A stretch of DNA of 33,800 nucleotides from Trueperaceae bacterium. GTDB taxonomy: Bacteria; Deinococcota; Deinococci; Deinococcales; Trueperaceae. This document shows, piece by piece, positions 1 to 33,800 of this stretch. The position numbers and the translations under genes are program-made. Where the stretch lies: positions 1-33,800 of the forward strand of contig JACCWH010000129.1 of assembly GCA_013697735.1 (NCBI GenBank). The letters are read 5' to 3'. Numbering within the stretch: the first letter of the stretch is position 1; the number at the start of each line of letters is the position of its first letter. The notes below the pieces were generated by a model that saw only the letters and a list, made by a program, of their open reading frames with translations, was not told where the DNA came from and did not search any database.

Positions 1-858
1 CTGTACGAGCGCGACTTCACCGAGATCTTCACCCCCAAGATCGTGGCCGCCGGCGCCGAGGGGGGCGCGAACCTCTTCGAGGTCGACTACTACGGCACGC
101 GAGCGTTCCTGGCGCAGTCGCCGCAGCTCTACAAGCAGATCATGGTGGCCGTGTACGAGCGCGTGTTCGAGGTCGCCCCCGTCTACCGCGCCGAACCGTC
201 GCACACCAACCGGCACCTCTCGGAATACCTCTCCCTCGACGTGGAGTTCGGTTTCATCGACTCCGACGACGACGTCATGGCTCTGCAAGAGGCGCTGATC
301 AAGCACATGCTCGACGCCGTACGCATCTCCTGTGCACGTGAGCTCACGCTCATGGGCGCCGAGGTGCCCGACACGAGCGTCCCCTTTCCGCGCATCCCGC
401 TGCTCGAAGCGCGCGACCTCGTTCGGGAGCGGTTCGGGCACAGCAGCGGCGGTAAGGATCTCGATCCGGAGGCCGAGCGTCTCGTCGGTCGCTGGGCGAA
501 GGAGGAGCACGGTTCGGACTTCGTGTTCGTGACCCGCTACCCGCAGGAGGCGCGACCGTTCTACACCTACCCGACGGACGACGGACTCACCAGGGGCCTC
601 GACCTGATCTTCCGCGGGGTCGAGATCACGTCCGGCGGACAGCGGGTCCACGAGCACGACGTGCTCGTGCGCGAACTCGAAGCGCGTCGCATGCACCCCG
701 AAGCGTTCACCGGCTACCTCGAGGTGTTCAAGCACGGCATGCCGCCGCACGGGGGCTTCGCGATCGGGGCGGAGCGGCTCACGGCCCTCCTGCTCGGGAT
801 CGCCAACATCCGCTTCGCGCGGGCGTTCCCGCGCGACGGGCAGCGACTGCAGCCCTGA
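1..858 (+). CDS. aspS: Aspartyl-tRNA synthetase, archaeal/eukaryotic type (3' part)
   Basis: The window opens inside this gene, and the last 285 codons are present. The enzyme charges tRNA with aspartate in the cytoplasm. Seen: class II motif 2 near codons 58-70 (PVYRAEPSHTNRHLSEY) and motif 3 near codons 252-262 (FAIGAERLTALLLG), followed by the short ending FPRDGQRLQP. That ending and the absence of the bacterial GAD insertion domain identify the archaeal/eukaryotic subgroup (AspS2). The N-terminal anticodon-binding domain lies outside the window, so the residues that decide whether tRNA-Asn is also charged cannot be read. In Deinococcus and Thermus the second, archaeal-type enzyme is non-discriminating and works with GatCAB to make Asn-tRNA. 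That role here is inference. The gene is convergent with the next one. Confidence 0.93.
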   Translation: MYERDFTEIFTPKIVAAGAEGGANLFEVDYYGTRAFLAQSPQLYKQIMVAVYERVFEVAPVYRAEPSHTNRHLSEYLSLDVEFGFIDSDDDVMALQEALIKHMLDAVRISCARELTLMGAEVPDTSVPFPRIPLLEARDLVRERFGHSSGGKDLDPEAERLVGRWAKEEHGSDFVFVTRYPQEARPFYTYPTDDGLTRGLDLIFRGVEITSGGQRVHEHDVLVRELEARRMHPEAFTGYLEVFKHGMPPHGGFAIGAERLTALLLGIANIRFARAFPRDGQRLQP

Positions 859-910
859 GAGAGCCTATCCTCGGCGAGGAGGATCCTCGCGCCACGAGCT
901 GCGTTCGCGG

Positions 911-937
911 CCGACACCCGTGTCGCCCGTGGTGTCG
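911..937. terminator. Overlapping hairpins between convergent genes
   Basis: CGACAC (912-917) pairs with GTGTCG (920-925). Alternatively CGACACC (912-918) pairs with GGTGTCG (931-937). The two stems exclude each other. They lie in the 135-bp gap between aspS and the minus-strand gene ending at 994. No T-tract follows on either strand, so a termination role is only suggested by position. Confidence 0.25.
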
Positions 938-993
938 CCGAGCGCGATCACCACGGAGCGGATGACGCCCTGAAGCGCGCTCGAGGTGCGATC

Positions 994-3360
994 TCAGACG
1001 CTTCGCGAGCTCGGGCAGCCTCCGACGATGGCATTGCAGAACGTCGGCACCGCGCCCAGGAGGCTCGCGGTCATCAACGCGGAGCCGACGCCGATGTCGA
1101 GCGCGACGAACAGGAAGATCGCCGAGAGGCCGAAGAGGCCGCCTGCAACTACGCCAACGCCGACCATCACACCCGCGATGAGGGCGCCCTCGGCGACGCA
1201 GCAGAGGAAGTTCTTACCTGACTTGGCCTTGCCGCAGCCCAGCACAGTCTGGAGGCCGCCCATGCCGAATCCGATGCGCATGAGGTGCAACTCGTTGCGG
1301 AGGGTCTGCTCGTACTCGGCGAGCGTCTGGCCCCGTCCGTCGCCACCTCGCCCGAGCGTCTCCCCCGTGCGGGGGTCGATGCGCCACCAGCCGACGTGCT
1401 CGGCTCCGTTCGGCAACGCCCTCGGCGCAATCACGGCGTAGCCGGCCGCAAGGTCGTCCTCGATGGCGAGCAGCGTGGCGTGCGGAAGGTCGAGCGAACC
1501 GACCGCGTCGAGGACGTGTGGAGCGAGGACGTCGAAGGGGATGCCGGCGGCGGTCGCCTCGGCGAGCGTGCTGAAGACGCTGTGGAGCTCGGCGTCGGCC
1601 CGCGCGATGGGCAAGCCTTCGACCCGCGTCTCCCACGTACCGATATCGATCGCCTGGCCGACGTCGAAGCGTGGCAGTTCCCCGGCAGTGCTCTGCAGCA
1701 CACGCCGACGATTGTGCACGACGTCGACCTGCGCCGAGCCGCCGGCCCAATGCCGCTCCACCACGACCAGGCTCGGTTCCGCGCGGTACACCACTGCTCC
1801 CCGGCCGGCAGCGCCAGCGTCGAAAGCGGCGAAGAGGTTCAGGTGCTCCATCGCCACGCGCGCCTCGACCTCGCTGGCCGTGGTAGCGATCTCCGCGTCG
1901 TCGGGAGCGTCGAAGCCGTCGAACGTCTCTTCGAGCACCGCCTCCGTGGCGAGGGAGGCCGAGATGGCTCGATCGAGGACGAAGTCGTCGGAGTAGCGAC
2001 CGGGCGCGAGCATGAACGAGTACGAAGTGGCGAGCGCGCTCGCGACGAGATCCGCCGTCACGTCCGGATCGATCTCGACGACGCCCGCCTCGCGGCGCTC
2101 CGTGCCGATCCTGTCGACGACGGTTCGGCGGTAGACCGTCTCGCCCCCACCGGGGGCGATGAGCGTGTACTCGATCCACTGCGCGGTGAGGGTCACGAAG
2201 TCGTCGGGGTCGGGCTCGCCGTCGAGCGCGCCGGCTGCGCCACCGAACAGGCCGCCGACGGTCTTCACGACGCCCGCCGCCTGGTCACTCGCGTCGGTGG
2301 GCGAGAGGCTGTTCCCGGCGAGATCGAAGGCTTGCGCCCCCGGCGCAGTCGACCCCTGGAACATCGGCACGAAGAAGTTGGTCGCAGCGAGTACCGCGTC
2401 GAGCGTCACCTCGACTCCCTCCTCGGCGCCGTCGGGTACGTTCACGTACGTGAGCGCCACGCCGTGGAGATTCGCGACGGGGCGTTCCCACGCGTCCATC
2501 ACGGGCTTCACGACGAGCTCCCCGCCGAGCCGCTGCTCGATGAGCACCTGGAACCTGAAGCGGTGCTGGAGCTCCTGCGGGATGTCGCCGAGGAGGTGGT
2601 CGAGCGCATCGACCTCGACGACGGCCTCCGCAGGAAACGCCACGTGGGCAGAGTGCCACTCGTCGTTGAGACCGTACTCGACCCAATGGTAGGCGCGCGC
2701 TTCCTCGATCAGCGCGTCGACGTCGGCTCCGCCCAACTCGATGCCGGCCGCCTGGAGGTGGCGTTCGATGAACTGCGCCGCGGCATCGGCCTCCGCTCGG
2801 AGCGCCGACACCCCAGTATCGAGGGCGCCGGCCACCGAGGCGACGACGCCCGACGAGAGCCCGAGCGCGTCGGCGAACGCTTCGGACGCCCCTATGAGCG
2901 CGTCGTCGGGCCCCCCTGCGAACCGCGTGCCCATGGATCGAACGAGCACCTCGGCCTGGTCGCGCGTCAGTCGCCCCTGCGCGATGCGGACGTCGTAGCC
3001 AGCGTCCCCGAGCAGGAGCGCCAGCAGCAGCGCCTGGTCGAGGGCGTTGCCGGCCCCGTCCACGAGCGTGCCCTGAGCGCCCCGCAACAGACCGGCGTAC
3101 CCCTCGAAGGCGATCTCGTCGCGCACGAAGCCGACGATCGTATCGGGATCTTCGAACACCAATTCGAAGGAGAGTGCTTCGACGTCGATTCGGGCGCGGT
3201 CGATGTCGTCGCGCAACGTACGCAAGCTGGTCATGAGCGTCCGAGTCGCAGCGCGCGCCGCATCCGCTCCGGAAGGGAGGGTCTGCGCACGCACGTTCGA
3301 CGCTCCCGGGCTCGCCATCACCAATGCGACACTCACGATGAACACGATCAGGCGCTGCAT
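994..3360 (-). CDS. Large secreted protein with transglutaminase-like domain
   Basis: 788 residues, function unknown. A signal peptide is clear (residues 1-25, hydrophobic core then NVRAQ). Residues about 85-245 resemble the transglutaminase-like/papain fold: GNALDQALLLALLLGDAGYD (104-123) matches the helix that normally starts with the catalytic cysteine, and YHWVEY (224-229) matches the catalytic histidine strand. The cysteine position holds no Cys (G-A-G-N-A), so the protein is probably not a classical transglutaminase or protease. The middle is beta-rich without a motif I recognise. The last 87 residues hold two or three hydrophobic stretches and five cysteines (LGCG, FLCC, TFCN, GGCP), perhaps a membrane anchor. 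ATG is supported by GGAGGAGT eight bases upstream. The gene is divergent from the CsgG-like gene, so both may serve the envelope. Confidence 0.8.
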   Translation of the reverse strand: MQRLIVFIVSVALVMASPGASNVRAQTLPSGADAARAATRTLMTSLRTLRDDIDRARIDVEALSFELVFEDPDTIVGFVRDEIAFEGYAGLLRGAQGTLVDGAGNALDQALLLALLLGDAGYDVRIAQGRLTRDQAEVLVRSMGTRFAGGPDDALIGASEAFADALGLSSGVVASVAGALDTGVSALRAEADAAAQFIERHLQAAGIELGGADVDALIEEARAYHWVEYGLNDEWHSAHVAFPAEAVVEVDALDHLLGDIPQELQHRFRFQVLIEQRLGGELVVKPVMDAWERPVANLHGVALTYVNVPDGAEEGVEVTLDAVLAATNFFVPMFQGSTAPGAQAFDLAGNSLSPTDASDQAAGVVKTVGGLFGGAAGALDGEPDPDDFVTLTAQWIEYTLIAPGGGETVYRRTVVDRIGTERREAGVVEIDPDVTADLVASALATSYSFMLAPGRYSDDFVLDRAISASLATEAVLEETFDGFDAPDDAEIATTASEVEARVAMEHLNLFAAFDAGAAGRGAVVYRAEPSLVVVERHWAGGSAQVDVVHNRRRVLQSTAGELPRFDVGQAIDIGTWETRVEGLPIARADAELHSVFSTLAEATAAGIPFDVLAPHVLDAVGSLDLPHATLLAIEDDLAAGYAVIAPRALPNGAEHVGWWRIDPRTGETLGRGGDGRGQTLAEYEQTLRNELHLMRIGFGMGGLQTVLGCGKAKSGKNFLCCVAEGALIAGVMVGVGVVAGGLFGLSAIFLFVALDIGVGSALMTASLLGAVPTFCNAIVGGCPSSRSV

Positions 3361-3487
3361 TCGGACTCCTCCACACCTCGCGCGCTGCGCCGCACCCGTG
3401 CGGTGCGGCCGCGAATCACGACGCGCGGGATCGGCGAGCGCGCGTGCTGGCGCTGCACGTCCCCAAACCGTCGCTCACGCGGATGCG

Positions 3488-3498
3488 ATAGAGTCTAT
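3488..3498. promoter_or_regulatory. Possible bidirectional promoter with symmetric -10 boxes
   Basis: ATAGAGTCTAT is palindromic apart from its central base. It gives a TANNNT -10 box on both strands: TAGAGT at 3489-3494 (plus) and TAGACT at 3497-3492 (minus). It sits midway in the 263-bp divergent gap, about 130 bases from each start codon. No convincing -35 is visible on either strand. The rest of the gap shows no other feature. Confidence 0.4.
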
Positions 3499-3623
3499 GC
3501 CACGCGGGGAGAGGCGAATATCGGGTTCTGCACCCGCCGCTCGCGTGCTCGACCTGTACGGGCGGGCCGCGAGCACGACGTGCACCGCCCGACGCGCTCC
3601 GACCGATCGCCCTGGAGGTCTGC

Positions 3624-4244
3624 ATGCTTCGTCTCGTTCCGGTCGTTCTCGCACTGCTGGTGGCAACGGTTTCGGCCGTCGGCCCCCTCCGCGCTCAGGC
3701 CCCCGCCTGCCATTCGGACCCCATCCCGACCGTCGCGGTCATCGAGTTCGACAACACCACCGCGAGCCGCGGCACGCACGTCACCGGCGTCGAGGAAGCT
3801 GCCACCGCGCGCCTCATCACGCTCCTCAAGGAGAGCGGCTGCTACGTGGTCGTCGAGCGGAGCGTCCTCAGCGACCTCATCGCGCAACAGGGGCTCGAGT
3901 CCCTCGACCCGGTCGCGCTCGCTCGTGCCGCCGGCGCCGGCTACGTCGTCACCGGCGTGGTGACACGCGCGACGATCGCGCGGCCGCAAGTCAGCCTCTT
4001 CGGCGTCACCGTCGGTAACACCAGAGCGGAGATCGAGGTCGACGTGCGCGCCACCGACATCATCACGGGCGAGGTCGTCGTTTCGATGACCGGCTCGGGT
4101 GACGCATCGAGCCCGAACATCGCGGTGAACAGGATCCCTGGAGGCGCGATCGCCTACAACGACCCCGAGGTCGGTCCGCTCCTCGCGAGCGCCTCATCCA
4201 CGGCCGTTCAACGCGTGGTGGACGCGCTCCGCGCCGCCTTCTAG
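3624..4244 (+). CDS. CsgG/HfaB-family secreted protein
   Basis: 206 residues. A Sec signal peptide covers residues 1-26 (ending LRAQA). The remainder follows the CsgG fold: an opening strand with VAVIEFDNTT, a helix EEAATARLITLLKESG, then VVVERSVLSDLIAQQG and the repeated strand-helix region ending in AGYVVTGVVTRATI. CsgG proteins form an outer-membrane secretion channel in curli systems. Many distant relatives are periplasmic or surface proteins of unknown role. There is no lipobox cysteine directly after the signal peptide, unlike true CsgG, and no curli subunit or CsgE/F gene nearby, so a pore function is not established. ATG follows GGAGG by seven bases. The stop overlaps the stop of the convergent gene within one CTAG. 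Confidence 0.8.
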   Translation: MLRLVPVVLALLVATVSAVGPLRAQAPACHSDPIPTVAVIEFDNTTASRGTHVTGVEEAATARLITLLKESGCYVVVERSVLSDLIAQQGLESLDPVALARAAGAGYVVTGVVTRATIARPQVSLFGVTVGNTRAEIEVDVRATDIITGEVVVSMTGSGDASSPNIAVNRIPGGAIAYNDPEVGPLLASASSTAVQRVVDALRAAF

Positions 4245-4933
4245 AGCCCCAGCAGCGCGAGGAACGCCACCTCGCCGAGCTCGGGGGCGATCCGCTCGAC
4301 GAGCGCGCGATTCGCCTCCGGGACGTGCACCGCCGTACCCGGACCCGCCATGCTGCCGTCGCTCGTGACGGCGCGCACGAAGGTGCTGAGGTCGTACGTC
4401 GAACCGGGCAAACCTGCCGCGCGCAGCACCTCGCTCCGCACCCACGCGTACTCGGCGAGCGAGAACCCTTCGGCGTTGAGCGCTGCGACCTGCGACTCCT
4501 TCGCCGCGACGAGGAGGCCGAGGAAGTCGGCGTAGGCACCTGCGAGCCGCGGGACGTCGGCCAACTCCGGCCGGCGGCCGTCGATCTCGGCGTAGCGCGC
4601 CTCGAGCGTGCGGTAGCTCCCCTCGAGGTCACCCCGAACGCGCTGCAGCACGGCGAGGTAGCGCTCGACCTGCGCATCGGCGAGCGCACCGTCCGCCGGT
4701 GGCGCGTAGGGATCGCGGTCGACGACGCGCGCGTCGATCTCCTGAATGCGCGCCACGTCTTGCGCGGCGGTGGCGATCTGCGCGATCGGTCGCGCCACGA
4801 ACCACCAGAGCGCGGCGCCGCCGGCCACGAGCACGATCACCACGAGGGCGCCGCAGCCCAGGAGCCACGGCGCGGCGCCCTTCCCGGTGGCGGGGGGCGA
4901 GGTCGGGGACGAAACGGGGAGGGACTGCGGCAT
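4241..4933 (-). CDS. Single-pass membrane protein of unknown function
   Basis: 230 residues, not recognised. A proline/serine-rich cytoplasmic tail (1-20) is followed by one strong membrane segment (about 22-47, LLGCGALVVIVLVAGGAALW). The remaining 180 residues are probably extracytoplasmic and mostly helical, with acidic stretches such as DARVVDRDPYAPPADGALAD. The start is well placed: GGAGGT five bases before ATG. It lies downstream of the binding-protein gene on the same strand with a 91-bp gap, so it could be read through or start from its own promoter at 5002-5028. Its stop codon interlocks with that of the CsgG-like gene. Confidence 0.72.
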   Translation of the reverse strand: MPQSLPVSSPTSPPATGKGAAPWLLGCGALVVIVLVAGGAALWWFVARPIAQIATAAQDVARIQEIDARVVDRDPYAPPADGALADAQVERYLAVLQRVRGDLEGSYRTLEARYAEIDGRRPELADVPRLAGAYADFLGLLVAAKESQVAALNAEGFSLAEYAWVRSEVLRAAGLPGSTYDLSTFVRAVTSDGSMAGPGTAVHVPEANRALVERIAPELGEVAFLALLGL

Positions 4934-5001
4934 CGACGACCTCCAGGGTGCGACGGTGGCCCGTCGGCTGCTCGCTCTGCACGCACGTTCGGAGCTCGCC
5001 C

Positions 5002-5028
5002 AGGGTACCGCGCGCTGCGGAGGGTCAA
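5002..5028 (-). promoter_or_regulatory. Possible promoter for the membrane protein gene
   Basis: On the minus strand, TTGACC (5028-5023) and TACCCT (5007-5002) are separated by 15 bases. This is near the consensus but with a short spacer. The -35 overlaps the stop codon of the upstream binding-protein gene. It would give a leader of about 60 bases ending in GGAGGT. Confidence 0.35.
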
Positions 5029-6350
5029 TCGAGGTCGGCCAGCTGTTCTTCGAGGATGCGGTTCGCTTCGTCGTTCACGCGCCGCAAGGTGGTCGCAACG
5101 TCGGCGCCATCGACGATCGCCGCCATCTCCCCCGCCACCAGGTCGCGAACGAAGGCGTAGCCCGGTGCGATCGGCTCCGACACGCCGAAGGGCAGGAGCG
5201 CGAACGCGGCTTCGTAGGCCGGGTCGGCATCGAAGTAGTCGCCGAGTCCCTCCGCGACGCTCGCGCGAACCGGAAAGTAGTTCGACGCCCGTGCCCACTC
5301 GGCCTGGGCCTCGCGGTCGGTGAAGTACTTCACGAAGAGCCAGGCGGCGAGCTCGGCTTCCGGGGCGTGACCGGCGGTAATGCTCACCGACGCGCCATAG
5401 ACGTTCATCACCGGCGCGTCGCCCAGGTACGGGACGGCGCCGACGCTCCAATCGAAGTCCGCTCCGGCCTCGATGGCGTCACGGTAGAACGGCAACGCCG
5501 AGCTCGACCCGACGGTGAAGAGCACCTGGCCGAGCCCGAAATCCGCCTGGTCGCCGAAGCGCTCCGTGACGATGTCGGCGCAGCCCCGCTCGAACAGGTC
5601 CTGCAGGAAGGTCATCGCCGCGATGGCCGCGTCGCTGTCGAAGGTGTAGCGGTTCGTGTCGACGTCGAAGATGTCGCCCCCGAAGGCGAACGTCCAGGAG
5701 GCGAGTCGGCTCGCGTCGAGCGTGAGCGCATAGCCGAGGCTCGAGATCGACCCCTGCGCCGCCGTGAAGGGCCGTTCAGCCGCGGCACAGGCCTGCTCCG
5801 CGAAGGCTTCCGGGCTCGTCGGCAGGCCGTCGAACCCGAGCTCGCGAATCCAGTCGTCGTTGTAGTACATCACTTCGATGGAGCGATTCGGTGGGAAGCC
5901 GAGCAGTTGCCCATCCAAAACGGGATTGACGTCCGAAGCGATGAAACCCGGGAAGAAGTCTGCGAAATCGCCGGGCTCGAAGCCCCACCGTTCCGACGCG
6001 AGGAAGGTGCGGATGTCGACGAGACCGTCGGCGAACTGGTAGGCCGCCGCCTGATCCTGGTAGGCCACGACCAGGTTCGGTGCATCGGTCGTGCCGACGA
6101 GGAGCAGCATCTTCTGGAAGACCTCTGGATAGCTCCCCTGGTACTCGGCAACCACCGTGATGCCGTAGGGATTGTCCGAGTTGAAGCGTTCGACGATGCG
6201 CTGCAGGCCCTCCTCGCGCACGCCGCCGTGCTGGTGCCAGAACGTGATCGACTGGCCGCTCGGGTCGATCTCGTCGTAGTCGTTCTGGGCGTAGGCGAAG
6301 CCGGCAACGGCGACGAGCGCCGCTGCGGCGATGATGCGGAGGTGGTGCAT
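5025..6350 (-). CDS. ABC transporter substrate-binding protein, sugar type (family 1)
   Basis: 441 residues, periplasmic solute receptor. A signal peptide ends near residue 21 (AGFAYA). The mature part starts with ITFWHQHGGVREEGLQRIVE, typical of the UgpB/MalE class that binds sugars or glycerol-3-phosphate. Other class features are NRSIEVMYYNDDWIRELG in the hinge region and AAWLFVKYFTDREAQAEWA near the C-terminus. The ligand cannot be told from sequence. ATG is preceded by GGAAGGGA at about ten bases. No permease or ATPase genes are adjacent, so the receptor is an orphan here and must work with components encoded elsewhere. tdk lies upstream on the same strand and is unrelated. Confidence 0.9.
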   Translation of the reverse strand: MHHLRIIAAAALVAVAGFAYAQNDYDEIDPSGQSITFWHQHGGVREEGLQRIVERFNSDNPYGITVVAEYQGSYPEVFQKMLLLVGTTDAPNLVVAYQDQAAAYQFADGLVDIRTFLASERWGFEPGDFADFFPGFIASDVNPVLDGQLLGFPPNRSIEVMYYNDDWIRELGFDGLPTSPEAFAEQACAAAERPFTAAQGSISSLGYALTLDASRLASWTFAFGGDIFDVDTNRYTFDSDAAIAAMTFLQDLFERGCADIVTERFGDQADFGLGQVLFTVGSSSALPFYRDAIEAGADFDWSVGAVPYLGDAPVMNVYGASVSITAGHAPEAELAAWLFVKYFTDREAQAEWARASNYFPVRASVAEGLGDYFDADPAYEAAFALLPFGVSEPIAPGYAFVRDLVAGEMAAIVDGADVATTLRRVNDEANRILEEQLADLD

Positions 6351-6369
6351 GGTGGGGTCCCTTCCTGGG

Positions 6370-6387
6370 CCACCGCACGGGCGGTGG
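6370..6387 (-). terminator. Hairpin between tdk and the binding-protein gene
   Basis: CCACCGC and GCGGTGG form a perfect 7-bp stem with a 4-base loop. It sits 72 bases after the tdk stop and just upstream of the Shine-Dalgarno sequence of the next gene. No T-tract follows. It could weaken read-through from tdk or shape the leader of the binding-protein mRNA. Confidence 0.3.
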
Positions 6388-6458
6388 GTGGTTGCGGTGC
6401 GCGGGAGCGACCCGGTCGGCCCCGGCGTGTGGTGAGGATGGCCTGCGGGGCACGTCGT

Positions 6459-7070
6459 TCAGCCTTCCGCCGCCACGAACAACGGCGTCGTGCGTGGCCC
6501 GCGCAGCACCACGTGACAGGCGCGGCACCTCGGCTCGTACGACTCCGCCGCACCCACGAGGATGACCGGGTCGTCTTCGTGCGCGGGGTCGCCGCCGATG
6601 AGTCGCTGTGTCCGCGTGGCCTGCTTGCCGCAGCGACAGATCGCGGTCAGCTTCTCGACCACCTCCGCGCGCGCCAGCAACCCCGGCATGGGGCCGAAGG
6701 GTTCGGCGCGGAAGTCGAGGTCGAGCCCCGCGACGAGCACGCGGCGGTCGCGTTCGGCCAACTCGAGCACGAGCGCGACGAGCGACTCGTCGAAGAACTG
6801 CGCCTCGTCGATCGCGATCACGCGCGTCGACTCGTCGAGCCGTGACCGCAGGTGCGTCACGTCGGCGACGGCCTCGGCTTCGAGCGTGCGGCCGGCATGG
6901 GAGGCGACGGCGACCCGGTCGTAGCGATCGTCGATGGCGGGCTTGAACACCTGGACGCGCTGGTGCGCGATCGTGGCACGCGTGACGCGGCGGATGAGCT
7001 CCTCGGACTTCCCACTGAACATGGGACCGGCGATGACCTCGATCCAGCCTCCTCCGAACTCGAATGGCAT
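6459..7070 (-). CDS. tdk: Thymidine kinase (type II)
   Basis: 203 residues from the start chosen here. It phosphorylates thymidine with ATP in the salvage pathway. Seen: P-loop GPMFSGKS (15-22), Walker B with the catalytic base in IAIDEAQFF, the lasso region with [12 protein letters not shown] and [13 protein letters not shown], and a closing cysteine pair CRAC. The first zinc pair is C-R-C, one residue shorter than the usual C-x-x-C of this branch, though shortened pairs occur in other bacterial kinases. An in-frame ATG three codons earlier (7079) exists. I prefer 7070 because TAGCAT lies exactly seven bases before it and there is no Shine-Dalgarno sequence. The gene is divergent from hslV. 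Confidence 0.93.
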
Positions 7071-7083
7071 GGGTCCCATGCTA
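7067..7083 (-). promoter_or_regulatory. Leaderless tdk promoter with overlapping palindrome
   Basis: The -10 box TAGCAT occupies 7083-7078 on the minus strand, seven bases before ATG at 7070. A palindrome with 7-base arms (GCATGGG-T-CCCATGC, 7067-7081) overlaps both the -10 box and the start codon. It could be an operator or simply a compositional coincidence. Confidence 0.55.
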
Positions 7084-7131
7084 CCCGGACCACGCGGCGT
7101 GGCCGCGACCGGTTGGGCGGTCCCACGCTGA

Positions 7132-7137
7132 TAGGCT
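7132..7137 (+). promoter_or_regulatory. Leaderless hslVU promoter (-10 box)
   Basis: TAGGCT ends seven bases before the GTG at 7145. No Shine-Dalgarno sequence and no clear -35 are visible. The distance places transcription initiation at or next to the first base of the start codon. Confidence 0.6.
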
Positions 7138-7144
7138 TGCCGGC

Positions 7145-7717
7145 GTGACTACCCGCATGCACGGAACCACCATCGTCGCCGTCCACCGCGACGGCGTGAC
7201 CGCACTCGCAGGCGACGGCCAGGTCAGCCTCGGCGACACGATCGTGAAACGCGGTGCCGTCAAGGTCCGCACGCTCGCCGACGGTGCCGTCCTCGTCGGC
7301 TTCGCCGGGGCGGTCAGCGACGCGTTCACGCTGCTCGACAAGTTCGAGGGGCACCTCACCGCCAGCAAACAGAACCTGCTCAAGGCTGCGGTCGAGACGG
7401 TCAAGGAGTGGCGGACCGATCGCGCGCTGCGCAATCTCGAGGCGATGCTGATCGTGGGTGATCGGCACCAGATCTTGTCGCTCTCCGGCCACGGCGACGT
7501 GATCGCGCCCGACGAAGCGGTCGCTGCCGTCGGCTCGGGCGGCGCCTTCGCGCAGGCGGCGGCGATGGCGCTGCTCCGCGCCACCGATCTTCCGGCCGAG
7601 GAGATCGCTCGCCAAGCGCTCGCGATCGCGGGAGAGATCGACGTCTACACGAGCGGCGCCGGGACCATCCTGACGGTCGGACCCGAGACCGCGAACGAAG
7701 GGAAGGACGACGCATGA
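7145..7717 (+). CDS. hslV: ATP-dependent protease HslVU, peptidase subunit
   Basis: 190 residues from GTG at 7145 (186 if ATG at 7157 is used). HslV is the double-hexameric N-terminal-threonine peptidase that degrades proteins fed by HslU. Seen: a short propeptide ending M-H-G, then the mature start [19 protein letters not shown]. The catalytic threonine is the first T of that stretch (residue 8 from GTG). Family signatures [32 protein letters not shown] and [16 protein letters not shown] follow. An upstream in-frame extension to 7064 is rejected because it lacks family similarity. The GTG is supported by a -10 box seven bases before it. The stop overlaps the hslU start by four bases (ATGA), indicating one operon with coupled translation. 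Confidence 0.96.
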
Positions 7718-9027
7718 CCACGACGACCCTCGCGGTGCATCGCGGCGGCCTCACGCCGCTCGAGATCGTCGCCGAACTCGACCGCCACATCATCGGACAG
7801 TCGAAAGCGAAGCGCGCCGTCGCGGTGGCGCTCCGCAACCACTACCGCCGCCGACAGCTCGAGGAGAGCATGCAGGCGGAGGTGACGCCGAAGAACATCC
7901 TCATGATCGGACCGACCGGCGTGGGCAAGACCGAGATCGCGCGTCGCCTCGCGAAGCTCGCCAAGGCCCCCTTCCTCAAAGTGGAGGCCACGAAGTTCAC
8001 CGAGGTAGGGTACGTCGGTCGCGACGTCGAATCGATCGTCCGCGACCTGGTGCGTTCGTCGGTGACGATGGTCGAGGAGGAGCAGAAGGCGAGCGTGGCG
8101 TCGCGCGCACGCGAGCTCGCGGAGGCGCGGTTGCTCGACGCTCTGCTCCCGGGCGGCTCGTCGGAGGGACGCGCGGAGATGAAGGCGCTCCTCGCCAAGG
8201 GGGGCCTCGAGGAGCGAACGGTCGAGATCGAGCTCGAAGACAAGCAGCAGGCGGCTTCCATGCCAGGCGTTCCCGGCATGGAAGAGATGGGGGCCAACCT
8301 CCAGGACATGTTCAAGCAGTTCATGCCCAAGAAGAAGGTCCGCCGGAAGCTGACGGTGCGCGAGGCGCGCCGCGTGCTGGCCGAGGAGGAGGCCGACAAA
8401 CTCATCGACCACGATGCCGCGGCGCGGGAGGCGGTCCATCGGGCCGAGACGTCGGGCATCGTGTTCATCGACGAGCTCGACAAGATCGCGGGCGAGGGGG
8501 GCGGCAGCGGACCCGACGTCTCGGGCGAGGGCGTGCAGCGCGACCTCCTGCCGATCGTCGAGGGCACGCAGGTGAACACGCGCTGGGGGCAGGTCTCCAC
8601 CGACCACGTGCTCTTCATCGCTGCTGGCGCCTTCACGTCGTCGAAGCCCTCCGACCTGATCCCGGAGCTGCAGGGGAGGTTCCCGATCCGGGTCGAGCTC
8701 GAGGAGCTCACCTCGAGCGACCTCCAGCGCATCCTCACGCAGCCCGAGCACGCGCTCACGAAGCAGTACACGGCGCTGCTGGCGGTGGACGGCACCCGAG
8801 TGCGCTTCGACGAGAGCGGCGTGGTGGCCATCGCGCGCTTCGCCGAACGCGTCAACACCGAGGTCGAAGACATCGGCGCTCGGCGCCTGCACACGATCCT
8901 CGAGACGGTGCTCGAGGACCTGGCGTTCGCGACGGAACTCGGCGACGTGCTGATCGACGACGCGTACGTCACGAAGAAGCTCGCGAGCATCGTCGCCGAC
9001 GAGGACCTGTCGCGCTACGTGCTCTGA
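7714..9027 (+). CDS. hslU: ATP-dependent protease HslVU, ATPase subunit
   Basis: 437 residues, the AAA+ unfoldase of HslVU. Seen: N-terminal region with [20 protein letters not shown], Walker A GPTGVGKT (66-73), [16 protein letters not shown] (pore loop GYVG), an intermediate domain of about 110-235 that is rich in charged residues and carries a short methionine-rich stretch, Walker [12 protein letters not shown] (about 249-259), and sensor-2/C-domain text [12 protein letters not shown]. The C-terminal tail EDLSRYVL is the family tail that inserts into HslV to activate it. Length is within the usual range. The start overlaps the hslV stop, with GGGAAGGA upstream. The 34-bp gap to the convergent GGDEF gene shows no terminator. 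Confidence 0.97.
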
Positions 9028-9061
9028 CGTGCCGGGCGCACCCCTGCCGCTCGACCCCGAG

Positions 9062-11167
9062 TCAGGTGACGCCCTCGGGCTCACTGATGCAGACGCGGTT
9101 CCGGCCGCCCTCCTTGGCCGCGTAGAGCGCCTCATCGGCCCAACGCAGGAGGCGCTCGGACGTCATCGTGGTGCCGGTGGACGTCGCGACACCGATCGAC
9201 GCGGTCACGTTCGGGAGCCTCGTCCCCGCATGCACGACGACCATCGCCTCGATGTCGCTTCGAACGGTCTCGGCGCGCTGCGCGACGATCTGCTCGTCGG
9301 CGCCCGGGAGCACGAGTAGGAACTCCTCGCCCCCGAAGCGGCAGGCGATGTCGCCGACGCGGATTCGCTCGGCGAGCACGCGACCGACATTTCGAAGCAC
9401 CGCGTCCCCGGCGTCGTGGCCGTGGTCGTCGTTGAACCGCTTGAAGTGATCGACGTCGACCATGACCACGGAGAGGGGCTGGCGCGTCCGCACGGCACGC
9501 GCGATCTCCAATACGAGGCTCTGCTCGAGGAACCGCCGGTTGAAGAGGCCGGTCAGCGGGTCGCGGATCGAGAGCTGCTCGAGCGCCTCGCGCAGCCGAA
9601 GATTCGAGACGGCGAGCGCGAGCTGTTCCGCCACCCGGCGGACGGTTCGTTCGCCGCGCCCATCGTCGTCGGTCGCGTCCGTCGGCGCCTCCGAGCGAAC
9701 GGTGAGGATTCCGAGGGTCTCGTCGCGCGAGACGAGCGGCACGCAGGTGGTCGTGCCCTCGTGCTGGGGATCGTGCGCGCAGCGGATCGCCGACGCGCCA
9801 CTCGCCACGTACGGCTTCCCCTGGCGAAGGCCCCAACAACCATCGAGATCGACGTGATCCGGAGCCTCCACCACATCGCCCCAGCCGGTCGCGCGGCGGA
9901 GCTCGTCGCGTGACTCGTTCACGAGCCAGAGCGCCCCCGACGCGTCCGGCAGCATGCGCGCGAGGACCTCGGTGATCGCGGGCATCGCTTCGTCCATCGA
10001 GCGCGCCGCCTGCGCCATGGCGGCGAGGTGCGCCATGAGCCCGGCCTCGCGATCCCGGTTCATGACGTCCGCTGCCATGCGATCGAAGTCGCGGGTGAAC
10101 GCCCGCATCGCGGGCGGGCCACGCGCCCCGATCGGTGGGACCGAGGCGCCCGCAGCGAGTGCTCGCGTGGCAGATTCGAATCGCGCGACGTGGCGACCGA
10201 GCTGGCCGATGAACGCGACGACCATCGCGAGGGAGATGACGACTGCGCCGATGGGGGCGAGCCACGCCATGAGCACCGAGTGGGTGCGCGAGGAGACGGA
10301 GAGCTGCTGGAGCGCCCCGAGGCGCTGGCGCTCTTCGACCCGTATGGCGTCTAGGGTCTCACGGATGCTCGGGACCAACTCACGTCCCGCCCCAGCGAGG
10401 AGGAGCTCGGACACTTTCGCGTCGTTCCGCATCGCGGCGCCCCAGGCGGTCTCGAAGCGCGCAGCCACATCGGCGTAGGCGTCGACGCGCTCGGACGCGC
10501 GAATCGCGTCGAGATCGGGCTCGCCCTCGGACGTGAAGTCGAGCCGATAGGCGCGGACGTCACCGGCGAGCACCGCCCAGGGTTCGCGGACGGCCGCATC
10601 GATCGGCGCGAGGAGCACCGAGTCGACGGCTCGCTCGACGTCGTCGAGTCGCGCCAGCCACGCCTGCACGTCGGCGTCCGCGACCGAAGACGCCCGCGCG
10701 ATCGAGGCGTGGAGCGCCTCCACGCCGAGCCATGACCCGTACGCCGCGACGCCGTCGTTGATGAGCACGGCCGGGCTCTGCAGACGCGCCGCGACGACGG
10801 CGCCGGCCTGCTCGCGCTCCCAGCGGCCGAAGCGATCCACAACGTCGTCGAGGGGACCGGAGTAGGGCGCGGCCTCGGTTCGCTCACGAAGCGTTGCCGC
10901 CTCGACGTCGAACCGTGCCAATGCGCGCTCGTATGGAGCCAGGTAGATGGCGTCGCCCGTGACGGCGAAACCGCGCATGCTGGTCTCCGCCTCGATCACC
11001 GGGAGCAGGAGCCGATCGATCGCGTTCACGAATGCGGCGGAGCCGACCACGGCCTCGCTCGCGGTGACGGCCGCACGGAGCGATGCCTGGCTCCACCAAC
11101 CGGCGAGGACGGCCACCAGGGTGGCGACCACGAAGCCGAGCGCGATCCGCCGAACCAGCGTCTGCAC
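9062..11167 (-). CDS. Membrane sensor diguanylate cyclase (CHASE3-HAMP-GAF-GGDEF)
   Basis: 701 residues. It makes the second messenger cyclic di-GMP at the inner membrane. Order: TM1 (about 8-25); extracytoplasmic CHASE3-like helical sensor (about 30-310, with ETSMRGFAVTGDAIYLAPYE); TM2 (about 315-340); HAMP-like linker; GAF domain (about 410-545); GGDEF (about 560-695). The active-site loop reads RFGGEEF and the inhibitory site RVGD lies five residues before it, so the cyclase should be active and product-inhibited. DPLTGLFNRRFLE and VDVDHFKRFNDDHGHDAGD are also present. No EAL domain. The GTG start at 11167 is chosen because TACGGT sits six bases upstream and no Shine-Dalgarno sequence exists for alternatives. 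Divergent from the DUF2254 gene. Confidence 0.94.
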   Translation of the reverse strand: MQTLVRRIALGFVVATLVAVLAGWWSQASLRAAVTASEAVVGSAAFVNAIDRLLLPVIEAETSMRGFAVTGDAIYLAPYERALARFDVEAATLRERTEAAPYSGPLDDVVDRFGRWEREQAGAVVAARLQSPAVLINDGVAAYGSWLGVEALHASIARASSVADADVQAWLARLDDVERAVDSVLLAPIDAAVREPWAVLAGDVRAYRLDFTSEGEPDLDAIRASERVDAYADVAARFETAWGAAMRNDAKVSELLLAGAGRELVPSIRETLDAIRVEERQRLGALQQLSVSSRTHSVLMAWLAPIGAVVISLAMVVAFIGQLGRHVARFESATRALAAGASVPPIGARGPPAMRAFTRDFDRMAADVMNRDREAGLMAHLAAMAQAARSMDEAMPAITEVLARMLPDASGALWLVNESRDELRRATGWGDVVEAPDHVDLDGCWGLRQGKPYVASGASAIRCAHDPQHEGTTTCVPLVSRDETLGILTVRSEAPTDATDDDGRGERTVRRVAEQLALAVSNLRLREALEQLSIRDPLTGLFNRRFLEQSLVLEIARAVRTRQPLSVVMVDVDHFKRFNDDHGHDAGDAVLRNVGRVLAERIRVGDIACRFGGEEFLLVLPGADEQIVAQRAETVRSDIEAMVVVHAGTRLPNVTASIGVATSTGTTMTSERLLRWADEALYAAKEGGRNRVCISEPEGVT

Positions 11168-11173
11168 CAACCA

Positions 11174-11179
11174 ACCGTA
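11174..11179 (-). promoter_or_regulatory. Leaderless promoter of the diguanylate cyclase (-10 box)
   Basis: TACGGT on the minus strand lies six bases before GTG at 11167. No Shine-Dalgarno sequence is seen. This box is what decides the start among several in-frame GTG/ATG codons further upstream. Confidence 0.55.
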
Positions 11180-11239
11180 CCCCGTCGACCACCGGGTTCC
11201 CACCGTGTTCCAATACCCGGGTCGCAGCGAAACGCGGAG

Positions 11240-11245
11240 TAGCAT
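11240..11245 (+). promoter_or_regulatory. Leaderless promoter of the DUF2254 gene (-10 box)
   Basis: TAGCAT lies six bases before the GTG at 11252. It is the same hexamer as the tdk box. It shares the 84-bp divergent gap with the cyclase promoter, the two boxes being about 60 bases apart. Confidence 0.58.
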
Positions 11246-11251
11246 GCTGCC

Positions 11252-12628
11252 GTGGTCACCCGGCTCCACGGCATGTGGCAGGTACTCAGCAGCTCCTACT
11301 GGTTCGTCCCCGCGCTGTTCGGGGTGGGCGCTTTCGTGCTGTCGATCCTCACGCTGGCGATGGATCGCGCGATCGACGCCGAGCAGCTCATCGACATGGC
11401 GCTCATCCCGGTCGTGCAGAGCGAGGGCGCACGCTCCGTGCTCACGACCGTCGCCTCGTCGATGATCACGGTCGGCGGTGTGGTCTTCTCGCTCACGCTG
11501 CTCGTGCTCACGCAGGCGTCGAGCCAGTTCGGCCCCCGCCTGCTCGTCAACTTCATGCGCGACCGAATGAACCAGGTGGTGCTCGGCGCGTTCGTCGCGA
11601 CGTTCGTCTACGCACTCCTCGTGCTGCGGCTCGTGACGGGCGGAGCCTCCGACATCGGTGTCGATCCGTTCGTGCCGCAGATCTCGGTGGTCGTCGCGAT
11701 CGCCATGACGTTCTTCACGGTGGCGACACTCGTCTACTTCTTCCACCACACCGCGGAGAGCGTCAGGGTCACGCACGTGCTTGCGGACGTTGGTCGGTCG
11801 CTCGATCGGATGCTGGAGCGGTTCGACGAGATCGATCCCGCCGAGTCACCGCGCTCCGACGAATCGACACTCCCGGAGCACTTCCGCGACGACTTCGGCG
11901 TCGTGCACGCACGGCAAGGCGGATACCTACAGGAGGTGCAGATCGCGGCGCTCGTCGGCATCGCCACCGAGCGCAACGCCATGATCCGCCTCCTCCCTCC
12001 CGTGGGCGCCTACGTCTTGCGCGCTGCCCCGCTCGCGGAGGTGCACCCGGAGACCGCCACCGACGCGGTGGGCGATCACCTCAACGCCACGCTCATCTTC
12101 GGGGAGGATCGCAGCGTGACGCAGGACCCGGGCTTCCTGTTCGACGAGTTCCTCGAGATCGCGCTCCGAGCCCTCTCGCCCAGCATGAACGACCCCTTCA
12201 CGGCTCGCTCGTGCATCGATCGGATCGGTCAGGGGATCCTCCTCCTCGACCGCCGTCGGCTGCCGCGGCAGGTCCACACCGACGACGAAGGCGTGGTTCG
12301 CGCCTTCGTGCCGATACAGGGCAAGAGCGTCGTGGCACGGCACCTGTTCACGGAACTCCGACTCGCGAGCATCGGCAACTACATGGTCGTGCACCACCTC
12401 GTCACTACACTCGAGACGCTCCGCCACGAGATCGGCGACCCCGGAACCCGACACGCCGTGGAAGACGCGCTCGAGGCGATCGTCGAAGACAACGAGGGCG
12501 CGCTCCTCGAGCGAGACCACGCCCGACTGCGCGCCCAGGTCGCGCGATTCGACGAGCCCGAACCCCCCGACATCCGTGGCGCCGAGACGACGTCGAAACG
12601 GGTGGACGCTCCGGAGCCGAAGCCGTGA
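11252..12628 (+). CDS. DUF2254 family membrane protein
   Basis: 458 residues, function unknown. Four membrane segments in the N-terminal third: about 14-31, 65-90, 107-131 and 145-168. The rest is cytoplasmic. The family hallmark is ALRALSPSMNDPFTARSCID (about residues 304-323), matching the SPxxNDPxTA consensus of DUF2254. The region VQIAALVGIATERNAMIRLL just after the membrane part is also typical. The C-terminal 40 residues are charged and probably helical. GTG is supported by the -10 box six bases upstream. A second in-frame ATG at 11273 is less likely. It is divergent from a diguanylate cyclase, but whether the two act together cannot be seen. Confidence 0.9.
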   Translation: MVTRLHGMWQVLSSSYWFVPALFGVGAFVLSILTLAMDRAIDAEQLIDMALIPVVQSEGARSVLTTVASSMITVGGVVFSLTLLVLTQASSQFGPRLLVNFMRDRMNQVVLGAFVATFVYALLVLRLVTGGASDIGVDPFVPQISVVVAIAMTFFTVATLVYFFHHTAESVRVTHVLADVGRSLDRMLERFDEIDPAESPRSDESTLPEHFRDDFGVVHARQGGYLQEVQIAALVGIATERNAMIRLLPPVGAYVLRAAPLAEVHPETATDAVGDHLNATLIFGEDRSVTQDPGFLFDEFLEIALRALSPSMNDPFTARSCIDRIGQGILLLDRRRLPRQVHTDDEGVVRAFVPIQGKSVVARHLFTELRLASIGNYMVVHHLVTTLETLRHEIGDPGTRHAVEDALEAIVEDNEGALLERDHARLRAQVARFDEPEPPDIRGAETTSKRVDAPEPKP

Positions 12629-12649
12629 GGCAGCGCGCGGGCGGTGGGG

Positions 12650-12678
12650 TACCCTAGGCCGGACGAACGCCGAGGAGG
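12650..12678 (+). promoter_or_regulatory. Short-leader promoter and Shine-Dalgarno site
   Basis: TACCCT (12650-12655) is followed by about six bases to the expected transcript start and then GAGGAGG (12672-12678), five bases before ATG at 12684. The leader would be roughly 20 bases. This decides the start of the small membrane protein. Confidence 0.5.
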
Positions 12679-12683
12679 CGCAC

Positions 12684-13076
12684 ATGGCGACGGACGACCT
12701 CAACGCTCGCTCGCGATCCGACGGCGAGCGACGGCGCGCTCGGGTCGACGGTCCGCCACTCTCGGCAGTATCCGTGGTGCCCGCTGCGCCCACCCCACTC
12801 GAATCGACGGGCGGGTCCGGGGCACTCGACGCCCGCGTCGCCGGCGACGCGTGGTTCGACCCGCGCGGATTCTTCCTCGGCTGGCTGGCGATGGTCGCCG
12901 GTTACGTCGTGTTCGGGGGAACCCTCGGGGCGAGCCTTGCTGGGCTGGTCGTCGCCTACCTCACGTCGCGGCGCGGGCGGCTCCTGAACGCCGTGGTGTC
13001 GGTCGCTGGCGGCTACGGCGTCGCCCTCATCCTCGGCGTCGCGCTCGTCGCGCTCGTCTTCATCATCTCGCGCTGA
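12684..13076 (+). CDS. Small membrane protein of unknown function
   Basis: 130 residues, not recognised. The first 60 residues are polar and disordered-looking (charged, then Pro/Ser/Gly-rich). The rest has three hydrophobic stretches: about 64-80, 82-95 and 99-128, separated by the basic TSRRGRL loop, which suggests two or three membrane passes with the tail inside. The start is well supported by a strong Shine-Dalgarno sequence five bases upstream. An in-frame upstream extension is rejected because it overlaps the DUF2254 3' end and has no ribosome site. The 82-bp gap to the next gene holds that gene's promoter. Confidence 0.7.
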
Positions 13077-13146
13077 GGGCGATCGAGCATCACCACGCTG
13101 GTGCCCGAATGCGATCCGGCGGTCGCGCCCGCACGCTCGGGCGCGC

Positions 13147-13152
13147 TATCGT
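13147..13152 (+). promoter_or_regulatory. Leaderless promoter of the semialdehyde dehydrogenase (-10 box)
   Basis: TATCGT is six bases before GTG at 13159. There is no Shine-Dalgarno sequence. The same hexamer at the same distance precedes mqnE. Confidence 0.58.
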
Positions 13153-13158
13153 GAGCGC

Positions 13159-14640
13159 GTGACCACAGCACCTGTCGAACTCCTGAACTACATCGGTGGC
13201 GCCTGGCGCCGCACGGCGTCCGGCGAGCGCGGCGACGTGCACGACCCGGCGACGAACGAACGCATCGCCTACGTGCCGCTCTCCGCCGCCGACGAAGTCG
13301 ACGCCGCCGTGCGTGCAGCCCACGAGGCGTTTCCTGCCTGGCGCGAGACACCCGTCACGGAGCGCATCCAGCCGCTGTTCAAACTCAAGTGGCTGCTCGA
13401 GCGCGACATCGGGGAACTCGCTCGCACGATCACGCGTGAGAGCGGCAAGACGTACGCGGAGAGCGAAGGCGAGATGCGCCGCGGCATCGAGAACATCGAG
13501 GTCGCGTGCGGCATGCCCATCATGATCCAAGGCTGGAACAACGAGGACATCGCTCGCGGCATCGACGAGCACCTCTTCCGGCAGCCGCTCGGCGTCGTGA
13601 CCGCGATCGCGCCGTTCAACTTCCCGGGCATGATCCCGCTCTGGTTCCTCCCCTACGCGGTCGCAGCGGGGAACTGCTTCGTGCTCAAGCCCTCCGAACG
13701 GGTGCCGATGACGACCCAGCATCTGGTGCGGCTGTGCGAGGAGGCGGGCTTCCCTGCCGGCGTCGTCAGCCTCGTGAACGGCGGCAAGCCGACGGTGGAC
13801 GCGCTCCTCGACCACCCGCTCGTTCGCGCCGTCTCGTTCGTCGGCTCCACCGCCGTGGCGAAGTACGTCTACTCACGCGCCACCGCGAACGGCAAGCGCG
13901 CACAGTGCCAGGGGGGCGCCAAGAACCCGGCGATCATCCTCCCGGACGCCGACATGGACATGGCCACGCGCATCCTCGCTGACTCCGCCTTCGGCTGCGC
14001 GGGCCAACGCTGCCTCGCCACGTCCGTCGCCATCACCGTCGGTGACGCCAAGGCTCCGTTCACTGAGCGGATCGTCGAGGACGCCGCCACACGACGCGTC
14101 GGCTCCGGCCTCGACGAGGGCGTGCAGATGGGGCCCGTCATCAACGCCCAGAGCAAGGCGCGCATCATCGACCTCGTCGGCAAGGGTGAGGCCGAGGGCG
14201 GCGAAGTCCTGGTGGACGGTCGTGGACGCACCGTCGACGGCTTCGCCGACGGCTACTTCGTCCACCCGACCGTCGTCTCGGGCGTCGATCCCCGCGGCAC
14301 GCTCGCCACGACCGAGGTGTTCGGACCGGTGCTCACCATGCTCCATGCCGACGATCTCGACGGCGCGATCGCCCTCGCGAACGACCGCACCTACGGCAAC
14401 CAGGCGTGCCTCTTCACGACGTCGGGCGCCGCGGCGCGCGCCTTCCGGCACCAGGTGCGCGCCGGCAACATCGGCATCAACCTCGGCGTCGCGGCGCCGA
14501 TGGCGTTCTTCCCGTTCAGCGGCTGGGGCGACTCGTTCTTCGGCGACCTCCACGCTCAGGGGGCGCACGGCGTGGAGTTCTACACCGAGACGAAGGTCGT
14601 GGTGGAGCGGTGGCCGAGTACGTGGAGTCGGAAGTTCTAG
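13159..14640 (+). CDS. mmsA: Methylmalonate-semialdehyde dehydrogenase type (CoA-acylating)
   Basis: 493 residues, usual length. It is expected to oxidise methylmalonate or malonate semialdehyde with NAD and CoA, giving propionyl-CoA or acetyl-CoA (valine, inositol or beta-alanine catabolism). Seen: YIGGAWR at the N-terminus, the NAD-binding stretch [31 protein letters not shown], and the catalytic cysteine C285 in [16 protein letters not shown]. The general-base glutamate of ordinary aldehyde dehydrogenases is replaced: the local text is [16 protein letters not shown], as in the CoA-dependent subfamily. The C-terminal part has [14 protein letters not shown] and [21 protein letters not shown] is fixed by the -10 box. 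The gene is convergent with an MFS carrier, so a linked substrate is possible but unproven. Confidence 0.9.
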
Positions 14641-14664
14641 CGCGACGACACAGGGCGGACCGAT

Positions 14665-14695
14665 CCCCCGGCTCCCCTCAAGCCGCCCGGGGGGG
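14665..14695. terminator. Hairpin at the convergent mmsA/MFS ends
   Basis: CCCCC-GGCT (14665-14673) pairs with AGCC (14681-14684) and, after a short bulge, with GGGGG inside an 8-G run (14689-14696). The loop contains the MFS stop codon. The strong GC stem between convergent stops suggests bidirectional termination, but no T-tract follows. Confidence 0.35.
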
Positions 14696-16036
14696 GTTCG
14701 GCTTGCCGAGGACGAAGAAAGCCACGGCGCCGAAGAGACCGACCACGGCCAACGCGCCGAAGCCTCCGGCGTAGGAGCCGGTACCGTCCGCTACGAGCCC
14801 GATCACGAGCGGCCCACCCACGGAGCCGAACATCACCACGAGCGACGAGAACCCCATCACGGAGGCGAAGGCCGCCCGCCCGAAGTAGTCGGCCCGCATC
14901 GCCCCCATGAGCGGCCCTCGAACGCCCCACCCGAGCCCGTGCAGCACGGCGGCGACCACCACCAGCGCGACACCGTCCGCGAGCACGAGCGCCACCATGG
15001 CCCCGGCATGGGCGAGCATGGCGCTCCCTGCGAGCCAGCGTTTGTCGACCTGGTCACCGACCGTACCGCCGAGGACCTGCCCCACCACGGCAGCGGCGGT
15101 CATCACTGCCATGAGCGTGGCGGCAGTGGTGATGCTGATCGCGAGCACCTCGGTCGCATAGATCACGAAGTGGACGCCGACGCCCGACATGATCGCGAGC
15201 GCCGCGCCGTGGCCGATCGAGATCAACCAGAAGGCCGGGGTGCGCAGCGCTCCACCAGCCCACGATCGCCGGGCGGTGCGCGCGGCTGGCGGTGCGGGAA
15301 GCGTCGGTCCCGGCCCGGGCTCGTCTCCGTCGGGGCGCATCCCGAGCATCTCCGGGTTGCGGTGCATGAGCCGCGCGATGGGGAGCCCGCAGGCGATGAT
15401 GAGCACGCCCGAGGCGACGATCACGGGGCGCCAGCCGAAGGTGACGAGCGCCCAGGCGAGGAGCGGCAGGGCGAGGCTGCCGACGCTGAGACCGAGTTGC
15501 AGCGCAGACATGGCTCGCGCGCGGCGGCGCTCGAACCAATTGACGATCACGGTCATGAGCGTGAGCATGCCGCAGAGGCTCGATCCGACCGAGGTGACGA
15601 GGTAGAGCACCATGAACTGCACGAAGTTCTGCACGAACCCGAGCGCGATCAGGCCGCCCCCCATGAGGAGCACCCCCACCACGAAGACCCGTCGGGGCGA
15701 GGAGCGATCGAGCCACCAACCGTGCAGGGGGCCGAGGAGGCCGGATTCCGTTCGCTGGAGTGAGGCCGCCCAGGCGATCGTCGTCCGGCTCCACCCGAAG
15801 TCGGCCATCCACAACGCGGCGTAGGTACCGAAGGACTGCCAGAAGAGGAGCGATTGCAGCGACTGCATCGCCACCGCGCCGCCGACGATTCGCCAGCCGA
15901 GAAATGGGCGGGGGGTCCCTTCTCGCACCGCCACCGTGGCGTCGGGCTCGGGATCGCCGGAGCTCAGAACGACGCGCCCTCGGGCATCGACGCCGGAACC
16001 TTGGCGACGCCCGCCCGGCGCACCGCGTTCGGGCAT
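14678..16036 (-). CDS. MFS transporter, monocarboxylate/oxalate-formate type
   Basis: 452 residues, with 12 predicted membrane segments in two halves joined by a Pro/Gly/Arg-rich central loop (about residues 245-275). The text GWRIVGGAVAMQSLQS opening TM1, GWSRTTIAWAASLQR before TM2, and VNWFERRRARAMSALQLGLS after TM4 match the MCT/oxalate:formate antiporter group, which moves small organic acids. The true substrate is unknown. The first 45 residues are polar and longer than usual. The start at 16036 has no good Shine-Dalgarno sequence and follows a stop codon by one codon. A downstream GTG near residue 35 is an alternative. A run of eight Cs lies just before the stop. It is divergent from the hydroxyacid dehydrogenase gene. 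Confidence 0.88.
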   Translation of the reverse strand: MPERGAPGGRRQGSGVDARGRVVLSSGDPEPDATVAVREGTPRPFLGWRIVGGAVAMQSLQSLLFWQSFGTYAALWMADFGWSRTTIAWAASLQRTESGLLGPLHGWWLDRSSPRRVFVVGVLLMGGGLIALGFVQNFVQFMVLYLVTSVGSSLCGMLTLMTVIVNWFERRRARAMSALQLGLSVGSLALPLLAWALVTFGWRPVIVASGVLIIACGLPIARLMHRNPEMLGMRPDGDEPGPGPTLPAPPAARTARRSWAGGALRTPAFWLISIGHGAALAIMSGVGVHFVIYATEVLAISITTAATLMAVMTAAAVVGQVLGGTVGDQVDKRWLAGSAMLAHAGAMVALVLADGVALVVVAAVLHGLGWGVRGPLMGAMRADYFGRAAFASVMGFSSLVVMFGSVGGPLVIGLVADGTGSYAGGFGALAVVGLFGAVAFFVLGKPNPPRAA

Positions 16037-16133
16037 GCGTCACCGATGTCGCCGCTCCGCTGCATTGCCGATGCCTCCGCCCTCTGGACCCGTGCGCTTC
16101 ACCGCATCTCGGACGAGGGCGAAGCTCACTCGA

Positions 16134-16139
16134 ACTCTA
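16134..16139 (-). promoter_or_regulatory. Possible MFS promoter with leader ORF
   Basis: TAGAGT on the minus strand lies four bases before a GTG at 16129 that opens a 29-codon frame. That frame ends with TGA at 16042-16040, one codon before the MFS ATG. This could be a leaderless leader peptide coupled to the transporter, or chance. The rest of the 231-bp divergent gap shows only the plus-strand promoter at 16237. Confidence 0.28.
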
Positions 16140-16236
16140 GCAAGTCGTCCTGCGGCGACGGCCGTTCTACTTCGCGTCCAAGCCTCGTGTCCCGGGGTCG
16201 GCGCACGCTCCACGCCCGTGCCGACCCGCGCTGCGA

Positions 16237-16260
16237 TACGCTTGCTTGCCCACAGGAGGT
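16237..16260 (+). promoter_or_regulatory. Short-leader promoter and Shine-Dalgarno site
   Basis: TACGCT (16237-16242) is followed by AGGAGGT (16254-16260), seven bases before GTG at 16268. A leader of about 20 bases would result. The strong ribosome site selects GTG at 16268 over ATG at 16277. Confidence 0.52.
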
Positions 16261-16267
16261 CCCGACC

Positions 16268-17287
16268 GTGCCGCTCATGATCACCATCGCGTCCTATCTG
16301 GAACCCGAGCACGTCGCTCGCATCCGGCGTGAGTTCCCCGACGTCCACGTCTCCTACGATCCCGCGCTGCTCGCACCGCCACGCTTCGCCGGCGACCACA
16401 CCGGCCGCCCCGACTTCCGACGCACCCCCGAGCAGGAGGCGCGGTTCCGCGCCATACTCGCCGAGGCCGACGTCCACTACGACTTCGATCGCACGCTCGC
16501 TGCGGAGCTCCCGACCCTCGCCCCGAAGCTGCGTTGGATCCAGGCGACCTCGTCGGGGATCGGGCCGTTCGTGCAGAAGGCGGGGCTCGACGCCACCGAC
16601 ATCATCATCACGAACGCCGCCGGTATCCACGCGGTGCCGCTTGCGGAGCACACCCTGCTCTCGCTGCTCTACTTCGTCAAGGACGTCCCGGCGAGGCTCG
16701 GCGACCAGCGCGCCCACGTGTGGGAGCGCTTCTCCGGACGCGAGCTCCGCGGCATGACCATCGCCGTCGTCGGCCTCGGTGCGGTGGGGCGAGAGATCGC
16801 TCGGCTCTGCCGTGCGGTCGGCCTACGCGTGATCGGCGTGCGGCGCACACCGGTCGACGATCCGGAGGCCCTCCACCTCGACGAGGCCACCACACCCGAT
16901 GCGCTCCACGAGGTACTGCCTCGGGTCGACGCCGTCGTGTTGATCTGCCCCCACACACCCGAGACCGAAGGGATGATGGGCGCCGCCGAGTTCGCTCGCA
17001 TGCGCCGCGGCTCGCTCCTCGTCAACATCGGTCGCGGCGCGCTCGTCGACGAGGATGCGCTCATCGCGGCGCTCCGCTCCGGACACCTTGGCGGCGCGGC
17101 GCTCGACGTGGCCAGCGTCGAGCCGCTCCCTGAAGGCAACGCCCTCTGGGACCTGCCGAACGTCTTCATCACCGCGCACTCAGCGAGCACCGTCGACAAG
17201 GAGAACGATCGTCTCACCGATCTCTTCTGCGAGAACCTGCGCCGCTTCCTCGCCAACGAGCCGCTGGTGAACGTGCTCAGGCTGTGA
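16268..17287 (+). CDS. D-isomer specific 2-hydroxyacid dehydrogenase
   Basis: 339 residues, cytoplasmic NAD(P)-dependent reduction of a 2-keto acid or its reverse. Seen: a divided substrate-binding domain, the Rossmann motif GLGAVG (169-174), VVLICPHTPETEGMMGAAEF, the catalytic arginine in LVNIGRGALVDEDALIAAL (about 256), the glutamate in ALDVASVEPLPEGNALWDLP, and the histidine in VFITAHSAS. This is the full catalytic set of the family. Close to glyoxylate/hydroxypyruvate reductase-like members, but the substrate cannot be assigned. The start is chosen from the Shine-Dalgarno sequence. A longer upstream reading (to 15854) overlaps the MFS gene and is rejected. Convergent with the DUF6157 gene, with an 18-bp gap. 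Confidence 0.92.
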   Translation: MPLMITIASYLEPEHVARIRREFPDVHVSYDPALLAPPRFAGDHTGRPDFRRTPEQEARFRAILAEADVHYDFDRTLAAELPTLAPKLRWIQATSSGIGPFVQKAGLDATDIIITNAAGIHAVPLAEHTLLSLLYFVKDVPARLGDQRAHVWERFSGRELRGMTIAVVGLGAVGREIARLCRAVGLRVIGVRRTPVDDPEALHLDEATTPDALHEVLPRVDAVVLICPHTPETEGMMGAAEFARMRRGSLLVNIGRGALVDEDALIAALRSGHLGGAALDVASVEPLPEGNALWDLPNVFITAHSASTVDKENDRLTDLFCENLRRFLANEPLVNVLRL

Positions 17288-17305
17288 GGGGAGCCGCCCT
17301 GCTCT

Positions 17306-17719
17306 TCAGCCGCGCATCCGCCGAAGGGCGACCTTCTGATGGAGCGCCGTATCGGCTCGCAGGCGACCGTAGGACGCGGTCTCCATCCCGACCAGGGCCA
17401 CCTTGCCCCCTTCGTCGAAGTGCAGGCCCCAGCCGTAGATCTTCGCGAGAGGCGACGTTCGCATGCACGCCAGCGGCTTCGAGAAGAGCGCCTGCCAGAG
17501 CTCGGGACGCTTCGTGTCGACGTCGGCAGCCGGAATGTTGCGACGCCACACGTGCACGGCGAACAGCACCTCCGATTGCCTGAGCACGTACGGCTGCGGC
17601 GCGATGAGTTCGTACTCGAGCATCGCGATGGACGTGTTGCCGCCGCGTTCCGCCGGCACGGTGCCGGCTCGCGCCGAGGTGTCTGGCGAAACAGCGATGA
17701 ACGTGCTGAAGTAGTCCAT
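17306..17719 (-). CDS. DUF6157 family protein
   Basis: 137 residues, function unknown. It opens MDYFSTFIAVSPDTSARAGT and has the family pattern: SIAMLEYELI, then EVLFAVHVWRRNIP, a serine pair in CMRTSPLAKIYGWGLHFD, and a basic end (KVALRRMRG). These match the small cytoplasmic DUF6157 proteins as I remember them. The start at 17719 is chosen because GGGAGT lies about seven bases upstream and the family begins here. A 59-residue upstream extension is rejected. A probable promoter is 57 bases upstream. Confidence 0.8.
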   Translation of the reverse strand: MDYFSTFIAVSPDTSARAGTVPAERGGNTSIAMLEYELIAPQPYVLRQSEVLFAVHVWRRNIPAADVDTKRPELWQALFSKPLACMRTSPLAKIYGWGLHFDEGGKVALVGMETASYGRLRADTALHQKVALRRMRG

Positions 17720-17775
17720 GGTCGACTCCCGGAGGGCGCGGAGGGCGACGCCACGCGGACGCGCTCCCTCACCAC

Positions 17776-17781
17776 AGCTTA
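17776..17781 (-). promoter_or_regulatory. Possible -10 box for the DUF6157 gene
   Basis: TAAGCT on the minus strand, 57 bases before ATG at 17719. No -35 of good quality is seen. The rest of the 228-bp gap (17720-17947) after the acyl-CoA synthetase stop shows nothing else I can support. Confidence 0.3.
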
Positions 17782-17947
17782 AGCGCCGTCGTCCTACGCT
17801 GCCTCCGACGTGAAGGTGGCAGTCTCTGCTCTGGGGCGGGAACATCGTGCTGGGGCTCGTATCATCGGCGTCGGTGGCGCCCGACGGTCTGCTCACGCGT
17901 CAAGGAGTAGCTTCATGCCCTCGTGCGACGGATCTCGGTGGGGAGCG

Positions 17948-19543
17948 TCATGCCGGCGGGTCCTGCGAATCGATCGGCGGTCGCTCCGTCGCGAGCTGCT
18001 CGCGAAGCACGTGCTTCTGGACCTTGCCGAGGGCATTTCTCGGGAGGGACGCGACGAAGTGGACATGCCGGGGCCTCTTGAAGCCGGCGATGCGTGCTCG
18101 GCAGTGTTCGATCAGCACGTCGGCGCTCGCCCCGGCGTCGCGGGGCACGACCACGGCGACCACCCGTTCGCCGAGATCGGCGTCCCGAACCCCCAACACC
18201 GCGGCCTCGAGTACCGACGCATGACGTTCCAGCACCTCCTCGACCTCACGCGGGTACACGTTGAATCCACCGCTGATTATGAGCTCCTTCGATCTGCCGA
18301 CGAGGTGATGGTAGCCGTCCTCGTCGACGTATCCGAGGTCCCCGGTCTTGAACCACCCGTCACGCGCGAAGGCTGCGCTCGTCGCCTCGTCGTCACGCCA
18401 GTAGCCTGCGAACACGTTGGGCCCGCGTAGCTGGATCTCACCCGTTCGACCCCGTACCACCAACTCGTCCGTCGTGGAATCCGCGATCCTGACGGCCACG
18501 CCGTCGAACGGCAGGCCGACGGAACCGGGTCGCCGTTCTCCCTTCAACGGATTCCCCAGGTTCATGACCGATTCCGTCATGCCGTAGCGTTCGAGGATGC
18601 GGCTTCCGAGTACGCGCTCGACGTCCTCGAGTAGGTCGGGTCCGAGGGGCGCCGACCCGGAGACGAGGAGCCGTATGGGCGGGGGCGTCTCTTCACGGCG
18701 GCGCGCCTCTTGGAGGAGCCGTCCGAACATCGTCGGCACACCGAAGAACATCGTCGTGTGTCCGGCGAGCAGCTCGTCGAACACGGCCTGCTCCTCGAAC
18801 GCGCGACAGAGGGTCATCGAGGAGCCCTGGTAGATCGTTCCGTGGAGACCGACTCCGAGGCCGTGCATGTGAAAGAGGGGGAGCGTCAGCAGCAGCCGAT
18901 CGCGTGCCGTCCAGCCCCACGCTCCGGTCACGGCGCGAACGTTCGTCAAGAAGTTCCCATGGCTCAACATCGCGCCGCGGCTCCGCCCGGTAGTGCCGGA
19001 GGTGTACATGATCACGGCGAGCTCGCCGTGGCTGCGGGGCACGACATCGATGGTGGCGTCGTGCGCACCGAAGGCGTTCCGCCAAGCGTCCACGCCCTCG
19101 CCCTCCCCCTGGAGCGGCACGACCGGAACGCCCAGTCGCGCGGCTGCCATCGACACGTCGTGATCGGCGGAGCCTTCTTCGTCGACCAGGACCAGGCGGA
19201 CATCGGCGTCCCCAACGACGTGCGCCAACTCGGCGAAGCGATAGCGGGTGTTGATCGGCACGGCGACGGCGCCCGTCCACAGCACCGCCAGATAGGCTTC
19301 GATGAACCTCGGTGAATTCTCCATGAAGAGCGCGACTCGGTCGCCCGGGCGCACACCCCACCCGACGAGCGCACCGGCCCCTCGAGTGCTGCGGTCCGAC
19401 ATTTCGCGATACGTGACCTTCGTGCCCTCGAACTCGACGAATACGGCGTCGGGCGTCCGCTCCGCCACCCGCGCGAACGCGTTCGTCAGGCTCGCCGGTA
19501 GGCTCATACCGCGGTCCGGTTCGGTCGACGCTGGCGGCTCCAT
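17948..19543 (-). CDS. Acyl-CoA synthetase (AMP-forming ligase)
   Basis: 531 residues. It activates a carboxylic acid through an acyl-adenylate to its CoA thioester. Seen: the P-loop IMYTSGTTGRSRGAMLSHGN (about 160-180), LPLFHMHGLGVGLHGTI, YGMTESVMN (adenine/acyl site), the hinge KTGDLGYVDEDGYHHLVGRS, and the catalytic lysine K507 in RNALGKVQKHVL. SGGFNVYPREVEEVLERH is also typical. The overall order resembles malonyl-CoA synthetase (MatB) and related medium-chain ligases, and the substrate is unknown. ATG at 19543 is 13 bases after the glgX stop, so the two are probably one transcript. ATG at 19507 is a second choice. No clear Shine-Dalgarno sequence for either. A much longer reading runs into glgX and is rejected. 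Confidence 0.9.
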   Translation of the reverse strand: MEPPASTEPDRGMSLPASLTNAFARVAERTPDAVFVEFEGTKVTYREMSDRSTRGAGALVGWGVRPGDRVALFMENSPRFIEAYLAVLWTGAVAVPINTRYRFAELAHVVGDADVRLVLVDEEGSADHDVSMAAARLGVPVVPLQGEGEGVDAWRNAFGAHDATIDVVPRSHGELAVIMYTSGTTGRSRGAMLSHGNFLTNVRAVTGAWGWTARDRLLLTLPLFHMHGLGVGLHGTIYQGSSMTLCRAFEEQAVFDELLAGHTTMFFGVPTMFGRLLQEARRREETPPPIRLLVSGSAPLGPDLLEDVERVLGSRILERYGMTESVMNLGNPLKGERRPGSVGLPFDGVAVRIADSTTDELVVRGRTGEIQLRGPNVFAGYWRDDEATSAAFARDGWFKTGDLGYVDEDGYHHLVGRSKELIISGGFNVYPREVEEVLERHASVLEAAVLGVRDADLGERVVAVVVPRDAGASADVLIEHCRARIAGFKRPRHVHFVASLPRNALGKVQKHVLREQLATERPPIDSQDPPA

Positions 19544-19556
19544 CGCGAGGGAGCGC

Positions 19557-21755
<2,199 letters not shown>

Positions 21756-21764
21756 GGCGACGGA

Positions 21765-21770
21765 AGTCTA
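21765..21770 (-). promoter_or_regulatory. Leaderless or near-leaderless glgX promoter (-10 box)
   Basis: TAGACT on the minus strand ends nine bases before GTG at 21755. This is slightly further than the other leaderless boxes here. No Shine-Dalgarno sequence is present. Confidence 0.45.
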
Positions 21771-21831
21771 CGTCGGCGCGCGGGCGAACTCTGAGGCGAA
21801 GCCCACCCTCTCGCCAGAAGCGACCCTCCGC

Positions 21832-21845
21832 GCGCCGCACGGCGC
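21832..21845 (-). terminator. Small hairpin after mqnA
   Basis: GCGCC and GGCGC form a 5-bp stem around a 4-base loop, four bases after the mqnA stop on the minus strand. No T-tract follows. It is weak evidence for an operon end. Confidence 0.25.
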
Positions 21846-21848
21846 AGT

Positions 21849-22706
21849 TCAGAGCGTCCAGTAGCGGAGCTGGTCGGGCTCGCAGGTCGCGTCGATGCGG
21901 CGAGCGAACGCCTCTAGACCGTGCCGGTCGGGGGGCTCGAGAAAGTACCGGAAGTTCGCGAGGTAGCGCAGGAGCACCTCGGGCGACAACCCGAGCGCCT
22001 CCGCCGCGGTGGCGGCGACGGCCGCAAGGTGCCCTAGGCCACGCCCGCGGGCCGCGCGCAGCTCCGCCACGAGCCTCGCGCTCGGTGGCCGCTCGGCGCG
22101 AGCCGCCCACACCGCGAACGTGAACGGCAGGCCGGTGCGTGCGTACCACGCCTCACCGAGGTCGGTTTGCTGGGGCACCACGCCGTGGACGCTGCGCCGC
22201 GCCACCGATTCCACGAGCGCCGCGTCGCCGATGAGCAGGGCGGCGTCGTGGTCACGAAGCATCGCGTCGAGGTCGGGGACGTGCCCCACGAGGGTGGGCG
22301 TGATCCCATCCTCGGCCAGCAGCACCTCGAGGAGCGCCACGCTGGTCGCCGAGTCCGACGAGACCGCGATGCTCGTGCCCGACAACTCGCGCCATGGAGC
22401 GCGGTGAAAGAGCATCACGCTGGAAACGGGGCCGATGGTGGCGATGCTGAAATCAGGCAGCGCCCGGAGCACGTCGCGGTGCCGGATGAACTCCACGCTC
22501 GACACCAGCGTGAGGTCGATGTCACCCGCGAGCAGCCGTCCATTGAGCTCGGTCGGAACGCCGCGCTCGAAGTGGGCGCCCGTCCACGGCTCGAGCCCCC
22601 AGTGGAGGGGTGCGACGTTGGTGTACGACACGATGCCGAGTCGCTCCCCGACGACCGGCGTCGCTGCGTTCGCCCCCTCGTGAGCGTGGCCGACGACCTC
22701 GTTCAT
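21849..22706 (-). CDS. mqnA: Chorismate dehydratase (futalosine pathway)
   Basis: 285 residues. MqnA converts chorismate to 3-enolpyruvyl-benzoate, the first step of futalosine-type menaquinone synthesis. It has the periplasmic-binding-protein-like fold of the family. Seen: LGIVSYTNVAPLHWGLE at the start, GVPTELNGRLLAGDIDLTLVSSVEF, the ligand-loop text TSIAVSSDSATSVALLEVLL, and DAALLIGDAAL. The start ATG overlaps the mqnE stop by four bases (ATGA), so translation is coupled. The first 20 residues are a variable extension. With mqnE before it, this supplies both early enzymes of the route. mqnB, mqnC and mqnD are not in the window. Confidence 0.93.
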   Translation of the reverse strand: MNEVVGHAHEGANAATPVVGERLGIVSYTNVAPLHWGLEPWTGAHFERGVPTELNGRLLAGDIDLTLVSSVEFIRHRDVLRALPDFSIATIGPVSSVMLFHRAPWRELSGTSIAVSSDSATSVALLEVLLAEDGITPTLVGHVPDLDAMLRDHDAALLIGDAALVESVARRSVHGVVPQQTDLGEAWYARTGLPFTFAVWAARAERPPSARLVAELRAARGRGLGHLAAVAATAAEALGLSPEVLLRYLANFRYFLEPPDRHGLEAFARRIDATCEPDQLRYWTL

Positions 22707-23860
22707 TCGAAGACGCGTACCTCGTTGTAGAGGGCGTCGCGCCGCACCGCGATGCGACCGGTGTCCTGGATGAGGCGCACGAGCTCCTCCTCCGTCATGC
22801 CGGCCTCGGTCACCGCGCCCGACGCGTGTGCGATGCGCTCGTCCTTGATCGTGCCGTCGACATCGGAGACGCCGGCCGCCAACGACAACTGCGTCTGCTC
22901 GGGCGTGATCATGATCCAGTAGCCCTTGATGTGCGGGACGTTGTCGAGGTAGATCCGCGCAACGGCCAGGTTGCGGAGGTCATCGAGGCCGGTGGTGTGC
23001 ACGCGCTTCCCCATCGCCTCGAGCTCCGCGGCGAGTGGATTGTTGTCGGGCTGATACGCGAGTGGGATGAAGCTCATGAACCCGCCGGTCTCGTCCTGCA
23101 GGTCGCGGAGGCGGTCCATGTGGTCGAGGCGGTCCTCGAGGCTCTCGACGTGGCCGTAGAGCATCGTCGCGTTCGTGGGGATCTCCAGTTCGTGGGCGGT
23201 TCGATGGACCTCGAGCCACCCTTCGGCCGTGACCTTGGCACGCGCGATCCGCCGCCGCACGTCTTCGGCGAAGATCTCGGCGCCACCCCCCGGCATCGCC
23301 ACGAGCCCCGCCTCCTTCAGTTCAGCGAGCACCTCTCGATAGGTGAGGCGCGGCCTGGTGATCTTGGTGAAGTGGTGGATCTCGGCCGCGGTCCACGCCT
23401 TGACCTGCACGCCGGGGTAGCGCTCGGTGAGTCCGCGCACGAGGTCGAGGTAGTACTGCCACGGACGCTTGGGATGGTGGCCCGAGGCGATGTGGATCTC
23501 GGTGAGATCGGGGTGGAGGTGCGTGTCGACGTAGGCCCACACGTCCTCGAGGTCGTAGTCCCAGACCCCTTCCTCGTCCATCTTCCGGGCGAAGCCGCAG
23601 AATGTGCAGCCGACGTAACAGACGTTCGTCTGCGAGAGCCGCAGCGAGTGGACGAAGTAGGCCTTCTCGCCTACGATGCGTGCACGGACGGCGTCCGCGA
23701 GGCGGAGCAGGCCCGGCACGTCGCGCGTGCGGTACAGCGTCATGCCCTGTTCGAAGGTGATCCGTCGCCCGGCGAGGGCGGCGTCGCGAATCGGCTCGAG
23801 AGCAGCGTCACGCACCCGGACGTCGGCGGTGGGTGGCGAGGGTGACGGCGCGACGCTCAT
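22703..23860 (-). CDS. mqnE: Aminofutalosine synthase (radical SAM)
   Basis: 385 residues. MqnE joins 3-enolpyruvyl-benzoate and S-adenosylmethionine into aminofutalosine. Seen: the 4Fe-4S motif NVCYVGCTFCGF (C81, C85, C88), EIHIASGHHPKRPWQYY, LVAMPGGGAEIF, NATMLYGHVESLEDRLDHM, and FMSFIPLAYQPDNNPL. The CYVGCTFCGF form and the ASGHHP motif point to MqnE and not the related cyclase MqnC. The first 20 residues are variable. ATG is fixed by TATCGT six bases upstream. First gene of the mqnE-mqnA operon. Confidence 0.93.
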   Translation of the reverse strand: MSVAPSPSPPTADVRVRDAALEPIRDAALAGRRITFEQGMTLYRTRDVPGLLRLADAVRARIVGEKAYFVHSLRLSQTNVCYVGCTFCGFARKMDEEGVWDYDLEDVWAYVDTHLHPDLTEIHIASGHHPKRPWQYYLDLVRGLTERYPGVQVKAWTAAEIHHFTKITRPRLTYREVLAELKEAGLVAMPGGGAEIFAEDVRRRIARAKVTAEGWLEVHRTAHELEIPTNATMLYGHVESLEDRLDHMDRLRDLQDETGGFMSFIPLAYQPDNNPLAAELEAMGKRVHTTGLDDLRNLAVARIYLDNVPHIKGYWIMITPEQTQLSLAAGVSDVDGTIKDERIAHASGAVTEAGMTEEELVRLIQDTGRIAVRRDALYNEVRVFE

Positions 23861-23866
23861 ATCCAG

Positions 23867-23872
23867 ACGATA
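23867..23872 (-). promoter_or_regulatory. Leaderless mqnEA promoter (-10 box)
   Basis: TATCGT on the minus strand lies six bases before ATG at 23860. CTGGAC (23895-23890) is placed 17 bases upstream of it and could be a weak -35. No Shine-Dalgarno sequence is present. Confidence 0.6.
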
Positions 23873-23938
23873 TCACGGTTGCTTTACGCGTCCAGGACGC
23901 TGGATTGCACGGTATCGCAGGCTACCGTCGCGATCACG

Positions 23939-25327
23939 TCAGATGTGCAGCGCCCGACCGTCGACGGCCAGCGCCGCCTCTTTGACCGCCTCCGCGAGGG
24001 TGGGGTGGGCGTGGACCACGCGTGCGATGTCCTCACTACTGGCGCCGAAGGCCATCGCAGCAACGCATTCGGCGATCAGGTCGCCCGCGCGAGCGCCGAC
24101 GATGTGGACCCCGAGCACGCGGTCGGTCTCCTCGTGGGCGAGGATCTTGACCTTGCCAGCCGTCAGGCCGAGGGCGCGGGCGCGGCCGTTCGCTTGGAAG
24201 GGGAACGTACCCTTGCGGTAGGGCGTCCCGTTCTCCTTCAGCGCCTCTTCGGTGTGCCCGACCGAGGCGATCTCGGGTTCCGTATAGACGACGGTGGGCA
24301 CGTGGAGGTACTCGACGTGCGGCTGGGCGCCCGTCGCGATCATCTCCGCTACGGCCACGCCGTCCTCTTCGGCCTTGTGCGCGAGCATCGGTCCGTGGAT
24401 GAGGTCGCCGATGGCGTAGACGCGCTCGAGGTTCGTGGTGAATCGACGGTCGACCACGACGCGACCACCGGCGTCGGTCTCGACACCCGCCGCCTCGAGG
24501 CCGAGCCCTTCGCTATTGGGGATCCGGCCCGTCGCCACCAGCACGCACTCGGTCTCCACGCCATCGCCGCCCTCGACCTCGACCGTAGCCCCCTTCTTCG
24601 TCACCTTCACACCCGTGACGCGTACGCCGGTGCGGATGTCGAGCCCTTGCTTGGCGAAGATCTTGCGCGACTCCTTGGCGATCTCGTCGTCGACCCCTGG
24701 GAGGATTCGGTCGAGATACTCGAGGACCGTCACCTTCGCGCCGAGGCGCGCCCAGACGGAGCCGAGTTCGAGTCCGATCACGCCGGCGCCGATCACGACC
24801 AGCGACTCGGGAACGGCGTCGAACGCCAGCGCCTCCGTGCTGGTCACGACGCGCTCACCGTCCGTCTCGACGCCACGGAGGGGGGCAACGCGACTGCCGG
24901 TGGCGAGCACGACGTGCTCGGCGCGCAATTCCTGCTCGGCGTCGGCGCCGTGCACGATCACGTGCCCGGTCCCCTTCAACTCTCCGCGCCCTTCGAAGCG
25001 CTCGATACCGTGCTTCTTGAAGAGATAGGCTACGCCGTCGGTGTTGCTCTTCACGACGGCGCTCTTGCGCTCCATCATCGTGTTCAGGTCGAGTTCGACC
25101 GTCCCGACGATCACACCGTGCTCCTCGAGCGCGTGTCCTGCCATCGCGAAGCGTTCACTCGACTCGAGCAGCGCCTTGCTGGGGATGCAGCCGACGCGAA
25201 CGCACGTGCCTCCCAAATCGCTCTCCTGCTCGACGCAGGCCACGGCGAGCCCGAGCTGGGCGGCTCGGATAGCGCAGACGTAGCCGCCCGGGCCCGCGCC
25301 GATGATGATGAGGTCGAAGTCTCGCAT
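23939..25327 (-). CDS. lpd: Dihydrolipoyl dehydrogenase (E3)
   Basis: 462 residues. This FAD enzyme reoxidises dihydrolipoamide with NAD for 2-oxo acid dehydrogenase complexes and the glycine cleavage system. Seen: FAD motif IIIGAGPGGYVCAIRAAQLG, redox disulfide C42/C47 in GGTCVRVGCIPSKALLES, the NAD motif VVIGAGVIGLELGSVW, RVYAIGDLIHGPMLAHKA, and the catalytic H441/E446 pair in HAHPTLAEAVKEAAL. ATG at 25327 is preceded by GGAGG. An in-frame ATG 19 codons upstream lies before the predicted transcript start and is rejected. It is on the same strand as sucA and sucB but is separated from them by the plus-strand msrAB gene, so it has its own promoter. Confidence 0.96.
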   Translation of the reverse strand: MRDFDLIIIGAGPGGYVCAIRAAQLGLAVACVEQESDLGGTCVRVGCIPSKALLESSERFAMAGHALEEHGVIVGTVELDLNTMMERKSAVVKSNTDGVAYLFKKHGIERFEGRGELKGTGHVIVHGADAEQELRAEHVVLATGSRVAPLRGVETDGERVVTSTEALAFDAVPESLVVIGAGVIGLELGSVWARLGAKVTVLEYLDRILPGVDDEIAKESRKIFAKQGLDIRTGVRVTGVKVTKKGATVEVEGGDGVETECVLVATGRIPNSEGLGLEAAGVETDAGGRVVVDRRFTTNLERVYAIGDLIHGPMLAHKAEEDGVAVAEMIATGAQPHVEYLHVPTVVYTEPEIASVGHTEEALKENGTPYRKGTFPFQANGRARALGLTAGKVKILAHEETDRVLGVHIVGARAGDLIAECVAAMAFGASSEDIARVVHAHPTLAEAVKEAALAVDGRALHI

Positions 25328-25332
25328 CGTTT

Positions 25333-25350
25333 CCTCCGACGGGCATGGTA
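25333..25350 (-). promoter_or_regulatory. Short-leader lpd promoter and Shine-Dalgarno site
   Basis: TACCAT (25350-25345, minus strand) is followed about seven bases later by GGAGG (25337-25333), five bases before ATG at 25327. The leader would be about ten bases, just enough to hold the ribosome site. Confidence 0.5.
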
Positions 25351-25435
25351 CCGCGCCCCACTTCTCATAATGTGCGTCCGGCACGGTCGTCGTCTTGACG
25401 ACGGTGAAGTGTGCCTGGAGGCCTCAGGCTGAGCC

Positions 25436-26590
25436 ATGACACAAACACGGCTCCTCCCCCCCGCCGGCGTCGGCACCGGCGTACTGCTCATCGCGTTCGC
25501 CCTCGCGGCCCTGCTGCTCGCCCCCTGGGGGCGTGGCGCCCAGGAGCCCGTCGCCCCCGCCTCCAACGCCGTCGCGTACTTCGCGGCCGGCTGCTTCTGG
25601 TGCGTCGAAGCCGATCTGCAGAAGGTTCCAGGTGTCCACGAGGTCGTCTCCGGCTTCATGGGCGGTCACGTCGACGACCCCACCTACGAGCAGGTCACGC
25701 GCGGCGACACGGGACATCGGGAGATCGTCGCGGTCTACTACGATCCCGATCTCGTCGAGTACCAGGCGCTCCTCGACGCCTTCTGGCGCGCGCACGATCC
25801 GACCGACGCCGGGGGATCGTTCGTCGACCGTGGTTTCCAGTACTCGTCGGCGATCTACGTCGTCGACGCGGCGCAGCGGCGGCTCGCCGAGGGGAGCCTG
25901 AGCGCGCTGGCGAGCTCAGGAACGTTCGACGAGCCCATCGCGACCGTGATCGAGGACGCAGCGACGTTCTACGCGGCGGAGGATTACCACCAGGACTTCG
26001 CGGCCCGGAACACGATCCGCTACAACGTCTACCGCGCGGCTTCGGGGCGTGACCGCTTCGTATCGAGCGTCTGGGACGGCGACAAGACGGTCTACCAACT
26101 CACCGAACTGCTGCCCTCGTGGCTGGTGCAGCACCCCGGAGACGCTGCGCTGCGCGAATCGCTCGACGATCTCACGTACCGCGTGACGCAGCGAGACGGT
26201 ACGGAGCGCGCGTTCAGTCACCCCTACGACGCTCAGTACGAAGACGGCATCTACGTCGACGTCGTGTCGGGCGAACCGCTCTTCTCGTCACTCGACAAGT
26301 TCGATTCGCGGACCGGTTGGCCGAGCTTCACGCAGCCCATCGATGCGCGGTACGTGGTCACGAAGGATGACCGGAGCCTCTTCACGGTGCGCACGGAAGC
26401 CCGCAGCCGTTACGGCGACACGCATCTCGGGCACGTCTTCGACGACGGTCCCGAACCGACCGGTAGACGCTGGTGCATCAACGGCGTAGCGCTGCGTTTC
26501 GTCCCGCTCGCGGAGCTCGCGGCCGAGGGGTACGGCGACTACCTCGCGAGCTTCGAGGAGGCGGGCATCGCGGTCGCCGGCGGGCGGTAG
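25436..26590 (+). CDS. msrAB: Membrane-anchored or secreted MsrA-MsrB fusion
   Basis: 384 residues. It reduces both S- and R-methionine sulfoxide in proteins. An N-terminal hydrophobic segment (about 11-30) suggests export or a membrane anchor, so it would repair envelope proteins. MsrA (about 45-215): catalytic C53 in AAGCFWCVE, with GFMGGHVDDPTYEQVTRGDT and EDYHQDFAARN. MsrB (about 245-365): YRVTQRDGTERAF, FDSRTGWPSFTQPI, and catalytic C347 in GRRWCINGVALRFVP. The two zinc-binding CxxC pairs of MsrB are absent, and no other cysteines remain as resolvers apart from C56. The Shine-Dalgarno sequence is weak. The stop codon is part of a 12-bp direct repeat. Divergent from lpd, convergent with sucB. 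Confidence 0.95.
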   Translation: MTQTRLLPPAGVGTGVLLIAFALAALLLAPWGRGAQEPVAPASNAVAYFAAGCFWCVEADLQKVPGVHEVVSGFMGGHVDDPTYEQVTRGDTGHREIVAVYYDPDLVEYQALLDAFWRAHDPTDAGGSFVDRGFQYSSAIYVVDAAQRRLAEGSLSALASSGTFDEPIATVIEDAATFYAAEDYHQDFAARNTIRYNVYRAASGRDRFVSSVWDGDKTVYQLTELLPSWLVQHPGDAALRESLDDLTYRVTQRDGTERAFSHPYDAQYEDGIYVDVVSGEPLFSSLDKFDSRTGWPSFTQPIDARYVVTKDDRSLFTVRTEARSRYGDTHLGHVFDDGPEPTGRRWCINGVALRFVPLAELAAEGYGDYLASFEEAGIAVAGGR

Positions 26591-26613
26591 GCGCGAACCC
26601 ATAGGCGCGAACC
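26588..26613 (+). repeat. Direct repeat overlapping the msrAB stop
   Basis: TAGGCGCGAACC occurs at 26588-26599 and again at 26602-26613, a period of 14 bases. The first copy contains the msrAB stop codon. It looks like a small tandem duplication. Confidence 0.75.
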
Positions 26614-26627
26614 GACCTCGCTGCAGA

Positions 26628-26778
26628 GACCCAAGTTCGACAGTTCGACGTGACCTGAACACCCGCGTTCCGTGAGGGACGCGGGTTCACTCGTGGCTCG
26701 AGGTCCTATCCCATGACGACACCACGAACGAACCACGTCACCAACGCACGTCGATCATCTCACCGTCGAACTTGGGTC
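26628..26778. repeat. 151-bp structure bounded by a perfect 14-bp inverted repeat
   Basis: GACCCAAGTTCGAC (26628-26641) is repeated in reverse complement as GTCGAACTTGGGTC (26765-26778). The bases outside both ends are AGA (26625-26627 and 26779-26781), which could be a 3-bp target duplication. The right arm runs into the sucB stop codon. A second strong hairpin lies inside. No ORF of note is inside. It may be a small non-autonomous mobile element or a large termination structure between convergent genes. Confidence 0.55.
26656..26689. terminator. Hairpin with GTGA tetraloop between msrAB and sucB
   Basis: TGAAC-(2-base bulge)-CCGCGTTCC pairs with GGGACGCGG-GTTCA, closing a GTGA (GNRA-type) loop at 26672-26675. 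The stem is about 14 bp with one G-T wobble. It is the strongest hairpin in the window and stands between two convergent genes. No T-tract follows on either strand, so it may be a barrier, a 3'-end stabiliser or part of the surrounding repeat. Confidence 0.55.
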
Positions 26779-28132
26779 AGACCTCGATGAGCATCCGGGC
26801 GGGCTTCTCGATCGCGTCCTTCACGCGCTTGAGGAAGGTGACCGCTTCGCGACCGTCGACGATTCGGTGATCGTACGTGAGCGCGAGGTACATCATCGGC
26901 CGGACCTCGACGCGTCCTTCGATCGCCACCGGGCGCTCTTGGATGGCGTGCATCCCGAGGACCCCGGACTGCGGCGGGTTCACGATCGGCGTCGACATGA
27001 GCGAGCCGAAGATCCCGCCGTTCGTGATGGTGAACGTGCCCCCCTGGAGGTCTTCGGGGGTGAGCTTGTTCTCGCGGGCGCGCGCTCCGAAGTCGCCGAC
27101 CGCCTTCTCCACTTCGGCGAACGAGAGGAGTTCGGCGTTGCGCAGCACCGGCACGACCAGCCCTTTGGGCGTGGACACTGCGACGCCGATGTCGTAGTAG
27201 TTCTTGTAGACGATGTCGCGCTCGCGGATCTCGGCGTTGAGCTGCGGGATCTGCTTGAGACCATCGATCACGGCTTTGACGAAGAACGACATGAAGCCGA
27301 GCCGTACGCCGTAGCGCTTCTCGAAGTTGTCGCGGTACTCGCCCCGTAGCGCCATCACGGCGCTCATGTCGGCCTCGTTGAAGGTCGTGAGGAGCGCCGC
27401 CGTCTGCTGGGCATGCACGAGCCGCTCGGCGATCTTGCGACGCAGCGGCGACATGGCGACGGATTCCTCTTGGCGGTGAGCCGCAGCACCCGGGGCGGGC
27501 GTGCTCGGCTCCGTGGCGTCCGAGGCGCTGCGCGTGGTCGCCTGAGCACTGGTCGCCTGAGCACCGCCGGCCGCCGCCCGGTCCGTCGCGGCGTCGAGAT
27601 ACCGCTGGACGTCCTCCTTGAGGATCCGGCCGCCCGGGCCGCTCGCCTCGACGTCGGCAGGGGCAACACCGTGCTCGTCGAGCAGCCGCTGCGCGGCAGG
27701 CATCACGCGCGCCTCGCCGTCGGCCGACGTGGGCTCGGTACCCGACGCGGGCTCCGCAGCCGCCGTGGGCGCGTCCTCGGCCGTCTCGGGGTCTGGCGCT
27801 GCGGCGTCATCCTCGGCCGGTGTCGACGATGCCGACGAGTCCGTGGTCGCAGGCTCGGACCCGGTGTCGGTTTCCGAACTCTTCCCCGTTCCACCATTCG
27901 ACTCCACGTGGGCGATCACCTCGCCGACGTTCGCCGTGTCGCCGGCTTGCTTCACGACCTTGCCGAGCACCCCGGCAACGGGCGCCGAGATCTCGAGGGT
28001 CGCCTTGTCGGTCTCGATCTCCACGAGCGCCTCGTCCTTGGCGACCTCGTCACCCTCTTGTTTCAACCAGGTCCCGATGAAGACCTCGCTGATCGACTCG
28101 CCGACGCTCGGCACGGTCACTTCGACGGGCAT
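26777..28132 (-). CDS. sucB: 2-oxoglutarate dehydrogenase E2, dihydrolipoyl succinyltransferase
   Basis: 451 residues, core of the 2-oxoglutarate dehydrogenase complex. Seen: one lipoyl domain (1-77) with K43 in EIETDKATLEIS; a long Ala/Pro/Thr/Glu-rich linker (about 80-140); the peripheral-subunit-binding domain (about 143-179, RVMPAAQRLLDEHGVAPADV); a second linker; and the acyltransferase domain with MSPLRRKIAERLV, TFTITNGGIFGSLMSTPIVN and the catalytic H422/D426 in LTYDHRIVDGREA. The last motifs are those of succinyltransferases. ATG at 28132 follows AGGAG. A 78-codon upstream extension is rejected because it overlaps sucA and the lipoyl domain starts here. It lies 70 bases after sucA, on the same transcript. 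Confidence 0.96.
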   Translation of the reverse strand: MPVEVTVPSVGESISEVFIGTWLKQEGDEVAKDEALVEIETDKATLEISAPVAGVLGKVVKQAGDTANVGEVIAHVESNGGTGKSSETDTGSEPATTDSSASSTPAEDDAAAPDPETAEDAPTAAAEPASGTEPTSADGEARVMPAAQRLLDEHGVAPADVEASGPGGRILKEDVQRYLDAATDRAAAGGAQATSAQATTRSASDATEPSTPAPGAAAHRQEESVAMSPLRRKIAERLVHAQQTAALLTTFNEADMSAVMALRGEYRDNFEKRYGVRLGFMSFFVKAVIDGLKQIPQLNAEIRERDIVYKNYYDIGVAVSTPKGLVVPVLRNAELLSFAEVEKAVGDFGARARENKLTPEDLQGGTFTITNGGIFGSLMSTPIVNPPQSGVLGMHAIQERPVAIEGRVEVRPMMYLALTYDHRIVDGREAVTFLKRVKDAIEKPARMLIEV

Positions 28133-28202
28133 GACATCTCCTCGGACGACGCGGAGGGACCGCGGTCGCTGACGTGCAGTGGGGGGTGCGACGCGACGGG
28201 CG

Positions 28203-31007
28203 TCACGCCGGCACCTCGAATGCGGCGCGAACCAGCTCGGCCTGCTCGATCTTGTGGCTACTCGACGATCCGGTGGCGGGGCTCGCACTCGCGGGACGCG
28301 CGACGACCGAGAAGGGTCGCCCGTCGACCTCGCCCCCCCAGCGCACGCGTAGGTAGCGCCATGCACCCATGTTCTCCGGCTCCTCCTGCACCCACGTCAC
28401 CGCGACGTCGGAGCCGTAGGGGGCGAGCGCCTCCTGCACGAGATCGGTCCGCAGCGGGTAGAGCTGTTCCAGGCGGACGATGGCGATGTCGTGGCGACCA
28501 CCCTCCTCACGCGCAGCGTCGAGGTCATAGTAGACCTTCCCCGAACACAGGAGCACCTTCCGAACGCCGGCGGGATCGACGTCGTCGCCGATGACGCGAC
28601 GGAAGCCGCCGGAGGTGATGTCGTCGAGGTCGGAGACGGCCCGGGGGTGCCGGAGGAGGCTCTTGGGCGTCATGACGATGAGTGGCTTGCGCCACGGTCG
28701 GACCACCTGGCGCCGTAGGACGTGAAAGTAGTTCGCGGGGGTCGTGGGGTAGACCACCTGCATGTTGTCTTCGGCGCAGAGCTGTAAGAACCGCTCGAGT
28801 CGGGCGCTCGAGTGCTCGGGCCCAGCACCTTCGAAGCCGTGCGGTAGCAACAACACCAGCCCGGAGAGTCGCCGCCACTTGTCCTCACCGGAAGCGATGA
28901 ACTGGTCGATCACCACCTGAGCGGTGTTGACGAAGTCGCCGAACTGCGCCTCCCACGCCACGAGGCCGTCCGGCATGTCGAGTGAGTACCCGTACTCGAA
29001 GCCGAGCGTCCCCTGTTCGTTGAGGGGCGAGTTGCACACGTCGAAAACGCCGCCGTCGTGCGCGAGGGTCGCGAGCGGCACGAACCGGGCCCCGGTCTCC
29101 ACGTCGTGGAGCACGCTGTGGCGGTGGCCGAAGGTGCCGCGCTCCGTGTCCTGTCCGGTGAGCCTGACGCGCACCCCGGCGGCGACGAGCGAGCCTATGG
29201 CCAGCGCCTCCCCCGCCGCCCAATCGAGCGACCGCTCACCGGCAGCCATCTGTCCTCGTTGCTGCAGGTAGCGCGTGATCTTCGGGTTCGCCTCGAACGA
29301 ATCGGGCACGGTGGCGAGCGTTCGAAGGATCGTCTCGGCCTGCGCTCGCTCGATGGCGGTGTCGACCTCGGGCGCCTCCGCCTCCGGACCCCCCTGGTAC
29401 GCCTTCCAGAAGCCTTCGAACGCGGAGTAGTGCGGCTTGAATTCATCGCCGCGCGCCGCGCTCAGCTCCCGCTCGAGCAGCTCGCGCCGCGACTCGGCGA
29501 TCGCGTCGGCCTCCTCACGCGTGATGCCACCGAGGGTCAGCAGTCGCTCCAGGTAGCCCTCGCGCACGGTGGGGCGCTTCCGGATGCGGTCGTACATTCC
29601 CGGCTGCGTGAAGGAGGGCTCGTCACCTTCGTTGTGCCCCCAGCGTCGATAGCAGTACATGTCGACCACGACGTCGCGGCCGAACGTACTGCGGAAGTCC
29701 ATGGCGAGCTCGATCACCTGGGCCACGGCTTCGGGGTCTTCACCGTTCACGTGGAAGATCGGGCTCTGCAACATCTTGGCGATGTCGCTCGCGTAGGTCG
29801 TGGAGCGGCCCTGGTCGGGGGCGGTGGTGAAGCCGATCTGGTTGTTGACGATCACGTGCAGGGCACCGCCGACGCTGTAGCCCGCGAGTTCCGACATGTT
29901 GAGCGTCTCCTGGACCACGCCCTCGCCGATGAAGGCAGCGTCGCCGTGGATCAGCACTACGAGTCCGCGCTCGCGGCGCTCGTCGCCGACGCGGTCCTGC
30001 TTCGCACGAACGCGACCCATGGCGACCGGATTGACGAACTCGAGGTGCGAGGGGTTGAACGCGAGCGACAGGTGGATCTTGTCGCCCCCTTGCGTGACCC
30101 AGTCGTTCGAGTAGCCGAGGTGGTACTTGACGTCGCCGCGGCCGCGATGGAGTTCAGGATCCTTGTCCTCGAACTCGCGGAAGATCGCGCGTGGATGCTT
30201 GCCCATGATGTTCGCCAGCACGTTCAGACGACCGCGGTGGGCCATGCCGAGCACCACCTCGCGCACCCCCTGCTGACCTGCCTTCTCCAGCGCGAGGTCG
30301 AGGAGCGGAATGAGTGATTCGCCCCCCTCGAGCGAGAAGCTCTTCGCACCCACGAACTTCTTCTGGATGAACTCCTCGAACATGACCGCGTCCGTGAGCT
30401 TCGTCAGGATGCGGAGCTGCGTGTCGCGGCTCAGCTCGAGGTGGTTGCGGCTGCGCTCCATGCGCGCCTGGAGCCAGATGCGCACCTCGAGGTCGTCGAT
30501 GTGCATGAACTGCGCACCGATCGATCGTGTGTAGGTCTCCTGCAGCGCTTCGATCACATCGCGAACGGTGCGCGCTTTCGCGAACGTGGTCTCGAGCACC
30601 GGCCGGTCCATGTCGGCATCCGTGAAGCCGTAGTACGACGCGTCGAGCTCGGGCACCTCGCGCGACCGGGCGCCGAGGGGATTGAGGTCGGCCACCCGGT
30701 GCCCGCGGACGCGGTAATTGCGAACGAGTCGATCGAGCCGCTGCGTGAGCTCGGCGTCTGCCGTCTCCACGGCGAGGCCCGGACCACCACCGCCGGGGCG
30801 CGGCGGGTTGAACAGGCTCGCCGGCCGGAAGGAAGGCCCGAAGCCTTGGCGCCTCGAACCGTTCGCCGGCGCGCCGTTGCCAGGTAGTGCGGAGAAATAG
30901 GTGCGCCACGCCTCCGGCACGGTATCCGGATCGAGGAGATACGCCGCATACAGGTCCTCGACGAACGCAAGGCTGGAGCTGTTCAGGCTCGAGTCGACCT
31001 CATCCAT
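28203..31007 (-). CDS. sucA: 2-oxoglutarate dehydrogenase E1 (thiamine diphosphate)
   Basis: 934 residues. It decarboxylates 2-oxoglutarate and passes the succinyl group to E2 in the TCA cycle. Seen: the N-terminal motif [16 protein letters not shown] that contacts E2; [28 protein letters not shown]; the thiamine-diphosphate region [19 protein letters not shown] followed by [59 protein letters not shown]; and [14 protein letters not shown] near the end. Length is normal. ATG at 31007 has GAGG a short distance upstream. It is divergent from the PfkB kinase (174-bp gap), and its own promoter there is not clear. An extended TGTAGGAC near 31088-31095 on the minus strand is a weak candidate. Confidence 0.97.
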
Positions 31008-31170
31008 GCATGACCTCGTGCGAGAGGGTCTGGACCCCTCCCGCGCTCTCGACGGAGGCCGCTCGGCGCCGCGCCGCGGCCGTCGTCCTACAGGTGTGTT
31101 GTACCACTTCTTGCGGCGTCCGGAACGGTGTAGAACACGCTTTCGCCCGCTCGAGCGGCCCCCGGCGCGG

Positions 31171-31176
31171 TATCCT
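31171..31176 (+). promoter_or_regulatory. Leaderless promoter of the PfkB kinase (-10 box)
   Basis: TATCCT is five bases before ATG at 31182. No Shine-Dalgarno sequence is seen. The short distance is at the lower limit of the boxes in this window. Confidence 0.52.
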
Positions 31177-31181
31177 GGGTC

Positions 31182-32153
31182 ATGTCCGCATCACCGCTCG
31201 TCCTGGCGCTGGGCGAACTGCTCATCGACTTCGTGCCCGAACGGCGTGGCGTGACGCTCGCCGAGGCGCAGACGTTCATCAAGGCTCCGGGCGGCGCCCC
31301 GGCCAACGTGGCCGTGGGCGTCGCGCGGCTCGGCGTGACGAGCGGCTTCATCGGCAAGGTGGGCGATGATCCCTTCGGGCACCATCTCGCGGACGTGCTG
31401 CGCGAGGCCGGTGTCGACGTTCGCCAGCTCGTGTTCGACGACGCCGCACGCACCGCGCTCGCCTTCGTCTCGCTCACGGCCGAGGGGGAGCGCGACTTCA
31501 TGTTCTACCGCCACCCCTCCGCCGACATGCGTCACCGCCCCGAGGAGGTCGACGACGCCGTGGTGGGCGCAGCCGCGATCCTGCACGTCGGCAGCATCTC
31601 GCTCATCGGCGACAGCTCGGCGCGGGCGACGCGCCATGCGATCCAGGTCGCCCGCGACGCCGGCGTTACGATCTCGTACGACCCCAACCTGCGCTTGCCC
31701 CTCTGGCCCTCGGCGGCGGCAGCCGCGTCGGCCATCCGCTCGCTCCTCCCGCTCGCCCACGTGGTGAAGGTGAGCGACGAAGAGGTCCACTTCCTCACGG
31801 GTCGCGACGACGTCGCGGCGGCGCGCTCGCTGTGGCACGAGGGCTGCCGCCTCATGCTGGTAACGCGCGGTGAGGAAGGCGTCGACTACCTCCTCGCCGA
31901 GGGCGGTGGCAGCGTGCCGGGATTCCCGGTCGACATCCACGACACCACCGGTGCGGGTGACGCCTTCATGGCCGCGGTGCTCGCCGCGCTCGCCACACGC
32001 CCCGATCTGATGCACGACCGCGAGGCGCTCGAGCGAGCGCTCCGGCGCGCCAATGCCTTCGCCGCCCTCACGACCACCCGACCGGGCGCGATCCCGGCGA
32101 TGCCGTCCCTCGAAACGCTCGAAGCGTTCCTCGCGCAGCACACTTCGGACTGA
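31182..32153 (+). CDS. PfkB-family carbohydrate kinase, fructokinase-like
   Basis: 323 residues, phosphorylates a sugar with ATP in the cytoplasm. Seen: [10 protein letters not shown] at the start, the family signature 1 in [30 protein letters not shown]-type text ([18 protein letters not shown]), [12 protein letters not shown], and signature 2 DTTGAGDAF with catalytic base D260. The FRxPSADM-like strand (FYRHPSADM) is typical of fructokinases of the ScrK type, but 2-keto-3-deoxygluconate kinase is possible. The start is fixed by the -10 box five bases upstream. It stands alone, divergent from sucA. Confidence 0.92.
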
Positions 32154-32175
32154 GCCTGCAATTTAGCCTGTGCGT

Positions 32176-32189
32176 CGCGTGCGCACGCG
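32176..32189. repeat. 14-bp perfect palindrome
   Basis: CGCGTGCGCACGCG reads the same on both strands. It lies 23 bases after the pfkB stop. In GC-rich DNA this is only mildly unusual. It could form part of a pfkB termination structure or bind a dimeric protein. Confidence 0.5.
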
Positions 32190-32194
32190 CTGGC

Positions 32195-32229
32195 GAGCGG
32201 GGGCAGCTCTTGCCCACGGGTGCCCGCTC
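32195..32229 (+). terminator. Nested stem-loop downstream of pfkB
   Basis: GAGCGGG (32195-32201) pairs with CCCGCTC (32223-32229), and GGGCA/TGCCC (32201-32215) forms an inner hairpin. It may end or protect the pfkB transcript. No T-tract. Confidence 0.3.
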
Positions 32230-32269
32230 CACACACGCGGCGTCGGCCCGGCCACCCTGCTGGCCCACG

Positions 32270-32290
32270 AAAAAAGCGCCCTTGGGCGCT
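32270..32290 (-). terminator. Intrinsic terminator on the minus strand
   Basis: On the minus strand, AGCGCCC-AA-GGGCGCT is followed directly by TTTTTT (32275-32270). A 7-bp GC-rich stem plus a six-T tract is the only textbook rho-independent terminator in the window. No recognised minus-strand gene precedes it. It stands seven bases after the end of the candidate short ORF at 32297-32479. Confidence 0.75.
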
Positions 32291-32296
32291 CGCGTC

Positions 32297-32479
32297 TCAT
32301 CTACTGATAGACATCATCATACGCCGGTATGCGCTATTCGTCAAGACCTTGCGGCGCACTTCGTCGGAATCACCTGCAAAGACTCCTGCGGAGGCCACGA
32401 ACCGGCCGATGAAGCGGGCGATCTGCCCTCCACGCCGGACCTCCACGCCATGCGAGCGGGCGTGGTAGGACGGTGGCAT
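32297..32479 (-). CDS. Candidate short ORF upstream of the minus-strand terminator
   Basis: 60 codons from ATG at 32479, or 49 from GTG at 32446. The product matches nothing I recognise. It is basic, with RRGGQIARFIGRFVASAGVF in the middle and a basic end (RRKVLTNSAYRRMMMSISR). Support: its stop lies seven bases from the intrinsic terminator on the same strand, and most codons in its 5' part end in G or C as in neighbouring genes. Against: no clear Shine-Dalgarno sequence or -10 box, the ATG overlaps the start codon of the divergent dehydratase gene, and codon use near the 3' end is more AT-rich. It could instead be a small RNA or the remnant of a longer gene. Confidence 0.35.
   Translation of the reverse strand: MPPSYHARSHGVEVRRGGQIARFIGRFVASAGVFAGDSDEVRRKVLTNSAYRRMMMSISR
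32466..32471 (+). promoter_or_regulatory. Probable leaderless promoter of the dehydratase (-10 box)
   Basis: TAGGAC lies six bases before ATG at 32478. The last base departs from TANNNT, but the spacing and the missing Shine-Dalgarno sequence match the other leaderless starts. Confidence 0.4.
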
Positions 32480-33479
32480 GTCGCCGTCCGCCGCCCCCCT
32501 GCCGTCGCTCGAAGTGCTCGAGGAGGCGCACGCTCGCGTCGCCCCCTCCGTCTTCCGTACGCCGCTGGTCCAACTCCCGCTCCAAGGAGCGTCGGACGTG
32601 TTCGCGAAGGCCGAGAACCTTCAGCGCACCGGCTCCTTCAAGATTCGAGGCGCGAGCAATTTCCTGGCGCGCATGACACCTGAGGCTCGCACGCGCGGCG
32701 TGGTCGCACACTCGAGCGGCAATCACGCCCAGGGCGTCGCCTGTGCGGCTCATGCGTTCGGCATTCCCGCCACGATCGTGATACCCGAAGGAGCGGCCCA
32801 GGTCAAAGTCGCACGCACGCTCGCCTGGGGCGCGGAGGTCGTGCGCTGCGAGAACACCGCCGCCGATCGCGAGGGGACGGCGGCGCGTATCGCCGGGGAG
32901 CGCGGCGCCACGGTCGTGCCGCCGTTCGATCACCCGTGGATCATCGAGGGGCAAGCCGGGGTCGGGCTCGAGCTCCTCGACGACCTCCCCGACGTGGCCA
33001 ACGTGCTCGTCTGCGTCGGTGGCGGCGGTCTGCTCGCCGGCGTCGTGAGTGCGCTCCGCGCTCGCGGTTCCCGGGCGCAGGTGATCGGCGTCGAACCGGC
33101 GCTGGCGGCGGACGCGGGGGCGTCGTACGCAGCGGGAGAGATCGTCACGTGGCCCGCCGAGGACGTCAACCGCACCGTTGCCGACGGTGTTCGCACGCAA
33201 GCGTTGGGACACCACACGTTCGCGATCATCCGTTCGGCGGTCGACGCCTTCGTCTCCGTGGAAGAGGAGGCGATCATGGATGCCGCGACTTGGCTCGTGC
33301 GCGAAGGCCATCTCGTCGTCGAGCCGACCGGCGCGCTGGCGCTTGCAGCCTATCGGTCGCTCGTCAGGGGCGTCGGGCCGGTCGCGCTGCGTCGGGGATC
33401 GACCGCACTCATCGTGTCGGGTGGCAACGTCGACGCGCGCGTGCTCACGGCGCTGCTCCAACGCGAACTCCCTCGCTGA
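32478..33479 (+). CDS. Threonine/serine dehydratase-like PLP enzyme
   Basis: 333 residues, fold type II pyridoxal-phosphate enzyme. The likely reaction is deamination of threonine or serine to the 2-oxo acid. A serine or threonine racemase of the same family is possible. Seen: the Schiff-base lysine K55 in RTGSFKIRGASNFL, the substrate loop SSGNHAQGVACAAHAFG, VIPEGAAQVKVARTLAWGA, the phosphate-binding loop VCVGGGGLLAGVVSALR, and ALIVSGGNVD near the end. There is no C-terminal ACT regulatory domain, so this is the short catabolic form, not feedback-regulated biosynthetic IlvA. Start from the probable -10 box. ATG is the first in frame. Confidence 0.9.
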   Translation: MSPSAAPLPSLEVLEEAHARVAPSVFRTPLVQLPLQGASDVFAKAENLQRTGSFKIRGASNFLARMTPEARTRGVVAHSSGNHAQGVACAAHAFGIPATIVIPEGAAQVKVARTLAWGAEVVRCENTAADREGTAARIAGERGATVVPPFDHPWIIEGQAGVGLELLDDLPDVANVLVCVGGGGLLAGVVSALRARGSRAQVIGVEPALAADAGASYAAGEIVTWPAEDVNRTVADGVRTQALGHHTFAIIRSAVDAFVSVEEEAIMDAATWLVREGHLVVEPTGALALAAYRSLVRGVGPVALRRGSTALIVSGGNVDARVLTALLQRELPR

Positions 33480-33548
33480 CGATCCGGCGCCCGCCCCGGC
33501 GTTCCCCGCCCGTGCGGCCCACGGGCGTGCAGCACGAGCCACGCCGGG

Positions 33549-33554
33549 TACCAT
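33549..33554 (+). promoter_or_regulatory. Leaderless promoter of the last gene (-10 box)
   Basis: TACCAT lies seven bases before ATG at 33562. An in-frame ATG at 33553 overlaps the box itself and would lie upstream of the transcript start. Confidence 0.52.
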
Positions 33555-33561
33555 GTTCGCG

Positions 33562-33800
33562 ATGACGCCGCTCGCCAGCGTGATGGTGCTGGCCTTCCTC
33601 CTCCTGATCGTGCTGGCACTGGTCGTGTGGGCGCTCCTGCAACCACGGCCGGAGCAGCGCCCGAAGGAGGAGCAGTCCCGGACGAGGTCGGCCGCGTTGC
33701 GACGCGAGATGAGCGTGACGAACGACGACGTGCGCGGGGCGAAGGTGCCGCCGAAGCGCCCCGAAGGTGTCGACGACGCCTTCGAGCGTTTTCTGCACGC
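33562..33800 (+). CDS. Single-pass membrane protein, 5' part
   Basis: 79 codons are present and the frame is open to the end of the window. It begins MTPLASVMVLAFLLLIVLAL, a membrane segment of about residues 5-27, then a charged cytoplasmic-type stretch (PRPEQRPKEEQSRTRSAALR) and DDAFERFLHA at the edge. Not recognised. The start is chosen by the -10 box seven bases upstream, with no Shine-Dalgarno sequence. ATG at 33553 is the alternative. Confidence 0.68.
   Translation, partial: MTPLASVMVLAFLLLIVLALVVWALLQPRPEQRPKEEQSRTRSAALRREMSVTNDDVRGAKVPPKRPEGVDDAFERFLH

Follow-up and report, generated by a model that had tools for sequence, protein, structure and literature searches.

A candidate ultra-short transcription unit in Deinococcota, with a conserved promoter block coupled to an intrinsic terminator

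A minus-strand terminator and the small frame beside it

Which transcript, if any, ends at a minus-strand terminator that lies between two plus-strand genes? In the window (the whole 33.8-kb stretch of DNA analysed here), a hairpin followed by six T residues (32291-32270) is flanked by genes coding for a PfkB-family kinase and a PALP-family dehydratase (Table 1). A preliminary description had taken it as the end of an unannotated minus-strand transcript, specifying a small protein or a small RNA, that began near or inside the dehydratase gene and ran antisense to it. Our analysis partly confirmed its observation and partly supported its interpretation: the hairpin and its T tract are present, and a predicted minus-strand transcript ending at 32270 is still the best reading. 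A small RNA fits this reading; a protein does not, the frame being poorly kept at the same locus in relatives.

Because a lax terminator scan returned 17 sites in the window (7 in positions 1-15000, with 4.5 expected, and 10 in positions 15000-33800, with 5.2 expected), the description of the hairpin as the "only" terminator is valid just for the combination of hairpin and T6; TTTTTT occurred a single time over the two strands together, against 0.39 matches expected from shuffles. Between the hairpin and most of the adjoining 60-codon frame sits a sigma-70-type promoter that had been missed (32344-32316, minus strand; 10/12 matches, 17-nt spacer). It was the only such site reported in the window, and since two window scans gave chance expectations of 0.9 and 0.6 sigma-70-like sites, a single one is at chance level and its weight comes from conservation elsewhere. 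The predicted RNA start (32309-32307) was placed about 7-9 nt after the -10 element, which is about 170 nt away from the dehydratase and points away from it, contrary to the antisense arrangement proposed earlier. RNA polymerase would thus start at about 32308 and be released at about 32270, the predicted product being about 39 nt long and made up of a short 5' segment, the hairpin and a U tract.

Table 1. Features at the hairpin locus, in window coordinates
Feature	Position	Strand	Basis
PfkB-family kinase	31182-32153	+	gene call and family match
T6 tract of terminator	32270-32275	-	sole TTTTTT of the window
Terminator hairpin, GAGCGCC-CAAG-GGCGCTT	32274-32291	-	terminator scan; pairing kept across elements
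Predicted tiny RNA, 38-40 nt	32270-32309	-	predicted from promoter and terminator
TATCA motif and predicted RNA start region	32305-32309	-	ATCA conserved after -10
-10, TATGAT (consensus TANNNT)	32316-32321	-	T, A and final T 100% to two digits in 129 score-chosen elements
Spacer, 17 nt, AATAGCGCATACCGGCG	32322-32338	-	conserved AT, GCATA and G by column frequencies
-35, TTGACG	32339-32344	-	T, T, G and C 100% to two digits, A 99%, G 97% (129 elements); collecting script demanded TTGAC or one of six listed variants, so most positions fixed by rule
Upstream GCAW box (GCAA here)	32349-32352	-	20 bp before spacer GCATA; G 96%, C 89%, A 95% (129 elements)
60-codon frame	32297-32479	-	judged not a gene; weak similarity at same locus, no family match
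PALP-family dehydratase	32478-33479	+	gene call and family match

The frame exists as described, with 60 codons, an ATG and a stop 5 bases before the stem, and it also stays open upstream in relatives, which is often the case in DNA this GC-rich. A first protein search with its product found 7 other genomes (E values of 0.007-0.09), the best of which (G006) aligned through the promoter, which the frame reads as LTNxAYR. When the window locus was aligned from 9 genomes, promoter and hairpin aligned well and the rest poorly; for this reason, and because the row of the same-genus genome G001 was cut at the promoter, the 60 amino acids were searched directly. In tblastn against 11 loci at the window's place (8 genomes, some represented twice), the best two matches had E values of 0.007 (34%) and 0.011 (32%) over 47 amino acids that included the promoter, and in G001 only the promoter's 15 amino acids matched. 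Pfam and NCBIfam searches of the product gave no match. Similarity of the product was at best weak, and a small-protein gene, for which the open frame and the two weak matches might speak, was rejected as very improbable because its sequence is unkept at the same locus even within the genus and belongs to no family in these databases.

A conserved promoter block and its coupling to the terminator

Using the window's 104 bp as a query, blastn revealed a second copy in the same genome (contig C185, 80% over 86 nt, E 6.6e-13) and matches in 22 other genomes at an E value of at most 0.01 (23/61 including its own). Alignment of the copies gave a single block with hardly any gaps, GCAW-N3-CTTGACGAAT-N2-YGCATA-N2-G-N-GTA-N3-T, after which come ATCA and a hairpin whose sequence varies. 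In full, the conserved block reads GCAW-N3-CTTGACG-MAT-N2-YGCATA-N2-G-N-GTA-N3-T, and in f4 g20 genomes it takes the form GCATA-N3-CTTGAC-GCATA-N2-GCATA, with repeated half-sites. Its spacer pattern matched once in the window and never in 100 shuffles of it. A matrix built from 126 elements without those of the window's own genome scored the window site at 49.8 bits and the runner-up position of the window at -15.3.

Conservation of a promoter spacer across a phylum is rare. The repeated GCATA half-sites suggest a DNA-binding regulator, and since the spacer and the positions around -50 are so conserved, a conserved protein of this kind probably controls initiation; that it reads the GCATA repeats themselves is a view toward which we lean, judging from the pattern of the sites. 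The unit would then predict a widely conserved, new transcription regulator in Deinococcota.

To examine what follows the promoter, 129 distinct elements scoring above 20 bits were taken from among the matches listed; they were fetched by their promoter match and are phylogenetically non-independent. Only three scored below 30 bits, each with a hairpin. An intrinsic terminator started within 50 nt of the -10 element in 121 of the 129, as against 5 of 129 going outward upstream and 12.7 of 129 in shuffled downstream stretches, and the hairpin was kept at the window's own locus in related genomes. By eye, 7 of the 8 elements that lacked a terminator by rule showed a hairpin whose T tract is poor, and one (L175) had none. 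Stems began either 8-13 nt (short form) or 19-32 nt (long form) after the -10 element, the window copy being of the long form. The 121 hairpins had 61 distinct 5' arms, which indicated that pairing is kept while sequence changes, an indication qualified by pairing having been a search condition. All columns outside block and hairpin carried less than 1 bit, the highest (0.9) being the T that precedes GCAW (64%) and the one that directly follows the T run (77%). We also rejected a longer hairpin that would span the T run, since such a stem scored 4.61 against 4.77 when permuted among 31 long elements.

Taken by itself, the window has roughly 1.5 to 2 times the expected number of terminator-like sites and the expected number of promoter-like ones, which would suit a chance hairpin beside a chance promoter; phylum-wide conservation and the coupling contradict this explanation, and we regard it as practically excluded. 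It is unusual for a promoter to be followed nearly always, within a few bases, by a terminator, and this near-constant pairing argues that a tiny RNA, or aborted transcription, is the point of the arrangement. It is quite likely that the locus is a tiny transcription unit, as predicted from a sigma-A-type promoter coupled to a terminator stem starting 8-32 nt after the -10 element.

The predicted RNA is little more than the terminator. Across elements its length was estimated by a rough formula at roughly 24-52 nt, with a median of 28. Its only conserved sequence is ATCA, found within 16 nt after the -10 element in 80 of 129 elements and in 2 when each was shuffled once; conservation is much stronger in the promoter spacer than in the RNA. 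As the RNA body is unconserved between genomes, a base-pairing target is not indicated.

Spread, copies and genomic places

A sequence model of the block, R1, was built from 41 sequences, one of 42 (L077, from a Taylorbacteria record) having been removed by hand. It matched 38 of 39 genomes of the family at an E value of at most 0.01, with 1-5 matches each (26/26 good genomes), and 98 of 111 genomes of the phylum at an E value of at most 0.001; the other 13 gave no match. No Deinococcus genome was identified among the 111. Assignment of the phylum to Deinococcota rests on a pattern scan of named genomes, in which 22 of 23 stretches lay in Truepera, Trueperaceae, Deinococcales or Deinococcota records and the other was the Taylorbacteria one. 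Spread to the phylum of this last record was dismissed, since its site scored just 15 bits in its own genome and R1 matched none of 96 genomes of that phylum, a null result of little weight because these genomes are small (0.5-2 Mb) and include no known positive.

An origin from phages or plasmids was likewise rejected. IMG/VR gave one promoter look-alike without a hairpin, about the number estimated for chance, and blastn against plasmids gave two short matches with E values of 0.3 and 0.9. The viral look-alike (L213:2768-2980, minus strand) is followed after 6 nt by a leaderless frame of 57 aa, which appears ribbon-helix-helix-like by eye; this gene was discounted as a candidate for the regulator, having no match in the 111 genomes, a result of little weight on its own.

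Certain copies have stayed at one genomic position. In 9 genomes, from 4 genera, the unit sits at the window locus with the PfkB gene next beyond its terminator; in 8 of them PALP is found on the other side, and in the ninth (G028) the contig ends at that point. A second kept place, downstream of a YciI gene, was found in 8 genomes of 4 genera (two Pfam-checked); the third copy of the window's own genome (G000:C231) is at this place. Mean identity was 0.76 within f1 genomes (54 pairs) and 0.66 between them (2292 pairs), and copies at the same place in different genera averaged 0.74 (25 pairs) and 0.68 (23 pairs) at the two places, a pattern suggesting that vertical descent and local duplication have each played a part.

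Many genomes have several copies, tandem clusters occur (for example G019:C6, at 403, 708 and 962), and G041 has 11 among the matches listed, several of them 85-93% alike. A MITE- or REPIN-like element, non-autonomous and mobile, with promoter and hairpin as incidental cargo, could also account for this. Against this, which we consider unlikely, stand the copies that keep their place across 4 genera, the low information of the columns outside the unit, and most f4 genomes, which had a single match each among the matches listed. Two arrangements of copies were recorded: three tandem units that occupy about 600 bp ahead of a large gene (L111:403-1010; two in the relative L118), and, in a genome of 3,260,398 bp (G014), two units facing each other across an aldehyde dehydrogenase gene (L120:3478-5086). 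Units of G014 lie at 8,984-9,031 (-), 157,970-158,017 (+), 159,550-159,592 (-) and 2,802,154-2,802,201 (+).

Orphan and leader copies

Genes around the elements were called with a codon-usage caller, which sees proteins only and places some starts wrongly; a tRNA-Trp is thus not counted as a gene ahead. A gene in sense was found ahead of 28/30 elements in f4, 4/4 in f3, 28/69 in f1, 6/16 in f5 and 4/10 in f2. The unit is mostly an orphan in Trueperaceae-like genomes, the window unit included, the gene ahead of it (PfkB) being antisense; in f4 genomes it is usually the 5' leader of a gene. Genes ahead in f4 include 11 rtcB loci and 10 S4/pseudouridine-synthase loci (one of each Pfam-checked), and in f3 the gene was gatB in 4/4 (one Pfam-checked). 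In both, the start codon often lies within about 20 nt after the T run. In one f4 locus (L133:5-2548), the rtcB behind the unit apparently contains an intein: Pfam's splicing domain for inteins matched at E 2.6e-8 with 34.2 bits, slightly below the cut-off of 35.8.

A tRNA scan of 30 loci found tRNA-Trp in one (L045, the place of L148) and none in 29, and the unit was accordingly rejected as a tRNA promoter. At L045:1501-1711 (f2), the tRNA-Trp shares the strand of the unit and follows it at a distance of some 60 nt.

That f4 units are usually 5' leaders, of rtcB and pseudouridine synthase genes, suggests an attenuated promoter. The reading that we favour, and hold to be probable on the sequence evidence, is that the window carries one copy of a conserved ultra-short Deinococcota transcription unit, consisting of a sigma-A-type promoter and an intrinsic terminator, and that the module acts as such a promoter. 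In leader copies (f4 and f3), read-through past the hairpin would express the next gene; in orphan copies, that is, most Trueperaceae-like ones and the window's, the output would be a free hairpin RNA.

Control of neighbours in cis might be the main job, with the act of transcription rather than the RNA being what matters, whether as leader attenuator, as RNA polymerase roadblock or as insulator. We put this forward tentatively. It would agree with the sense gene ahead in 32/34 of the f4 and f3 elements and with their close start codons, and also with f1, where 33 of the 46 elements that have a gene within 100 nt ahead face its 3' end. However, the gene ahead differs in each lineage, and because the flanking genes differ between loci in f1, no common cis target emerges there. 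Short elements, moreover, have few nucleotides before the hairpin, too few to accommodate a riboswitch or leader peptide, which makes a built-in sensor hard to see.

About equally likely, and equally tentative, is that the free RNA acts in trans, as a family of small RNAs in which a 5' AUCA tail, the hairpin and the U tail form a functional molecule that binds protein or RNA. ATCA at a near-fixed distance and the greater likeness of copies within a genome than between f1 genomes would fit such a molecule. This likeness could, however, reflect recent duplication, and same-place copies across genera come close to it at one place (0.74), though less so at the other (0.68); the diversity of 5' arms leaves no conserved pairing seed in the hairpin, and the median predicted length is very short for a pairing small RNA.

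Bacterial intergenic small RNA genes with an intrinsic terminator have their own promoter and end in a hairpin and U tail. By sequence the unit resembles them in its promoter upstream on the same strand, its hairpin with U tract and its intergenic position, but it differs in the shortness of the predicted RNA and in a spacer conserved far above it. Transcription attenuators have a terminator in the 5' leader, and f4 and f3 copies are alike in having the hairpin after the promoter and ahead of the start codon; they differ in that the short form begins a few nucleotides from the 5' end without a visible sensing part, and many f1 copies have no sense gene. Deinococcus genomes contain small noncoding repeats (SNR) that are dispersed between genes. 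These are alike as dispersed intergenic repeats of the same phylum and are set apart by description only, the present unit being few-copy and built as promoter plus terminator.

No known RNA family was recognized: at gathering score, Rfam had no match at an element in 11 sources, the single match being the tRNA in L148, and a weak cmscan overlap of sroD (RF00370) with 32348-32270 on the minus strand was at chance level, with 17.7 bits where the gathering score is 50, and E = 1. An earlier description of the unit was not found in the literature searched, which leaves most subscription papers outside, nor in the portions of PMC8632094 and PMC6798082 reached by a term search.

Beyond the single unit, it is conceivable that Deinococcota possess phylum-wide genes that are terminator only, in which one conserved regulator governs promoters that fire a hairpin RNA of 24-52 nt or instantly stop polymerase, copied within genomes and serving in f4 and f3 as an attenuator for RNA-processing and tRNA-related genes; we offer this as a tentative picture. 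The f4 groups, which we take to be Thermus- and Meiothermus-like and culturable, mostly have a single match per genome, so that a unit this short should be easy to delete and map there. Among f1 genomes, the units at L117 and L128 lie near genes that appear toxin-antitoxin- or RHH-like by eye.
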